Shown here: one piece after another, positions 1 to 64,000 of the stretch
Layout of the letters: each line of letters starts with the position of its first letter
Position numbering within the stretch: the first letter of the stretch is position 1
Assembly: GCA_019233755.1 (NCBI GenBank)
Contig: JAFAMD010000025.1
Location: forward strand, 124,001-188,000
From: Acidobacteriaceae bacterium
GTDB lineage: Bacteria; Acidobacteriota; Terriglobia; Bryobacterales; Bryobacteraceae
Length of the DNA stretch: 64,000 nucleotides
Direction of reading: 5' to 3'
Translations under genes and position numbers: made by a program
The notes under the pieces: generated by a model
The model's input: the letters and a program-made list of their open reading frames with translations, nothing else
Database searches by the model: none
Told to the model about the DNA's origin: nothing

Positions 1-1195
1 AAAAGAATTGCACCTTCACGCGCGCGTACTTATCGACGTAGATTTCCTCGCCGCTTGGCCCGACAACCACCGCGGTCTGCGAGCCGGTCACAATGGGCTT
101 CATCGCACGGCGCGGGGGCCGAAACGGCGTCTTCAGCGGAATCGCTGTGAAGTCGTTCGTGTACTGCAATGCGGCACCTCTGCTGGCCGCTACATACTGC
201 TGTACATCTGTCTTGTGATTGACTTCGGTGACCAGGTAAGACGCATTCATGTCGCTCCGATAATGATCGACCAAGGCGAACTGACATCCGCTCGTGAGAC
301 TGATAACGTTGCTCTCGCCGCGCACAACCTGAGAGTATGTCTCGAGTTCCTGGATGCGAATTTTGCTATACCGGTCTCCATCCGCGCGGGTAGTGTAACG
401 GCCCGGGTAATCGAACTTCTCCTCTGTCCCGGTCGTCTTCGTGGTTGTCTGTGTTGACGACAGCAGGTTTAGCGAAGGAGTCTCAAAGTAGTAGTCGGTC
501 AGAGCTGCCTTGGGACTGAATACTTGAGTGGTTCGATTCAGCGAAAAGATAACGGAGTCCTCTACGTTGCCTCCCGGCGAGATGATCGAGTAATGGATCT
601 GGCTTTGGGCGCATTGCGGCGCTGACGGCGTCTGGTCCGTGAGGGTCAGCGTATGCTTCCCGTCCTCGTGGACAAAAAAGTACGCGATGCCTTCCTCTTC
701 GAGCAGCCGGGAGATGAAATTAAGAACGCTCTCCCGATACTGCACGCAGTACTCGCGAGCCGCGTACGTGCCGGTCAAAGATAGCTTGTAGTTCGTGACA
801 TTCCAGTCTTTAAGTACCTGCTCCACGATGTCCGGAACGCTCTTGTTCTGAAAGATCCGGCAATCCCAGGCGAGCGAGAGAAACCACCCAGAAGGCACGA
901 GCGTGCCTTCGTAAACGTATAGCTGGCTCCTCTCGTCGAAGCCGCCCTGGGCAAAATCGCGGAAGATACCGTGGAAGTAACGCGTCGTGCCGTCTTTCGG
1001 AATCAATGACACGGTTGCCGGCTGCCGGAGTAGCGAATTCGGATCAATTGCGCCGTTATCCGAATACATCTGCACGCGGAATTCGAACGGCTCCGACATG
1101 GCTTCGCGCCCGCTAAAGCTCGCCAGCAGTAGCGCGTCCTGGCCCAGCGGCGTTGTGATCTGCAGCGGTTGATTGGCCTGCGTGTACGTAGGCAA
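1..1195 (-). CDS. vgrG: T6SS spike protein VgrG/TssI (3' end beyond window)
   Basis: The reverse strand is open from a TTG at 1195 to the left edge, about 398 codons. The start is chosen because a GGAGAG ribosome site lies 4 nt upstream and no better start is seen. The translation opens with an FSGREAMSEPFEFRVQ-type segment, the classic N-terminus of VgrG where the phage gpD-like domain begins. It continues through a YCVQYRESVLNFISRLLEEE segment, also typical of gpD-like domains. Near the cut end it reads GSQTAVVVGPSGEEIYVDKY, the start of the gp5 OB-fold. VgrG trimers form the puncturing tip on the Hcp tube and carry effectors. The gene follows clpV in the same operon. The C-terminus, where an effector extension would sit, is outside the window, so evolved versus plain VgrG cannot be decided. 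Confidence 0.93.
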   Translation of the reverse strand, partial: MPTYTQANQPLQITTPLGQDALLLASFSGREAMSEPFEFRVQMYSDNGAIDPNSLLRQPATVSLIPKDGTTRYFHGIFRDFAQGGFDERSQLYVYEGTLVPSGWFLSLAWDCRIFQNKSVPDIVEQVLKDWNVTNYKLSLTGTYAAREYCVQYRESVLNFISRLLEEEGIAYFFVHEDGKHTLTLTDQTPSAPQCAQSQIHYSIISPGGNVEDSVIFSLNRTTQVFSPKAALTDYYFETPSLNLLSSTQTTTKTTGTEEKFDYPGRYTTRADGDRYSKIRIQELETYSQVVRGESNVISLTSGCQFALVDHYRSDMNASYLVTEVNHKTDVQQYVAASRGAALQYTNDFTAIPLKTPFRPPRRAMKPIVTGSQTAVVVGPSGEEIYVDKYARVKVQFF

Positions 1196-1215
1196 AGTTC
1201 TCTCCGATGAGTGAA

Positions 1216-1234
1216 GGCGCCGGTAACCGGCGCC
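1216..1234 (-). other. Perfect GC hairpin between clpV and vgrG
   Basis: GGCGCCGG and CCGGCGCC form a perfect 8-bp stem around a TAA loop, in the short gap between the clpV stop and the vgrG start. No T-run follows on the reverse strand, so it is not a canonical intrinsic terminator. It could instead protect or process the mRNA, or reduce read-through into vgrG. Confidence 0.6.
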
Positions 1235-1242
1235 ACAGTCTA

Positions 1243-3984
1243 TTATGCGTAGGCGAACGCGCCGTTTTCCGCGATGGTGATGTGAACGGATTTCGGCCGC
1301 TCTCCTTCCGCCATCGCTGAAAGCAGGCGCTTGGAAATATCCGGCAGCAGCGTGTTCGTCAGAATGTTGTCGACATTCCGGGCGCCGCTCTCCACTTCCG
1401 TGCAGCGCTTTGCCACTTCCTCTACGAGTGCCGGGTCGTAAGTCAGGTCCACCCGATGCGTCTCAGCCAGCCGGCGCTGAATCTTGCCAAGCTTCAACCG
1501 CACAATCTGTTTCAACGCCTCGTCACGTACCGGAAAGTACGGGATGACGACCGTACGCCCGAGAAACGCCGGCTTAAAGATCTTGTTCAGTTCGGGCTTC
1601 AATGCCTGCACCAGGCCTTCAGCGCCGGGCATCGTTTCGGGGTCGGCGCAGAACTTCATGAGAGTGTCGGTAGCCGCATTCGAAGTAAGAATAATGATGG
1701 TGTTCTTAAAATCGATCTCGCGACCTTCGCCGTCTTCCATCTGGCCTTTATCGAACACCTGGAAGAAGAGCTCCAGCACATCCGGATGTGCTTTCTCTAC
1801 TTCATCGAGCAGCACCACGGAATACGGTTTCCGTCGGACCGCCTCTGTCAGCACGCCGCCCTCTCCATAGCCGACGTAGCCCGGAGGCGACCCCTTCAGC
1901 GTCGAGACTGTGTGCGCTTCCTGAAACTCCGACATGTTAATCGTGATGAGGTTGCGCTCGCCGCCATACAGCAGGTCTGAGAGCGCCAGCGCTGTTTCTG
2001 TTTTGCCCACGCCGCTGGGACCAACCAAGAGGAAGACCCCGACTGGTTTCTGCGGATCATCCATGCCCGCACGCGAGGTCCGGATTCGCTGGCTGATTCC
2101 CGCAAGCGCATGATCCTGCCCGATCACTCGTCTTCCCAGGTGATCTTCGAGTGACAGCACGGTTGCCACTTCATCTTTCAACATTTTGCCCACCGGGATC
2201 CCGGTCCAGGCCGAAATCACTTCGCCGACAATCTGTGCATCCACACACACGCGGATCAGCGGAGTTTCCCCCTGCAATGCTTCGAGGTCCGCGTTCAACC
2301 GGGCGAGCTCTTCCCGTAAGGAACCGGCATCGACAGCCGCATCCGCAATCGCCACGCTTCCCTGCTCTACCGCTTTGGCGGCGCCGTCTCCACTCGCACT
2401 GCCGGCAGCGGCTGTTGCCTGTTCTGTTGCGCCCGCCATCGGTTCCGCTGCCGAATGCGCGTGTTCGAGTTGTGTTCGAATCTCACGAATGCGCGAAATG
2501 AGTGCAGACTCTTTTTCCCAGCGAGCGTTTAGCGCCGCCAGTTTCTCCTCGGTCGCTGTCTTTTGCGCGGCAATCTGCGTAAGCCGCTCGGAATGGTCTT
2601 CGCCAACAGCCTGTTCCCGCTCGAGCACGCGCGTCTGCACGGCGAAGTCGTCGAGGGTGCGCCGCGCATCCTCGACTGCAGAAGGAATCGAGTTCTGCCC
2701 CAGCGCCAGCCGTGCACACGCAGTATCCATAACACTCACCGCTTTATCGGGCAGTTGCCGGTCAGGAAGATACCGGTGCGAAAGCCGGACCGCTGCGGCC
2801 AGTCCTTCATCCAGAATCCGGACCTTGTGATGTTTCTCCAGCGCCGGAACGAGTCCCCGCAGCATGACCTGGCACTGCACTTCGGTCGGCTCATCCACCT
2901 TCACGGTCTGGAAGCGCCGTGTCAATGCCGGGTCCTTTTCAAAGTATTTCTTGTACTCTGACCACGTCGTTGCGGCAATAGTTCGCAGTTCACCGCGTGC
3001 GAGGGCGGGCTTCAAAAGATTCGCGGCATCATTCTGACCGGCTTGGCCGCCTGCCCCAATCATGGTGTGCGCCTCGTCGATAAACAGGATGATCGGGGTA
3101 GGTGAAGACTTCACCTCGTTGATCAGACCCTTGAGCCGGCTCTCGAATTCGCCCTTCACGCCCGCTCCCGCCTGCAGCAGGGCTAGATCCAGCGAGCGAA
3201 TGGTAACGTTCTTTAGCGGTGGGGGCACATCGCCCAGCGCCACTCGCAGAGCAAACCCCTCTACCACCGCTGTCTTGCCGACGCCCGCTTCGCCCACCAG
3301 AATCGGGTTGTTCTGGCGGCGCCGCGTGAGAATATCCACCACCTGACGGATCTCGTGATCGCGCGCAAGCACCTGGTCGACTTTGCCCGCTTTTGCATTC
3401 GCAGTAAGGTTCACCGTATATTGATCGAGGAACGGAGTCTGCCCCGTTGCAGCCGGCCGGGCAGGCCCGTCGCCGCCCGCTGCCGCAGCCTGCGGAGCGC
3501 TCTCCGACTCTTCCTGAGAGTTCGCCACGATCGCCGCAAAATCCTTCCTCAGCGCGGCCGCGTCGATCTTTTGAAACTCTTTGCTCACGTCTCGCATGAG
3601 CCGCGCGAGCTCTTCATTCGATGCCAGCGCGAGAATCGCATATCCCGAGCGGATGGCGTTCGAACCGAACTCAAGCGAGCCGTAAGTCCACGCCTCGGTG
3701 AACATCTTCAGCACCGTCGGACTGATGGCGGGCGTCCGCGCATTGCCGGACTTGAGTTTATCCAGGCTGCGGCTCAGCTCCGCCGCAAGCCTCGACTTGT
3801 CCACCTCGAACTGACGCAGAATGAGGTTGAAATCCGCGCCGGTGGCCTCCAGCAGCTTCGTCAGGAAATGCTCTACCTCGATGTCGTAATGCGTGCGAGA
3901 CAGGCATAGCCCTGCCGCTCCTTCGAGCGCACTTCGGCTGGTTCCGTTCAGCTTCCCGATGAGGGAGCGTAGATTGACTGTCAT
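1243..3984 (-). CDS. tssH: T6SS sheath-disassembly ATPase TssH (ClpV)
   Basis: A 913-residue Clp-family AAA+ ATPase that unfolds and recycles the contracted TssB/TssC sheath in the cytoplasm. It has a ClpN-type N-terminal domain (about 1-150) and a first AAA+ module with Walker A GEAGVGKT at 231-238 and Walker B ILFIDEAH near 299-306. A coiled-coil middle domain (about 440-570) and a second AAA+ module with GPSGVGKT at 655-662 and [11 protein letters not shown] follow. The length and the [16 protein letters not shown] signature match TssH rather than housekeeping ClpB. The start ATG abuts the tssG stop (TAA at 3987-3985, ATG at 3984-3982), so the two are translationally coupled. The middle domain contains an Ala/Gly-rich stretch (about 510-550) that looks longer than usual. 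Confidence 0.97.
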
Positions 3985-5031
3985 TTAAGTCTCCGCGAAA
4001 AGTAATACGGTGTCGTCAGGATCACGGTTGAATTGCGGGCTGGATTTGATCCATGTAGCCCAGCCAAGTTGCGGCGAGTCGCCGTCGTCGCCCAGTTCGC
4101 AAGCGGGAACCTCTTCCCGCTGCAGCACGAGCTGGACTTCGAACTCGATGTCATTTCCCGAATAGAAGCGCAGCAGCGACCGTAGCGGCTCATAGGCCGT
4201 GCCGCCGGGAAGAAATTCGCGATAACGTGCAGCCGCAAGCGGGCCGACGCGAACGCGCGCACGCGACTGCCGGTCCCAAATCTCGTCCCCGGCTACTGCA
4301 CCCAACCCAAGTTGCCTCGATGCGTCACTGCCGATTTCGAAGCAGCACTGATCCGGTTCCTCGAGCCGCCGCCAGGCGCCGACAAACTGTTCAATCTCCA
4401 CCGGCACATCGAAATAATCGGAGAGCATCAACTGGAGAGCACACGCTGACCGCGGCGTCATGCTCAACAGTCCTCCATAGAACAGGATGGCCTCATCGCG
4501 CACCACCTGCCTCGATTGCAGCGCCGGAAGCCCCAGCCCCACCAGTTCGAGCAGCCGGTCTGTCATCGACCCGCGCCCTTCCCGCTCGTAGCCGACCGTG
4601 AAATGGGTGGTCTCCCACGCGCGATAAAAAAGCGAGATCGCCCGATGGTGGAAGATGTCCAGGAAATCGCGCAGCGTCGCGTCGTGAGCCCGCAGACGCT
4701 CGGCAACCAGCTCAGTGTAGTAGTTCGGAAGCAGGCCAAGCGGGCCCACCGTGCCCATGAAGTTCACGCTCATCAGCGGCGCGCCGCCGTCTTGACGCGG
4801 CTGAAGGCTTTGTATAGCGCTGGCCGGAAATGCGAGCGAGGGATGGACTGTAAACCGCACGGCCTCACTCCGCGGGTTCGCGAAGTTGCCCACCACCGCT
4901 CTGTCCGCTTGCATTAATTCGAGCAGGCGTACGGCTTGAAAGAAATCGAAGCTGTGCGGAGCAGCGAACAGCTCCTCCTTGACTTCGGCCAGCTCTACGC
5001 TACGATCTTGTTCCCTGACCGGGGAAGCCAC
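3985..5031 (-). CDS. tssG: T6SS baseplate protein TssG
   Basis: A 348-residue protein of the TssG/VasB/ImpH family, which forms the TssF2G wedge of the type VI baseplate in the cytoplasm at the inner membrane. The family signature is seen in the N-terminal FFQAVRLLELM segment and in SVNFMGTVGPLGLLPNYYTE. The length fits the family. Its start lies inside the tssF 3' end (37-bp overlap), and its stop is immediately followed by the clpV start, which supports one tightly coupled operon. Identification is strong from motif and position between tssF and tssH. Confidence 0.94.
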   Translation of the reverse strand: MASPVREQDRSVELAEVKEELFAAPHSFDFFQAVRLLELMQADRAVVGNFANPRSEAVRFTVHPSLAFPASAIQSLQPRQDGGAPLMSVNFMGTVGPLGLLPNYYTELVAERLRAHDATLRDFLDIFHHRAISLFYRAWETTHFTVGYEREGRGSMTDRLLELVGLGLPALQSRQVVRDEAILFYGGLLSMTPRSACALQLMLSDYFDVPVEIEQFVGAWRRLEEPDQCCFEIGSDASRQLGLGAVAGDEIWDRQSRARVRVGPLAAARYREFLPGGTAYEPLRSLLRFYSGNDIEFEVQLVLQREEVPACELGDDGDSPQLGWATWIKSSPQFNRDPDDTVLLFAET

Positions 5032-6830
5032 TGCTTCAGGACTCCTTTCCGCTGCCGGGTGCGTGCAACAACCTGGGTGAAGGTGTTCACCGAAGTATAT
5101 AGCGCGAGAAATACGTCCAGCACCGCGCAGAACGTGTAAACGCCGGAGCCGACAAACTGCTCCTCGTCAAGCTCAATCTCGACGCGCGTGCCTCGCGCAA
5201 AGCTGACCCCGTTGCCTGAAATCAAGCGGGTGAAGTGCGGCCGGCTCTCCATCGACAGAATGCCGTCAATCTGCCGGCCGCCTGAAACCGAGTCCCCCAA
5301 ATTGTTGAGCCGTAGAATTTCACGGAACGCGTCCACCCCTTCGCCTACCAGTGAAAGGTGGTTCAAGGACATCTGCGAAACCAGGCGCCATAGCAGCGAT
5401 CCGCGCGCCGGCGGGGCAATTGCCTCCGTCGGCTTCACGACCGTCGAGATACGCGAGATCGGACCGCCGCCTTCCAGTTGAAAATCCCCTTCCACTCCGC
5501 CCCACGGCAGCCGGGAAGGCAAATCGCGGTTGCTGCAAGTGAGCCGCAGCGTTACTGTATCGCGTTCAGGGCTCACCTTCTTTCCGGTGAGATCGACGAA
5601 CGTGATGTATGTGTCCGAACCCTTGTCGCTACGCCACGTCGACGGCCGCCTCGATGCGTGCCAAAAAGCTCTCGAGCCCGATGTTTGCGAGTGCCGCCAG
5701 GCGTAGAACGGTTGATAGTCGGTCGTCTCCGTCGACCCTGCCGTTACTCCAGTGACTTGATCGATAGAGAAGACGTCATACGCTTGCTCGCGGCGGGCAT
5801 CCGGCACAATCCGGTATTCGAACCGTTTTTGCTCCACCAGGATCGGCTCGGCGATCTGCTCGAACAGGTTCACCACCGGCGCGCAGCCAAGCGCAAATGT
5901 CTTCTCGGTGAGCCCGAGCTCAATTGCCTGCCGCCGGTCATTTCTTTCGAAGTCCGAAATCAGAAAAATCACTTCCGTCTTCTGTCCGAAACCGGCAGCG
6001 GCCAGGCGTTCCAGGCCGGCGATGTCAACAAACAAAAACTTCTCGGGGAATGTGAAATACTCCTGCAACAGACGATACGGCCAGAAAGATCGCCGCGGGA
6101 ATGGCGTCATTCCCTCGTCTACGTTGAATCCCACTTGCCGAATGGAGTCCGGCGGCAGCGTAACAACCTTCTTTGTTGGAGCGGAAAGATCTCGGGCTAC
6201 CACCTGTATGCAGTTGTTCGCCAGCAGCTCGATAAGCGTGTGGGTAACGCTCGGATCCCCCAGCAAAAAGCACCGCAAACTCTTCAGATCGAGCTTGTCG
6301 AACGACACATCTTGAAAACAGTGCAGCTCCAGCCGAAGAGCTGCCACTGAATTCATGGCTGGCAGCGCCGGGCGAAGGCGGTCAGCCGACTTCCATTCGG
6401 CTGCTTCCACCCGAATTGGCCAGATCGTCGTGTCAAAGCACGTCCGGAACTTACAAGGCATGCCGTTCACCGGCGCCGAATAAAGGCAGGAATTCCGTGG
6501 AATCTGCAGTCCCGTGGTGAGCTTTCCTTGATCGGGGTCAAGGTGAAACTGCACCACCGACATCGACGGCACAGGCCGGATGTAATGCGGATAGAGAACG
6601 GAAAACAGCGATTCGACGACCTCCGGGAACTCGTCGTCGATCTTCAGGTGTACGCGCGCCGCCAGGAAAGCAAACGCTTCGAGCAGGCGCTCGACATGCG
6701 GATCATCGCACTTTCCGGCCTCCAGTTGCAGCCGGCTCGCTACTTTGGGATATCTTTGTGCGAACTCGGCGCCTGTATGTCGGAGGAACGTAAGTTCGCG
6801 CTCGTAATAGAAAAGCAGATCGTCGCGCAA
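4995..6830 (-). CDS. tssF: T6SS baseplate protein TssF
   Basis: A 611-residue TssF/VasA/ImpG protein, the major component of the baseplate wedge. The N-terminus has the diagnostic YYERELTFLRHTGAEFAQRY segment, followed by YPHYIRPVPSMSVVQF, both strongly conserved in TssF. The C-terminal half contains RLVSQMSLNHLSL, also typical. Length is normal for the family. It begins 4 nt after the tssE stop and overlaps tssG by 37 bp. Confidence 0.96.
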   Translation of the reverse strand: MRDDLLFYYERELTFLRHTGAEFAQRYPKVASRLQLEAGKCDDPHVERLLEAFAFLAARVHLKIDDEFPEVVESLFSVLYPHYIRPVPSMSVVQFHLDPDQGKLTTGLQIPRNSCLYSAPVNGMPCKFRTCFDTTIWPIRVEAAEWKSADRLRPALPAMNSVAALRLELHCFQDVSFDKLDLKSLRCFLLGDPSVTHTLIELLANNCIQVVARDLSAPTKKVVTLPPDSIRQVGFNVDEGMTPFPRRSFWPYRLLQEYFTFPEKFLFVDIAGLERLAAAGFGQKTEVIFLISDFERNDRRQAIELGLTEKTFALGCAPVVNLFEQIAEPILVEQKRFEYRIVPDARREQAYDVFSIDQVTGVTAGSTETTDYQPFYAWRHSQTSGSRAFWHASRRPSTWRSDKGSDTYITFVDLTGKKVSPERDTVTLRLTCSNRDLPSRLPWGGVEGDFQLEGGGPISRISTVVKPTEAIAPPARGSLLWRLVSQMSLNHLSLVGEGVDAFREILRLNNLGDSVSGGRQIDGILSMESRPHFTRLISGNGVSFARGTRVEIELDEEQFVGSGVYTFCAVLDVFLALYTSVNTFTQVVARTRQRKGVLKQWLPRSGNKIVA

Positions 6831-6834
6831 CCTG

Positions 6835-7317
6835 CTACTCCTTCACCTTGTACATGCCCCGCGCCACTTCGAAAACGGTATCGAAGGCGATGCGCTCCGG
6901 GGCGGGGTCAATCATCAGTAGTGCTTCCACATGGAAGTCGAGTGTCATTCGTTTGCGGCTGATCTTCTCGTATGAGGTAACCCGCACGTTTCTGAGTCTC
7001 GGTTCGAACTGCGCAATAGCAGTTTCGAGCGAGCGCAGCAGCCGCTGTCCGTCCTGCGGGCTCTCCAACGACATACTGGAGCTATCGGCAATTCCATATG
7101 TATAAAGCGATTTTTGAAGCTCCCCCAGGCCGGCAGGAGCTTCTTCTACCCGGACCGTATTTAGCAACCACTCCAGATCCCGCCGCACGGAGGCGCGCAG
7201 CCGCCGGAGTGACTCCGCTCGGGTTATCGGAGCGTCTGTGCGTGCATCCGGCTCGAAATCGATAAGCCGGTCGAGCAGGCTCTGCTGAACGATGCGTTCG
7301 TAATCACCAGGCGCCAT
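6835..7317 (-). CDS. tssE: T6SS baseplate protein TssE (gp25-like)
   Basis: A 160-residue protein of the gp25/lysozyme-like wedge family that links the baseplate to the sheath. The motif ESLRRLRASVRRDLEWLLNT corresponds to the conserved SVRRDLexLLNTR element of TssE, and YGIADSSSM to the GLPD-like segment. It lies between tssA (3-nt gap) and tssF (4-nt gap) in the operon. Length is ordinary for TssE. Confidence 0.95.
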   Translation of the reverse strand: MAPGDYERIVQQSLLDRLIDFEPDARTDAPITRAESLRRLRASVRRDLEWLLNTVRVEEAPAGLGELQKSLYTYGIADSSSMSLESPQDGQRLLRSLETAIAQFEPRLRNVRVTSYEKISRKRMTLDFHVEALLMIDPAPERIAFDTVFEVARGMYKVKE

Positions 7318-7320
7318 GTA

Positions 7321-9231
7321 TCAGGATTTCCATTTCAGTGCGCGAACCGGGTCCAGCCGGCACAAGCGAGCATAGAATTTTTTCCGCTCCGGTGACTCGG
7401 CGCCGTTTTCGTCAAGGCACCGGATGAGTAACTCCACCGGATAAGCCAGCGCGTCGCCCCGCTCCCAATCTTCCAGCCGCCGCTGATCAATCTCAGCCGC
7501 CAGCTCTTCCAGAATCGGAAACGCAATTTGCGCGTGGCCGCCCGCCATCAGCAGGTGTGCGAGCTGGGTGCGGCGGCGGAAACGTCCACGGCCTGATCGT
7601 TCTGCTTCCAACTGCCGGCCGATCATTTCGAGCGCCTCCTGCGGCCGGCTCGATTGCGCGGCCGCGAGCGCCTGTTCGAAAACATCGCGCGCCGCGTCTT
7701 CCTCGTCAGGCTCGAGTTCCGGCGGCTTTTGCGAAAGATCCACCTGCACAACAGAAATCACGGCCACCGGTTCAGGCGCCGTTTGTACCGGCAATGGTAT
7801 GGCCGCGACCTGCGTCGGCGCGATCGCCGGAACTTGGGCACCCGCCATTACATGCTCATCGATCCAGGTGCGTGTTTCCGGGTTTGCCACCGGTGTATCG
7901 TCTGTAAGTGTCTGGTCGAGCAGGCCCGGCAGTTCCTCGAGCAAACCACGCAATGCGATGCGGACTGCGTTCGCCACTCCTGCGAAATAGGCGTCTTTAT
8001 TTTCAAGCGCCATCACGGTATAACGCTGCAAATCGAGCCACGCACGGCCGCATGGCAGCTCCATCGCCCGTTCCGTGGCGTTCAGCAGTTCGTCCCACTC
8101 TCCGGCGAGAAACAGGCGCTTCATCTCCGCTCGCAGCTCCGATGGAGGAGCCTCCAGCATGGAGGGGACAATCTCCGGAGCTTTGGCCCGCAATTCACTC
8201 CAGCGCAACGCGCGAATCACCAGATAGGCAGCCGCATCGTAGATGGTCTTTTCCCGCAGATAGCGGCAGACCACCCCGGTACGCTGAATCACATCCGCCA
8301 AGCCGGAGGGCTCTGAGGACTGGTTTACCGCTGCGGCCACAGGAGCGGGCGTCGACACGGCGGCAGGGGGCGGAGCGGCCGGAGGCGGGGGTGCGGACAC
8401 TGCTGCAGGCGCCGGCGGAGGGGCTTGTGGTTCGGGCGCGGCAACCGGCGCGGGCGTTGCTGCTGCCGGCGCCGGGCCCTTCTTGCTCAGGAATACGCGC
8501 GTCTGCTGTGCGATATTCTCAATCGCCGTCCGTGTCTTTACAAAGCTCGGCGCATACTCGCCGAATTTTTCATCGCAGAGTTCGTTCAGCCCCTGCAAAG
8601 AATCGAGCGCCGAGGCGAGCGTCGCCTGCAGATTCTCGTAAAAGCTGCGCGGCGTGGCCCCGAAGGCTTCATCAAAATCCTCTGCGGTCGGCTTATGATC
8701 GGCGATCGCCTGCTGCCGCACCCGGCGCTTCTCGTCGTTATTGGCATCCTGCTCGTAGCCGATGGTGCGCGATTCTTTGTAATTCGACCAGCTCAGGCCG
8801 GCTGAGGTGATCGGGAGAAGGTTCAGCGGCTGATCGAGCTTGGTACCCAGCCACTCGAGCGGGGCCGTTCGCAGCTCCAGATCGCCGTCTTCGATCTCGG
8901 GGTATAACGTGCCCCAGAATTGATCAACCAGGCCGCGCAGAAAATCGAAGCCGGGCGCAAGCATCGCGAAGCCTTCGCGCCGTATGTGCGCATCCACCAG
9001 CCAGACGGCGATCTGCAGATCCTTGCTGCGCTTGGCGATCACATCGCTCGCCAGTTTGATGACCTGGGCGTGATCCGCTGTCTTGATGGCGGTTTTCCAC
9101 TCGCCCTGGGGAACGTCGGCATCTTCGCGCCGCGCTTCCTTGATGGCGTCTGTAACGGGATCGTAGCGGAGGTTCTTGCCGCTCGGGTTATCGCCGGGAA
9201 TCGGCGTGAGAAGATCTTCTCGCAAGGGCAT
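7321..9231 (-). CDS. tssA: T6SS baseplate/tail assembly protein TssA (ImpA N-terminal domain)
   Basis: A 636-residue TssA protein. The N-terminal ImpA domain (about 1-160) is recognisable from LLTPIPGDNPSGKNLRYDP and a REDADVPQGEWK segment. A long Pro/Ala-rich linker follows (about 260-320, runs such as APPPAPAAVSAPPPPAAPP), then a helical region and a C-terminal repeat-like domain ending with a LAYPVELLIRCLDE segment of the VasJ-type C-terminus. TssA primes and caps tail-tube and sheath growth. The protein is longer than the shortest TssA class and its linker is unusually low-complexity. It follows tagJ with a short gap, and its stop is 3 nt before tssE. Confidence 0.93.
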   Translation of the reverse strand: MPLREDLLTPIPGDNPSGKNLRYDPVTDAIKEARREDADVPQGEWKTAIKTADHAQVIKLASDVIAKRSKDLQIAVWLVDAHIRREGFAMLAPGFDFLRGLVDQFWGTLYPEIEDGDLELRTAPLEWLGTKLDQPLNLLPITSAGLSWSNYKESRTIGYEQDANNDEKRRVRQQAIADHKPTAEDFDEAFGATPRSFYENLQATLASALDSLQGLNELCDEKFGEYAPSFVKTRTAIENIAQQTRVFLSKKGPAPAAATPAPVAAPEPQAPPPAPAAVSAPPPPAAPPPAAVSTPAPVAAAVNQSSEPSGLADVIQRTGVVCRYLREKTIYDAAAYLVIRALRWSELRAKAPEIVPSMLEAPPSELRAEMKRLFLAGEWDELLNATERAMELPCGRAWLDLQRYTVMALENKDAYFAGVANAVRIALRGLLEELPGLLDQTLTDDTPVANPETRTWIDEHVMAGAQVPAIAPTQVAAIPLPVQTAPEPVAVISVVQVDLSQKPPELEPDEEDAARDVFEQALAAAQSSRPQEALEMIGRQLEAERSGRGRFRRRTQLAHLLMAGGHAQIAFPILEELAAEIDQRRLEDWERGDALAYPVELLIRCLDENGAESPERKKFYARLCRLDPVRALKWKS

Positions 9232-9241
9232 AGAACGTAGC

Positions 9242-9988
9242 CTACTCGCTTGCGATCACGACGTTGGAGGGCTCCTGTTGCGGCACTTCCGCGAACGTCA
9301 ATTCCCGAATCTCCAGCATCGGCACGGCTTCTTCGTCGTCGATCAGGAAGAGCTTCTGGCCGAAGGGAATCAGCTCCTCGCCCACCTGTTTCCAGTCTGT
9401 CGCGCGCCCCAGCTTCACCTCATCCCGGTCATGCTGCCAGCTGAACGGCGACAGAACCGGCAGCAGCACTTCTCCAAACTCTTGCCCTTTGAATGATGGT
9501 CCTGTCTGAACAATCGCGGTCGCCCACAGCGTGTCCCGCAGGTACCTAGGCGCACTCATTCGGATGCTCCCGATATGCTCAAACGGCAGCCACACATATT
9601 CCCCGGCAACAAACATTTCCAGCCGCGGTCCAATCCTTGGGTCGAAATCCTCAATGCTGCGAAATGGCTTGCCGTTCAGCGTACCCGCGCGCGATGGCTT
9701 TGTGCCGCCTCGATGGGCCGGATAATCGTGCAACTCGAAGATCCCGTGCCTTTTCCGTTCTGCGGCCAGCGCGGACCGGTACAGAAGCGCTCCCACTTCG
9801 GTGTCCTGGTTCGTCTGCGCCAGCAGACTGAGATGCTTCTCCGCGCGGTCGTACTGTCCCGCGAAGCAAAGCAATTCAAAAAGAAATGTGCGGCGGCGGC
9901 TGTCGGCAGGCTGGTCGCGGAGCTCCGCGACCAGCACCTGAATCGCCTCGTCTAGCCTGCCTGACCGGACGAGCTCGTCTGCTTTCAT
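9242..9988 (-). CDS. tagJ: T6SS accessory protein TagJ (ImpE family)
   Basis: A 248-residue ImpE/TagJ-type protein. It starts with a TPR-like segment (LVRSGRLDEAIQVLVAELRD, then a FELLCFAGQYDRAEKHL repeat) and continues into the ImpE domain with an IGSIRMSAPRYLRDTLWA segment typical of the family. TagJ is reported in some systems to interact with TssB and assist ClpV recognition of the sheath. It starts 6 nt after the hcp stop, which puts it in the same transcript. Confidence 0.9.
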   Translation of the reverse strand: MKADELVRSGRLDEAIQVLVAELRDQPADSRRRTFLFELLCFAGQYDRAEKHLSLLAQTNQDTEVGALLYRSALAAERKRHGIFELHDYPAHRGGTKPSRAGTLNGKPFRSIEDFDPRIGPRLEMFVAGEYVWLPFEHIGSIRMSAPRYLRDTLWATAIVQTGPSFKGQEFGEVLLPVLSPFSWQHDRDEVKLGRATDWKQVGEELIPFGQKLFLIDDEEAVPMLEIRELTFAEVPQQEPSNVVIASE

Positions 9989-9994
9989 GACTCG

Positions 9995-10501
9995 CTACTC
10001 AGACTTATTCGTCGTCTGATTCCACTTCGCTGAGTTCTTCGTACCCAACGTACCGTCCTTCGTCTGCGGAGTGTAGTTAATAGTCACTTCACCGTAGGCG
10101 AAGCTGACAGACTCCGTCGGGGTGTCGTCACCGCCGCTGGAGCCGCTCCACTGAATGCTCTCCACCATGACTTCGTTGAAGTCATATTGAATATAATCAA
10201 CGGCTTTGCCGCCCGACTTGCGCAGCACCACCGAAGCTGATGGATAATGCGTGCCGGTGCAACAGGCCTTGAACAGGGTGGGCGACGCGTTATCCGTCCT
10301 CTTCATGATGTTGAACGAGCTCAAGGACACCTTGCCCGCTCCCATACCCGTGGTTCCCGATCCTACGGTTACCGGGTTGCTCGCACCCCATGAGAAACTG
10401 TAAATCTCAAAGGCCTTCTTTGAGGTATAGGTGCTGTCTGTTGTCTCACCCTGGACGGCGGGGTCACCGCCTGTAAAGTACATAAATGCGTCAAACGCCA
10501 T
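9995..10501 (-). CDS. hcp: T6SS tail-tube protein Hcp (TssD)
   Basis: A 168-residue Hcp protein that stacks as hexamers into the inner tube and is secreted. The opening MAFDAFMYFTG, the FEIYSFSWGASNP segment and a central SLSSFNIMKRTDNASPTLF match Hcp1-type proteins. The C-terminal YGEVTINYTPQ is also standard. An AG-rich ribosome site (AGAGGAAAAGAGAG) precedes the ATG. The 173-nt gap upstream, between tssC and hcp, carries two hairpins and is the largest gap in the operon. Confidence 0.95.
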   Translation of the reverse strand: MAFDAFMYFTGGDPAVQGETTDSTYTSKKAFEIYSFSWGASNPVTVGSGTTGMGAGKVSLSSFNIMKRTDNASPTLFKACCTGTHYPSASVVLRKSGGKAVDYIQYDFNEVMVESIQWSGSSGGDDTPTESVSFAYGEVTINYTPQTKDGTLGTKNSAKWNQTTNKSE

Positions 10502-10613
10502 GCTAGGTCTCTCTTTTCCTCTCTATCAGTCAGTTATTAGTTCTTCTTGTTGACCCTCGGCCCTTCTGCCGGGAGCATATTTCACGACACACTACACACA
10601 CTCCCCCTCCGAT

Positions 10614-10665
10614 ATCGCAGAGAAGAATGCGATCGCCAGGGCTGCGCGTTGTGGCGACAGCCCTG
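10614..10665 (-). other. Two tandem hairpins in the tssC-hcp gap
   Basis: In the tssC-hcp gap there are two inverted repeats. CAGGGCTG (10637-10644) pairs with CAGCCCTG (10658-10665) over a 13-nt loop, and ATCGCA (10614-10619) pairs with TGCGAT (10628-10633) over an 8-nt loop. Neither is followed by a T-run on the reverse strand. They may protect a processed hcp mRNA end or tune the ratio of hcp to the sheath genes. The rest of the 173-nt gap holds only the hcp ribosome site. Confidence 0.5.
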
Positions 10666-10674
10666 AACAGATAC

Positions 10675-12165
10675 CTAAGCCGCCGGTTGTGGCAGATCGG
10701 CTACCAGCCGCATCGAAACGGTCAGTTCGTCCAATTGAAAGTGCGGCTTCATGAAAGCGACCGCGCGATACGCGCCCGGCTTCCCCGGAATCTCTGTCAC
10801 ATCCACCCGTGCTTCCGACAGCGGATGCTTCGCCTTTAGTGACGCGCTTGCGGTCGCGCTGTTGACTACATACTGCGCGATCCAACGATTCAAGAACGAT
10901 TCGCATTCGCCGCGCGTCATATAGCTCCCGATCTTGTCGCGCATCATCGCTTTCAGGTAGTGCGCGAAGCGCGAGCACGCCAGGATATAGCTGAGGTTCG
11001 TGGAGAGCCGGGCGTTCGCGTTAGCCGAGTCCGTATCGTACTGCTTTGCCTTCTGGCACGTCTGCACACTGAAGAACGCCGCGTAATCCGTGTTCTTGCA
11101 ATGCACCAGCGGCACAAAGCCCAGATCGGCCAACTCCTTCTCGCGCCGGTCCGTGATGGCCACTTCCGTCGGGCACTTCATCGCGATATCACCGTCGTCG
11201 GTGGCGAAGTTATGCACCGTCAGGCCTTCCACTTTGCCGCCGCCCTCCACGCCGCGGATCGTTGCGCACCAGTTGTACTGCGCAAATGAATCCGTTATCC
11301 GTGAGGCGAGCGCCCAGGCGGCATTGCCCCACAGGTACTTGCTGTGGTCGGTGCCGTCTACGCCTTCTTCGTAATCGAATTCATCCACTGGCCGCGTCTT
11401 CTTCCCATACGGGTCGCGCATCAGAATGTGCGGCAGCGCCAGAGCCACGTAGCGGGAATCCTCCGAGTTCCGGAAGCTCTTCCACTTCGCATACTCCGTC
11501 GTATCGAAGACCTTCGCCAGGTCGCGCGGCGCGCCGAGCTCGGAGAAGCTGTCCAGGTTGAACGTGTCGGCCGAAGAGCCCGCAATGAACGGCGCGTGGG
11601 CCGCGGCGGCAACCTGCGACACCTTCTCCAGAAGCTCCATGTCTTCCGGACCTTTGCCGAACTCGTAATCCCCTATCAGCGTGCCAAAAGGATGACCGCC
11701 GAAGATGCCGAATTCTTCTTCATACACCTTCTTGAACATCGCGCTTTGATCGAACTCGGCAGCGCGCTGCAGGTCGCGGAGCAGGTCTTTCTTGGATGCG
11801 TTGAAGATCTTGATCTTCAGCATCTCGCCCGTTTCCGTCTTTCCAACGAGATACTTCAAGCCGCGCCAGGTGCCCTCGAGCTTTTGGAAAGCCGGGTGGT
11901 GCATCACCTCGTTCAACTGCAGCGAAATCAGGTGATCGATCTGCGCAATCCGGGCATTGATCATCGCCTCGGAATCCCGCGAAAGGGTCATCGACCCTTC
12001 AAGGAACTGCGCGACAAACTCTTTAACCAGGTCTTTCCCGCGGCTTCGCGATTCGGCATCGCGGCCGAGCCGGCCTTGCTCTACAATCTGGTCGAGCAGG
12101 CCCTTCTCGGTCTCAACGCCGGTTGCGGCCGCTCCTGCCGGAGCGCCCTTCGCTTCACTACTCAT
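10675..12165 (-). CDS. tssC: T6SS contractile sheath large subunit TssC
   Basis: A 496-residue TssC/VipB/ImpD protein. Conserved segments visible are VNARIAQIDHLISLQLNEV-like and LEGTWRGLKYLV (N-terminal third), then FGTLIGDYEF and an AHAPFIAGSSADTF stretch, and in the second half VEGLTVHNFATDDGD followed by KCPTEVAITDRREKELADLG. TssC forms the sheath with TssB in the cytoplasm. It overlaps the end of tssB by 8 bp. Length is normal. Confidence 0.97.
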   Translation of the reverse strand: MSSEAKGAPAGAAATGVETEKGLLDQIVEQGRLGRDAESRSRGKDLVKEFVAQFLEGSMTLSRDSEAMINARIAQIDHLISLQLNEVMHHPAFQKLEGTWRGLKYLVGKTETGEMLKIKIFNASKKDLLRDLQRAAEFDQSAMFKKVYEEEFGIFGGHPFGTLIGDYEFGKGPEDMELLEKVSQVAAAAHAPFIAGSSADTFNLDSFSELGAPRDLAKVFDTTEYAKWKSFRNSEDSRYVALALPHILMRDPYGKKTRPVDEFDYEEGVDGTDHSKYLWGNAAWALASRITDSFAQYNWCATIRGVEGGGKVEGLTVHNFATDDGDIAMKCPTEVAITDRREKELADLGFVPLVHCKNTDYAAFFSVQTCQKAKQYDTDSANANARLSTNLSYILACSRFAHYLKAMMRDKIGSYMTRGECESFLNRWIAQYVVNSATASASLKAKHPLSEARVDVTEIPGKPGAYRAVAFMKPHFQLDELTVSMRLVADLPQPAA

Positions 12166-12676
12166 TTGCGTCTCCCTTCGCGCCGACTTCCGACTTCAAC
12201 TTGTCGAGTTTCTCCGTGTTCCTGAGCGTCTCCTGCAAAATCTCGTCGAGCTTATCGTTGCCCTGTAGCGAGCCGCGAAGATCAGCCAGTTTCGTGCGCA
12301 GATCGAGTAGTTCCTTTAGCGGCTTGATTTGCCGCGCGACATTCGCCGGTTCGAAGTCGTCCATGCTGCGGAATCGCAGGTCCACGCCCAACTGCCCGGC
12401 CTCCGGGTCATCGCTCAACTTGTTCTCTACCTTGAACTGCAGGTGCGGCTTCATGGCCGCCAGAACGTTGTCGAAATTGTCGGGTCCAATTTCTACGAAT
12501 TTCCGATCTTTCAGGCGCGGCAGCGGCTCCTCCGGCATGCCGGTAAAATCACCGAACACGCCCATCACGAACGGTAGCTCCTTCTTCTCTATAGCGCCGC
12601 CCGTCTCCACGTCGTAAGTTATATGAACCCGGGGCGAACGCACCCGGTCTAGTTTGTGCTGTAGGCTTTCAGGCAT
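12158..12676 (-). CDS. tssB: T6SS contractile sheath small subunit TssB
   Basis: A 172-residue TssB/VipA/ImpB protein, first gene of the T6SS operon. SPRVHITYDVETGGA and LPFVMGVFGDFTG are family signatures, followed by a KFVEIGPDNFDNVLAAM segment. The ATG at 12676 is preferred over an in-frame TTG at 12682, because a GGAG site sits 8 nt before the ATG but only 2 nt before the TTG. Upstream lies a candidate promoter with a palindrome. TssB and TssC together make the contractile sheath. Confidence 0.96.
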   Translation of the reverse strand: MPESLQHKLDRVRSPRVHITYDVETGGAIEKKELPFVMGVFGDFTGMPEEPLPRLKDRKFVEIGPDNFDNVLAAMKPHLQFKVENKLSDDPEAGQLGVDLRFRSMDDFEPANVARQIKPLKELLDLRTKLADLRGSLQGNDKLDEILQETLRNTEKLDKLKSEVGAKGDANE

Positions 12677-12783
12677 AGTCAAAACTCCGTCTGCACGCAG
12701 ACTTCCTTACAGGATTCCAAGCCCGGACCTGAGGCAGGGGCACCGGATTCCGCGTTCAATCGACCTCTGGAACAGGAATGCTT

Positions 12784-12827
12784 GGTCTGATCAGACCCAG
12801 AATATAAGCAAGTACATCGCCGGTCAA
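12784..12827 (-). promoter_or_regulatory. Candidate T6SS operon promoter with 14-bp palindromic operator
   Basis: On the reverse strand, TTGACC (12827-12822) and TATATT (12806-12801) form a possible -35/-10 pair with a short 15-nt spacer. Immediately downstream is the perfect palindrome GGTCTGATCAGACC (12784-12797), which would cover the transcription start. This layout suits a dimeric repressor. The promoter is inferred from pattern only; the palindrome is a plain observation. Confidence 0.4.
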
Positions 12828-12881
12828 TAATCAATAGGCTACTGTCTCTAACCAATCGGCTAACTCCAGCAGAACGGTTCA

Positions 12882-15092
12882 TCACTGGAACGTACCCGGA
12901 TTGGAAGCTACCGAGTTCCCTTGCGAATTCGAAAGCGTCACCGTCACATTCCCTAGAGCCTTCGGATCTCCCGAGTAAGTGAAGCTCACTCCGAGGCTGA
13001 AGCCGCCCCCGCCCGGCGTGCCGAGTGCTGCAGGCGTCGCAAACCACTGCGTCTGCGCGACCTGGCCGATTGATACTGTCGCCGTAAATTGGTTGGCGCC
13101 GTTCAGCTTGGCTCCCGTCGCCGCTGAAAATACGTATGTCGCATTCCCGAGTTCGCGCGTGTTGGTTGTTCCCTGCAAACTGATCGTGAATCCTGTGCCG
13201 CCCGGATTCAGCACTATCGTAGGTTGCTGCGTGATCACCGGAACAGCCGCCCCAACCGTGACAGGTGCGGTGCAAGCCGCTGCCCCCGCCGGACAAATCT
13301 GCGACGTCACATCAGTGCCGTCTCCCTGATAGGCCACGCTCGCCAGCGTTACCGAAATCTTTCCGGCGACGCCGCCCGGAGAAAAGGCCCCGTTCGAGGG
13401 CAGGCTGACGTTTGTCGTACAAGGCGCCGCTGTACAGGGCGGTATGGTGAAAGACAACGTCCGGCCGGTTGTATCACCGGCATCGCCTTGCACGAACTTC
13501 AATGCCGGGTCGGTATAACTCTCCCCTGCCGGGAGCCCTTGTACGGAACCATCGGGGGTAAACGACAGCGTCAGTTTGCCCGTGTACCCGGCCACGTTCG
13601 TCTCCGCAATCGTCACATTCAGCGAAATATCGTATTGCGTCGGATTCGTGCTGACAACCGGCATAACCGAAAAAGTCGGAACCTTGAAAGTCGGTGCAAC
13701 TACTGTGAGCGCAATGGGCGAAGAAGGCTGGCCATGCGGATTCGCGACCGTAATGTTCAAAGTGCCGCTCTTCGTAAACGCGGAAGCGGGAAGATCCACC
13801 ACCACTTGTGTTGCCGAGCAACTCGTAATGCGGCTGGCCGGCAGCGTCTGGCTGGTCCCTCCCTCCGTGAGCGTTACTTGCAGGCCGTTGCACACGAAGC
13901 CCGTTCCCGTGAGGGTCAGTGACACATCCCCTGTTACGCCCGTCGTCACGGTACTCTGGCTCGAACCGCTGAGGGTAGGTGTCGCCGGCGCTGGCGAAAC
14001 TCCAAGGTCGAAGGATATCGGGTTCGACTGTCCGCCGGTTGGGCTCACCACCGAAATCACACTTTGCAGATCCTGGCCGTTAAAGGCCGCGCTCGGCACC
14101 TGGAACTCGAGCGTAGTGCCATCCGGGCCTATGGTCCCCGCCAGGCTCGAATAGGTCGTGCCGTTGATCACAATCGTCGCTGTACTGCCGCTGTCAAAAC
14201 CAACTCCGGCCACCGTTAGATCGCCATAACGCGACGGGTTCTGGGTCACTTGCAATACCAAAGGCGCAATGGTTGCATTGAGGGCACCCACGGTAATCGG
14301 GACGTTTGAAACCGCCGTCTGGGAAGTTGAAACGGTTGTTTGAGAAGTCGAATTTGGCGGATTCGCGTTGCCCGTATAGGTTTCAATTACCTGCCAGCGC
14401 GGATCGGTCACGACACCATTTTTTCCGGCCGTTCCGGGAGCCGCAAAATAGGTCACATGACTCACGAATTCAGAGGTCTGCGATGTGGCCGCTTGGTACG
14501 CGGGAATGTTAAAAGCAGAGTTGGCAGGCGTGGAGGCAAACCCGCTCGAACCCGTCGGATATCCTCCCACTCCCACGGCCCAGGGCGCGCCGTACTCTTT
14601 GTACTGGACTCCTCCGCCGAAGTGAAAAAACCCTCCGCCCGCATTGAGATAAATAACCACTTGGCTCGCCAGCGAGAGCACGTTCTGCATCGGAACCGGA
14701 AGATTGGAAAGCCCTCCCAGGCCGGAGCCGAACCCGATCGCGCTGTAGTTCTGAAGCTGGATCAGGCTAGGATTACTGGCGACCGTACTGAGCGTCATGA
14801 TGTCGACATTCGATATCCCAAGCAGTTGCAGCGTCGTGGCCGCATCGCTCTCCAGCCCGAAATAGCTCGGCGACCCGACAATAAACAGGATCTTCTTGCC
14901 CGGAACGGAGAACAAGTTAAAGACCGCCTTCAATTGATCGGCCGCCGGCGAGGATGTTTGCTCCGCGTAGACAAGGTCATAGATTGCATCCTCGTCCGTC
15001 GAGTGACCGGTCACCACAAGCTTTCCGCCCTGCCCGAACACCGCCACCGCACTCACGAGCAACAAGGCCAACGCAACCCGGATTCGCTTCAC
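12882..15092 (-). CDS. Secreted protein with IPT/TIG-type Ig-like domains
   Basis: A 736-residue exported protein. Residues 1-20 form a signal peptide (KRIRVALALLLVSAVAVFG). Residues about 20-250 form a globular region of unknown family that contains a GKKILFIVGSPSYFGLE segment reminiscent of a Rossmann-like core. Two Ig/TIG-like units follow (about 280-370 and 375-465; the phrases VAGVGFDSGSTATIVINGT and LTGTGFVCNGLQVTLTEG are typical). The Thr/Val/Pro-rich C-terminal part has further beta-sandwich-like repeats. No catalytic motif is recognised. It is the last gene of a three-gene operon of exported proteins, 2 nt after the preceding stop, just upstream of the T6SS operon on the same strand. 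Function unknown; a surface adhesin or matrix protein is possible. Confidence 0.8.
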   Translation of the reverse strand: MKRIRVALALLLVSAVAVFGQGGKLVVTGHSTDEDAIYDLVYAEQTSSPAADQLKAVFNLFSVPGKKILFIVGSPSYFGLESDAATTLQLLGISNVDIMTLSTVASNPSLIQLQNYSAIGFGSGLGGLSNLPVPMQNVLSLASQVVIYLNAGGGFFHFGGGVQYKEYGAPWAVGVGGYPTGSSGFASTPANSAFNIPAYQAATSQTSEFVSHVTYFAAPGTAGKNGVVTDPRWQVIETYTGNANPPNSTSQTTVSTSQTAVSNVPITVGALNATIAPLVLQVTQNPSRYGDLTVAGVGFDSGSTATIVINGTTYSSLAGTIGPDGTTLEFQVPSAAFNGQDLQSVISVVSPTGGQSNPISFDLGVSPAPATPTLSGSSQSTVTTGVTGDVSLTLTGTGFVCNGLQVTLTEGGTSQTLPASRITSCSATQVVVDLPASAFTKSGTLNITVANPHGQPSSPIALTVVAPTFKVPTFSVMPVVSTNPTQYDISLNVTIAETNVAGYTGKLTLSFTPDGSVQGLPAGESYTDPALKFVQGDAGDTTGRTLSFTIPPCTAAPCTTNVSLPSNGAFSPGGVAGKISVTLASVAYQGDGTDVTSQICPAGAAACTAPVTVGAAVPVITQQPTIVLNPGGTGFTISLQGTTNTRELGNATYVFSAATGAKLNGANQFTATVSIGQVAQTQWFATPAALGTPGGGGFSLGVSFTYSGDPKALGNVTVTLSNSQGNSVASNPGTFQ

Positions 15093-15094
15093 GT

Positions 15095-16075
15095 TTACTT
15101 GCCCTCCGGAACGGCGAGTTGCGGGATGTAGAAGAAGCGCAGATGCCCGGTGCTCATCTCCAGCACCAATCCCGGCTTGCCGGGCTGCGCGGACAGAAGA
15201 AACAAATGCGGGCTCTGGAGCGGAATCAGAGCGGTCGGGTGAGCCGGCAGCGACAGCGACTCGGTCGCGCCGCTCTGCGAAACGGCGATCACACGTTTCC
15301 CCTCCGAGTCGGCGACCAGGATCCCTGCTCCGTCGCTCAGCGCTTCCAGGTAGACTTGTTTGCCAAGCCCACTGACCTGCGCGAACGCCGGCGAGGTCGC
15401 TGAGCCGTCGCTGCTCAGCCCGACCATCGCGCCTGTACTTCGCACGCAGTACACTGCATCGGTGCTGCCGGGTAGAAAGGCAACACCCGCTGCATCGCTT
15501 GCCGATTCCAGCGGCGCTTCCTGCCTCACGAGCGAGTAGATTGTGCCTTTCTGCGATACGGCAAACACGCGACTGCCGTCATCGCTGATCGCCAGTCTGA
15601 GCAGACCGTCCGGCAGCATCAACGGCTTTAGCTCAAAAAGAATCTGCGCCGAATCGGGCAATCCGCCAATTACTTGAAGCCGGTCATTGCTCTGCGAATA
15701 CAGAACCGCTGCTTTCCCTTCCGGGCTGAACGCTACCTGGTCGGCATGCGGCATCGCATTCGGAATCGTCAACAACGGACCGCTTGCCTTCCCGCTAAAA
15801 GGCAGGATCGCGAGTGAGGTCTGTTCACCTTGTTCCGCCAGAGCATAGTGCTGCCGCGGCGCGAGGAAAACATGCGTAACACCCGGCGGTAAGGACAGTG
15901 GATCAGAAAACAGCGCTGCGGCGGGCGTGCCTTCAATCGCTCGGACACTGTTGCCGGACGCGTCAGTCGTGAGGCCCAATATCGGGGCGGACATGGCGGC
16001 TCGCGCTGATTGCGCAAAACAGCCTGCGGGACACAGCAGGAGGAACGCAACTGCTAATCGAGTGCGGGTGTGCAT
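15095..16075 (-). CDS. Secreted beta-propeller-like protein of unknown function
   Basis: A 326-residue protein with a signal peptide (residues 1-21, ending CFAQ). The body is built of repeated beta-rich units such as QVAFSPEGKAAVLYS and RLAISDDGSRVFAVS, which resemble blades of a WD40/YVTN-type propeller. No enzymatic motif is seen. It is the middle gene of the operon, between the Ig-like short protein and the TIG-domain protein (2-nt gap to the next start). A scaffold or binding role in the periplasm or on the surface is only an inference. Confidence 0.75.
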   Translation of the reverse strand: MHTRTRLAVAFLLLCPAGCFAQSARAAMSAPILGLTTDASGNSVRAIEGTPAAALFSDPLSLPPGVTHVFLAPRQHYALAEQGEQTSLAILPFSGKASGPLLTIPNAMPHADQVAFSPEGKAAVLYSQSNDRLQVIGGLPDSAQILFELKPLMLPDGLLRLAISDDGSRVFAVSQKGTIYSLVRQEAPLESASDAAGVAFLPGSTDAVYCVRSTGAMVGLSSDGSATSPAFAQVSGLGKQVYLEALSDGAGILVADSEGKRVIAVSQSGATESLSLPAHPTALIPLQSPHLFLLSAQPGKPGLVLEMSTGHLRFFYIPQLAVPEGK

Positions 16076-16096
16076 GGGTTGTTTCTCTGGGACTGT

Positions 16097-16795
16097 CTAA
16101 TGCGCGGCGCCGACCGTTGCCGTGCCTCCGCCAATCGTGCCGGAAGGTGAGCTCGATGAACTGCCGCCATGCGACAACCCGACCCCGATTCCCACTGCTG
16201 CAGCAGCCGCTATAGCGGCAATCGCAACGATTACGCCGGTCGAAATTCCACCGCCCGCCGCAGCCGCACCGCCTGCGCCCGCGCTGGCCGCAGCGGCAGC
16301 CGTGGCATAATTCACCTGCGCAATAGTTGTACTCGCCACAGTCTGCCCTTGGTTGTTAGCCGTTACGTTGATGTGGAAGGCCCCCACACCCACCGGATGC
16401 ATCCCCGAGACTGCGGCGCGCCCGGCACTGTCTGTAACTAGGGAAAGTGTTCGGCTGCCATTTGCAAAAACCGCGCTCGGTCCCATGCTGGGAGTAGTGA
16501 AGTTGATCACTATACCGGCAACCGGTAAGTTATTTTTGTCGTGTACCTCTACAACTGGCTGAACAGCGGTCTTCTTTTTTACGATGTTTACGCCGTCTTC
16601 ACCGTCGATGACAACAATTTTGAGGCTCGATAGATCAGGCGCGGCAGCCGACTCCCGTTGTTCGGATTGCACTGCTCCGGGTACCAACTGCTGCCCAAAT
16701 AACATCTGGCTTTGGAACCCGGTCAAGATTCCCAAAACAGAAAGAATGAAAATGAGCAGAGGTTGCCCTCTCAAGAAACTTCCCTTACAGTTCAT
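16097..16795 (-). CDS. Secreted Ig-like (Big-1-type) protein with Gly/Ala-rich C-terminal membrane segment
   Basis: The start at 16795 gives 232 residues and has an AGGA site 5 nt upstream; a farther ATG at 16855 has no clear ribosome site. Residues 1-36 form a signal peptide. Residues about 55-160 form one Ig-like fold (KKTAVQPVVEVHDKNNLPVA and FVTDSAGRAAVSG-like phrases) of the Big-1 kind, where a variable loop follows a conserved D-x-x-G. The C-terminus is Ala/Gly-rich with a hydrophobic stretch (GVIVAIAAIAAAAAVGIGVG) and a Ser/Gly tail. It heads the three-gene operon and is divergent from the DUF4384 gene at 16955. The role is unknown. Confidence 0.75.
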   Translation of the reverse strand: MNCKGSFLRGQPLLIFILSVLGILTGFQSQMLFGQQLVPGAVQSEQRESAAAPDLSSLKIVVIDGEDGVNIVKKKTAVQPVVEVHDKNNLPVAGIVINFTTPSMGPSAVFANGSRTLSLVTDSAGRAAVSGMHPVGVGAFHINVTANNQGQTVASTTIAQVNYATAAAAASAGAGGAAAAGGGISTGVIVAIAAIAAAAAVGIGVGLSHGGSSSSSPSGTIGGGTATVGAAH

Positions 16796-16954
16796 CGGCT
16801 TCCTGATTTTGCCGCAGAAGGCGTGAAGTGTAAAGAACTTGGACACAAAAATCAAGAAATAACTTCCACGGCGAAGTTACACCATGACAATCCCCTGTTC
16901 TAATACGACTATTTACGGCATACTACGGAAATAGAATTGCAAAGGATCTACTGA

Positions 16955-17836
16955 ATGTCATCTTTACGCTGTGTGCCTGCTCTGGCATTAGCCGGAATTG
17001 GACTTCTTGTTGCCGCCTGGCCATCGTATTCGCAGTCTGAGCCCGCGCAGTCGGAGCCGGATGGCCTTGCTGCCCGGACGCTCTACTACGATCCGGGCGA
17101 TACTCCTAAGCCCGCCAAGCATGTCGTGTCCAAGCGGCCGGCCCAATCGGTGCAGACCGTGCAAACAACACAAACCGCGCCTGTGGTGGCCGCGCCGCCC
17201 GCTTCTTTGCTCAAACCAGTAAGCGACAATGCGATGACTGCCGTCCCTCATCTCGGAGTGAGGTACAACCTCGTATTGATCAGCGATAATGGCGCTGAGC
17301 AGCCCGCCGACCCCGACAGCACGTTCCATCAAGGCGATTGCCTCGCCGTGCGCGTCGAATCGAACCACGACGGCTACTTGTATGTCATTGAGCAAGGTTC
17401 GTCCGGCAAATGGGAAGTACTTCTTCCTTCCCCTCAGATGACCGACGAAAGCAATCTCATCCGCGCTCACACTATGGCGAAAGTTCCAGAAAATTACTGT
17501 TTTGCAGTCACTGGAGCGCCCGGAACGGAACACCTTTTTCTCGTTCTATCACGCAACGCGGAGAATGTTTCTGAACTAAATGCCGCGATAAAGGCCAAGA
17601 ATGGCGGAGATACACCGCCCGACTCGCAACCGGCAAATCCGACAAATACCGGTAGTATGTTTCACCCCATCGGACAGCAAATTGCCATGCTTCGTTTGCA
17701 GTCCCGCGACTTAACTATAAAGAAAGTTGCTAAGCCGGTCGCAGCCGGTGAGCCCGTCAATGCAGTATACGTTGTAAACACAAGCTCCACGCCTTCCGAT
17801 CGGATCGTAACCGAGATCCGCCTCAAACACGAGTAA
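16955..17836 (+). CDS. Secreted DUF4384 protein
   Basis: A 293-residue protein with a signal peptide (about 1-26), a Thr/Gln/Pro-rich linker (about 50-90) and a DUF4384-like domain (about 100-200). That domain is recognised from DSTFHQGDCLAVRVESNHDG followed by YLYVIEQGSSGKWEVLLPSP. DUF4384 domains commonly accompany caspase-like or Ser/Thr-kinase proteins in bacteria; their molecular role is not established. An AAGGAT site precedes the ATG. The next gene, another DUF4384 protein, begins 1 nt after the stop, so the two form an operon with the caspase-like gene behind them. Confidence 0.85.
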   Translation: MSSLRCVPALALAGIGLLVAAWPSYSQSEPAQSEPDGLAARTLYYDPGDTPKPAKHVVSKRPAQSVQTVQTTQTAPVVAAPPASLLKPVSDNAMTAVPHLGVRYNLVLISDNGAEQPADPDSTFHQGDCLAVRVESNHDGYLYVIEQGSSGKWEVLLPSPQMTDESNLIRAHTMAKVPENYCFAVTGAPGTEHLFLVLSRNAENVSELNAAIKAKNGGDTPPDSQPANPTNTGSMFHPIGQQIAMLRLQSRDLTIKKVAKPVAAGEPVNAVYVVNTSSTPSDRIVTEIRLKHE

Positions 17837-17837
17837 G

Positions 17838-18521
17838 ATGCGCCTCTCACTCTTATCCTTGATTCCCTTTGGAATCGCCGCGCTGGCGGGCGCTTGCCTG
17901 GTCGCGGCTGCGGAGCAGGCTGCTCAGCAGGCAGTTGAAGTCACAGTCGAACTACGCACTGGAGATACCTGGAAGCCGGTTCCTTCTCAGACCGTCTTTC
18001 ACGCGAACGACGATATTCGCTTTCGCCTGCGCTCGCAGATCCCGGGTTATCTCTACGTGCTCAACCACGAGAGCGGCGGAGACCAGAGTTGGCTCTATCC
18101 CCGCCCTGAGCAGCAAAACCCGAATCGCATAGAGGTCAATAAAACCTACCTGGTCCCCGATTCGAAGGGGTCATTCATCGTCGGTGGCGAGCCGGGATTC
18201 GACATTACGTACTGGATGATCACTCCCGAACAGATGTCCGTCGCCGGATCAGCCGATCGACCGGGCAAGTCCGTGAAGCCCAATACCCTGCTGCCGCGCT
18301 GCCGCGACGAGTTATTGAAGGCGCGCGGCGTGTGCGAAGATCCACAGGCCGGCCCGCACACACTGTCCGATTCGCCGGATTTGCCGCCCTTGTTCGCTGC
18401 GCCCGGGGGGCTGGTGTCCCGCGATTTGAAATTCCAGTCGAACCGTCCTTCGGTCCGCATCTTGACGCCTGAGCCACAGTCGGGGAGCATCATCTATGCG
18501 CTTTGGATTGCGCACAACTGA
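17838..18521 (+). CDS. Second secreted DUF4384 protein
   Basis: A 227-residue protein with an N-terminal signal peptide (about 1-25) and a DUF4384-like core: FHANDDIRFRLRSQIPGYLY, then a SWLYPRPEQQNPNRIEVNKT segment typical of the family (pattern ...G-x-x-x-x-L-x-P...). It is shorter than its upstream neighbour and lacks the linker. Its 3' end overlaps the caspase-like gene by 26 bp, so the products are probably made together and may assemble in the periplasm. Confidence 0.82.
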   Translation: MRLSLLSLIPFGIAALAGACLVAAAEQAAQQAVEVTVELRTGDTWKPVPSQTVFHANDDIRFRLRSQIPGYLYVLNHESGGDQSWLYPRPEQQNPNRIEVNKTYLVPDSKGSFIVGGEPGFDITYWMITPEQMSVAGSADRPGKSVKPNTLLPRCRDELLKARGVCEDPQAGPHTLSDSPDLPPLFAAPGGLVSRDLKFQSNRPSVRILTPEPQSGSIIYALWIAHN

Positions 18522-20718
18522 CCGGTCCTCTTGGCTCTGTGCGATTCTGGCCGTCACACTTGTAGTTCACCTTCGGGCCCAGAACGCTCCTGCCCAGAAC
18601 CCGAGTGCGGACGTGAAAGATCGCGATCTCGCCATTCATAAACTGGCTCCAGCAAAAAACGTCGCGAACTCCGTTCCGCGCGGCTATGCCCTGCTGATCG
18701 GAATAAGCAAATACAAGAATCTCGACCCGGCCGAGAACCTTCGCTTTCCTGAAAGCGATGCGCAGGGCATCTATCAGGTGCTGATCAGCAAAGAGGCCGG
18801 TGCGCTGCCTCCGGAAAACGTCCACGTTCTGACCGGCCCGCAGGCCACCCGCGAAAACATCCGCCACGAACTTGAAGACTGGCTTCCCTCCGTTGCTCAC
18901 GAAGACGATACCGTAATCGTGTTCTTCGCCGGCCATGGCTTCTCAGCCGCAGGTCGCGGATACTTCGCTGCCTGGGACGTCGATCCGGACCACCTTACCG
19001 AGACCGGCTATTCCATGGCCGATTTCGGCCGTACTCTTCAAACCAAGGTAAAGGCCAGAAACAAAGTACTGCTGGTCGACGCCTGCCGTTCCGCCAAAGT
19101 CACGCGCGGCCAATCGGATGCTGCCGATCCTCAGGAAGCAGTCAACGCCGAGATCGGCAAAATGCCGCCATCATTTCTCACCTTCGTCGCGGCGCGCGAA
19201 CAGGACCGCAGCTACGAAGATCCGGCACTCGGCAGCGGAGCCGGCCTGTTTTCGTACTTTGTCATCCAGGGGCTGAAAGGCGAAGCCGACCAGAACCCCT
19301 GCGATGGCGTCGTCACCGCCGACGAGTTGATCGAATACGTCCGTACCCAGGTCCGCCAGTACGCCCGCGAGCGCGGCCGCTCCCAAACCCCCACTGACTA
19401 TGGCGACTTCGATCCGAATATCGTGCTCGCTTTAAGCCATAAATGCGGGGGCACCGTCGCCCATGAAGACGTCCAGTCCGGCAACCTCGTGATTGAAGCG
19501 AACATGGATGATGTTGAGGTGTTTCTTGATAACCAGCGGGTCGGATCAGCGTCCAAGTCTACTCCTTTGCGGCTTCCCGGTATCGCAGCGGGCATCCACA
19601 CGATCACCGGCGCTCACAAAGGCTACGAAACCGACACGAAGGAAGTCCCCGTCGTCCCCGGCCAGGAAAAAACCGTCACCATCCGTATTCAATATCCGCG
19701 GGAATACAAGAAGCAATCGAGAACCTACATGGAGGAGGGCGAAAAGCTGCTCTTCTCCCAACGTTCTTCCTTCAACCCGCTTTCTGTCTATGCGCCCCGG
19801 TCGCAAACGCAGAAGTCTTTTGAAGAGGCTCAATCCCTCTTCCGGAAAGCGGTCGTGGATGACCCGAAAGACGCCCGTGCATTCTACGATCTCGGGCTTA
19901 CTCTTCTCTACCTGAACCGCTGGCCGGAGAGCGTGGCCGCGCTTCGCGGTGCCACCGAGATGGATCCCACCTACGTAGAAGCCAAAATGCAGTACGCTGG
20001 CGAGTTGATCGAGTCAGGCGATCCGGACGAAGCCATCCGCCAGTTGACCGACATTATTGCGCTCGAGCCGAAAAACAATGACGCCTTCGCCTATCTCTCT
20101 CGCGCCTATTACGACAAGTTCGTGTACGACAACTCGGTGGCTGCCGCCGACCAGGCCCTGGCGCTCAACTCCAAAAGCGATCAGGCTTATCTATGGAAGG
20201 GAGCCGCTCTTCGCGAGATGGCCGCCCATGACCGCGATCCGACCCGCAAGCTCGCGCTCTACAAGCAATCCACCGACTGCTTCCTCTCTTTCCTCGCTCT
20301 CACCAACTTTTCCAGTCCCATTTACCAGCAGCTCCCGTTCTATCTTGTGGGCTTTGGCTTGGGACAGCGCACGCATGCCGATCGCGCTGATTCTTATAAA
20401 TTGCAACGGAGCATCGCTTTCGAAGGCTTGTGTGATGCCGAGAACAAGCTCGGTCAATCACAGCGCGCCGAAAAATACTGCCAGGAGGCTATCCGCCTTG
20501 ATGACAAGGATCCCGTCGCGTTCTATCTGCTCGGCCATGTTTACCGCGACCGGTTTGCCGCCGACAAGCAAAAGGACGAGTTACAGCTCGCCCGCCAGAG
20601 CTATCAGCAAGTAGTTATTCTCAACCCTGATCTGGATATCTCTAAGAACGCCCGCAACTACCTCGACCAGATTCAAGCACTACTTGAGATTATGAACGCC
20701 CCCAAACAACCTCACTGA
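18496..20718 (+). CDS. Secreted caspase-like (C14) protein with PEGA domain and TPR repeats
   Basis: A 740-residue protein. The order is signal peptide (about 1-29), caspase/peptidase C14 domain (about 60-310), PEGA domain (about 327-398) and TPR repeats (about 430-735). The catalytic dyad is visible: His147 in VIVFFAGHG and Cys197 in KVLLVDACRSA. The PEGA unit reads GNLVIEANMDDVEVFLD and ends with IHTITGAHKGYETDT. The signal peptide predicts export, unlike the cytoplasmic caspase-like proteins of abortive infection. It overlaps the upstream DUF4384 gene by 26 bp and the convergent kinase gene by 7 bp. Caspase-PEGA-TPR architectures are known in multicellular and soil bacteria but substrates are not known. 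Call is firm for domains, open for function. Confidence 0.88.
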   Translation: MRFGLRTTDRSSWLCAILAVTLVVHLRAQNAPAQNPSADVKDRDLAIHKLAPAKNVANSVPRGYALLIGISKYKNLDPAENLRFPESDAQGIYQVLISKEAGALPPENVHVLTGPQATRENIRHELEDWLPSVAHEDDTVIVFFAGHGFSAAGRGYFAAWDVDPDHLTETGYSMADFGRTLQTKVKARNKVLLVDACRSAKVTRGQSDAADPQEAVNAEIGKMPPSFLTFVAAREQDRSYEDPALGSGAGLFSYFVIQGLKGEADQNPCDGVVTADELIEYVRTQVRQYARERGRSQTPTDYGDFDPNIVLALSHKCGGTVAHEDVQSGNLVIEANMDDVEVFLDNQRVGSASKSTPLRLPGIAAGIHTITGAHKGYETDTKEVPVVPGQEKTVTIRIQYPREYKKQSRTYMEEGEKLLFSQRSSFNPLSVYAPRSQTQKSFEEAQSLFRKAVVDDPKDARAFYDLGLTLLYLNRWPESVAALRGATEMDPTYVEAKMQYAGELIESGDPDEAIRQLTDIIALEPKNNDAFAYLSRAYYDKFVYDNSVAAADQALALNSKSDQAYLWKGAALREMAAHDRDPTRKLALYKQSTDCFLSFLALTNFSSPIYQQLPFYLVGFGLGQRTHADRADSYKLQRSIAFEGLCDAENKLGQSQRAEKYCQEAIRLDDKDPVAFYLLGHVYRDRFAADKQKDELQLARQSYQQVVILNPDLDISKNARNYLDQIQALLEIMNAPKQPH

Positions 20719-22526
20719 ACGTCTCGCGCGCACCGGAATCCGACGTCTTTCTGGCGTACCCGGGCCGGCAGCGGCGTCTCATCCCAAAGCGTCTCCGCCA
20801 GCACTTCCGGGCTCGATGGATAGTACGCGCTGCCTCCGCGAATCTGATAGTACGGCTCCGCCCGCGACAGCGGCGGGCTCAGATTGCTGAAAAGGCTCTT
20901 GTACCGCGCGAATTCTTTCTCTTCGGGAGGCGTGCCCGCAGTACTCACCCATTCCCAAACATTTCCAAGCATGTTGAGAGCACGGTATGGACTCGCTCCG
21001 GATTGAAAGGAATCCACCGGCATAATTACCTCCCGCGGCGTTTGAGGTCCGGAGACATTGGCAATTCCCGGCCTAAATTCATTGCCCCACGGATACCTGA
21101 GCCCGTTGCTGCCGCGCGCCGCCTTCTCCCACTCATCTCCCGTGGGGAGCCGGTCGCCTGCCCAGTTTGCGAACGCCGCCGCATCATCAAACGATACATT
21201 CACAATCGGCAGATTGGGCCCTGGCACCGGCTGCTTTGGAATCGGCCGACCCGTCTCCTTGCAAAAACGAAAATAGCGTTCCTGTGACACCTCAGTCTTG
21301 TCGATGTAGAACGGCTTCAAATTGACCGTCCGCGGCGCGGAACTGCCCCCCAGAATGGCCGGTCCGCCGTCCACCAGCACCATGCCGCCGGAAGGCGTTT
21401 CCACCGTTCGAGCAAATGGCTTTGGTGCCGCTGCGGCAGCTTTCTCCACAGGCGGCACGCTTGAAGGAATGGAGGCGGACTTCTGCGCACGGAAGTAAAG
21501 GCCGAGCGCAATCGCTCCGGCGATCAGCACCACACCAATCGCTACCCAGATCCCAAACTTCGTTCCTGCCGGTTGAACCGCGGGTTCATTCGGCGGCCGA
21601 GCGGTGCTCTGAGCCGGCACTTCCCCCTTTGCCAGGGTAATGTCCAGAATCTCTGTGGAAGGGCGCGAGGTGGATTGCCCTTTGGTGGACTGCTGCCCTG
21701 CCAGATAATCACGAAAAGTCTCGCAAACGGGTTCGAGCGATTGCGGGCGGTTCTCCGGCGCCTTCTCTAGACAATTCGCAATCACCCGTACAATCGGCTC
21801 GGGAACCTGGCGCTCGCGAAGCAGATCGAAATTCGGCGTTGCATGCAGGATCAGCGCCGTGATTTCTTCTATCGTCGCCCCCCGGTACGGAAGCGCCGAA
21901 GTGAAGATTTCGAATAGCAGCACGCCGAACGAGTAGATATCGGTACGCTGGTCCACCGGCTTGCCGAGAATCTGCTCCGGCGCCATGTAGTTCGGGGTGC
22001 CGATGACATCACCGGCCCGCGTCAGGCCGAAATTACCGCCCCGGGCGATGCCGAAATCGAAGATCTTTGCGTGCCCGTTACCCGAAACGTGAATATTGGC
22101 CGGCTTAATATCCCGGTGGAGAATGCCCAGCCCGTGCAGATACAACAGCGCTTCGCTGATCTGCGACGCAACCCGGATAGCCGCCAACGGCGTGGCAAAT
22201 CCGCCCGAGTCCATCATCTCCCGCAAGGATTGACCTTGCAGGTGCTCCATCACTATAAAAGGCTCGCCCTCATCCGTTTCGTCCGTGACGTGCGTCGTGA
22301 TCACGTTCGGATGCGAGCACCGGCATGCCAGCCGGCCTTCCTGTAGGAATCTCTCCCGCAGCTCCGGAATGTTCGATTCCTCCGGTCGCATCAGCTTCAC
22401 CACCACGTGTCTTTCCGCGCGAGCGTCGTACGCGAGGTAGACCTGAGACATGTTGCCACCGATGTGCTGCTTGCATTCGTACTTATGAACGAAGAACGGC
22501 AGAACTCGTGCGGTACTCGTTGCCAT
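20712..22526 (-). CDS. Membrane Ser/Thr kinase fused to FGE-sulfatase domain
   Basis: A 604-residue protein. It has an N-terminal Hanks kinase domain (about 15-275) with the catalytic Lys44, HRDIKPAN with Asp139, and DFG 157-159. A basic/Pro linker, a single membrane helix (about 324-346) and a C-terminal formylglycine-generating-enzyme-like domain (about 375-604) follow. The FGE part shows GGMVLVDGG, LPTGDEWEKAARG and NMLGNVWEWV, then GFRCARD at the end. The glycine loop is HIGGNMSQV, atypical for GxGxxG. The topology suggests a cytoplasmic kinase with a periplasmic FGE-like sensor or catalytic domain. Kinases of this layout occur in T6SS threonine-phosphorylation modules and beside caspase-like proteins. 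It converges on the caspase gene (7-bp overlap). Confidence 0.87.
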   Translation of the reverse strand: MATSTARVLPFFVHKYECKQHIGGNMSQVYLAYDARAERHVVVKLMRPEESNIPELRERFLQEGRLACRCSHPNVITTHVTDETDEGEPFIVMEHLQGQSLREMMDSGGFATPLAAIRVASQISEALLYLHGLGILHRDIKPANIHVSGNGHAKIFDFGIARGGNFGLTRAGDVIGTPNYMAPEQILGKPVDQRTDIYSFGVLLFEIFTSALPYRGATIEEITALILHATPNFDLLRERQVPEPIVRVIANCLEKAPENRPQSLEPVCETFRDYLAGQQSTKGQSTSRPSTEILDITLAKGEVPAQSTARPPNEPAVQPAGTKFGIWVAIGVVLIAGAIALGLYFRAQKSASIPSSVPPVEKAAAAAPKPFARTVETPSGGMVLVDGGPAILGGSSAPRTVNLKPFYIDKTEVSQERYFRFCKETGRPIPKQPVPGPNLPIVNVSFDDAAAFANWAGDRLPTGDEWEKAARGSNGLRYPWGNEFRPGIANVSGPQTPREVIMPVDSFQSGASPYRALNMLGNVWEWVSTAGTPPEEKEFARYKSLFSNLSPPLSRAEPYYQIRGGSAYYPSSPEVLAETLWDETPLPARVRQKDVGFRCARDVQ

Positions 22527-22667
22527 GAAGTTCTAGATTATTGCACTCCGGCATCCAGACAGTCACAGCCCGGCTATGGGTAAGGTACATCACAAATAAT
22601 GGGCGCATACCACTGCTTTCCACGTCCTAGTTGACCGGCACTAGGGCGGCGCAACACAATTGGGGAA

Positions 22668-23810
22668 ATGGAGCTGGCGCGTCGGCACTTTCTGGTAAAC
22701 GTGCTCGCGGCCCCGGCACTTTCCGCCGTCGGTAAACGTCGCGTGCAAACTGTCGCTTTCAACTACGCTGGCAAGTCTTCACCGGAAGACTTGCATTTCT
22801 TCAGCCGCTTCGACGTCCTCGTAACAGGCGGCATTTTGTCGGGCGATCAGAGGCAGCTCCTGCGCTCGTCCTCAACCCGGTTGGTCTTGTATCAGTGGTC
22901 TTCTGCCTACTACCCGGGGGATGTTGTATCCGCCGAGTCATCGTGGCAGGAGAAGGTGGCCGCTCAAAGTCATGCCTGGCTTCTCGCGTCCGGTCCGGTC
23001 GGCGGGGGAGCCGCCGCGTCCGGTAAGCAGGCGCTGTGGTACGACTTCGGCAACTCCGATCTGACTTCCGCGCGTGCCGAGCACATATGTCAGGTAGTAA
23101 AGGATAACGGCTATCAGGGCGTTTTTCTCGACACGCTCGGCTTCAATGCGTTGCCGGCGGAATTGAAACAGGGATTTCAGAAGCGGCACCCCGGCGTAAA
23201 CTACGACAATTGTCAGGGCGACTTTCTTGCGAAGCTGCGCCATGAACTTGGGCCTGACCGGATCATCTTTACCAACCAGGGGTACCGGGAGCCCGATGTC
23301 TTTCTACCGCATGCCGATTTCGATCTGGTGGAGAATTCTTCGACCTTCGTAAACGACAAGGGTACAACCATGTTTCGCCCATGGTTCCAGAAGGGAGCGG
23401 AGTGGGAATCAATTCGCGTCCCGATGACGAATCTGGTGGCTCCTGCGCAGAAGCGCTTTCCGGACACACAATTTGTGCAGCTCAATTATGCTGACGGAGA
23501 TCCGCTGACGTGCCAGCGTGCCGTCCGCTACGCATTCGCCTGTGCCCGGCTCTGGAATCAGGCTGCTTTCGTTGCAACTCCGAGCATTCAGAAACCGATC
23601 CGCGACAACATATATTTCACCCGTCTGGGCGAACCCTCCACGCCCTCTTACGAAGAAGATGTTGATGCAGGCGCTGCCTGGCGTCGGTTCCAAAATGGCG
23701 CCGTTGCGGTTAATACTTCGACGAAGCCGTATCACGTCCGGGCGCTCAGAGTCGATCTGACAAATCCACCCAAGGGCTACGTCTTTTTAGGCAAACGGTC
23801 ACCCGACTAA
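22668..23810 (+). CDS. Exported glycoside-hydrolase-like protein (PelA-hydrolase/GH114-like)
   Basis: A 380-residue protein. It begins with a twin-arginine-like signal (ARRHFLVN, then a hydrophobic stretch to about 22), predicting export by Tat. The body resembles the GH114/GH166 TIM-barrel hydrolases, such as the N-terminal domain of PelA. An Asp155 lies in GVFLDTLG and a Glu222 in DLVENSS, the spacing and context of the acid pair in that family. The exact family cannot be fixed by eye; GHL15-type and GH114 are alternatives. It is transcribed towards two CE18-like deacetylases and lies beside PelF/PelG-like genes, so it plausibly trims the same exopolysaccharide in the periplasm. Confidence 0.65.
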   Translation: MELARRHFLVNVLAAPALSAVGKRRVQTVAFNYAGKSSPEDLHFFSRFDVLVTGGILSGDQRQLLRSSSTRLVLYQWSSAYYPGDVVSAESSWQEKVAAQSHAWLLASGPVGGGAAASGKQALWYDFGNSDLTSARAEHICQVVKDNGYQGVFLDTLGFNALPAELKQGFQKRHPGVNYDNCQGDFLAKLRHELGPDRIIFTNQGYREPDVFLPHADFDLVENSSTFVNDKGTTMFRPWFQKGAEWESIRVPMTNLVAPAQKRFPDTQFVQLNYADGDPLTCQRAVRYAFACARLWNQAAFVATPSIQKPIRDNIYFTRLGEPSTPSYEEDVDAGAAWRRFQNGAVAVNTSTKPYHVRALRVDLTNPPKGYVFLGKRSPD

Positions 23811-23830
23811 CCTGATCCCAATAAAACAAT

Positions 23831-23890
23831 GCGGCGGCAACCGGGTCACGGTAGCTCAATGCGAGCTCAACCATTTCCCGGCCGCCGCCG
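23831..23890. repeat. Branched inverted repeat, copy 1, after deacetylase gene 1
   Basis: GCGGCGGC-type left arm and GCCGCCGC-type right arm enclose CCGGG/CCCGG and an inner AGCTC/GAGCT pair, together a long branched hairpin. It lies between the convergent ends of the hydrolase gene and deacetylase gene 1, so it may serve as a bidirectional terminator. A second copy with a related loop lies at 26385-26446. The shared inner loop sequence is GGTAG-C/T-TC...GAGCTCAACC. Confidence 0.7.
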
Positions 23891-23923
23891 CTCCTCGGAG
23901 GTACTGTCTCGGCCCTGACTAGT

Positions 23924-26179
23924 TTATTGAGGCGACGTGACCGTAACTGACGGCGTCGTCGTTAGGTTCAGATGCGATATCTTTTGCCCGCCGTATGTTT
24001 CGCACGTTGCGCCGGTTTTGGGACAATTAACCCCCGTCATGGTGATGGTGGCTGGATTCTGAACGGTAATCGTGATGCTTCCCGTCCCGGTTGTGCTGGT
24101 CTTCGGCGTCCATTGAGCTACCACGCCGGATGCGTTCGCCGCTGCCCTGGTCTGTAGCAATGCTCCGATGTTCGCTTCGGTCAAGCTGGTTATCGGCAGA
24201 TTGCTGATCGCCTCGAATTGGCTGATCGTCGATTGGATCGTATCGATCACCAGATTGGTAGTCCCGTTGTAGATGAAGAGATTACTCTGATGGAACATGC
24301 TGGGAAATGCATAGTACCGTAGCATGTTCAGCAACAGGTTCATACTCTCGTTGGCGACGATTTGAGAGTAGGTCTGGTTGGTCGAGAAGAATGGCGGTCC
24401 CCCCGGGCCGCCAACGCGCGAGATTCCGTTTGGTCCGTAGAAATAGTTATACTCGTCGGGTTCTGACCCCGCCGCACCTGTCGCGCTCGTGTCGGTGTTA
24501 TAGAAGATGTTCGTCGCATAGCGCGGAATCTCATAAACCGCCGGATTGATCGCGTTCGGAATACCGGTATTTGCGCTCGGCGGCTTTTGTCCGGGCTGTG
24601 AAGCGTCGGTGACTACGTACTTGAGGCCGTTGGCTACTGCCGCTGCAATGAAGTTTGGATTCCCGAGACCAGAGATATTCGGTGTCACCATGCTGGCGGC
24701 GTCAAAAGGATTGAGACCGACATCGTTATTGGCCGTGTTTACATTTTGCGTGATTTCGGTAGTTGCTTGCGCCTGGGTTGCCTCATTGCAAACGCCGCTA
24801 TTCGGTACCGGGTCGTAGCAGTCTAAATTTTCGTGGTTGTAGGTGTGACTCACCCAGAAGAAGCTGCTTGAGATGTTCGACGCCGTGTCCACCAGCGTAT
24901 CGTTCGGCGGCTCGTAACCGCCGGTGCTCACCGTGCCGATGCCGTTGAACGCCAGCGTGAGTTGGAAGTTGGCAGTCTGCGCTGCGTTGTTCAAATTCGT
25001 CTCCCAGTTGGCGGTTGTCTGCAGGTCGGAGCCGCTTATCCGAACAACTGGACACTGCCCCGCGTTGTCGAACGTGGGGTCTAATTGAAAGCCGGAAGGC
25101 ACGCAGGATTGTGGAATGGCTGCATCGAAGAGATCGTCATCGATGAAGAGATCGTCCACTTCGGGGGACAGATAGATCTTTCTTCCGCCCACAAACATCC
25201 CTTTCGTTACCCAGTTAAACAATCCGTAGTTGAGCGCCAGCGAATGCAGCAAAAACGGGTTGTTGTCCATGGTCAAAGCGAGGTACTGTTGTCCGGTAGC
25301 CGCAGTATGAATAGCGCCTACCGTGTACGTCGTCCCGTTGTAGGTGGCGGATAACACCGGCACCGTAGTCTCGCCGGTCGCGGCTTCCGTCGTCGCGAAA
25401 TACATGTATGCGTTTTCTACCGGAATGCTGGCGGTGGGCTGCAAATACGAGAATGTGGTCTTTGCCAGCGCTTGCCCGGACGTCAGGGTGACGTTTACTG
25501 GAGAGGTAGTGGTCGTGCTCACCGCAGCCCCCGCAAAGGTAAGCCCGTAGCGAGGTTGGGGAAACGTGTAATAAGCGAGCGTTCGCACGCCGAACGCTGC
25601 AGTGAAACTGTCCATCGCCGCCCAGTCCGCCGTGCTGAACGTGCTCTGGCAGGTACCGGACGAGTTGCAATAGGCGAGATTTCCGATTGTCAACACAATT
25701 CCGTAGTAATTTGCGTTCGTCGGGCTGGTGTTAAAAGTGGGAAGCGGACACGGTGTCGACGATAACCGGCATACCGATTTATAGGAATCATAGGGAATGC
25801 CTATCTGGTCGAGGAACGCTGTTATGGCCGCGTAGGTCGGCTCAGTTCCATCTACTGCGATGACCAGCAGTTTCATCGTCTGCGGATCACTCAAGTGCTC
25901 TCGTGCATGTCTCCATCCCTCTTTGCGCGGAGCGAAAAATCTTGGCAACGGCTCGCTCCGCATATGCTCTCGATGAGGGTCGGGATCCTGATCGTCTCCC
26001 TGACCATCCGGATCGTGTCCTCTGTCGTGTCCGTGTCCTCTGTCGTCCCAATACCCTCCAGGATTTGCTGGCGCCCGCGCCGATGCTGGCCGTGCTTGGC
26101 AGAAAAACAATGCAGTTGCCAGTCCCACAGAAGCATAGAGATATTTCCATGGTCTGGTTAGCAGAAACAATCGAATCAT
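23924..26179 (-). CDS. Exported CE18-like polysaccharide deacetylase, paralogue 1
   Basis: A 751-residue exported protein. Residues 1-36 form a signal peptide. Residues 43-76 are a striking His/Asp/Gly-rich segment (phrases such as DDRGHGHDRGHD). The globular part starts near 95. The deacetylase-type metal motifs appear as VDDLFIDDDL (Asp342, Asp343) and SHTYNHENLDC (His445, His449). This matches the pattern of CE18 enzymes such as PelA's C-terminal domain and Agd3: Asp-Asp, then H-x3-H. A strong AAGGAGGT ribosome site precedes the ATG. It is the last minus-strand gene of the polysaccharide locus and a tandem duplicate of the next gene. Substrate, probably GalNAc- or GlcNAc-rich glycan, is inferred from context. 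Confidence 0.72.
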   Translation of the reverse strand: MIRLFLLTRPWKYLYASVGLATALFFCQARPASARAPANPGGYWDDRGHGHDRGHDPDGQGDDQDPDPHREHMRSEPLPRFFAPRKEGWRHAREHLSDPQTMKLLVIAVDGTEPTYAAITAFLDQIGIPYDSYKSVCRLSSTPCPLPTFNTSPTNANYYGIVLTIGNLAYCNSSGTCQSTFSTADWAAMDSFTAAFGVRTLAYYTFPQPRYGLTFAGAAVSTTTTSPVNVTLTSGQALAKTTFSYLQPTASIPVENAYMYFATTEAATGETTVPVLSATYNGTTYTVGAIHTAATGQQYLALTMDNNPFLLHSLALNYGLFNWVTKGMFVGGRKIYLSPEVDDLFIDDDLFDAAIPQSCVPSGFQLDPTFDNAGQCPVVRISGSDLQTTANWETNLNNAAQTANFQLTLAFNGIGTVSTGGYEPPNDTLVDTASNISSSFFWVSHTYNHENLDCYDPVPNSGVCNEATQAQATTEITQNVNTANNDVGLNPFDAASMVTPNISGLGNPNFIAAAVANGLKYVVTDASQPGQKPPSANTGIPNAINPAVYEIPRYATNIFYNTDTSATGAAGSEPDEYNYFYGPNGISRVGGPGGPPFFSTNQTYSQIVANESMNLLLNMLRYYAFPSMFHQSNLFIYNGTTNLVIDTIQSTISQFEAISNLPITSLTEANIGALLQTRAAANASGVVAQWTPKTSTTGTGSITITVQNPATITMTGVNCPKTGATCETYGGQKISHLNLTTTPSVTVTSPQ

Positions 26180-26488
26180 TCAGTACCTCCTTTTTTCTGA
26201 CCGTCTAAATGGCGCAGGATTATCGGGCCGAAATACGACTTCCTGAAACCCAGCGAATAACTATAAGTCCCCCAACCGAGCTGCCGATTCGCATACACAG
26301 CGCAACCGGAACATCCCACTGACATCTTTCAATTAATCGCTCCCTGGAGTTACCATTACTCTTCAGAACAACGTCAATAGAAGTACGGCGGCGGCCTGCT
26401 GGCGGTAGTTCGCTATGAGCTCAACCGCTCATTTGGCCGCCGCCGTTTATTAGCTGTCAGAACTACGATCTCTAAGTCCTCTGACAAC
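26180..26488. other. 309-bp intergenic between the two deacetylase genes
   Basis: It holds the ribosome site of deacetylase gene 1 (AAGGAGGT) and a segment matching the region upstream of the second copy. Both contain a GGCGCAGGAT element and, in diverged form, a CTTCCTGAAACCCAGCGAA-like stretch, which is evidence that the duplication included promoter DNA. The branched hairpin of the 26385-26446 entry also lies here. No further gene was found. Confidence 0.7.
26385..26446. repeat. Branched inverted repeat, copy 2, after deacetylase gene 2
   Basis: ACGGCGGCGGCC (26385-26396) and GGCCGCCGCCGT (26435-26446) are perfect 12-nt inverted arms around a 38-nt loop. Inside, GCGGT pairs with ACCGC. 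The loop contains GGCGGTAG on the plus strand, and the inner sequence matches the loop of copy 1 at 23831-23890. The position, just past deacetylase gene 2, suggests a terminator or mRNA-stabilising structure duplicated with the gene. Confidence 0.75.
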
Positions 26489-28729
26489 TTATTGGGGTGA
26501 GATAAGAGTGGCCGGAGCACTGCCTGTTACACTCACATGCACAAGCGTCTGTCCGCCATATGTTTCGCACGTTGCTCCGCTCGTGGGGCAATTTAGCCCG
26601 GTCAGCGTGATGGTGGCCGGATTCTGAACCGTAACTGTGACGCTCCCCGTCGCCGCGCCAGTGCCATTCGGCCCGGCCGGCGTCCATTGAGCTACCACGC
26701 CGGATGCGTTGGTAGCCGCCCTGGTTTGTAGCAGCGTTGCGATGCTGCCTTCGTTCAGGCTTGCTATCGGAAGATTGCTGATCGCCTCAAATTGATTGAT
26801 CGTGGCTTGGATCGTGTCGATCACCAAAGAGCTGGTCCCGTTGTAGATCGAGAGATTGCTTTGATGGAACATGCTCGGAAATGCGTAATACCGCAGCATG
26901 TTCATCAACAGGTTCATGCTCTCGCTGGCGATGATTTGAGAGTAGGTCTGGTTGGTCGTGAAAAACGGTGGTCCGCCCGGACCGCCGACGCGCGAGATTC
27001 CGTTCGGCCCGTAGAAGTAGTTGTACTCATCGGGCTCGGATCCCGCCGCGCCTGACGTGCCCGTGTCGGTGTTGTAGAAAATGTTCGTCGCAAAGCGAGG
27101 AACCTCAAAAACGGCGGGATTTATGGCGTTTGGAATCCCCGTATTTGCGCTTGGGGGTGTCTGCCCCGGTTGCGACGCATCCGAGACCACATTCTTGAGA
27201 CCATTAGCCACCGCCGCTGCAATGAAATTCGGATTCCCAAGGCCTGACACGTTCGGCGTCACCATGCTGGCGCTGTCGAAAGCCGAGCCCAGTCGCAGGC
27301 TGCCGCTATTAGCGGTTGCTACGTTCTGCGTGATCTCATACGCGGCCTGTGCCTGGGTCGCCGGCGTGCAAACGCCGCTGTTCGGCACCGGATTGTAGCA
27401 GTCAAAGTTTTCGTGGTCGTACGTGTGACTCACCCAAAAGAAGTTTTGGGAAAGAGTCTTTGCTGCAGGCACCAGAGTGTCATTTCTGGGCTGGTATCCG
27501 CCGCTTCTCACCGTTCCAATGCCGTTGAACGCCAGTGTTAGTTTGACACCGGCAGTTTGTGGGTTGGCGTGTAGAGTATTTTGCCAGGTGGAGTGTGCCA
27601 GCAGGTCGGACCCAAGAATCCGGACGGTCGGACACTGACCTGAGTTGTCAAACGTCGGATCTGTCTGGAAGCCGGAAGGCACGCAGGATTGTGGAATAGC
27701 CGCATCGAAGAGATCGTCATCGATGAAAAGATCATCCACTTCGGGCGAAAGATAGATCTTTCTTCCTCCCACAAACATGCCTTTCGTTACCCAATTAAAC
27801 AGTCCGTAGTTGAACGCCAGCGAATGCAGCAGAAACGGATTGTTGTCCATAGTCAGCGCGAGATACTGCTGTCCGGTAGCTGCGGTATGAATAGCGCCGA
27901 CGGTGTAACTGGTCCCGTTGTAATTCGCTGATAATACCGGAATCGTCGTTTCGCCGGTCGCCGCTTCGGTTGTCGCGAAATACATGTACGCGTTTTCTAC
28001 CGGGATGGTTGCGGTGGGTTGCAGATAGGAGAACGTGCTCGTCGCCAATGATTGCCCGGACGCCAGCGTGACGTTCACCGGAGCGGTACTCGTCGGGCTC
28101 GCGGATACGCCTGCATAGGTGAGCCCGTAGCGCGCTTCCGGCCAGGCATAATAGGCGAGCGTCCGCACGCCGAAGGCTGCAGTGAAATTGTCCATTGCCG
28201 CCCAATCCGCCGTGCTGAACGTGCTCTGACACACGCCGGATGAATTGCAATAGGCAAGATTTCCGATGCTCAATACGATCCCGTAGTAATTTGCGTTCGT
28301 TGGGCTGGTATTGAATGTAGGAAGTGGACATGGAGTCGACGATAGCCGGCACACCGATAAGTACGAGTCGTACGGGATCCCGATCTGATCCAGGAAGGCC
28401 TTTATCGCCGAATACGTAGGCTCCGTTCCATCGACACCGATGACTAACAGTTTCATCGTCTGCGGATCACTAAGGTGCTCACGTGCATGCTTCCATCCGC
28501 CTTTACGCGGAGTAAGGATCCTAGACAACGGGCCGGTCCTCATGTGCTGGCGATGAGGATTGGGGTCCGGACCCTCATCATCTGATCCATCGCTGTGGTG
28601 CCCGTTGCCACGGTCCCCTGGCTCCCGTGCTGACACCGGGCTTGTTTGCCAGAACAACAGGATAGTTGCCAGTCCAGCGGCGGCAAAAAGTCGCCTCCAA
28701 AGATGAGCTGGCAAGAACAGTCGACTCAT
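26489..28729 (-). CDS. Exported CE18-like polysaccharide deacetylase, paralogue 2
   Basis: A 746-residue protein very similar along its whole length to its neighbour at 23924-26179. It shares long identical blocks, e.g. AAIPQSCVPSGFQ and TMDNNPFLLHSLA, and the same metal motifs VDDLFIDDDL and SHTYDHENFDC. The signal peptide is followed by a shorter Asp/His-rich segment (GDRGNGHHSDGSDDEGPD). The catalytic Asp and His residues are kept, with Tyr-Asp replacing Tyr-Asn between the two His. A strong GAGGAGGG ribosome site precedes the ATG. The two genes are tandem paralogues; whether both are active on one polymer or on different acetyl patterns is unknown. Confidence 0.72.
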   Translation of the reverse strand: MSRLFLPAHLWRRLFAAAGLATILLFWQTSPVSAREPGDRGNGHHSDGSDDEGPDPNPHRQHMRTGPLSRILTPRKGGWKHAREHLSDPQTMKLLVIGVDGTEPTYSAIKAFLDQIGIPYDSYLSVCRLSSTPCPLPTFNTSPTNANYYGIVLSIGNLAYCNSSGVCQSTFSTADWAAMDNFTAAFGVRTLAYYAWPEARYGLTYAGVSASPTSTAPVNVTLASGQSLATSTFSYLQPTATIPVENAYMYFATTEAATGETTIPVLSANYNGTSYTVGAIHTAATGQQYLALTMDNNPFLLHSLAFNYGLFNWVTKGMFVGGRKIYLSPEVDDLFIDDDLFDAAIPQSCVPSGFQTDPTFDNSGQCPTVRILGSDLLAHSTWQNTLHANPQTAGVKLTLAFNGIGTVRSGGYQPRNDTLVPAAKTLSQNFFWVSHTYDHENFDCYNPVPNSGVCTPATQAQAAYEITQNVATANSGSLRLGSAFDSASMVTPNVSGLGNPNFIAAAVANGLKNVVSDASQPGQTPPSANTGIPNAINPAVFEVPRFATNIFYNTDTGTSGAAGSEPDEYNYFYGPNGISRVGGPGGPPFFTTNQTYSQIIASESMNLLMNMLRYYAFPSMFHQSNLSIYNGTSSLVIDTIQATINQFEAISNLPIASLNEGSIATLLQTRAATNASGVVAQWTPAGPNGTGAATGSVTVTVQNPATITLTGLNCPTSGATCETYGGQTLVHVSVTGSAPATLISPQ

Positions 28730-28897
28730 TCATTCCCTCCTCTTTTAGTGGCCTCAGAACGGCGCAGGATCATTCGGTCGCGATGCGTAAGCACACCGCG
28801 CTTTCTGAAATCCAGCGAAACAAGTGAACCCCCAGCGAATTGAAAGAACCTGTGGTGAACCTCGACAGTCTCCACTCGATGAGCTGGCTAAAGAGAC

Positions 28898-30409
28898 TCA
28901 GCTGGCGCCGCCGGCGCGAATCAAGTGATACACGACGAGGTTGTCGTCCTGATAGAACAGGAAAAGATTTTGATGTGTTTTCGCATACGCGTCCAATAGT
29001 GCAGCGGCGCGGTATTCAAGCGATGCTCTCCCGATTGGAGAGCCATACAGATAAGCCGGCCAGTCCACACTATCTGCTGGGGCGTACCGCCAGACGGCCG
29101 TCCGCAATCCGGGAAGCGAGCCGAGTGCAAGCGGGCGCCGCTCGACGAAGAAAAACACATCGGGACACTCATAAGGAAACTTGAATGCCGGGTTTGCAAC
29201 CTGATCCGGCGTAAACGTCGAAATGAACTCGCTCAGGTCCAGATGCCAACCCCGCCCGTATGTGAACGGAAGTTCCTGGAATGGCGAGATCACCAGCCAC
29301 TCCTTCGGGCGAAACTCATGCGCGATTCGTTCGCAGCTCCGGGCGGCGGATTCATATTCGAAAACTCTGCTTGCCGGTTTTTCCGTGTGCCATAGAACCA
29401 CCAATCCCGCGACACTCACGGTGCCGGCGAGAGCAGCAACTCCCTGCAGCACACGGCTGCGACCCCATTGCGACAACTGGGCCGCACCGGCAACCGCCAC
29501 GCAAACCGCCAAGGCCGGCCACTCCCCGGGAGCGATCATCACAGCAGTCAAACCGGCCAGTAAACTGCTTTTCCGGTCCTCCACCCAGAGTGCAGCCGCG
29601 GCAAGCCAGTACACCATTGCTAGCGACTGGGGAAGCAGCTCTGTATTGCGGTAAGCGGCCGCAACAGCAATTGCCATGCAGACGATAAACGCGGCCAATA
29701 ATGCAACCCGGCTGCGCCACAAGCGCCAAACGCAAAAGACGAAAAGCAACGCGAAAAGTGTGGCCCAGATGGGACCGGTAAACCGGATCACGGCGGCCGA
29801 GTTCAATCCCGAGAACGAGACCAAAGGGGCAAGAAGCGCCACCGAGGCATCCGGCGTCCACCGTTGTCCTGACGTCAAAGCCGAGAGTGAAACCGCCCGG
29901 GTGTAAGTATCCGAATAGTGGTAATGAACCTGCGAAAGGGCATTCGTTGCGTTCAGAACAAGTACGGCGAGCCCTGCAGTAAGGAGCAGCTTGCTGCGCC
30001 AGGATATGTTTATTCGGGCAAATGCGCCCGGCGAAGGCGCCTCACCCTGAGTGGGCCGCTCGTCTTCAAGCAGCGCAACCAGTGGGCGCCACAGACCGCG
30101 CGCCGCGTCACCGCGCGAAATCGACCGCAGGCGGTACGCATTTAACCCTCCCGCTACCGCCCAGACGATACACAAGGAGACGAGCAAGCCAGGGCGGCAC
30201 AACCGGAGTTTACCCAGAACCAGGCAAAGAATCTCTGCGGCAAACGATGCGCGCACAAATGCTCGCACCAGCCGCTGAACCGTTTCACTCGTCGACGAAC
30301 CCCACCCCGCAACGATTCCCTGCCCCTCTGCCAGCAGCGGAGCCGCGACAAACACGAGCGCAAAGGCGAGTAGCACCCGAGCCAATTCAAGCAACGAATC
30401 TAAGTTCAT
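28898..30409 (-). CDS. Polytopic membrane protein of the polysaccharide locus
   Basis: A 503-residue protein with many hydrophobic segments in its first three quarters (for example RVLLAFALVFVAAPLLAE, then LLLTAGLAVLVL and WATLFALLFVFCVW) and a soluble C-terminal domain from about 370. The layout recalls GT-C-type or PMT-like membrane glycosyltransferases, but no family motif was found. The start overlaps the pelG-like stop by 4 nt (ATGA), so it is translationally coupled to pelG/pelF. By position it might replace PelE or act on the nascent polymer; this is inference. A 168-nt gap separates it from deacetylase gene 2. Confidence 0.6.
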   Translation of the reverse strand: MNLDSLLELARVLLAFALVFVAAPLLAEGQGIVAGWGSSTSETVQRLVRAFVRASFAAEILCLVLGKLRLCRPGLLVSLCIVWAVAGGLNAYRLRSISRGDAARGLWRPLVALLEDERPTQGEAPSPGAFARINISWRSKLLLTAGLAVLVLNATNALSQVHYHYSDTYTRAVSLSALTSGQRWTPDASVALLAPLVSFSGLNSAAVIRFTGPIWATLFALLFVFCVWRLWRSRVALLAAFIVCMAIAVAAAYRNTELLPQSLAMVYWLAAAALWVEDRKSSLLAGLTAVMIAPGEWPALAVCVAVAGAAQLSQWGRSRVLQGVAALAGTVSVAGLVVLWHTEKPASRVFEYESAARSCERIAHEFRPKEWLVISPFQELPFTYGRGWHLDLSEFISTFTPDQVANPAFKFPYECPDVFFFVERRPLALGSLPGLRTAVWRYAPADSVDWPAYLYGSPIGRASLEYRAAALLDAYAKTHQNLFLFYQDDNLVVYHLIRAGGAS

Positions 30410-31923
30410 ACGCTGGCCGCAAAGTAGTGATAGTCGAAATTGTTAAACAACCGTCTGCAGAACCAGCCCGATATGCAGACGAGCGCCGCGCTTCCGATAT
30501 CGAATCCCACAATCGCGAGATCGTAGGAAAACAATCGCGAAAGCACATAGCCTGCGCAGATATCGGACAGCAGCGCCCACGCCACCGAGGTTAGTACGTA
30601 GGTAGGCCGCGAAAGTGCGAATAGCAACGCGATGTTCCAGAGCCCGACGGCCAGTAGCGGTATTCCGATCAAACCCAATAGAACGACGCGAAACAGCATC
30701 ATGGCTTCAAGCGCGTGAATCTGTTTGACCGTGAATACTACGCCAACAGACGAAATTACAAAAAGAATCCCAAACACAGCGATTTGCTGGTTATAAAACG
30801 ACTTGATCGCATCCACCATTTTTCGCCTGGCGGTAATCTGAAAATGCATCTCCTTCTGGGTAACTATGCGATAGAACCTGACTAAACCGATATGTACCCA
30901 CCCCACCTGCACGATGAATGCAAACAGGCACATATCAAGCGATGTTTCGTAATCGCCTCGGAACTGAAAAGGTAGCGACGAGGTTTCTGTAGCAGCGCTC
31001 CAGGCAATCATCCGGTCTGCGAAGAGATAAGCGTAATAGAGCAGGCCGTATATAAAGTATGGCCACAACATGTAAACCAGCCGGCCGGGCGAGGGCAGTT
31101 GCGATAGGCAGGCTGATCCGCGCCGTAGCTTCCGGAATCGGAACGCCGTTGAGGCAATGCAAATGCCCGTGGCGGCAAAGATACCCGTTATCTGGGACGG
31201 CAACAGCGGTGCGCGCAGCACCAGGTGCAGCACGATAACCAGAGCTGTGCCAAGCGCGGTAGCGAGCGCCACCAGTAGTTCGCCGTCCAGTACATACAGG
31301 ATTCCGCTTATCAGCAGGTAAGCACCGATACCTACATGAAACGCTGCACACCAGCTCAGAATTGTGAAGGGCAGCCATCCAAAATATAAGTTTGCGGCAA
31401 ACCCGGCGGCGACACAGGCAAGCAGCGCAAAACACCCTGCCTTCATAAACAACCAGCAGACACTCGAGCACAGGCCCCAGTCGCGGTTTTCCTTATAGAA
31501 ATGGGCTTGCCGGCCGATGATTTGAAGGAAGCCTCCGGTTACCGCGAAGCTTGCAACCGTCGCCATCGCAATCGCCGCTGCCTGATTCGCGGACATGCTC
31601 CCGCCCCAAAGGGAGACTTTGAAGAAAAGCACCGCCAGGCAACAGCACAGCAGCGGAAGCGCAAAGGCGACGCCCTTCAGATAACCTCGAACGGTTCCCG
31701 GCTGCGTGACCGTTGTCGGTGCGATCGCCTTCTGTTCCTGAGCCACGGGAAGGTATTCTTCCGCCATCTCCCAGATGTTCCGAAACCCGTAGCGCGAGCG
31801 GCACACGTTCCCCGTAAGGCCGTCGGCCTCCATCCGGACCACCAGGTCGCGTACATCAAGGGGGGGAGCCCAGCTTGATTCGCTAGACGGCGGCAGTATG
31901 CATTTGGGCAGTGCGTCTTCCAT
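30406..31923 (-). CDS. pelG: PelG-like membrane transporter
   Basis: A 505-residue membrane protein of the PelG type, which works with PelF in polymer export across the inner membrane. The hallmark is YGLLYYAYLFADRMIAWSA (about 295-315), which matches the PelG core, followed by a FRGDYETSLDMCL segment. The C-terminus FDYHYFAASV resembles the typical DY-x-YYA ending. About twelve hydrophobic helices fit the family. The first ~75 residues form a hydrophilic extension not usual in PelG, and they overlap the pelF end by 41 bp. No good ribosome site is seen for the far upstream ATG; an internal ATG at 31833 is an alternative start. Confidence 0.8.
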   Translation of the reverse strand: MEDALPKCILPPSSESSWAPPLDVRDLVVRMEADGLTGNVCRSRYGFRNIWEMAEEYLPVAQEQKAIAPTTVTQPGTVRGYLKGVAFALPLLCCCLAVLFFKVSLWGGSMSANQAAAIAMATVASFAVTGGFLQIIGRQAHFYKENRDWGLCSSVCWLFMKAGCFALLACVAAGFAANLYFGWLPFTILSWCAAFHVGIGAYLLISGILYVLDGELLVALATALGTALVIVLHLVLRAPLLPSQITGIFAATGICIASTAFRFRKLRRGSACLSQLPSPGRLVYMLWPYFIYGLLYYAYLFADRMIAWSAATETSSLPFQFRGDYETSLDMCLFAFIVQVGWVHIGLVRFYRIVTQKEMHFQITARRKMVDAIKSFYNQQIAVFGILFVISSVGVVFTVKQIHALEAMMLFRVVLLGLIGIPLLAVGLWNIALLFALSRPTYVLTSVAWALLSDICAGYVLSRLFSYDLAIVGFDIGSAALVCISGWFCRRLFNNFDYHYFAASV

Positions 31924-33376
31924 GGAGTAAAGAAGTGTAAAGGTCGGAAAATCGACCTACTGCTTTTTCGGTTGTATAGAGCGAGTACGCGCGCTGAAGG
32001 GCCGACCTGGCCAGCGATTTTCGGTACTCGAACGCCGCATCCTCACCTTCGAGCAGCGTTAACAAGGCACGCGCCAGACTGTCGGGATCTGCCGGCGGCA
32101 CGACAATGCCAGTACCTCCCAACATCTCGGAAATGTTGCCCACGTCCGTGCTGACGATGGGCCGCTCACAGAACATCGCCTCAATGATGCTGTAAGGCAT
32201 GCCCTCCGATATGCTCGGCAGGCAGAAGATGTCTGCGTCTGACAACGCTTCCGCGGCATCCTTCGTCGCGCCGAATTCCACCGCTGTCTTCAATCCGTGC
32301 TCGGCGATGATGTTAAGGCAGCCCTCATAATATTCCCGGTCGACAACTTCACCTAGAATGCGGAACAGCACCGCCGGGACGCGTGCCCGGACAATGGCTG
32401 CCGCTCGCAACAGAAATTCGATTCCCTTTAGGTGGTACACCCGCGCCAGCGTCAGAACGACGGGCCTCTCGTTCGGTGGCCGCGGTTTCGGACGGAAGCG
32501 GTCTGCATCTGTTCCGTTTGGAGTGATGACAATTTTCGCTTCCTGGGCGCCCAGCTTGATTTGCCATCCGCGATTGAAATTTCCAAGCGCCGTTACCCGG
32601 TCGGCAAAGTGATAGTTCATCCTTACTACGGCCTCATGGAAAGCCAGAAGAAACCGCCGGCACGCTTCACTGTAGCCTGACCGCATCAGCGACAGGTACA
32701 ACTCACGTAGATAGATACCGTGTTCGGTAACTATAAGAGGGCTGCCGTACTGCAGCTTGTTAAGAACCCCGGGTACGCACGCTAAGCCGGCCATTGAGCT
32801 GTGAGTTATATCGGCGTTAGGAAGCGTTCCTGCCAACAGGCCGCAGAAACGCTGCATCCAGCGCATGCATGTAGTCGCTTCATGTATGGTCAGGTACGAG
32901 CCGGCGAGCGACGCGGTTCTGCAAAGCTGTAGAAATACTTCCCAGGCTTCGGGGGAAGTCATCGTCTTCTTGTAATCGAATTGCTGGAAATACAAATGCA
33001 AAGCGAGCAAGGCGTTTCCCAGTCTTTGCGGACGCCTGCCTCCTTCGAGAATGCAGTTCAACGCATCCGCGAAACCCGTCAGGAATTCATTGCGCACCGC
33101 TTCGGGAGTCGTCCGGGCTTTGCGTTGGTACGTCTCCGACAACGAGCCGCCTTGACAACCTGGTTCCTCCGTTCCCCAGAGCGCGACTGAGTTGATCCCC
33201 ATGATATTGGAATGAATCGGAAATATTGGCTTCTTGTTCGGCGCATGAGTAATGGCAAACAGCCGGAAATCGACATCCGGTAAGCCGCGGACCAACTGGT
33301 CACACCAGACGCTCACGCCGCCTGTGTAGTACGGATAGGTTCCCTCCGTGCACATTAAAACCGAAGTGCGGGCCAT
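31883..33376 (-). CDS. pelF: PelF-like glycosyltransferase (GT4, DUF3492)
   Basis: A 497-residue cytoplasmic glycosyltransferase. The N-terminal TEGTYPYYTGG (10-20) and the central VTEHGIYLRE (216-225) are strong PelF signatures (DUF3492). The C-terminal GT4 domain has the EGMPYSIIE motif with the E-x7-E acid pair (Glu391/Glu399). PelF polymerises UDP-sugars for the Pel polysaccharide; the sugar here is not known. A GGAGG site lies 4 nt before the ATG. It overlaps the HlyD gene by 22 bp and pelG by 41 bp, so the whole block reads as one operon. No PelD, PelE or PelB homologue is visible next to it. Confidence 0.88.
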   Translation of the reverse strand: MARTSVLMCTEGTYPYYTGGVSVWCDQLVRGLPDVDFRLFAITHAPNKKPIFPIHSNIMGINSVALWGTEEPGCQGGSLSETYQRKARTTPEAVRNEFLTGFADALNCILEGGRRPQRLGNALLALHLYFQQFDYKKTMTSPEAWEVFLQLCRTASLAGSYLTIHEATTCMRWMQRFCGLLAGTLPNADITHSSMAGLACVPGVLNKLQYGSPLIVTEHGIYLRELYLSLMRSGYSEACRRFLLAFHEAVVRMNYHFADRVTALGNFNRGWQIKLGAQEAKIVITPNGTDADRFRPKPRPPNERPVVLTLARVYHLKGIEFLLRAAAIVRARVPAVLFRILGEVVDREYYEGCLNIIAEHGLKTAVEFGATKDAAEALSDADIFCLPSISEGMPYSIIEAMFCERPIVSTDVGNISEMLGGTGIVVPPADPDSLARALLTLLEGEDAAFEYRKSLARSALQRAYSLYTTEKAVGRFSDLYTSLLHGRRTAQMHTAAV

Positions 33377-34488
33377 TTCGCCTCCGTGCGAAACTCCACT
33401 TCACCGCCCAACCCGGCCAGAATCGACGATGGAGCCGGATTCGGCACTGTTACTCGAATCGTGTAAGCCGAGTTGTCTTGTGAAGGAGCGAGCGTTATAT
33501 CGGAGATGACAGCGGGGAGCAACGTTGGCGGTTCAGTGGGCACGTGAACCGTGACGCTGTCTCCACGTTGAAAATTACGGGCTAACCCCGCCCCTACCGG
33601 AACGTCGAAATCCAGTTGATCTAACTGCGCGATTTGAACCAGCGGAATTCCCGACGGAATCAGGTCACCAACGCTCACCATTGTCTTGATAACGGTGCCG
33701 GAAACCGTTGAGGTAATCTTCTGTGCGTCGCGCCGCGCGCTCGCTATGCGCAATGCTTCCGCCGCTTCACGCAGATCCATATTCACTTCCATGGACGGAG
33801 ACGCAAAGCCATGCGTATTTTGAACTCTTGCCGCCGCCACATGTACTTCTTCCTCCAGGCGCGATAAGTGTTCGCGCTCGGCTCGCAGGTTCCGTAGTTC
33901 TTGGTCCTGAATCCTCTTCGCCTGCTCTAGCTCGGCATCCGTAGCGAGTTGCTGCGAAGCCAGTCGTTGCATCTCGTCGAACTTCGCGGTCGCATCATCG
34001 TAGGCACGCTGAGCCGGCTCGAGAGAGTATCCCGCTAGCCGCTCCTTCGCGGCATTGTAAGCACGCATGGCCTCCTGCGATTCAGCGTTGGTATTTCCCG
34101 CCGGATCAGATCCGGTAGTCCGCGACCGCCATCGCTGCTGTACATCTTCGTACCGGACTTTCGCACGTTCGTACTCGAGTTCGAACTCCGGATCATCAAG
34201 TGTAAGAATCGCATCGCCGGCCTTCACCTTCATTCCGGCCTTCACGTTCATGGCGACTACTTGGCCTGGAAACTCAGAGCTGATTGTCGCCATGACGTGG
34301 GGTCGGATGCTGGCGGGCAGAACTATGTTTGTCTGGTGTTGTATCTTTTCCGATACTGTTCGAGATACCGAGCCCGACAATGCCAGGGAAATTCCGCAGA
34401 TAACAATAAGTCCCGCGGCGATCATGCTCAGTCGCCTTGTGCGTGAATACTTAGTTCTTACAGGCGTGGATTCGGTTACTTCTAACAT
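33355..34488 (-). CDS. HlyD-type periplasmic adaptor (membrane fusion protein)
   Basis: A 377-residue inner-membrane anchored adaptor. One membrane helix lies at about 20-42 (MIAAGLIVICGISLALSG). A biotinyl-lipoyl half (VAMNVKAGMKVKAGDAIL) is followed by a long coiled-coil hairpin (about 105-245), and the second lipoyl half and barrel (STVSGTVIKTMVSVGDLIPSG) come next. Such adaptors bridge an inner-membrane exporter to an outer-membrane TolC-type channel. It lies between the TolC-like gene (47-nt gap) and pelF (22-bp overlap). No ABC or RND pump is present in the window, so its partner may be the PelG-like protein. An AAGGA site precedes the ATG. Confidence 0.85.
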   Translation of the reverse strand: MLEVTESTPVRTKYSRTRRLSMIAAGLIVICGISLALSGSVSRTVSEKIQHQTNIVLPASIRPHVMATISSEFPGQVVAMNVKAGMKVKAGDAILTLDDPEFELEYERAKVRYEDVQQRWRSRTTGSDPAGNTNAESQEAMRAYNAAKERLAGYSLEPAQRAYDDATAKFDEMQRLASQQLATDAELEQAKRIQDQELRNLRAEREHLSRLEEEVHVAAARVQNTHGFASPSMEVNMDLREAAEALRIASARRDAQKITSTVSGTVIKTMVSVGDLIPSGIPLVQIAQLDQLDFDVPVGAGLARNFQRGDSVTVHVPTEPPTLLPAVISDITLAPSQDNSAYTIRVTVPNPAPSSILAGLGGEVEFRTEAKWPALRF

Positions 34489-34535
34489 GGGTAGTCCTTC
34501 TCATTCAGTTCAATACACGCACTTGCAGCTTCCAC

Positions 34536-36359
34536 TCATGTCGTGGGGTGCAGGACAAACGCAATCGTGTGATCGCACGGGATGTTCTTGCCATTCAGCT
34601 TCGCAGGCGTAAACGTCCATTGCCTTGCGGCCGCAATTGCCTCCGCCGTGAGGGCGCCGCTTACGTGCTCGCTTGCGGTCCGCACCTGCGCGTCAGTGAC
34701 GCGTCCGTGTTCATCGATTCGAACTTGTATGTCGATCTCGGTTACCCCATAGGTTGGGATGCCATGAGTGTGCCCGAACGACGGCAGCGTTCGACTCAAG
34801 GGCTGGGGTGGAATATAAGAAGGCGCAGGCGTCGGCGGAATCGAACCAGGGGGCGTAGTGACCCTGGGCAAACCGGCGCCCGTTATAGGAGCTGAGCCGC
34901 GGCTTGAGTTCACCCATACTGCTGGCCTCGGGAGTAGCTTCTCACTCATCAGGGAAGCCGGAACAAAGCCGGGCGTTATCGTCGGCACTGTCACAGCCGG
35001 AGGCGGTGCCAGGAGCGCGCTCTCGACATGACTCGGGCCGGCGTGATCTGTTCGAGCCAGCAGACTCGATTTTTCCAGCTTCTGCGGGTCGCACAAAGCC
35101 AACACCATGAACGCGCTCTGCTGCCACTCAAGTTCAACACGGGCCGATGCGGCTTCGGCGCGCACTGCATCACGCGATGCCCATAGTTCGTCGTTTGTCG
35201 ATTGAAGGCCGGCTGTTGCGCGTTGAATCGTTAACTGCTCCAGTTCGTCGGCGAGTGTTTGCCTCTTCTGGGCCACCCGCAGCCGCGCGGCCGAAAGGAT
35301 TGCCCGCTGTTTGTTGTCCTCGATATCGCGACGCACTACGAGCTTCAGATCATCCGCATCGTGCTGCAAATTCTTGAACCTTGCCTGCAAATACGCGTTG
35401 GTTGCCTCCACATCTCCGATGTGTCGCAGCGAAATGTAAAAGGCCGTATCCAGGTGCAGGACGTTTCCCCCTGCCAGGTAAGGGGTTACACCTTGCGGCA
35501 ACCCTTTCTCTGAATTCCATAGGTACGAATAGCCGGCCGACAGCGATTCGAAATGAAATTTATGCTTTGCCGGCGCTACCGAAAGCTCGCCGAGATGTTC
35601 GCTTATAGTCTTGAAGTCTTCATTCGAACTGAGCGCCGCGTTGAGCAACTGCTCGGACTCCGGAAGGTCCTCGCCCACTGCGATCTGCCTCAGATCGTCG
35701 GTGGCGATCTCCACTTTGTTGGCCATGCCGTCGCGGCCCACAAGCCGTACCAGAGCCAACTTCGCGGCGTCTGTCTGGGCCCTCGCCTCCACGCAGTCGC
35801 TTTCGAGCGCCGTGAGATCCTGCTCGAAGCGAACTACGTCTAATTTTGTGATCCGGTTGAAGGAAACCAACGTTTGTACCTTCTGGCGATCTGCGATTCT
35901 TTTTCCCCAGAGATCGCAGTTGTGCTTTCTCAGATCCTGCGCTTCAGCCAGGTTGAAGAACTGGCTCGTAACGTTTACTTCGGCGTTGACCCGATTACGA
36001 GCATGGCCTATCTCTGCCTGAATCAGGCCCATTCGCGCCAGTTCTACGTTTACGGGAGAAGGCGCGGTTCGCTTGTTGACGGAAAAGCTGCCCCCGATGC
36101 TTGTCGCCAGCAGCAACGGATTGGAGAAGCTCCATATGCTGAACTGCGGTCGGAATTCGACTCGCGTCTTGTTCAGCGCTTCGAGCATGGCCAGTTCGAG
36201 CCGCGCGTTTTGAACTGAGGTATCGTCCATATCCACCTTGGCAACCGCCATGCGCAACGCGTCGCTCAGATGCCATGCGCCGTTAGGATCGGCGGATTTG
36301 ACGATCGCCGCAAATAAAAGTACGACAGTAATCGCCAGGAGCGTTCGTAGTCGTAACAT
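34536..36359 (-). CDS. TolC-like outer-membrane channel fused to TonB C-terminal domain
   Basis: A 607-residue protein with a signal peptide (1-22). Residues about 30-425 carry the TolC/OEP coiled-coil layout (repeats with LELAMLEALNKTRVEF and later RAILSAARLRVAQKRQTLAD). A Pro-rich linker (about 430-515) leads to a C-terminal domain (about 520-607), TYGVTEIDIQVRIDEHGRVT, then AAARQWTFTPAKLNGKNIP, which is a TonB_C type fold. The TolC part would form the outer-membrane duct; the TonB_C part may bind peptidoglycan or a receptor. The fusion is unusual. A GGAGG site lies 5 nt upstream of the ATG. It is followed by the HlyD-type gene. Confidence 0.78.
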   Translation of the reverse strand: MLRLRTLLAITVVLLFAAIVKSADPNGAWHLSDALRMAVAKVDMDDTSVQNARLELAMLEALNKTRVEFRPQFSIWSFSNPLLLATSIGGSFSVNKRTAPSPVNVELARMGLIQAEIGHARNRVNAEVNVTSQFFNLAEAQDLRKHNCDLWGKRIADRQKVQTLVSFNRITKLDVVRFEQDLTALESDCVEARAQTDAAKLALVRLVGRDGMANKVEIATDDLRQIAVGEDLPESEQLLNAALSSNEDFKTISEHLGELSVAPAKHKFHFESLSAGYSYLWNSEKGLPQGVTPYLAGGNVLHLDTAFYISLRHIGDVEATNAYLQARFKNLQHDADDLKLVVRRDIEDNKQRAILSAARLRVAQKRQTLADELEQLTIQRATAGLQSTNDELWASRDAVRAEAASARVELEWQQSAFMVLALCDPQKLEKSSLLARTDHAGPSHVESALLAPPPAVTVPTITPGFVPASLMSEKLLPRPAVWVNSSRGSAPITGAGLPRVTTPPGSIPPTPAPSYIPPQPLSRTLPSFGHTHGIPTYGVTEIDIQVRIDEHGRVTDAQVRTASEHVSGALTAEAIAAARQWTFTPAKLNGKNIPCDHTIAFVLHPTT

Positions 36360-36433
36360 AGATCCTCCGTGTCCAGACGAAATCGTTGTTACCCTTTAAC
36401 AACAGCCCTACAACTGACCGTGCGTCTTTCCGC

Positions 36434-37447
36434 TCAAGCAAGAAGCTTGCGGAGTATCAGATGGCTGGCTGTCATCCGAAAACCTTTGTTCTCCAGAACC
36501 CGGTTCGCGTCCAGGTTACGGAGTTGCGAATACCCCTCTACCAGGTCGACATTCCGCTCACGAAACCATTCCAAGGCCGACGTCAGTGCACATGTCGCCG
36601 CCCCTTCTCTCCGCCTCTCGGGCCTGCAACCGGCCGTTTCGATCTTTCCGTAACGGATGCCAAGCAGCGACGATGTCGCGGCATCGATCTGGCATGTTGC
36701 GTATGCCACAATCTGATTGGCATTTTCAGCTACCACAATCGCGTCTGCGCACGCGCAGGCCGCCCGGGCGCACCTGCACTTCAGCTTTGACGCGAGCTCG
36801 CTCCCAAGTACGGAACTGTCCCCAAACCGCTCATCGATAGCGCAGTCCCCTGCAATCGCCAGAATGTCCGGCAAATCGGCTTCGGTCGAAACCCGGCTCT
36901 CAAATCGGTCGTTCACTCGATGAGCTTCCGTACTGTGTGGTGAAATTCCAAACACCAGGTTCCCTTCGACAATCCGGAAGCCTGCTTCCTCTAACCCGTG
37001 CAGAGCCGCCAGGTCCTCCGGATCTGTCTGTGCAGTAAGGCAGCGAATACCATTTGCATGCAACCCGTTGAATACGCCGTCAAGCAATTCGGCGACGATT
37101 GCGCGGCTCTGAACATAGTCCCCATCCGTGAGCATGAATTCCAGGCGGCCAACCGCGAAGCCGAATACTTCACTTTCTTCGGGAAGTTTGCGCCAACATG
37201 CCAGCCCGACCATGACCCCGCTCCTGCGCACGACAACCAGAAACGAATCCCGGCGGCTGAGGAGTGTGCTCGCTCTATTCACCGCCAGCCGTTGAACGGC
37301 TGCGGGAGAAACGAACCTAGAATACGAACGACACAACTCCGGTAATCGCTGGAGTAAGCTCAGGGGTATCCGTTCTATGGAAACGATTGACAGAGGCGGG
37401 TCCGGCATTATATCTGCGGCGTCCATTATTTCCAAGCCTCGAATCAT
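36434..37447 (-). CDS. GNAT-type acetyltransferase, two GNAT-like halves
   Basis: About 337 residues from the ATG at 37447. An open frame extends to 37816, but that part overlaps the NusG-like gene in another frame and encodes basic low-complexity residues, so it is rejected. Two GNAT-like repeats seem present: one around DFLVVVRRSGVMVGLACW-type residues and a second with IVVAENANQIVAYATCQID (about 240-260) and RRREGAATCALTSALEWFRE (about 280-300), which fits the acetyl-CoA motif A region. It lies between the NusG paralogue and the TolC-like gene. A role in acetyl transfer to sugars, proteins or lipids is unproven. The start codon is not certain; alternatives are GTG at 37486 and ATG at 37426. 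Confidence 0.6.
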   Translation of the reverse strand: MIRGLEIMDAADIMPDPPLSIVSIERIPLSLLQRLPELCRSYSRFVSPAAVQRLAVNRASTLLSRRDSFLVVVRRSGVMVGLACWRKLPEESEVFGFAVGRLEFMLTDGDYVQSRAIVAELLDGVFNGLHANGIRCLTAQTDPEDLAALHGLEEAGFRIVEGNLVFGISPHSTEAHRVNDRFESRVSTEADLPDILAIAGDCAIDERFGDSSVLGSELASKLKCRCARAACACADAIVVAENANQIVAYATCQIDAATSSLLGIRYGKIETAGCRPERRREGAATCALTSALEWFRERNVDLVEGYSQLRNLDANRVLENKGFRMTASHLILRKLLA

Positions 37448-37497
37448 AAATGCTAATGTCCTATGGAAACTCTCTTCGAAACACACATGTTCAGGCC

Positions 37498-38079
37498 TTA
37501 GGTCGCCTGCACTGACGTTCGATCGATTTCTAACATCACAGATCGTTGTAGAATCTCGATCGACAGAATCAATTCCATACTCTTGTTCTTCGTATCCCTT
37601 ATCTTTCCGGCGATACCCGCCAGAGGTCCTTCGGCAATGCGAACGACGTCGCCGACACGCACATAGGGACAGGGGTTTAACTCGATTCGTTTCGCTGTCG
37701 CGATTTGTATTGCCCGTATCTCTTCTTCTTCGACGGGCAAGGGCTTTCCCGCGCTGTGAATCCATCCGAGGACGGATGGAATCCGCGACGGCACGGTGGA
37801 CCGGGAAGGATCGCAATACAAAAAGACATAGCCTGGAAAAAGCGGGAGTTGAAATTTCCGCAGCCGTTGTCCATAAGTGTGGCGTCTGGTGAACAATGGC
37901 AAAAAGGTGATGTGTCCCAGGTTCTCAAGCATCCGTGACACGCTTTTCTCGTGTCTGGGCCGCACACGCAGCACAAACCATCGGTTCCTAACCCGGCTCG
38001 CCGATATATCTGAAACTTCTGAATACGAACCGATCAGGATTGTTGCCGATTGACGGTGTTCTATCGGAATACTTGACAT
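37498..38079 (-). CDS. Specialised NusG paralogue (RfaH/UpxY/LoaP type antiterminator)
   Basis: A 193-residue protein with a NusG N-terminal domain (about 30-130; NRWFVLRVRPRHEKSVSRML, FLPLFTRRHTYGQRLRKFQL and PLFPGYVFLY) and a C-terminal KOW-like domain (about 140-190; RVGDVVRIAEGPLAGIAGKI). The length and the LPLFPGYVFLY phrase match polysaccharide-linked paralogues rather than housekeeping NusG, which would be flanked by secE and rplK. Such proteins travel with RNA polymerase and let it read through long polysaccharide operons. It is the first gene of the downstream locus, and its leader contains two nested hairpins and an ops-like motif. Confidence 0.88.
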   Translation of the reverse strand: MSSIPIEHRQSATILIGSYSEVSDISASRVRNRWFVLRVRPRHEKSVSRMLENLGHITFLPLFTRRHTYGQRLRKFQLPLFPGYVFLYCDPSRSTVPSRIPSVLGWIHSAGKPLPVEEEEIRAIQIATAKRIELNPCPYVRVGDVVRIAEGPLAGIAGKIRDTKNKSMELILSIEILQRSVMLEIDRTSVQAT

Positions 38080-38127
38080 AGCTGTCGCCTACTCACGTCC
38101 TGGCGTGAGCTCTTTCAGCTGACAGCT
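38080..38127 (-). promoter_or_regulatory. Nested hairpin leader abutting the NusG-paralogue start
   Basis: On the reverse strand AGCTGTC (38127-38121) pairs with GACAGCT (38086-38080), enclosing an inner stem CTCACG/CGTGAG (38109-38104 and 38097-38092, loop CCAGGA). The start codon ATG lies at 38079-38077, directly against the outer stem, and the AGG of the probable ribosome site lies between the two stems. Folding would therefore limit translation initiation. This is a likely control point for the antiterminator. Confidence 0.55.
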
Positions 38128-38171
38128 TGCTTAGAGCAGGTGTCGTTCCGGAGTTACGACGCCTCGCGAAA

Positions 38172-38178
38172 CTACCGC
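38172..38178 (-). promoter_or_regulatory. ops-like motif GCGGTAG in NusG-paralogue leader
   Basis: On the reverse strand GCGGTAG, in the context TTAGCGGTAGTTTCGC, lies about 95 nt upstream of the NusG-paralogue start. It matches seven core bases of the ops element bound by RfaH (GGCGGTAGCnTG). The position in a leader is what is expected of a recruitment site, but a 7-base match is modest evidence. Confidence 0.3.
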
Positions 38179-38277
38179 TAACTGACTGTGGGAGAATCCG
38201 TTTCAGCAGAGAGGGAAGCGGGGCGGGCGCTCTCGTAGGAACACCTGAAGTGGAACGGACGCACCCCAAAATGGCAT

Positions 38278-40116
38278 TTAACTTCCACTGATCACCTGGG
38301 AGACGCTGGACTGCTTCTTAACAAGGCTGCGGATCAAAGCGTCCAGTACTTGCGTTTCGGCTGGCTTGAGCAGATAGGTAGCGAACCCCGCGGCCTTTGC
38401 TTTATTTTCGTTTGACTCGTCCGACGAACCGGTCAAAGCGATCGCTGGGATTGACGCGATTTCTGCGTTGGCACGAATCCTTTCCAGCATCTCGCAACCG
38501 TCGACGCCGGGAACATGAATGTCGGAAATAATAAGGTCCGGCCTCTCGCGGCCGGCGGTCTCGATTGCTTCGATACCGTTTTCTGCCGGCAGCACGATGT
38601 GGCCCAGAGCTTCCAATTCCATCTTAGTGACTGCTAAGACATCCGTTGCGTCTTCAACCAGTAAGATACGCACCGGTTCTTCCTGCACTTGTTGAGATTT
38701 CTGTTTCACCCTGCCGCACTGTGCTGAGCTAAGTGGAATCCGAATGTAGAAAGTGCTCCCGCAGTCCCGTCCTTTACTATCGGCCCAAATAGTACCTTTG
38801 TGAAGAGTTACGATTTGTTCGGCAATTGCCAGGCCCAAGCCTAAGCCAGTCTCCTGACGGAGTAACGCGTCTCGACCCCGGCGAAATGGCAGAAAGATTT
38901 CGCGAAGCTGGTCCGGATCGATCCCGCTTCCCGTATCGCGTATCTCCACTTGAGCGTGTTCATTATCACTACGGCAGGAAATCGTCACGCTCCCGCCCGC
39001 CGGCGTGTACTTGATTGCGTTGATGATGACATTCGCAAACACTTGCTGGAGTCTGAACGGGTCTCCGAAAAGCCACGCCGGTCGATTCGTGCATTCCTTG
39101 TGAATCGAGAGCCCCTTTGCATGAGCGATTCCGGCGAGATCCTCTATGCAGCTTGACAGTACCTCGTGTACATCGAGCGGTATTGACTCGAGTAGCCCAG
39201 CCCCTGTCCGAGAAGTATCAAGGTAACGTTCGTTAAGCCGCGCGAGTAACTCGGCATTTCTCTGGACCGCTCTGACAGCCTGAGATAGACCCGGGTCCTC
39301 GATAATAACGCTGCGTCCTTTCAAATACTTGGTCCAGCTGATAATCGCCGCAACGGAGTTACGCACCTCGTGACTGAGCATCGCGGCGGCCCGCGCGGTC
39401 GACTCCGGCCGGTCTGCATCGCCGGGAACTTCGCCCAAAGTCTCCTTCCCCCAACCGGCGACCGCCAGCGCGAAAGCTAAGGAGGCTGACAACATCTCGA
39501 GACGCAAGAGCGTGCGGGATGAGAACTTTCGATGAGGCGTTGAGAGGAACAGGGTTAACAGCGCCAGGAGACGACCGCCGAACGAAATTGGCAAACACAA
39601 GGCCGAGTACACCGCCGCCTCGCGGAAAAAAGCTGCATCTGCCACCCCCTCGGTTATTTCATCAATCCAGTTTGTGCCGAACCGCTCAAAGCGGATCGGT
39701 TTCCCTCGCGAGACCCGATGCAGAACCTTTCGTCCCGACCAAAGCAGTAGAAGGTCCAAGTTGTCGCCCGAATGGTCCGGCGGCGGGCCGGGTCCAACCG
39801 ATGTTGCGGCGACAAAGGCTCCGACCTGGCATAGCTCGAGATTTTGATCCACCAGGCAGGCGGAGCCCCAATCCGCATACTGATCGACGCAGATTTGCGT
39901 AACGGCGGCAAGAACCGAGCGAGGATCAAAGAAATTGCTGCTAAGGAGCGCTGCCTCAGCGAGAAATCGACTGTCGGCGATTGCAGGTTCGTAGTCGCGT
40001 TTTGCGCGATGAATACGGTTAACCTTCCGTAGGCTGCCGTCCTCCCCGTCCGAATCACATTCGCAGTCCAACATGCCGCACACCTCCGATACCGCAGCGG
40101 CTAACGCCCCCCGCAA
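38278..40116 (-). CDS. Hybrid sensor histidine kinase with GAF-like and receiver domains
   Basis: A 612-residue cytoplasmic kinase. A GAF-like region (about 45-215) is followed by the HisKA domain with His249 in MLSHEVRNSVAA, then an HATPase with the N-box NVIINAIKYTPAG, G1 DTGSGID and G2 TGLGLGLAI. A C-terminal receiver domain starts near 485 (RILLVEDATDV); its phosphoacceptor Asp is in LIISDIHVPG, and the motif ALTGSSDE follows. No membrane helix is seen. The gene is 198 nt upstream of the NusG paralogue on the same strand. It may tie the polysaccharide locus to a cytoplasmic signal; partner unknown. Confidence 0.88.
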   Translation of the reverse strand: MRGALAAAVSEVCGMLDCECDSDGEDGSLRKVNRIHRAKRDYEPAIADSRFLAEAALLSSNFFDPRSVLAAVTQICVDQYADWGSACLVDQNLELCQVGAFVAATSVGPGPPPDHSGDNLDLLLLWSGRKVLHRVSRGKPIRFERFGTNWIDEITEGVADAAFFREAAVYSALCLPISFGGRLLALLTLFLSTPHRKFSSRTLLRLEMLSASLAFALAVAGWGKETLGEVPGDADRPESTARAAAMLSHEVRNSVAAIISWTKYLKGRSVIIEDPGLSQAVRAVQRNAELLARLNERYLDTSRTGAGLLESIPLDVHEVLSSCIEDLAGIAHAKGLSIHKECTNRPAWLFGDPFRLQQVFANVIINAIKYTPAGGSVTISCRSDNEHAQVEIRDTGSGIDPDQLREIFLPFRRGRDALLRQETGLGLGLAIAEQIVTLHKGTIWADSKGRDCGSTFYIRIPLSSAQCGRVKQKSQQVQEEPVRILLVEDATDVLAVTKMELEALGHIVLPAENGIEAIETAGRERPDLIISDIHVPGVDGCEMLERIRANAEIASIPAIALTGSSDESNENKAKAAGFATYLLKPAETQVLDALIRSLVKKQSSVSQVISGS

Positions 40117-40769
40117 ATCATATGAGTTTAGGTCGAGTCTCCCCTGAGAGGGACACTCTGGCTAGTGAGTCCGACACCATTGATGTAAATCGTAGCTCTA
40201 CGGCGTAAAAGCTCCGACTGGAAAATTCACCAGTTCTTATCCTAATTCCAACCCTGGAATATGGCGATGTATCGTTATTGGGCGTAATTTACCGGTTAGA
40301 TTACCAGTGCAATTGATGTTGACTAAATACTAGTAAGGGGTAATACTCAGGAACACGGCCATAGACCATAAAGTCGACCTTCCTCGGGGTGTCAGGCGTA
40401 TTTCTCGGCTTCGTGAGTCGGATTCGATTTTCGTGATCTGACGGTGTATTGATCACGACTCGCAATTCGGCTGATAGTGTTCCGAGAGGTCGTCGCAGCG
40501 TGCAAGCGGAGGTACAAAGCTGCGCCATGATGAAGTTCCCTCAGGACGAGTCGCTAATCCCTTCTCGACCATTTATAAATGTTGATTATGAATTAAGCGC
40601 CCCGACGCCGCATAGTCAAACTACGCAGAAATCGGCCGGACCCAGAACGGGTCCACTGTGTACGTTTGTCTCTAATAGGGGCCTCGAATACCGTTACGGC
40701 GAACGCAAGCGCTCCAGGCTGCTTCCGAATTCGAAGAATTTAGCACTGACGCAGCGAGGTATATCCCCC
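40117..40769. other. Divergent regulatory region between two sensor kinases
   Basis: About 650 bp with no convincing gene. The plus-strand frame open from 40449 continues into the second kinase but encodes residues without family character, and the GAGGT site before ATG 40770 supports the later start. Two adjacent inverted repeats occur on the left: ACTGG/CCAGT (40217-40221, 40230-40234) and ATTCCA/TGGAAT (40245-40250, 40255-40260, spacer 4). The region is more AT-rich than its neighbours. It probably holds promoters in both directions, none with a clear sigma-54 pattern. Confidence 0.5.
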
Positions 40770-41462
40770 ATGGACACCCTCGAGCAAATTCGGCTGCATC
40801 GGCTCGCGAACTTGGCACATGACGTCAGGAATGCGCTGTCTCCTATCCGCGGCTATGGACGACTGATATTGAACGGAGAGTTCGGCCCCATCAGAGCTGA
40901 GCAGCGCGAGATCCTGACAGTCATTCTCGCCAATGCCCAGAAGGCAATCCAGTTGACCGGCAAAATGGAGCGACTGTTCCGTACCGAGGAGGTGCTTCAG
41001 CTCGAAACTGTTGATCTCATTCGATTGGTAGCCGATGTCCTCGGACGCTTCCGGCGGCTGACCACGGCAGACTCAGTGGATCTCTTTTGCGAGGGGGATT
41101 GTTCATCCTTCACAACATTCGCTGATGCCAGAAAGCTGCGATGCGCGCTCGCGAAGTTGATCAGCCTGCCGCTCAGAGGCGCACGGGGAGGAGTTTTGGT
41201 GAGCGTACGCCAGCATGGCGAACACGTAGAGATCCGCGTGCGATCGAAATCCCCGGCAAGGAATGGTGTTATTCGCGAAATTATTGACCAACAGGCCATT
41301 TCCAAGCGGAATCGCCGTGAGATTAAGTCCGCCAACTTTGTCGCCGACATTGTAACGGTGCACGGCGGACGAGCCCTGGTTCAAGGAGAGGCGAAAGACG
41401 GATTATACGGCTTAATCACCCTGCCCATCATCCGAGAGCGGATCGGCGTCGAAGCGGTTTGA
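40770..41462 (+). CDS. Histidine-kinase-like protein with degenerate ATPase domain
   Basis: A 230-residue protein from ATG 40770 (GAGGT site upstream; a longer frame starts at 40449 but is less likely). The HisKA region is intact: His17 in NLAHDVRNALSPIRGYG. The C-terminal part keeps the place of a HATPase domain, but its key boxes are missing. Where the N-box should be, the sequence is CALAKLISLPLRGARGG, without the Asn, and no D-x-G-x-G G1 box is seen. It may be a phosphotransfer protein or a regulator that dimerises with a full kinase. The sigma-54 regulator follows 9 nt after its stop, so the two are likely partners. Confidence 0.72.
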   Translation: MDTLEQIRLHRLANLAHDVRNALSPIRGYGRLILNGEFGPIRAEQREILTVILANAQKAIQLTGKMERLFRTEEVLQLETVDLIRLVADVLGRFRRLTTADSVDLFCEGDCSSFTTFADARKLRCALAKLISLPLRGARGGVLVSVRQHGEHVEIRVRSKSPARNGVIREIIDQQAISKRNRREIKSANFVADIVTVHGGRALVQGEAKDGLYGLITLPIIRERIGVEAV

Positions 41463-41471
41463 GAGGAAAAG

Positions 41472-42872
41472 ATGTTGAACCATGTGAAAGCGCACAGGCT
41501 CATGCCCCCCCGTCACCGCATTCTCGTCGTAGATGATGACCAGACGATTCGGGAATACCTGTGCCGTTACCTCTCCTCACGCGGCTATAGCGTGGACTGC
41601 TTGGCCTCAGGACATTCTGTCGTTTCGCGCCTGACATCGATCAATCGCCCGTCCCTTGTATTGCTGGATTTGTTGATGCCGCAGATGTCCGGTTTGGCCG
41701 TGCTTGCGGAGATGCTGAAGTTGGAACGCCCGGTTCCCGCGATTGTGGTATCCGGCGTCGGCCAAACCAGCACGGTCGTCGATGCGATGCGCATGGGTGC
41801 CTGCAATTATCTGCTCAAGCCCATTGATGAAGAGCAACTGGAACAGGCAATACAGCGTGCGCTGACCATCGGTTCTAATCCGCCAACGAAGATCGAAACC
41901 GACGATGGCGTGGATATTATTTGCAACAATCAGAAGCTCCGCAGGGTTCAGGATCTGGCGCGCCAGGTCGCCAATACGGATGTTCCGGTTCTCATAGTGG
42001 GCGAGTCCGGCGTTGGCAAGGAAGTGCTCGCGCGCTATATTCACTCCGTCTCCGTGCGAAGGAAAGAGCCATTCAATAAAGTCAATTGCGCGGCCATTCC
42101 CGCAGATTTGCTCGAAGCAGAGTTTTTCGGGTATGAGGCGGGCGCATTCACGGGTGCTGTTCGAGAGAAGCCCGGACAATTCGAATTAGCGGGCAACGGC
42201 ACTATTGTTCTTGACGAAATTGGAGAGATGAATTGCCACCTGCAGGCGAAACTCCTGCATGTCCTGCAGGACGGCGAGTATAGCCGCATCGGCGGCGTTC
42301 GCCGGCTGCGGCTGCAAGCCCGAATTCTGGCTCTAACGAATCATGATCTGGCGAGCGATGTGAGAAATGGGGAGTTTCGCAAGGACCTCTATTTCCGCCT
42401 GAACGTCGTCCGCGTGGAAATTCCTCCGCTACGCGAGCGCCCGGAAGACATCCCGAGCTTGTGCCACTATTTTGCCCAAAAGTACTACCGGAGATACAAC
42501 AGACCGGAAGCAGACTTTCCAGAGCGGCTCGTGCAGCAATTTTGCAAGTACTCATGGCCGGGGAATGTTCGCCAGCTCGAAAACGCCGTTAAACGCTTCG
42601 TGATTATTCCGGATGCGGAAGCACTTCTTTCGGAATTGAGCCATTCCGGAATGGAGACCCAGACCGAGGTCCACGCTCCACTTTCGCTGCGAGACACCTG
42701 CTCGCGTGCTTTCGAACAAACCGAAAAAGAGATCGTATTTCGCACCCTCGAGGAAGTGAATTGGAATCGAAAGCTGGCAGCCGAAAGACTTGGCGTCTGC
42801 TACAAATCGCTGCTTAACAAACTCAAAAAATGGGAAGTTCCCGCCAAGAAGTCTGCCGACTGGACCCATTGA
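41472..42872 (+). CDS. NtrC-family sigma-54-dependent response regulator
   Basis: A 466-residue regulator with a receiver domain (about 15-130, phosphoacceptor Asp66 in VLLDLLMPQMSG), a sigma-54 AAA+ domain (about 150-390) and a Fis-type helix-turn-helix (about 415-455; WNRKLAAERLGVCYKSLLNK). Walker A is GESGVGKE (177-184) and the GAFTGA loop is intact (224-229), so it should contact sigma-54. A GAGAGGAAAAG site precedes the ATG. It is transcribed with the degenerate kinase and divergent from the hybrid kinase and the polysaccharide locus, which it may control. Confidence 0.93.
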   Translation: MLNHVKAHRLMPPRHRILVVDDDQTIREYLCRYLSSRGYSVDCLASGHSVVSRLTSINRPSLVLLDLLMPQMSGLAVLAEMLKLERPVPAIVVSGVGQTSTVVDAMRMGACNYLLKPIDEEQLEQAIQRALTIGSNPPTKIETDDGVDIICNNQKLRRVQDLARQVANTDVPVLIVGESGVGKEVLARYIHSVSVRRKEPFNKVNCAAIPADLLEAEFFGYEAGAFTGAVREKPGQFELAGNGTIVLDEIGEMNCHLQAKLLHVLQDGEYSRIGGVRRLRLQARILALTNHDLASDVRNGEFRKDLYFRLNVVRVEIPPLRERPEDIPSLCHYFAQKYYRRYNRPEADFPERLVQQFCKYSWPGNVRQLENAVKRFVIIPDAEALLSELSHSGMETQTEVHAPLSLRDTCSRAFEQTEKEIVFRTLEEVNWNRKLAAERLGVCYKSLLNKLKKWEVPAKKSADWTH

Positions 42873-43182
42873 CATCAGCGTTTGGCAACAAACACATGCT
42901 CACGCGGCGGTGAAAACCGCAGCCCAGTGTTAGATCCTGCTTGCTTAGGCGAGACAGGGCTCTGCCTGTTGGCCTCCTAGTAGATCCACATCAGACGTTT
43001 AGTCCTATAAATTTTTGAACCGGCACCGTAATAGGCAGATCATCACTTGTTGTACAGACATTGGCTGCTCAGGCCAGAGATTCAGGGCCGGTCTACTCCG
43101 AGATGAAGTTCTTAAATCTTTCAACCCCCGATTTCAGGTTTTGGCGCAGACCGGTGATTCTTTCCCTTGAGAGATTGACGCG
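42873..43182. other. 310-bp intergenic with two hairpins
   Basis: GCGGT/ACCGC (42907-42920) closes a GAAA tetraloop. About 40 nt further on, AGGC...ACAGG/CCTGT...GCCT forms a second, interrupted hairpin (around 42946-42973). No T-run follows either, so they are only possible weak terminators or a small structured RNA. The rest is AT-richer DNA before the TTG start of the next gene. No promoter was recognised with confidence. Confidence 0.45.
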
Positions 43183-44001
43183 TTGAAAATTGCCGCGATC
43201 GCTGCCCGAAGGCCCTGGTGGGTTGTTTTCGTCTTCGGGATTCTTCTGTCGGGTACTGATGCGTCTGCACAAGGCCCCGCGGCGGCCGCCCCGGCAGGCG
43301 GGTCCCAGATCGCAAACAATTCTCGGAACGTCAACAACAATCCACAAGCAGCTCTTACTCCAGAGCAGCATAGATTGAAAGCGGCGGCCGAGTTGCGACA
43401 GCAGGAGCATCAGCGCATCCTTGGCGTCTGGCCGAACTTCAACACTTCGAATGTTCGGGATGCAGAGCCGATGTCCCCCGGCCAGAAATTTGAACTGGCG
43501 GCGAAGAGCGCACTGGACCCGTTTACGTTTGCTGTGGTCGGAGTGGATGCCGGCTTGAACCAGGCGCAGAACGAGTTTTCCGGGTACGGGCAAGGGGCAA
43601 AGGGATACGCCAAGCGTTTTGGCGCCTCCTACGCCGACAGCTTCAACGGGACGATGCTCGGCAACGCGCTGTTTCCGGTACTTCTCAAACAGGACCCCCG
43701 TTATTTCCGGAAAGGCACCGGCAGCTTCGGCGGCCGTGTGTTGTACGCACTGGCCTCAACGGTTCGGTGCAAAAACGACGACGGCAAATGGGCGCCGAAT
43801 TATTCGAACGTCCTCGGAAACGTGGCGGCGGGCGGCATCTCGAACCTTTACTATCCTGCGGCCGACCGGGGACCGGGACTTGTCTTCGGACGAGCCCTCA
43901 CGGTTACGGCCGAAGGCGCGATCGGAGCTGTGTTCGTGGAGTTTTGGCCTGATATCTCGCGGAAGTTCTTTGTGAAGCATCGCGGCAAAGATTTGCCGTA
44001 A
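43183..44001 (+). CDS. Exported protein of a family common in acidobacteria; function unknown
   Basis: A 272-residue protein starting at TTG 43183; an in-frame stop lies 15 nt upstream and a GAGAG site precedes it. It has a signal peptide (about 1-30, ending ASAQ), a Gln/Ala/Asn-rich region (about 30-75), then a conserved body with ILGVWPNFNTSNV and PMSPGQKFELAAKSALDP. Later phrases are LKQDPRYFRKGTGSFGGRV and GNVAAGGISNLYYPAADRG. These recur in acidobacterial hypothetical proteins; the fold is not known to me, though it may be an outer-membrane or periplasmic protein. It stands alone, between the regulators and the bshB1-like gene. Confidence 0.72.
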   Translation: MKIAAIAARRPWWVVFVFGILLSGTDASAQGPAAAAPAGGSQIANNSRNVNNNPQAALTPEQHRLKAAAELRQQEHQRILGVWPNFNTSNVRDAEPMSPGQKFELAAKSALDPFTFAVVGVDAGLNQAQNEFSGYGQGAKGYAKRFGASYADSFNGTMLGNALFPVLLKQDPRYFRKGTGSFGGRVLYALASTVRCKNDDGKWAPNYSNVLGNVAAGGISNLYYPAADRGPGLVFGRALTVTAEGAIGAVFVEFWPDISRKFFVKHRGKDLP

Positions 44002-44030
44002 GGACTGCCCGCTCCCGCTAGCATGAGGGG

Positions 44031-44744
44031 ATGGCAGTCGATGTCGTATTGTTCGGCTCGCATCCTGATGACGTGGAATGGGGCGCCGGGGGCATTTCCC
44101 TTCTCCTGCGCGATCACAGTGTATCGTTCGCGATCGTAGATCTCACAAATGGCGAAATGGGATCGCGCGGAACGACGGAGGAGCGCAAGCTGGAAGCGCA
44201 ACGCGCGGCAGAATATCTGGGCGCGAGCGTTCGGGAAAGCCTCAATATGCCCGACGGTGCGCTGGTGGATTCACCGCAAGCGAGGAAACAAATTGCAGGG
44301 GTGATCCGGCGGTATCGTCCCGCGCTCGTGCTGGCACCGTTCTGGAAGGACCGGCATCCGGATCATACGGCTGCCGGCCGTATGGTCCGGAACTCCATTT
44401 TGCATTGCACGCTTCGAAAGTCGGATGATCCGAATCCGCCGCACAAGCCGGCCACCTTTCTCTATTACCTGCTGCATCACTTCACGCATCCCACGTTTGT
44501 AGTCGATATCTCGCATGTGTACGATAGCAAGCTTGAATTGCTCAAGATTCACGACTCGCAGTTTTCGAAGACGGCAGAGGATTTCGGGCTGATCCCGCTC
44601 GGGGTCAGCGATTATCTTTTCGGCCTGGAGTCGCGAGATCGCTTCTTCGGTTCGCTGATCGGTGTGCATCACGGCGAGGCGTTAGTGAGCGATACGCCGG
44701 TGAAGCTGGCGACGGCAACTCAGATTCTGTCAGTCTTTACCTGA
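44031..44744 (+). CDS. bshB1: PIG-L family N-acetylglucosaminyl deacetylase, BshB1 type
   Basis: A 237-residue zinc-dependent deacetylase. Zinc motifs are HPDD (11-14, in GSHPDDVEWGAGG) and HPDH (109-112). The end SRDRFFGSLIGVHHGEALV matches the C-terminus of BshB1, which deacetylates GlcNAc-malate in bacillithiol synthesis. No bshA or bshC is in the window, so another amino-sugar substrate is possible. The last ~90 codons are duplicated directly downstream (fragment at 44801-45073). It heads a run of sugar-metabolism genes. Confidence 0.85.
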   Translation: MAVDVVLFGSHPDDVEWGAGGISLLLRDHSVSFAIVDLTNGEMGSRGTTEERKLEAQRAAEYLGASVRESLNMPDGALVDSPQARKQIAGVIRRYRPALVLAPFWKDRHPDHTAAGRMVRNSILHCTLRKSDDPNPPHKPATFLYYLLHHFTHPTFVVDISHVYDSKLELLKIHDSQFSKTAEDFGLIPLGVSDYLFGLESRDRFFGSLIGVHHGEALVSDTPVKLATATQILSVFT

Positions 44745-45130
44745 ACTGCAGTTCCGGCCCTGTTGGATAATAAGCCTCACTATGCCGAGCGGGAGAGTAA
44801 ATGCATCACTTCACGCATCCCACATTTGTAGTCGATATCTCGCATGTGTACGATAGCAAGCTTGAATTGCTCAAGATTCACGACTCGCAGTTTTCGAAGA
44901 CGGCAGAGGATTTCGGCCTGATCCCGCTCGGGGTCAGCGATTATCTTTTCGGCCTGGAGTCGCGAGACCGCTTCTTCGGTTCGCTGATCGGCGTGCATCA
45001 CGGCGAGGCGTTAGTGAGCGATACGCCGGTGAAGCTGGCGACGGCAACTCAGATTCTGTCAATCTTTACCTGAGATGCAGTCCCGGCCCTGTTGGATAAT
45101 GGCCTCACTATGCCGAGCGGAAGAGTAAAG
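44473..45130 (+). repeat. Partial tandem duplication of about 329 bp
   Basis: The segment from TGCATCACTTCACGC (44473) through the first codons of the dehydrogenase gene (ATGCCGAGCGG...GTAAA) is repeated directly from 44802. Copies differ at roughly a dozen positions and one single-base indel, so the duplication is not brand new. Copy 1 ends in a truncated start of the dehydrogenase gene; copy 2 supplies its true start at 45110. Confidence 0.9.
44801..45073 (+). pseudogene. Duplicated C-terminal fragment of the bshB1-like gene
   Basis: A 90-codon open frame starting MHHFTHPTFVVDIS, almost identical to the last third of the bshB1-like protein but lacking both zinc motifs. No ribosome site is apparent. 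It is produced by the 329-bp tandem duplication and is probably non-functional. Confidence 0.85.
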
Positions 45131-46207
45131 GTAGGGATCATCGGCTCTCGGTTTGAGGCCGATATACATGCTGCATCGTTTCAGATGGTGCCGGAAGAAG
45201 CGGAGGTGGTTGCAGTTGCATCACCGACGCCCGGGAACGCCGAGCGGCTGGCGAAGGAGTACGGCATTCCGCGTTTCTTCCTGGACTATCGCGAGATGTT
45301 GAAGGAGCCGGACATCGAAATGGTGACCATTACAGCTCCGAATGCTCTGCACGCGCAGATGACCCTCGATATCGCGAACGCCGGCAAGCACGTAGTGTGT
45401 GAGAAACCGTTGTGCGTGACCCTTGCCGAGGCGGACGAGATGATCGACACATGCAAGCGGAAAGGCGTTCTGCTGGGCTATGCCGAGGAGCTGTTCTTCA
45501 CGCCGAAGTACGTCAAGGCGAAAGAAATGGCGGATCAGGGAGCTTTCGGCAAGATTCATGTCGTCAAGCAGAGCGAGAAGCATTCCGGCCCTCACAGCGA
45601 GTGGTTCTGGGACGTCGAACGATCGGGAGGCGGGGCGCTGATGGATCTGGGCTGCCACGGGATCGCGTTCTGCTACTGGTTTCTGGGGCGCTCGCCGCTT
45701 AAGAGCGTGTACGCGCAGCTAGGAACCTATGTGCACGCCGACAAGACAAAAGGCGACGATGAGGCCCTCTGTATCCTGGAGTTTGAAAACGAGGCAGTGG
45801 GCGTGGTGGAGAACAGTTGGGCGAAGCGCGGCGGAATGTTCGACCGCGTAGAAGTCTACGGTGAGGGTGGCGTGACCTATGCGGACCTTCACATGGGGAA
45901 CGCCCTTCCGACGTACAGCGAGTACGGGTTCGGCTATGCGGTCGAAAAGGCGCCGACGACCACGGGCTGGAGCTATCCCGTCTTCGAAGAGCATTGGAAT
46001 TACGGTATGCCGCAAGAGATGCGGCATTTCGCAAGATGTGTACGCGGCAAGGAGCCTTTGCAGGCAACGGGCGAGGACGGGCGGCTCGTGATGCAGGCTT
46101 TGTACGCGGCCTATGCTTCCGCAGGCATGGAGCAAAAAATCCACATGCCTTATAAGCCGCAGGCCAAGCGGCCGATTGACGAATGGCTAGGACGCAAAGC
46201 GAAGTGA
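45110..46207 (+). CDS. Gfo/Idh/MocA-family oxidoreductase
   Basis: A 365-residue NAD(P)-dependent dehydrogenase from ATG 45110 (a TTG at 45092 is an alternative). The N-terminal Rossmann domain reads VKVGIIGSRFEADIH, in which the usual GxGxxG is relaxed. The EKP motif lies at 98-100 (HVVCEKPLCVT), and the C-terminal domain has GGGALMDLGCHGI. Substrate is a sugar or inositol derivative that cannot be named. It overlaps the SIS gene by 25 bp. Because of the upstream duplication, its start exists twice, the first copy being truncated. Confidence 0.88.
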   Translation: MPSGRVKVGIIGSRFEADIHAASFQMVPEEAEVVAVASPTPGNAERLAKEYGIPRFFLDYREMLKEPDIEMVTITAPNALHAQMTLDIANAGKHVVCEKPLCVTLAEADEMIDTCKRKGVLLGYAEELFFTPKYVKAKEMADQGAFGKIHVVKQSEKHSGPHSEWFWDVERSGGGALMDLGCHGIAFCYWFLGRSPLKSVYAQLGTYVHADKTKGDDEALCILEFENEAVGVVENSWAKRGGMFDRVEVYGEGGVTYADLHMGNALPTYSEYGFGYAVEKAPTTTGWSYPVFEEHWNYGMPQEMRHFARCVRGKEPLQATGEDGRLVMQALYAAYASAGMEQKIHMPYKPQAKRPIDEWLGRKAK

Positions 46208-47244
46208 AGCCGGCACTGCTCGAAAATATTCTGTCTCAACCGCGCTCTCTACAGCAGGTTGCCGAGTACCAGTTGGGCGCGGGGCAGGATGCGCTGCTAC
46301 GCTGCGCGGAAACGCTTCGAAGCAGCAGACGCGTGGTGCTCAGCGGGATGGGTGCTTCGCTTTTTTCCTGCATTCCCCTCAGCTACATGCTGGCCGAGCG
46401 CGGCGTGCATGCGTTGGCTGTCGATACGTCGGAGCTGCTCTACTTTCTCGAGCCCATGCTAGACCGAGACACGACAGTCGTACTGGCGTCGCGGTCGGGT
46501 GAAAGCGTCGAAGTGACGAAGCTGCTGCCCATTCTGAAACAGCGCGGCTGCCGCACGATTGGTGTGTTCAACGTGCCGGGAAACACGCTAGCCCAGCACA
46601 CCCACGAACAGCTTCTCGTGAACAGCCCGCCGGATGAACTGGTCGCGATCCAGACGTACACGGGAACTCTGGCCGCGCTGGCATTGCTGGGGATGGCTTG
46701 TCTCGGGGAGCTGGATCGAGCGGAGCGGGATGTCAGACGAACCATTGCGAGCGTCGAGCGCGCGCTGACTGAGTTTTCCTCGAGCGATGACGCATGGCGC
46801 GAGTTCTCCGCCGGTTCGGAGCCTGTTTATTTCCTGGGCCGAGGGCCGTCGCTGGCATCGGTGAATGCCGGTGTTCTGCTGATGCACGAAGTGGCAAAGA
46901 TGCCGGCGGTTGGAATGTCCGTGCCGCAGTTCCGGCACGGTCCGGTGGAAGCGGTGGGCAAGAACTTTCGAGCAGTTGTTTTTGGAACGCAACCGGCGAC
47001 GGAAAAACTCGATCTCGCACTGGCGCAAGATCTCACTCGCATGGGCGCGCAGGTGCAATGGATAGGACGAAGGGCGGATGAGAAAACGCCGACACGCTTC
47101 GCTCCCGTGCTGGAGATGATCCCGGTGCAGATGCTCGCGTACCGGCTGGCGGAATCACGCGGGATCGCAATGGGGAAGTTCCGGTATGCGCCTATGATCA
47201 CGTTGTCCGAAGCCGGATTCGCGAACGAGGCTACAGGGAAATAA
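46183..47244 (+). CDS. SIS-domain protein, GlmS-isomerase-like
   Basis: A 353-residue protein with two SIS-type domains (about 35-165 and 200-335). GMGASLFSCIPLSYML and VVLASRSGESVEVTKLLPIL are the typical first-domain phrases; FLGRGPSLASVNAGVLLMHE and QFRHGPVEAVGKN mark the second. This resembles the isomerase half of GlmS without the glutaminase domain, as in AgaS- or FrlB-like proteins. An amino-sugar-phosphate is a plausible substrate. It overlaps the dehydrogenase gene by 25 bp and precedes the next gene by 1 nt. Confidence 0.87.
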   Translation: MARTQSEVKPALLENILSQPRSLQQVAEYQLGAGQDALLRCAETLRSSRRVVLSGMGASLFSCIPLSYMLAERGVHALAVDTSELLYFLEPMLDRDTTVVLASRSGESVEVTKLLPILKQRGCRTIGVFNVPGNTLAQHTHEQLLVNSPPDELVAIQTYTGTLAALALLGMACLGELDRAERDVRRTIASVERALTEFSSSDDAWREFSAGSEPVYFLGRGPSLASVNAGVLLMHEVAKMPAVGMSVPQFRHGPVEAVGKNFRAVVFGTQPATEKLDLALAQDLTRMGAQVQWIGRRADEKTPTRFAPVLEMIPVQMLAYRLAESRGIAMGKFRYAPMITLSEAGFANEATGK

Positions 47245-47245
47245 C

Positions 47246-47887
47246 ATGGCGAATCAATCACCCGATCGAAGAGAAGTTTTGGAAATGCTGGCGAGGGTGG
47301 CGGCGGTAAGCCAGTTCCCCGGTTTCGTTCGTTGGGCGTTTGGCGCTGAAGACGCAAACGATCCAATGAAAATGGGGACAGTCCACGAGGGACAGTCCCC
47401 ATTATCGGCGCAGCAAAAGCCGCATGTATACCAGCCTCAGTTTTTCACCCCGACCGAGTACGCCATGATTGATCAGCTCAGCGAGTTAATCATTCCAGCC
47501 GATGATACGCCCGGTGCCAGGGATGCAGGGGTGAGCGAGTTCATTGACTTCATGACCGCGAGCGATACGACGCTGCAACCGCGGTTTCGGGATGGCCTGC
47601 AGTTGCTGGATGCGCGTGCAACGACGAAATATGGCGCTGTGTTTATGAAATTGCCGGAAGACAAGCAGACGGAACTGCTGCGTGCGGTGGCATACAAGAG
47701 CACGTCCGATACGGAGGGACGGAAATTCTTTCTGCTTGTCCGGGAATACACAGTGATGGGTTATTACACGAGCCGCATCGGCCTGGAGCAACTGGATTAT
47801 CCGGGATTGAAACTCTACGCGCAATCGCCGGCTTGCCCGCACGAGGGCGATCCGGAACATAAGCATCTGCCGCCGCCGAGGTACTAA
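47246..47887 (+). CDS. Gluconate 2-dehydrogenase subunit 3-like protein
   Basis: A 213-residue protein. The N-terminus contains RREVLEMLARVAAVSQFPG, a possible twin-arginine signal. The body has TPTEYAMIDQLSELIIPADD and ARDAGVSEFIDFM, standard for the subunit-3 family, with the C-terminal GYYTSRIGLEQLDYPG. Its partner is the GMC oxidoreductase 2 nt downstream. Subunit 3 is thought to carry the flavoprotein to the membrane or periplasm. A 33-bp palindrome at 47371-47403 contributes 11 codons in frame. Confidence 0.88.
   Translation: MANQSPDRREVLEMLARVAAVSQFPGFVRWAFGAEDANDPMKMGTVHEGQSPLSAQQKPHVYQPQFFTPTEYAMIDQLSELIIPADDTPGARDAGVSEFIDFMTASDTTLQPRFRDGLQLLDARATTKYGAVFMKLPEDKQTELLRAVAYKSTSDTEGRKFFLLVREYTVMGYYTSRIGLEQLDYPGLKLYAQSPACPHEGDPEHKHLPPPRY
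47371..47403. repeat. REP-like 33-bp palindrome inside coding sequence
   Basis: AATGGGGAC-A-GTCC (47371-47384), loop ACGAG, GGAC-A-GTCCCCATT (47390-47403), with only the A-A pair mismatched. Sequences with the GGGGACAGTCCCC core are seen as repeat elements near REP-associated tyrosine transposases in other genomes. Length 33 keeps the frame, giving residues around MKMGTVHEGQSP in the subunit-3-like protein. Confidence 0.85.
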
Positions 47888-47889
47888 GA

Positions 47890-49551
47890 ATGCCCAAAGA
47901 AATGTACGACGTGATCGTAATCGGAACTGGCGCGGGAGGCGGCATGGCGATTCATACGCTGTGCCAGGCCGGGGCGAAGGTGTGCGCGCTGAACGGAAGC
48001 CGGCGGCTGGATCCGAAGAAGGATTTTCGCAATCACCGACAGCCGTACGACATGAAGTATCGGGGCTTCGGCAGTCCGAAATTGCGCCGCGAGTCGATCG
48101 GCTACATGGACAACGAGTACACCGAGGGCATTTGGGAACACGACATTGTGTTCACGACTGCTCCGGGGACGGAATGGACGTGGCGGCGCTGCTTTGCGGT
48201 GGGTGGCAAGACGAACTTCTGGGGACGGTCGTCGGCGCGTTTCGCCGAGATTGATTTCCGTGCGGCGACGCGCGACGGGTATGACGTCGATTGGCCGATC
48301 AGCTATGAAGAAATCGCGCCGTACTACAGCCGAGTGGAACGAATGATCGGGGTTGCGAGCACAGTGCAGAACCGTCCCAGCAATCCGGACGGCGACTATC
48401 TGCCGGCGATGAACTTCCGCTGCATCGACTGGATCTTGCACAGCGGGGGGCAGAAGATCGGGATCCCATATCTTCCCGATCGCATTGCGCAGTTGACCGT
48501 CCCGCACGCGGGGCATCCGGGCTGCCACTTCTGCGCGAACTGCACAGAAGGATGCGATGTAGGCGCGTTCTTTTCCACGCCGTGGTTCTTCCTGCCGGAG
48601 GCGGAAAAGAGCGGAAATCTCGAGATCCGGACGAATGTGCTGGCGAAGAACATTCTCACCGATGAAAACGGGCGGGCCGCGGGTGTGGCGTATATCGACC
48701 GGAAGACGAAGCAAGAGCACGAGGTGTATGGGAAGGCAGTGGTAGTGGCGGCGTCGTGCGTCGAGTCGGCGCGGATTCTGCTTAATTCGAAGTCATCGCA
48801 TTGGCCGAACGGGATTGCCAACTCGAGCGGACAAGTGGGGCGCAATCTCTGCGACCATCTGTACGGCACTACCGCGCGAGGCTATTTCCCGCAACTGCTG
48901 GGACAACCGAGTTTCCCGGACGGCGTGTCGGCGAGCACAATTGCGTGGATGCCGCGATGGCAAAACCTGGAGAATCCGAAGCAGGAGAAGTTCATTCGCG
49001 GGTACTCGGTGTATCCGGACGGCGGATGCGCGGGCTTCCCGTCGTACTTCGATTTGATTGAAGGGTTCGGCCGCGAGTACAAACGCGAGATCAAGCGGCG
49101 CTATCCGACGCCCGTCAGCTTTTACATCCAGGCGCCGTCGCAGCGCAGCGATTCGAATTACGTCGATATCGATCCGGTGGTGAAAGACATGTACGGCATT
49201 CCGGCGGCGCGGATTCACTTCGAATGGGACCAGAACACGCTTCTGATGTGGGAGCACGGCAAACAGGCTTGCGAAGACCTATTGCACGCGAGTGGGGCCG
49301 AGTACCTGGGTGCGGCTGCGGCACCTGACATTCCGGGAACGAGCCTGCACGAAACCGGTACACTGCGGATGGGTCACGACCCGAAGAAGTTCGTTACGAA
49401 CCGATTCGGACAGACGCATGATGTGCCGAATCTGTACGTGTGCGACGCGAGCGTCTTCCCGAACTGCACCGATAAGACGACGACCATTTCCATTCTGGCG
49501 TTTTCGCTGCGCACGTCTGAATACCTCATCGAGAATCTCAAACGGGCATAG
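47890..49551 (+). CDS. GMC-family FAD oxidoreductase (gluconate/sugar dehydrogenase-like)
   Basis: A 553-residue flavoprotein. The FAD motif is VIVIGTGAGGGMA (9-21). A Cys-rich segment, CHFCANCTEGCDVGAF, lies about a third of the way in and is common in sugar dehydrogenases. The GMC C-terminal domain has HETGTLRMGHDP and NLYVCDASVFPNCTDKTTT, with the catalytic His/Asn region. It is the large subunit to the protein just upstream. The substrate (gluconate, glucose or another sugar) cannot be told from sequence; no cytochrome subunit is visible nearby. Confidence 0.9.
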   Translation: MPKEMYDVIVIGTGAGGGMAIHTLCQAGAKVCALNGSRRLDPKKDFRNHRQPYDMKYRGFGSPKLRRESIGYMDNEYTEGIWEHDIVFTTAPGTEWTWRRCFAVGGKTNFWGRSSARFAEIDFRAATRDGYDVDWPISYEEIAPYYSRVERMIGVASTVQNRPSNPDGDYLPAMNFRCIDWILHSGGQKIGIPYLPDRIAQLTVPHAGHPGCHFCANCTEGCDVGAFFSTPWFFLPEAEKSGNLEIRTNVLAKNILTDENGRAAGVAYIDRKTKQEHEVYGKAVVVAASCVESARILLNSKSSHWPNGIANSSGQVGRNLCDHLYGTTARGYFPQLLGQPSFPDGVSASTIAWMPRWQNLENPKQEKFIRGYSVYPDGGCAGFPSYFDLIEGFGREYKREIKRRYPTPVSFYIQAPSQRSDSNYVDIDPVVKDMYGIPAARIHFEWDQNTLLMWEHGKQACEDLLHASGAEYLGAAAAPDIPGTSLHETGTLRMGHDPKKFVTNRFGQTHDVPNLYVCDASVFPNCTDKTTTISILAFSLRTSEYLIENLKRA

Positions 49552-49623
49552 ACCGCCTCTACTTTTCTGCCAAACGAACTGGTGGCGGGCGGATTTACAA
49601 TTCGCAGTAAGATTCTATCTCCT

Positions 49624-49651
49624 TTGTTTGCAATTAGTTATAGAGTATTAT
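49624..49651 (+). promoter_or_regulatory. Possible sigma-70-type promoter
   Basis: TTGTTT (49624-49629) and TATTAT (49646-49651) with a 16-nt spacer, in an AT-rich patch before the 230-residue gene at 49698. Weak match; shown because the surrounding DNA is otherwise GC-rich. Confidence 0.25.
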
Positions 49652-49697
49652 TGAGGCGGCACTGAAAGGACCCTGCGGATACTCGCGATGGACGAGT

Positions 49698-50390
49698 ATG
49701 GCGCGCCAGCCTGAGAAGAAGCCCAGAATCGCGACGGGACCCACAACAAAGGAAGGCAAGGGCAAGTCTGCCCGAAATTCGATCACGCATGGAGTAAGGG
49801 CGAAAGGCACGCTCATTCTTGCCGATGAGAGCCAGGAAGATTTCGACCGCGTCAAGCAGGGTTGGCTCGACGAGTATCGCCCGTCCACGTACGCGCAAGA
49901 GCGGCTGGTGGAGGAGGTTTACCTCAACGATTGGTTTCTGAAACGCGCTGCGCGGCGGTTGCATGAGGCCGAAGCGGCGCTGATGGAACACGCGGATGCG
50001 GGTTGGGATGAGCTGACCGAATATCAGAAGCGGGTGGAGTTGATGCTGCGCTATAAGACGACCCAGGAGCGCTCCTTTCACAGGGCTCTGAGCGCGGTGC
50101 AGGCGTTTCGGAAAGATCTGTGGGCGCGAACGAAGGAGGAGTTCGATCTCAAAGCGAAGATCGCTAAGGTGCGTGCCGAAACCGCGAGAAAGTGCGCGAC
50201 GATTGCGGAGTTGCGGCGGCAAGCAGGAACTCCCCCGGGCCTGGAACCGAGTGCGGAGCGAGCGTTGCAACGGGTCGCGGATGCGATTGCCTCACTCGAA
50301 GAAAGCGTGACAAGGACAAGGCAACGTTTTCCGGGGGATTCGGACGAGATTGAGGACGACGATGGCCCGGAGCTGCTCGGGTGTGGGTGA
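49698..50390 (+). CDS. Conserved hypothetical protein of a multicopy acidobacterial family
   Basis: A 230-residue, highly charged, helical protein. The N-terminus, ATGPTTKEGKGKSARNSITHG, is like the family seen repeatedly in soil acidobacteria and relatives (pattern GP-x-T-x-x-GK-x-x-S-x-x-N-x-x-x-HG). The rest is coiled-coil-rich (LVEEVYLNDWFLKRAARRLHE). The acidic tail ends EIEDDDGPELLG. Function unknown; a role linked to mobile elements has been suggested by its multiplicity, not proven. A truncated second copy of its 3' end lies at 51914-52135. Confidence 0.7.
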   Translation: MARQPEKKPRIATGPTTKEGKGKSARNSITHGVRAKGTLILADESQEDFDRVKQGWLDEYRPSTYAQERLVEEVYLNDWFLKRAARRLHEAEAALMEHADAGWDELTEYQKRVELMLRYKTTQERSFHRALSAVQAFRKDLWARTKEEFDLKAKIAKVRAETARKCATIAELRRQAGTPPGLEPSAERALQRVADAIASLEESVTRTRQRFPGDSDEIEDDDGPELLGCG

Positions 50391-50392
50391 CG

Positions 50393-50733
50393 GAGCCTGT
50401 TTAAGTGGCGGCGCCGGCCGCAGAGTGGCGTTGTTTCGCTAAGCAAAGAAGGGCGAGGTAGCGGCCGCAATAATAAATAAAGCCCACCCAACTCTCATGC
50501 CGGGACGGGCTGCTGGGTGTTTGCCTAGTAGTAGTACGGACATTTGATACCATTTTCTCGTTGGTTCCTGCCTCGCTTGCTCTTCGGCCCATTCGGGTAT
50601 TGTTCGCACGTTGTACGTGGCCGCTGCCTGTTGAGAAGTGCATGGATCAAGGACAAACCGAGGTACCTGCTTATCTGCCGCGGCATGGCTCGGCACGCGA
50701 GTATATTGACTGTGAACACGACCAGATCATCGG
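50393..50733. other. 341-bp intergenic upstream of the toxin-like gene
   Basis: Contains an inverted repeat CACCCA...TGGGTG (about 50485-50519) and AT-rich DNA. A possible 31-codon frame (ATG 50642, beginning MDQGQTEVPAYLPRHGSARE) ends in an ATGA overlap with the next gene; it may be a leader peptide or chance. A longer frame in another register is not supported. The segment lies inside the direct-repeat-flanked island. Confidence 0.45.
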
Positions 50734-51057
50734 ATGAAGCTTGCTCTCTGCACCGTGCCATTCAGACATCGGCATGAGCTCGTGAGGCATTTCGTGCGAC
50801 ACCAGCATGAATTCGCCAACATCACACAAGAGAGATACGAGCAAATGGCGGAAGAGTTTCTTACGGGTATTTTGCCCGCGGGTGTAAGGCAATGCACCCG
50901 CCGCTCAAATGGAGACCTTGTTCGATTCGATCCGAGAACTCTTGAATTCGGGGTCGTCGGGGCAAACGGGTTCATCAAAACTTACTTGATATGCAATCCG
51001 CTCCCGTCTGATAATCTTACGCCTGAGCAGTATTTCGAGAGGCAGTGTCGGAACTGA
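50734..51057 (+). CDS. Polymorphic-toxin-like C-terminal domain, free-standing
   Basis: A 107-residue protein. The phrases HFVRHQHEFANITQERYEQM, then NGDLVRFDPRTLEFGVVGAN and the ending YFERQCRN follow the pattern of small toxin domains found at the C-termini of RHS/CdiA-type proteins and as lone genes (H-x-x-EF...FDP-x-T-x-EFGV...YF). Nuclease-type activity is guessed from that family. It has no long N-terminal delivery domain here. The CPCC-type gene follows 10 nt downstream and is a good candidate immunity partner. No strong ribosome site was seen. Confidence 0.6.
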   Translation: MKLALCTVPFRHRHELVRHFVRHQHEFANITQERYEQMAEEFLTGILPAGVRQCTRRSNGDLVRFDPRTLEFGVVGANGFIKTYLICNPLPSDNLTPEQYFERQCRN

Positions 51058-51067
51058 AGGAACCTTA

Positions 51068-51385
51068 ATGTACATCTGTCCAGTTTGTGGGTACGAAAAA
51101 CTCCCGGAACCGCCGGCGGACTTCAGCATCTGCCACTGCTGCGGAACGGAATTCGAATATGACGATTTCGACAGATCCTACGCAGAGCTTCGTTCGCGAT
51201 GGATCGGAAAGGGCTGCCCCTGGTTCAGCCCGGTCGATGCTCCGCCCAAGGGGTGGAACCCGATCAGGCAGCTAAACAATTTGCTGTACGCCCGCCGAGC
51301 GCAGTCCTTATCTCGGTCTACTTCAGATCGTCCTCGAAGCGTGCCGATGTCACCCTCTGGGTGCGTTTTCGCTCTCTCTGCTTAA
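51068..51385 (+). CDS. CPCC-type cysteine-rich protein, candidate immunity protein
   Basis: A 105-residue protein. The start MYICPVCGYEKLPEPPADF and the motif ICHCCGTEFEYDD are typical of the cysteine-rich CPCC family. CPVCGY and CHCCG give four Cys arranged like a zinc knuckle, followed by LRSRWIGKGCPWFS and PPKGWNPIRQLNNLL. Such proteins often sit next to toxin genes. The last ~30 residues past LNNLL are basic/Ser-rich and look non-native, so the original gene may have ended earlier. Its TAA shares a base with the next ATG (TAATG). Confidence 0.65.
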   Translation: MYICPVCGYEKLPEPPADFSICHCCGTEFEYDDFDRSYAELRSRWIGKGCPWFSPVDAPPKGWNPIRQLNNLLYARRAQSLSRSTSDRPRSVPMSPSGCVFALSA

Positions 51386-51861
51386 TGATCAGACTATTGC
51401 TGTTCGCTCCTTGTGAGCGCGCCCTCATCAACCAAGAAGACTCGTCGGCTTCTTTAATCAATGTCGTGACCGGTGTTCAAGCCGCGTTGCCCTTCCCGGA
51501 GGACCAGCCGTTACCAGAAAACGCGGCGCTTCCGTTCCGATGGTACCTTCTATCGATATGGCGCTACGATGGCGAGGATATTGGTCGTCGCTTTCAACAG
51601 CGCGTAGCTCTCGTCGCCCCCAGCGGCAAGGAACTGATCGCGGCCGATCTGACATTCCAGGCGGCGACTGCTCCGCCTCAGGTGGTCAGAGGAATCACCT
51701 GCTTCACGACCTTCCCGGTTGCCGAACTCGGAGAGCACTCGGCGCGGCTGTTCTACCGCCAATCAGAAGACGCCGATTGGGAGGAGGTCGCGAGCTACCC
51801 GATCGACGTTTTGCGCGGACCGGTGATCGATCCGTCGAAGCCGCCCGAACCAGCATCCTAA
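51385..51861 (+). CDS. Small DUF6941-like protein
   Basis: A 158-residue protein from ATG 51385; a longer frame from 51199 runs over the CPCC gene and is rejected. It starts MIRLLLFAPCERALINQEDS and has SLINVVTGVQAALP and FRWYLLSIWRYDGED, then a beta-rich C-terminal half ending PIDVLRGPVIDP. It resembles the DUF6941 type, named here with caution. It is coupled to the CPCC gene by TAATG and followed by an intrinsic terminator, so the transcript probably includes toxin, CPCC and this gene. Confidence 0.55.
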   Translation: MIRLLLFAPCERALINQEDSSASLINVVTGVQAALPFPEDQPLPENAALPFRWYLLSIWRYDGEDIGRRFQQRVALVAPSGKELIAADLTFQAATAPPQVVRGITCFTTFPVAELGEHSARLFYRQSEDADWEEVASYPIDVLRGPVIDPSKPPEPAS

Positions 51862-51869
51862 AATGTAAG

Positions 51870-51893
51870 GCCCCGGGTCTCGCGGGGTTTCTT
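51870..51893 (+). terminator. Intrinsic terminator after the toxin-island transcript
   Basis: CCCCG (51871-51875) and CGGGG (51883-51887) form a GC stem with a 7-nt loop, followed by TTTCTT. The position, 10 nt after the stop at 51861, supports a genuine terminator. Confidence 0.7.
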
Positions 51894-51913
51894 GCGTCTC
51901 TAGCTAAGCCAAG

Positions 51914-52135
51914 GTGCGGACGGAAACCGCTAGAAAGTGCGCGGCGATTGCGGAGCTGCGGCGGCAAGCAGGAACTCCCGCGGGCCTAGAACCGAGTGTG
52001 GAGCGAGCATTGAAACGGGTCGCGGATGCGATTGCCTCGCTCGAAGAAAGCGTGACACGGACAAGGCAAAGTTTTTCGAGGGATTCGGACAAGGTTGAGG
52101 ACGACGATGGCCCGGAGTTGCTGGGGGTGGGGTGA
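51914..52135 (+). pseudogene. Truncated 3' copy of the multicopy hypothetical gene
   Basis: It repeats the last ~73 codons of the gene at 49698-50390 (RKCAAIAELRRQAGTP, RVADAIASLEESVTRTRQ, DDDGPELLG) with many substitutions. The corresponding part of the intact gene lies at about 50169-50390. No start or N-terminal part is present. The two copies flank 50,393-51,911 as imperfect direct repeats. Confidence 0.85.
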
Positions 52136-52232
52136 AAGTCGTCACGTCGGCTGCGTTGAATGCGAACGTGGATGCTTGGAAGGCTTTTGCAATTTTGCGA
52201 TAAGCTGAAACGATCACTTTAGCTGTTGCACC

Positions 52233-54883
52233 GTGCTTGGAAGAACCATCTCGCACTATAGGGCTCTCGAGAAGCTCGGTGGCGGCGGCATGGGCGTCGT
52301 CTACAAAGCGGAAGACACCAAACTCCACCGCTTTGTCGCTTTGAAGTTCCTGCCCGAGGAACTTGCTAAGAGCAAACCGGCTCTGGACCGCTTCGAGCGC
52401 GAAGCGCAGGCCGCTTCGGCGCTGAATCATCCGAACATTTGCACGATTTACGACATCGATGAATGCGATGGCCAGCCGGTCATCGCGATGGAGTTTCTGG
52501 AGGGGCAAACTCTTAAACATCTGATCGAAGAAAGCCTTTCGAGCTGGATAAGCTTCTTGATCTTGCAATTCAAATTGCGGACGGGCTCGATGCAGCGCAC
52601 GCGAAAGGCATTATTCACCGCGATATCAAACCGGCGAATATCTTTGTGACTACACGCGGTCAGGCGAAGATTCTGGATTTCGGGCTAGCGAAGCTGCAAA
52701 CGGCGGGCAAGCATCTCGAAACGGCGCGTCCGGACGCTCCGACCGCAAGCATCGACATTGATCACCTGACCAGCCCCGGGACGACGGTCGGAACAGTCGC
52801 ATACATGTCGCCTGAACAGGCGCGCGGCGAAGAGCTCGATGCACGGACGGATCTGTTCAGCTTCGGAGCGGTCTTATACGAAATGGCTACGGGCAAGCGG
52901 CCATTCAGCGGAACAACAACCGCAGTTATTTTCGAGGCGATCTTAAATAAAGCACCGATTGCGCCGGTGCGGCTCAATGCCGAGTTGCCAGCTGAACTAG
53001 AACGAGTCATCAACAAGGCACTCGAAAAGGATCGCGATCTCCGCTATCAGCATGCCTCAGAGATGCGCACAGATCTGAAGCGCCTCAGGCGGGATGCGAG
53101 CTCGGGTCGGTCCGAGGTGGCGAACGTATCTCCGCCCTGGAACAGAAAGCTGATGCTTGGAGCTGTGGCGGCGGTTATCGTTCTGGTGGCAGCCACCACC
53201 CTTGCTTTCCTTCTTTTCAAACCGCTGCCCCCTCCGAGGATTTTGGCTACTACACAGATTACGAACGATAGTCGAGCAAAATACGGCTACGTAACGGATG
53301 GTACGCGGTTGTATTACACCGCTTCGTCGACGTTTCTCCACTTCGAAAATTTCCAAGTATCCGCCAAGGGAGGCGAATCAGTTGCTCTTCCCTCCTACAC
53401 AAATGGGCTGATCCTGCAGGACATTTCTCCCGATAAAACGGAGCTACTGTTTAGCAAGGCGGGTAATGCATACTTAGTGGGGCCCTGGTCGCTTTGCGTA
53501 GGATCCGTGCTCGGCGGTGCCCCGCGGCGACTGGGGGAACTGATGATAACCGGCGTCAAGGTGTTTGGCTTTGGCGCTGCGCCTTCCAGTGCGGCTTGGG
53601 CCCCGGACGGCCAGGAACTGGTATATAGCAAAGGCAAAGAGCTGCACATAGCAACCCGCGACGGGGCTGAAGTCAGAACGTTGTGTGCAGTCAACGGAGT
53701 GCCGTTCAATCCCACCTGGTCACCCGACGGAAGGAGAATCCGCTTTGACGTCGAGGATGCGTCGCTATCAAATTCAATTTGGCAGGTATCGGCAGACGGA
53801 ACGAACCTGCATCGTTTGCTTCCTGATTGGCATGGCGCACACTGTTGCGGGTCTTGGACTCCTGACGGGAAATATTTCGTTTTCAGCTCAGCGGGAAATA
53901 TCTGGGCGATCCACGAGAAAACGCGTCTGTTCCGGAGGGCGAACCGCGAGCCGGTGCAATTGACCACGGGACCAATGAACCTTTGTTGTCCGGTTCCGAG
54001 TCCTGATGGCAAGCGGATCTTCGCCCTAGGCCGGCAGTCGCGCACCGAGCTGGCCCGTTACGATTCGAAGTCCGGGCAGTTTCTTCCCTATCTTGGAGGA
54101 CTTTCGGCGGAAGGGTTGGACTTTTCCAGGGACGGAAAGTCGCTGACTTACGTTCAATACCCGGACGCCACTCTATGGCGCTCCAACGCCGATGGCACTG
54201 AGCGGCAACAACTCACGTTTCCCCCGCTGCTTGCCTTCATGCCCCGCTGGTCGCCGGATGCTAAGCAGATTGCGTTTCAGGGCTGCCTACGCGGAAAACC
54301 ATGGCGAATCTACTTGATGTCGTCCGACGGCGGCACGCCGCAGCAGGTGACCAGTGGTGAAGGCGGCGGCGATGGCGATGGTGACCCGGCGTGGTCGGCA
54401 GATGGCTCATTGCTTGTATTCGACGCGGGATACCCATGGGTTGTTAAGAATAAACCGGTGCTCCATGTGCTTGATTTGAAGGCTGGCCGAATTTCCGTGC
54501 TCCCAGGCTCGGAAGGCGTGTGGTCGTCGTGCTGGTCGCCGAACGGCAACTACGTCGCGGGTACTTCGCCGGACTCGCAAAAACTTATGCTTTACGATTT
54601 CCGGACACATGAGCAAGCTGAGTTGGTGCGCGGAAAGATAGGCTATCTCTCCTGGTCGCGCGACAGCGAGTTCGTGTACTTCACAATGGCGGTGAACGAT
54701 CCCGCTTTCTTTCGCGTGCGCATTCGCGATAGAAAAATCGAGCGCATTGTCAGCCTGAAAGAAGCTCATCGGACTCTGGGGACAGGCGGTCCGTGGTCCG
54801 GACTTGCACCAGACGGCTCGCCGTTGATCCAGCGCGATGCCGGGACAAATGAGATCTATGCGTTCGATTGGGAAGCACCGTAG
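52233..54883 (+). pseudogene. Propeller-type Ser/Thr kinase with a frameshift
   Basis: From GTG 52233, the frame encodes a kinase N-terminus ([20 protein letters not shown]) but breaks near 52530. There the tandem paralogue reads GAAGGAAAGCC and this copy has GAAGAAAGCC, one base fewer. The catalytic region ([19 protein letters not shown]) is in the -1 frame and continues to 54883. The downstream part has a membrane helix and a TolB/WD40-like propeller. Without a -1 shift, the product would lose the catalytic loop. It could be a recent mutation, a sequencing error or a rare programmed shift; the slippery site is not canonical. Confidence 0.8.
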
Positions 54884-54888
54884 GGGCG

Positions 54889-57585
54889 ATGCTCGGCCAG
54901 ACCATCTCACATTACCGCGTCATCGAGAAGCTTGGTGGCGGCGGGATGGGTGTCGTTTACAAAGCGGAGGACACCAAGCTGCACCGGTTTGTTGCGCTGA
55001 AGTTTCTGCCCGAGGAGCTCGCGAAGAGCGGCGCGGCTTTGGAGCGCTTCGAACGGGAAGCGCAGGCCGCGTCGGCGCTGAATCATCCGAACATCTGCAC
55101 GATTTACGACATCGACGAATGCGATGGCCAGCCGGTCATCGCGATGGAGTTCCTGGAAGGGCAAACCCTTAGACATCTCATTGAAGGAAAGCCCTTCGAT
55201 CTGGATAAGCTTCTTGATCTGGCAATTCAAATTGCGGACGGGCTCGATGCAGCGCACTCGAAGGGCATTATTCACCGCGACATCAAGCCGGCGAATATCT
55301 TTGTGACCACACGCGGCCAGGCCAAGATTCTAGATTTTGGGCTAGCGAAGCTGGAAACAGCGGGCAAGCATCTCGAAACGGCGCGTTCGGACGCTCCGAC
55401 CGCGACAATTGACATCGATCACCTGACGAGCCCCGGCACTACGGTGGGAACAGTTGCCTACATGTCGCCGGAACAGGCACGCGGCGAGGAACTCGATGCG
55501 CGAACGGACCTGTATAGTTTCGGAGCCGTGTTATACGAAATGGCGACCGGCCGGCCAGCCGCGTCGGGCACCACGACAGCAGTGATCTTCGATTCCATCT
55601 TGAATCGCACTCCGATTCGACCAGGGCAATTGAATTCGAGTGTGCCTCCGGAACTGGAGCGAATCATCGAGAAGGCGCTGGAAAAGGATCGCGATCTCCG
55701 CTATCAGCATGCCTCAGAGATGCGCACGGATCTGAAGCGGCTGAAGCGGGATGCGAGCTCGGACCGGTCCGAAGTGGCGAAGGTATCGTCGCGCCGCTCC
55801 AGAAGACTGCTGGTTGGGACCGTCGCTGCAATTGCTATGCTCGCTGGGCTGGCGTGGTTTCTGCTGCATCGCCCTGCCCCGCCTACGCCCGAGCTAACGC
55901 AAAAACGCCTGACATTCAATTCCAGCGAGAGCGCGATCGGCACCAACGCCTTTTCTCTCGATGGGAAATATGTCGCTTACTCCGATCCAGCCGGTATTCA
56001 TGTGAAGCTGCTTTCCACCGGCGAAGAACGTCTGATTCCAAAACCGCCCGGAGTTTCCGCCAGTGCCGAGTGGCGGGTGGCATCCTGGTTTCCCGACAGC
56101 ACGCAACTACTCGCTGACATATTTGAACCGGGAGGAGGCCTCAGCGTGTGGACGGTTTCGATGCTGGGGCAATCGGCACGCAAGCTCCGCGAAGGGGCAG
56201 AAGCCCAGGACGCGTCGCCGGATGGGGAACACATTGCGTTTTTCCCTGCCCACGGATTGACTCATCACGAGATTTGGGTGATGAGCAGCCAGGGAGATAA
56301 CCCGCAGAAGGTGCTCGCGTCCGGGGAAAACGAATGGTTTGACGATGTACACTGGTCGCCCGACGGACGGCGCCTCGCTTATATCAGGTTTCGCCGCACC
56401 GCGGGCGGCGACTTCCAAGGAATAGCCATCGAAAGCTCCGATCTCACAGGAGCGCAGCACACGGTGGTTCTCTCGAACTCCGAGCTTTTCCTGCTGGACT
56501 TTTGCTGGCTTCCCGATCAGCGGATTATCTATTCGCGCAGGGAATCGCAGGGTTATGATGACAATCTCTGGCAGATTGAGATTAACGAGCACACAGGCAC
56601 GCCTATCGGCAAACCGAAGCGCCTCACCCGGTGGGCCGGCTCCCAACTGTATAATTTCTCCGCCAGTCGGGACGGTAAGCGGCTGGTCCTGCAAAAGACG
56701 ATATACCAGGGGCAGGTTTACCTAGGAGAACTCGCGGCGAACGGGACGCGATTGACCCCTCCCCGGCGAGTGACGAATGACGACGCCTCCGACCGGGTCA
56801 CTGCGTGGATGCCAGACAGCAAAGCTGTATTATTCGAGTCTGACCGCAATGGAACACCGGGCATTTTCAAAGAACGGATCAGCGAACATGCCGCCGAGCC
56901 GGTGAACACTGGGCAGAAGCCGGCACAGTTTCCGCGCATCAGTGCCGACGGCGCCTGGATCTTGTATGTCGTAATTCCCAAGCCTTCGGAGGCCATTCGC
57001 CTAATGCGCATTCCTATCAGCGGCGGAGTACCTCAACTTGTGCTGCAAATGTCGAAGGGCTTGAACCATGATTGCGCTCGGGCCCCGGCAAGACTCTGCG
57101 TGGTCTTTGAGGAGAGCCAAGACGGTCAACACGTGACGGTTTCTGCGTTCGATCCCATCAAGGGCAGAGGCAAGACACTCAAGACCATCGAGAAAGATGC
57201 CTCCGCTCATGCGTTCGGATCGGCTTTATCGCCCGATGGCTCAACTTTCGCGATTGCTCAAAGTTTCGATGCGGAGATTCGCATCCGCTTGCTTTCGCTC
57301 TTCGGCAGCTCCGACCGCGAAATAACAGTGAAGGGTTGGCCGAACCTTGCTTGGATGGGTCTTTACTGGGCGCCTGACCAGAAAGGGTTTTACTGCAGCT
57401 CTGTTTCTCCCCAGGTCAATACGCTTCTCTATGTGGACCTCCAGAGGACCGCCCGAGTGCTGTGGCAGTATAAGGCATCGGCAGATCGCTACAGCTTCTG
57501 GGGCATGCCGTCCCCGGATGGCCGCTATCTCGCCATACAAGTCGGCGCCGCAAACAGCAATCTGTGGATGCTGGAAGGTCTCTGA
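54889..57585 (+). CDS. Ser/Thr kinase with TolB/WD40-like propeller sensor
   Basis: An 898-residue protein from ATG 54889, which has an AGGGG site and lies 5 nt after the upstream stop. Kinase domain about 8-270: [13 protein letters not shown] loop, Lys38, HRDIKPAN with Asp131, and DFG 149-151. A single membrane helix (about 305-320) is followed by repeated propeller-type blades (phrases such as [34 protein letters not shown]). The kinase half is nearly the same as that of the frameshifted gene before it, but the sensor half is quite different. The layout suggests a cytoplasmic kinase with a periplasmic beta-propeller receptor. Confidence 0.92.
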
Positions 57586-57593
57586 CGCGTGCC

Positions 57594-59246
57594 ATGTCAG
57601 ATGTGACGGCTGAGCTGATCATTGATTCGCCCGGAGTCGAAAGTGTCCGGATTCGGTTGGACCGCGATTCGTACCGGTTGGGACGGTCCAGTGTAAATGA
57701 ATTATCGTTTCCTGCGGATTCCGGCTTATCGCGGGAGCATTTGGTTTTCGAAAATACTGCGGACGGTTGGATGGTGCGCGATGCCGGGAGTCGAAACGGC
57801 ACACGGTTGAATGGAGTCCGGCTCACAGCGCCAGCGCGCCTCGCGCACGGCGATCGAATTAACGCGGGTTACCTCACTATTCGATATTCGCCAAGCGGCG
57901 AGGCAAAGGAAACCCGCACGGAAGACGTCGTCTTCGTCGCGCAGGAACCACCGCTCTCGACGCCCCCCGTTTCGGTGGATCTCAAATCTGCTCTTGAAAA
58001 GAGTACGGACGTGGCGGGCCAGCCGAAACTCGGAAACCTGCATCTGGGGGCGTTGGTACGAGCAGGCCGGGAACTGGCCGGACATTCGTCGCTCGAAAAT
58101 CTATTCGAGCTGATTTTGGACCTTTCGTTAGATGCGGTGAAGGCTTCGCGCGGAGTGGTAATGACCCGCGAGCCTGATAAGACTCTCAGAACTCGTGCAA
58201 TCCGCGGGGAGGGCCTGCGCATCAGCACGACAATCCGCGACCGTGTACTTGAACAGCAAACCTCATTGCTTGTGCGCGATGCCAATCTGGAGCAGGATTT
58301 TGCGGCCCGGCAGAGTATCGTCGCGCAACAGATTCGTAGTTTTCTGGCGGTGCCCCTGCAGACCGGTGAACAGGTCATCGGGCTGATTTACCTGGATTCG
58401 CCTAAGCTCATTCGCGATTTCACGGTGGAGGATTTGAACCTTGTAACGGTCATGGCGAACGTCGCCGCGATTCGTATCGAGCACGCCAGGCTGGTAGAAG
58501 CGGAGCATGCCAAAAAGCTGCTGGATCGAGAGCTCGAGCGGGCCGCCGAGATCCAGCGCCGCTTGTTGCCAGGGAAGGCTCCGGACGTTAAAGGGTTCGA
58601 TCTGGCGGGCTATAACGCGCCGTGCCGCACGGTGGGCGGAGACTATTACGATTTTCTCCGCTACCCGGATGAGCGTATAGGTCTGTTCATCGCCGACGTT
58701 TCCGGCAAAGGCATGCCGGCGGCGTTGCTGATGTGCAGCTTGCAGGCCCGGATTCAGGTTCTGTTTCAGGAACCAGGCAGACTTCGAGAGCAGGTAACCC
58801 GATTAAACCGGATCACAGCCGCGAATTGCCCGGTCAACTGTTTCATTACGTTGTTTACTGCGATTCTTGATCCCGCAACGGGACGAATTGAATATTGCAA
58901 CGCCGGACATAATCCACCGCTGCTCATTCACAAAAACGACGAAGTAGAGCGGCTTGCCGCGAGCGGGCTCGTCGTCGGCGTCTTGGGCGATGCAACGTAC
59001 GAAGAAGGAACGTGCGCTTTGGAACGAGGCGACGTACTTCTTCTGTTTAGTGACGGTCTGACGGAAGCGTGCGATCCCGATTCCGGGCAGGAGTTCGGCG
59101 AAGAGCGCTTAATTACGCTGCTGAAAAAAGAACGTGACCAGCCTTCGGCAAAATTGATAGACAGCATCAGGGCAGACGTGTCGTTATTTGCCGGTGCAGC
59201 AGCAGCGGCCGATGACATAACTATTGTGGTTGCGCGACGGCTATAG
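57594..59246 (+). CDS. FHA-GAF-PP2C (SpoIIE-type) phosphatase
   Basis: A 550-residue cytoplasmic protein from ATG 57594. The FHA domain (about 1-95) has YRLGRSS (Arg31), LSREH (45-49) and SRNGT (66-70), the phosphothreonine-binding residues. A GAF domain (about 160-305) follows, then a short coiled coil (about 305-335) and a SpoIIE PP2C domain (about 335-550) with VGGDYYDF, ADVSGKGMPAAL and FSDGLTEA. It lies 8 nt after the kinase gene and is probably co-transcribed. It likely reads phosphothreonine made by these kinases and dephosphorylates a partner such as an anti-sigma factor antagonist. Confidence 0.92.
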   Translation: MSDVTAELIIDSPGVESVRIRLDRDSYRLGRSSVNELSFPADSGLSREHLVFENTADGWMVRDAGSRNGTRLNGVRLTAPARLAHGDRINAGYLTIRYSPSGEAKETRTEDVVFVAQEPPLSTPPVSVDLKSALEKSTDVAGQPKLGNLHLGALVRAGRELAGHSSLENLFELILDLSLDAVKASRGVVMTREPDKTLRTRAIRGEGLRISTTIRDRVLEQQTSLLVRDANLEQDFAARQSIVAQQIRSFLAVPLQTGEQVIGLIYLDSPKLIRDFTVEDLNLVTVMANVAAIRIEHARLVEAEHAKKLLDRELERAAEIQRRLLPGKAPDVKGFDLAGYNAPCRTVGGDYYDFLRYPDERIGLFIADVSGKGMPAALLMCSLQARIQVLFQEPGRLREQVTRLNRITAANCPVNCFITLFTAILDPATGRIEYCNAGHNPPLLIHKNDEVERLAASGLVVGVLGDATYEEGTCALERGDVLLLFSDGLTEACDPDSGQEFGEERLITLLKKERDQPSAKLIDSIRADVSLFAGAAAAADDITIVVARRL

Positions 59247-59255
59247 CGGACGATG

Positions 59256-59300
59256 GGGCGGCCGCCTGAAAGGCGGCTGCAGCCAGGATTGGCTGCCCCA
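59256..59300. repeat. Three-way-junction palindromic element
   Basis: GGGGC (59256-59260) pairs with GCCCC (59296-59300). It encloses two hairpins: GCCGCCT/AGGCGGC with loop GAA (59262-59278) and AGCCA/TGGCT with loop GGAT (59282-59295). It sits between the convergent phosphatase and secreted-protein genes and may terminate transcription in both directions. Repeats of this form, GGCTGCAGCC and CAGGATTGGCTG, are seen in acidobacteria and planctomycetes. Confidence 0.75.
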
Positions 59301-59338
59301 CTCAGGCGGTCTTGCACCAGCGGCGTGAACATCCCGAT

Positions 59339-59812
59339 CTAGTGCGAATCGTCCTTGTCCAAATCGGCCAGCCGGTCCCCGGTCCATGTGGAGCAGCCGG
59401 TTACAACATTACCATTTGCCTCGTGATCTACTACCGTGCCCGATGCCGTGAAGTGATCATTGTCGGAATCGAGCGTGATCGTCTCTTTCGCCGTGGCAAA
59501 CGAGGCAAAAGGCCCCTCAGGCGGGGGATACCGGAAAAACCAAAAAGAGGCGTCGAACGTCCGATCACCTTCAGGCTTCCAAACGCCTTCGCTAATCCCA
59601 CGCGATGCGAGGTTACTGGTCTCAATAAATGAGCCGTCACGCTGATACAACTGAAGGGAATGAACGGCCCTGATGAAAGTGCCGTGACAGTTTGTGACGG
59701 TAACATTCACGTCCCAAACGCCCTCCAGGCCGCGCCTCTCTTGTGCCGGCAGCATAGAAGCCGCCAAACCGAACGTAACAATCGTGCAAATCCGGAACGT
59801 GCTCGTTTTCAT
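59339..59812 (-). CDS. Small secreted protein of unknown function
   Basis: A 157-residue protein with a signal peptide (about 1-23, ending LPAQ). It contains GVWDVNVTVTNCHGTF and later ITLDSDNDHFTASGTVVDHE followed by CSTWTGDRL, a layout like small lipocalin- or calycin-shaped proteins of acidobacteria. An AAGGAGAT site precedes the ATG. It is alone, convergent with the phosphatase gene and upstream of no clear partner. No function is assigned. Confidence 0.7.
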   Translation of the reverse strand: MKTSTFRICTIVTFGLAASMLPAQERRGLEGVWDVNVTVTNCHGTFIRAVHSLQLYQRDGSFIETSNLASRGISEGVWKPEGDRTFDASFWFFRYPPPEGPFASFATAKETITLDSDNDHFTASGTVVDHEANGNVVTGCSTWTGDRLADLDKDDSH

Positions 59813-59957
59813 ACCATCTCCTTTTTTGTGTGAACTAGGTGGCGGAGCAGCCGGCCCGGCGGTTCCGGGCTGATTTCTTACCGCCTCCCGCGCTTTAGGC
59901 GTAAAGCGAGAGAAAAAACTGGCACCAACTGAAGATTTTTTTCGCGATAGGAGCCGC

Positions 59958-60557
59958 TCAGGCCCTGCTCAGTTCCGCTTGCAGCCAGGATCGTGCGAAC
60001 TTCCAATCGCGCATGACCGTATCCGGAGAGATTGCCAGCACCGCCGCGCTTTCTTCCACACTGAGGCCGCCGAAAAAACGCAACTCGACAACGCGGGCCT
60101 TGCGTGGATCGATCCGGTCGAGCGCGTTGAGTGCATCGTCAAGAGCGATCAGTTCCCTTGCCCGGCGTCCGCCGAGATCGGGGAGTTCGTCGAGATTCAA
60201 GTGCTCCGCGCCGCCGGCTCGCTTGCCTATGACGCGATCGGCGCTGCCGCCTCGTTTGGCCGTCATGCGCTGTCGTGCGCGGTCCAGCAGGATGTGCCGC
60301 ATAATTTGCGCGGAGACTGCAAAGAAATGAGCGCGGTGCTGCCACTCCACGTTCGCGACATCGATGAGCTCCAGGTAGGCTTCGTGGACCAAGGCAGTGG
60401 GTTGCAGGGTATGGCCGACGCGTTCGTTCTGCAGTTGGTGTGCCGCGATCCGCCGCAGCGTGCGATAAACGCGCGGTGTCAACTGCTGGAGCGCGCATTG
60501 GTCACCGTCGGCCCATGCGCGAAGAAGCTGCGTCGTTTCCGACGTTTGGTCGTTCAT
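59958..60557 (-). CDS. ECF-type sigma factor, TIGR02999-like subfamily
   Basis: A 199-residue sigma-70-type factor. Region 2 (about 20-95) shows RAWADGDQCALQQLTPRVY and TLQPTALVHEAYLELID, and region 4 (about 130-195) shows VVELRFFGGLSVEESAAVL followed by SPDTVMRDWKFARSWL. This matches the acidobacterial/planctomycete ECF family that lies beside Ser/Thr kinases (TIGR02999), in which activity is thought to be controlled by the kinase rather than by a classical anti-sigma factor. It is divergent from the kinase at 60749. No good ribosome site was found. Confidence 0.92.
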   Translation of the reverse strand: MNDQTSETTQLLRAWADGDQCALQQLTPRVYRTLRRIAAHQLQNERVGHTLQPTALVHEAYLELIDVANVEWQHRAHFFAVSAQIMRHILLDRARQRMTAKRGGSADRVIGKRAGGAEHLNLDELPDLGGRRARELIALDDALNALDRIDPRKARVVELRFFGGLSVEESAAVLAISPDTVMRDWKFARSWLQAELSRA

Positions 60558-60748
60558 GGTTTGGAGCGCACACGTTATAGCGTTCCTGTTATGCGCCTCA
60601 AATTTTAGAAGCTCGTTTGGAGCCGATTGTTACACCGTCCGGGCCTGCGACGCTGAGGCTGTAGCACAGGTCGCGGAGAGCGACGCCAGGTGTAAGTTGC
60701 GAGACGCTCGACGCCGCAATATTATTGATAAATTCGCGAGGCAATGCT

Positions 60749-63409
60749 TTGAGTCCGCAGCGTTGGCGGCAAATCGAGGAGCTGTACCACTCTGCGCATG
60801 AGTCCGGCGAGGCAGCTCTCGCCGGCGCGGATCCTGAGATTCGGGGGGAAGTTGAAAAGCTCCTGGCGCAGGACTCGGATACCGGCGACAAGCTGCTGGA
60901 TCAGCGCGCCGCAGACTTGATCGCGGGCTTCCCTGATGCGGAAGTAGCACCGGGAACCAGGCTGGGTCCGTACAAAATAGAAGCGCCGCTCGGTCATGGC
61001 GGCATGGGCCAAGTATTCCGCGCCACAGATACGCGCCTGGGACGGCCGGTTGCAATCAAGATCTCCAAAGAGAGATTCATGGCCCGCTTCGAACACGAGT
61101 CGCGTCTCATCGCAGCGATAAACCATCCTCACGTTTGCACATTGCACGACGTAGGCCCCAACTACCTGGTCATGGAGCTGGTAGAAGGCGAAACGCTGGC
61201 TGCGCGCTTGAAGCGCGGCAGACTATCGATTGGCCAGACCATTCGATTCGGATCGCAAACCGCGGAGGCATTGTGGGTGGCCCACGCGAAGGGTATCGTG
61301 CATCGCGATCTGAAGCCCGCCAACATCATGCTCACCAAGTCAGGAGTAAAGGTGCTGGACTTCGGAATCGCCAAGTCGGCGGTAGATCCGGACGTCAACG
61401 CGAACATCGGCATGCTGGGCACCCCCGCGTATATGGCTCCGGAACAGTTGGAAGGAAAAGAGGCAGACGCACGGACGGATATCTACTCTCTGGGATTGGT
61501 GTTATCGGAGATGCTGACCGGCAAGCGTTCCGATCACCCCGAGGATTTGCCGCCCGCTCTCGACCGCGTGATAAAGAGGTGCCTGGAAACAGACCCGGAC
61601 GATCGTTGGCAATCCGCGCGAGACCTGAAATGGGAGTTGGAGTCGAGCGCACAGGCCCCCGCGGCTGTTTCGTCACGCTTCCGGAACACCCTACTCGCGG
61701 GCGCGCTGGTACTCGCCACACTGCTATTGGCGGCGCTTGCGTTTTTGCACTTTGCGGCCGAGTTTCCGTCGCAGCAAGTCGTGCGGATGAACGTCTTACT
61801 GCCCGAGAAGTCACGCGTCCTGTCGCTCGCGGTTTCTCCCGACGGGCGCGCGATCGCCATGGTTCTGGTCAAGGGCGGAAAACAGCAGATCTGGGTTCGG
61901 ACACTCAATGCGCTCGAACCCGCCCCGTTGGTTGGAACCGATGACGCGGCAGATCCGTTCTGGTCTCCAGATAGCCGGTTCATCGCTTTCTTTGCCGATG
62001 CCAGGCTGAAGAAGATCGATCGTTGGGGAGGGCCGGTGCAAACGCTCTGCGATGCGCTCGGAGTCTTGGGGGGGACGTGGAATCGCCAGGGCGATATCTT
62101 GATTGGCGGCTTGACTCGGGTGCAAAGAGTTCCTGAGGCGGGTGGAGCGGTGTCGGATCTTCCAGGGCATACGGCCGTCACCGAGACTTATCCCTTTTTC
62201 CTGCCCGATGGACGCCACTATGTAGCCACACGCGATGCCTACGCGAGCCCGAGACAAGCCGGAGTGTGGCTAAGCTCGATGGACTCGCCGGAGGCACGGC
62301 GAATCCTGCCAGATGTTTCCAATGCCGAAGTCGTAGAATCGCCCGGCGGCCGCATGGGCGCCGTCTTGTTCACGCGCGCCGGTACCCTGATGGCCTTGCC
62401 CTTTGATATGAAGCGGCTGGAAGCGGCAGGCGATGCGTTCCCGGTGGCGCAAGGAATCGCGGCCACAAACGCCCGCTGGTTGGCCACGGCCTCCCAAAAA
62501 GGCGTTCTTGCGTATGTCTCAGGCCAGCGCGGCGGGTGGCGCTATATTTGGCGGGACCGGCGAGGCAGCAACCTGGGCGCTGCCGGTGATGCGGGAGCAG
62601 ACGAGGCTAACGCGGGTGTGAACGGTGTGGTGATGATTTCCCCGGATGGAAAGCAGCTCGCCGACGATCGTGATGGGGAGATTTGGCTGGTCGAACTCGG
62701 AAGCGGAGTTGCCACCCGGCTGACCTTCGGCGGGGGCATGAATCCGGTCTGGTCGCCCGATGGCCGGTACGTCGCGTACAACAAAGGGCGTGGCATTCAT
62801 CGGAAGCTTGCGAACGGAGCGGGCGCCGAAGAGCTTCTGCTCCGGACAAACGGCCTGGCATTTCCGAAGAGCTGGTCGCCGGATGGACGATTCCTCATTT
62901 ATGCGCAAGTCAATCCTGGAATCGGGGCGGATTTGCTCGCGATTCCAGTACAAGCCGATCCACATCCATTGGCGCTGGCCCAGACTCCGGCCAATGAGGA
63001 CCAGGGGCAGTTTTCTCCCGATGGGCATTGGGTCGCCTACACCTCGAACGAGTCTGGCCTGAGCGAGATTTATGTGATTCCGTTCCCGCCGACCTCGAGC
63101 GGTGGCAAATGGATGGTGTCCAGGGGCGGCGGTGTACAGCCACGCTGGCGGCGCGACGGCAAGGAGCTGTTCTATATTTCGCCGGACTCGAGAATGATGG
63201 CGGTGGATGTCAGCACCTTGCCCACGTTCCACGCCGGCAGCCCGCAGCCTCTGTTCCAGACGGAAATCGTGGATACCGGAATTCGCACAGGCCCAATGAG
63301 CTGGGATATCGCCCCCGACGGTAACCGATTCCTGATCATCAGCGCGAATTCCGGCGATGCATCGTCTCTAAACGTAGTTCTGAACTGGCGGCCCGGACAG
63401 CAAAAATGA
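60749..63409 (+). CDS. Ser/Thr kinase with propeller sensor, partner of the ECF sigma factor
   Basis: An 886-residue protein. The start at TTG 60749 is preferred: GAGG lies 8 nt upstream, and the protein then begins with SPQRWRQIEELYHSA, a usual N-terminus of this family. An earlier TTG at 60725 is possible. Kinase domain about 73-320: LGHGGMGQVFRATD, Lys104, HRDLKPAN with Asp187, and DFG 204-206. A membrane helix follows (about 335-357), then a TolB/WD40-type propeller (SPDGRAIAMVLVKG, WSPDGRYVAYNKG and SPDGRFLIYAQV). It is divergent from the ECF gene, which suggests a kinase-to-sigma pathway. Confidence 0.92.
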   Translation: MSPQRWRQIEELYHSAHESGEAALAGADPEIRGEVEKLLAQDSDTGDKLLDQRAADLIAGFPDAEVAPGTRLGPYKIEAPLGHGGMGQVFRATDTRLGRPVAIKISKERFMARFEHESRLIAAINHPHVCTLHDVGPNYLVMELVEGETLAARLKRGRLSIGQTIRFGSQTAEALWVAHAKGIVHRDLKPANIMLTKSGVKVLDFGIAKSAVDPDVNANIGMLGTPAYMAPEQLEGKEADARTDIYSLGLVLSEMLTGKRSDHPEDLPPALDRVIKRCLETDPDDRWQSARDLKWELESSAQAPAAVSSRFRNTLLAGALVLATLLLAALAFLHFAAEFPSQQVVRMNVLLPEKSRVLSLAVSPDGRAIAMVLVKGGKQQIWVRTLNALEPAPLVGTDDAADPFWSPDSRFIAFFADARLKKIDRWGGPVQTLCDALGVLGGTWNRQGDILIGGLTRVQRVPEAGGAVSDLPGHTAVTETYPFFLPDGRHYVATRDAYASPRQAGVWLSSMDSPEARRILPDVSNAEVVESPGGRMGAVLFTRAGTLMALPFDMKRLEAAGDAFPVAQGIAATNARWLATASQKGVLAYVSGQRGGWRYIWRDRRGSNLGAAGDAGADEANAGVNGVVMISPDGKQLADDRDGEIWLVELGSGVATRLTFGGGMNPVWSPDGRYVAYNKGRGIHRKLANGAGAEELLLRTNGLAFPKSWSPDGRFLIYAQVNPGIGADLLAIPVQADPHPLALAQTPANEDQGQFSPDGHWVAYTSNESGLSEIYVIPFPPTSSGGKWMVSRGGGVQPRWRRDGKELFYISPDSRMMAVDVSTLPTFHAGSPQPLFQTEIVDTGIRTGPMSWDIAPDGNRFLIISANSGDASSLNVVLNWRPGQQK

Positions 63410-63541
63410 GCCTCGACCAGGCAGTCGGCTCATTGGACACATTATGTGTGCTGGCAGCGTGAAGGTCGCGGCTGGGACGAGATGAACGGTGAGTGCGCAT
63501 AGCAGCGAGGCGTTGATACCATTCTTGTGAAGGAAAGCACT

Positions 63542-64000
63542 ATGAAAGCTGCAAAGCAGGGCACGGAAAAGTCCCGCAAGAGCACTACGGCGGCCGGAAA
63601 GAAGCCCGCGCGATTCACGGACGAGGAACTGGCCGCGATGAGGGAGCATATCCAAGAGATGAAGGCGGACGCGAGCGGCGGGCGGCGTGCGGACAAGGTG
63701 GAGGGAGAAAGCGCCGTGCTCGCGAAGATCGCCGCACTACCGCAGCCGGATCGTGCCATGGCCGAGCGGCTGCATGCGATCATCAAAGCCAACGCGCCAA
63801 CCCTCTCGCCGAAAACCTGGTACGGAATGCCCGCCTATGCCAAGGACGGCAATGTGGTCTGCTTCTTCCAAAGTGCACAGAAGTTCAAGACGAGGTACGC
63901 GACGCTCGGCTTCAGCGATAAAGCGAACCTGGATGAAGGCCACATGTGGTCGACCGCCTTCGCGCTAAAGGAGCTGACCGCGGCCGCAGAGGCAAAGATC
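63542..64000 (+). CDS. DUF1801/YdhG-like protein (3' end beyond window)
   Basis: The first 153 codons of a gene cut by the window edge. An AAGGA site precedes ATG 63542. The N-terminus is Lys/Arg/Ala-rich ([20 protein letters not shown]). The rest shows [19 protein letters not shown] and [18 protein letters not shown], close to DUF1801 (YdhG). Function is unknown; DUF1801 proteins resemble iron-chaperone frataxin folds in some annotations. The first 60 residues may be a histone-like basic tail. Confidence 0.75.

Follow-up and report, generated by a model that had tools for sequence, protein, structure and literature searches.

The closest described systems are the Pel system of Pseudomonas aeruginosa (PelABCDEFG), the Gram-positive Pel system of Bacillus cereus (pelDEADAFG) and the GAG cluster of Aspergillus. 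The deacetylase of PelA belongs to the carbohydrate-esterase family CE21 (PMC12022489), and the deacetylase of B. cereus Pel to the family CE26 (PMC13254593). Bacterial agd3 operons are also already known; in the passages of Bamford et al. 2020 (PMC7229062) concerned with them, Actinobacteria, Deinococcus-Thermus and Proteobacteria are named, while Acidobacteriota are not. For Acidobacteria, a description of an operon with the architecture presented here was not found in the open-access literature on pel, CE18, PelF and GAG.

The analysed stretch of DNA, 64,000 nucleotides long and hereafter called the window, belongs to Acidobacteriaceae bacterium GCA_019233755.1 (contig JAFAMD010000025.1, 124,001–188,000, forward strand; genome completeness 92.7%). 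The locus occupies window positions 22668–38079, where every ORF named in an earlier note on this DNA was located. On the minus strand, from right to left, lie genes for a NusG paralog, a GNAT-containing ORF, an OEP-like protein, a HlyD-type adaptor, PelF, a PelG-like exporter, a membrane protein and two Agd3-like deacetylases; the hydrolase gene is on the plus strand, opposite all other genes of the locus. By coordinates, the genes for HlyD and PelF overlap by 22 bases, those for PelF and the PelG-like protein by 41 bases, and those for the PelG-like protein and the membrane protein by 4 bases, a pattern seen in operons with translational coupling. Scans of the locus for promoters and terminators yielded no more than shuffled sequence. 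We regard the locus, with moderate confidence, as a Pel/GAG-type cationic exopolysaccharide system.

The upstream gene of the UpxY/RfaH-type NusG paralog (37498–38079, minus strand; NF033644 88.9 bits, below the cut-off of 100) possibly encodes an operon antiterminator, its membership in the operon being uncertain; the paralog was not found in the sister operons. Outside the locus, reading of the window revealed a type VI secretion-like cluster at 1–12682 (VgrG-, ClpV-, TssF/G-, Hcp- and TssB/C-like sequences). A Ser/Thr kinase fused with a sulfatase-modifying-factor domain is encoded at 20712–22526, and beside it, at 18496–20718, there is a gene whose product reads as caspase-like with TPR repeats.

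The gene of the glycosyltransferase PelF (family GT4; 31883–33376, minus strand) was identified with 183.6 bits against NF038011 (NCBIfam cut-off 100) and 176.3 bits against DUF3492, which confirms the PelF-like gene proposed in the earlier note. It is the only DUF3492 gene detected in the genome; neither a second PelF nor a classical PelG was found there. The next gene (30406–31923, minus strand) encodes a protein with a MOP/MATE fold, the predicted structure of which (pLDDT 88) matches MATE, MurJ and Wzx proteins at probability 1.00. It had been called PelG-like and clear by motif; the motif is recognisable, but the wording was too strong, as the protein has no match to Pfam PelG (PF16933). 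One member of its family exceeds the PelG cut-off, and a weak profile link connects the family to a canonical PelG (28% probability), with GLLYNAAIWVDKWVMW aligned with the motif reported before. The window exporter is accordingly named PelG-like and not PelG, while the wider family, represented in Acidobacteriota, Paenibacillus, Sulfobacillus, other Bacillota, Nitrospirae and Ignavibacteriae, shades into PelG.

The product of the gene at 28898–30409 (minus strand), previously left as a membrane protein of unknown family, was predicted to have a GT-C-like structure (pLDDT 80), the leading structural neighbours in VIA-align being the GT-C enzymes OST, PMT, PglB, Emb and ArnT (Z up to 10.5). Since a Foldseek search with the model gave nothing significant, the GT-C fold is likely, though not settled. 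The profile of the protein family matches PMT and PTPS_related proteins (E 8.5e-9 for a PMT protein), and a PDB profile search with the family gave no relevant match. Among 396 Acidobacteriota genomes, the eight with strong matches to the GT-C-like family are exactly the eight with strong matches to the PelG-like family (Fisher 7e-17, by a test that ignores phylogeny and shared ancestry), and in three of these eight the two genes sit on different contigs. The possibility that PelG and the membrane protein are fused in locus L034 (genome G226) was rejected, since blastp matches within the long 989-aa frame are confined to the C-terminal part of the membrane protein.

In active GT-C enzymes, an acidic residue is expected in the first external loop. 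Such a residue occurs in 18 of 20 diverse members of the GT-C-like family; among 12 close relatives, only 5 carry it at that column, so catalysis should not be assumed for the window protein. Most of the residues invariant among the 12 close relatives lie within the C-terminal domain (E353, R357, W388 and H389 are invariant there), and the protein might act in coupling without being a catalyst. These features bear on another PelF-based reading, with a product other than Pel or GAG, in which the GT-C-like protein would attach a further kind of sugar, donated by a polyprenyl phosphate, and the resulting branched heteropolymer would be the substrate of the hydrolase and the deacetylases. The GT-C-like fold and the first-loop acid of the diverse members agree with it, as do GT2 genes that adjoin the PelG or GT-C-like gene in loci L022 and L030 and occur also in loci L024 and L026, all of which resemble polyprenyl-phosphate sugar synthases by reading. 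Within the bacterial family to which the window belongs, however, this residue is not conserved, and the window contains no homolog of the GT2 of L022 or L030; we consider a branched heteropolymer unlikely.

Both deacetylases of the locus, copy 2 (23924–26179, minus strand; Agd3_CE 76.9 bits, CBM87 63.8 bits) and copy 1 (26489–28729, minus strand; Agd3_CE 78.5 bits, CBM87 58.9 bits), lie well over the cut-offs for Agd3_CE and CBM87_Agd3; copy 1 matches Agd3 6nwz with E 2.5e-13, and the four CE18 catalytic motifs were matched in both copies. The two CE18-like enzymes of the earlier note are therefore true Agd3-type deacetylases with the CBM87 and CE18 domains. The copies share 77% identity. Similar GC-rich hairpin-like stretches follow both of them (23810–23924 and 26179–26489) and similar sequence precedes both, which suggests a tandem duplication including the flanks.

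The proposal that PelA had been split into two genes did not hold. A CE18 enzyme as a detached half of PelA is ruled out by the difference in carbohydrate-esterase family: PelA has CE21 and B. cereus Pel has CE26, while the window has CE18 with CBM87 (Agd3 family), so that by family assignment the deacetylases appear as an analogous replacement of the PelA deacetylase, a substitution rather than a split. In another acidobacterial genome (G282), the canonical-looking pel locus L047 (511–3683) carries the hydrolase (GH114, 76 bits) and the deacetylase, the latter assigned by position, as separate genes and may be described as a true split of PelA functions. In the locus L019 of a Paenibacillus relative, a polysaccharide deacetylase gene (13687–14616; Polysacc_deac_1 and DUF3473) follows the gene of the membrane protein, and the deacetylase module therefore appears to vary among lineages.

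The glycoside hydrolase gene (22668–23810, plus strand) has a GHL15 score of 26.7 bits, slightly under the cut-off of 27; a sister gene (L076:14129–15313) reaches 40.2 bits. Residues D155 and E222 are invariant across the alignment of the hydrolase family and correspond to the pairs D160/E223 of PelAH, D189/E247 of Ega3 and D156/E225 of TmGH191 (PMC12054363). The top PDB match of the family profile is the PelA hydrolase 5tcb with E 1.3e-13, a value that drops to E 0.0024 without the two most PelA-like members. The enzyme is thus assigned, from profile and alignment, as a relative of GHL15 and the PelA hydrolase with D155/E222 as the candidate catalytic pair. Of the earlier designation as a GH114/PelA-like hydrolase, the relationship to PelA and the residue pair were upheld, but by Pfam score the protein is nearer to GHL15 than to GH114; GH114 (PF03537) was not found in the genome of the window, though it is present in sister loci. 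The deacetylases and the hydrolase could instead target another amino-sugar polymer.

The presence of a HlyD-type periplasmic adaptor (33355–34488, minus strand) was corroborated by 96.5 bits to TIGR01730 and 50.9 bits to HlyD_3. The adjacent gene (34536–36359, minus strand) encodes the TolC/OEP-like outer-membrane protein with a C-terminal TonB_C domain (37.6 bits; residues 543–603), the latter missing in the four closest homologs aligned. Taken alone, the window protein has a weak OEP score (14.7 bits; cut-off 22), and a comparison with the OEPs of loci L029 and L030 failed; the TolC/OEP identity is therefore based on closer homologs at the sister loci, which score 26.6–62.9 bits against the same cut-off and align with the window protein. 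On this basis, the TolC-like protein with TonB_C claimed before was accepted. The weak score and the failure of Pfam PelG to match the exporter are counted against the Pel/GAG reading, and so are the scarcity of the first-loop acid among close relatives of the GT-C-like protein, the departure of the window locus from the gene order of the family and the genome's lack of a GH114 match. With one acidobacterial query and no positive control, no PelD, the c-di-GMP receptor of the Pel system, was found in the genome, and one PelB query sequence, likewise with no positive control, gave only two weak partial matches.

A Pfam scan of the proteins of the window operon revealed no ABC, RND or MFS pump; therefore, if HlyD and the OEP-like protein serve the polymer, the MOP-fold exporter would be their inner-membrane partner. 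TolC-type ducts usually serve small molecules or proteins, and a physical coupling of HlyD to a MOP exporter is hypothetical. Both points favour a HlyD/TolC pair that acts as a separate efflux pump sharing the operon, with the polymer leaving through another, unrecognised outer-membrane protein; this seems improbable to us, given that the pair is kept in the sister operons and that no ABC, RND or MFS pump gene was recognised beside it in the window. HlyD was detected in the loci of Acidobacteriota, and the Nitrospirae locus L022 has a partial frame at its edge and an OEP gene just before pelF; no HlyD gene was detected in the loci of Paenibacillus, Sulfobacillus and other Bacillota, as expected if the pair serves an outer-membrane route. 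A more daring idea, which we hold to be doubtful although slightly less so than a separate pump, is that the MOP-fold exporter drives a tripartite HlyD-TolC machine from the inner membrane, its coupling partner being a GT-C-fold protein whose catalysis is lost or on the way to being lost. To our knowledge, a pump with a MOP-fold engine, HlyD-TolC and a GT-C-fold coupling partner is not represented among the described families.

The distribution of the gene set was analysed in 200 genomes of the window's family and in a phylum sample of 396 Acidobacteriota genomes, the sister loci being reached via the OEP-like homologs. Agd3 was found in 14 of the 200 genomes of the family, and ten genomes besides the window contain Agd3, HlyD, PelF and the PelG-like gene in one locus (L076, L077, L099, L102–L107 and L110), so the search for the gene set in other acidobacteria was successful. 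The OEP gene lies between them in nine of these ten loci and was undetected in L106; opposite-strand hydrolases of the GH114 and/or GHL15 type accompany seven of the ten. In the family, the genes are usually arranged as hydrolases followed, on the other strand, by Agd3, OEP, HlyD, PelF, PelG and the GT-C-like protein; the window departs from this in the position of agd3, its duplication and the missing GH114. The description of the system as rearranged is thus valid locally, but otherwise the family has a regular order. As a whole, a Pel-type system of synthesis and export in acidobacteria found support, without the split of PelA, and its HlyD/TolC route is supported by synteny conserved among the sister genomes.

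Outside the window's family, L034 contains PelF, HlyD, Agd3, the PelG-like protein and the membrane protein together, along with a weak Spherulin4 match, and L029 and L030 contain HlyD, OEP, PelF, the PelG-like protein and the membrane protein. On a contig of a groundwater acidobacterium (L006, 2149–4368), the PelG-like gene is followed by that of a 739-aa protein, alpha-galactosidase-like (GH36 type) by reading. As to counterparts of Sph3, Uge3 and Gtb3 from the GAG cluster, L034 has the weak Spherulin4 match mentioned above, and a single query with an epimerase had no match in the window.

In genome G029, one contig carries HlyD, PelF, PelG and the membrane protein, and another carries hydrolases, Agd3, OEP and a second Agd3. 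This separation of two Agd3 copies and hydrolases from PelF, together with the few loci in which Agd3 stands alone (L098, L108, L109 and L111), would suit enzymes for the modification or breakdown of a galactosamine polymer from another organism, e.g., fungal GAG, which adjoin an unrelated capsule-type export operon by accident. In ten other genomes, however, Agd3 is located directly within the PelF operon, and both of the genomes with Agd3 in the phylum sample (2 of 396) carry a PelG-like gene beside it. Accidental adjacency is therefore very unlikely, more so than the other alternatives considered.

For the Pel/GAG-type system, the sugar, its linkage and the order of steps were inferred from the biochemistry of PelF, Agd3 and the PelA hydrolase in the cited papers. 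Cytoplasmic PelF would polymerise a GalNAc-type chain, which would cross the inner membrane via the PelG-like MOP protein, with the GT-C-like protein as a putative regular partner at this membrane. The HlyD adaptor and the TolC-like channel, possibly as a complex with the MOP protein, would conduct the chain across the periplasm and the outer membrane, replacing PelB and PelC. The chain would be de-N-acetylated by the Agd3-type CE18 enzymes, and the PelA-hydrolase-like enzyme would trim the polymer. The product is probably sticky and positively charged, like Pseudomonas Pel and Aspergillus GAG. With a fungal deacetylase family and the Pel polymerase family in one operon, the locus offers a bacterial equivalent of the fungal GAG cluster that is open to experiment, and it is relevant to the proposal that the GAG genes came from bacteria. 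The locus further suggests a way through the outer membrane that dispenses with PelB and PelC, and it draws attention to a family of membrane proteins, as yet unnamed, whose members accompany PelF and the PelG-like exporter from phylum to phylum.

The locus resembles the Pel system of P. aeruginosa in having PelF, an exporter of the MOP type, a glycosidase akin to the PelA hydrolase and de-N-acetylation; unlike that system, the window has a CE18/CBM87 deacetylase in place of CE21, a GT-C-like partner, and HlyD with a TolC-like protein, and neither PelD nor PelB was recognised with single queries. PelF, a PelG-type exporter and a stand-alone deacetylase are shared with B. cereus, whereas its deacetylase is of CE26/CBM114 (PMC13254593), PelD and PelE are present and there is no outer-membrane part. 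Common to the locus and the Aspergillus GAG cluster are an Agd3 deacetylase (CE18/CBM87) beside glycosidases and, in the sister bacterial loci, GH114 (Ega3 family); the window, in contrast, is a bacterial operon with PelF, PelG-like, HlyD and TolC-like genes and with no GH114 in its genome. The bacterial operons described in the relevant passages of Bamford et al. (PMC7229062) likewise combine agd3 with a glycosyltransferase of the cytoplasm and a membrane protein with multiple spans, often with GH114 in addition, and those passages assign Pel-like outer-membrane components to the Gram-negative operons, while the window has HlyD/TolC-like proteins and the GT-C-like protein. The fungal-type finishing enzyme and the proposed outer-membrane route differ from the known Pel systems, and, relative to the agd3 operons in those passages, the export arrangement of known component families appears to be new.
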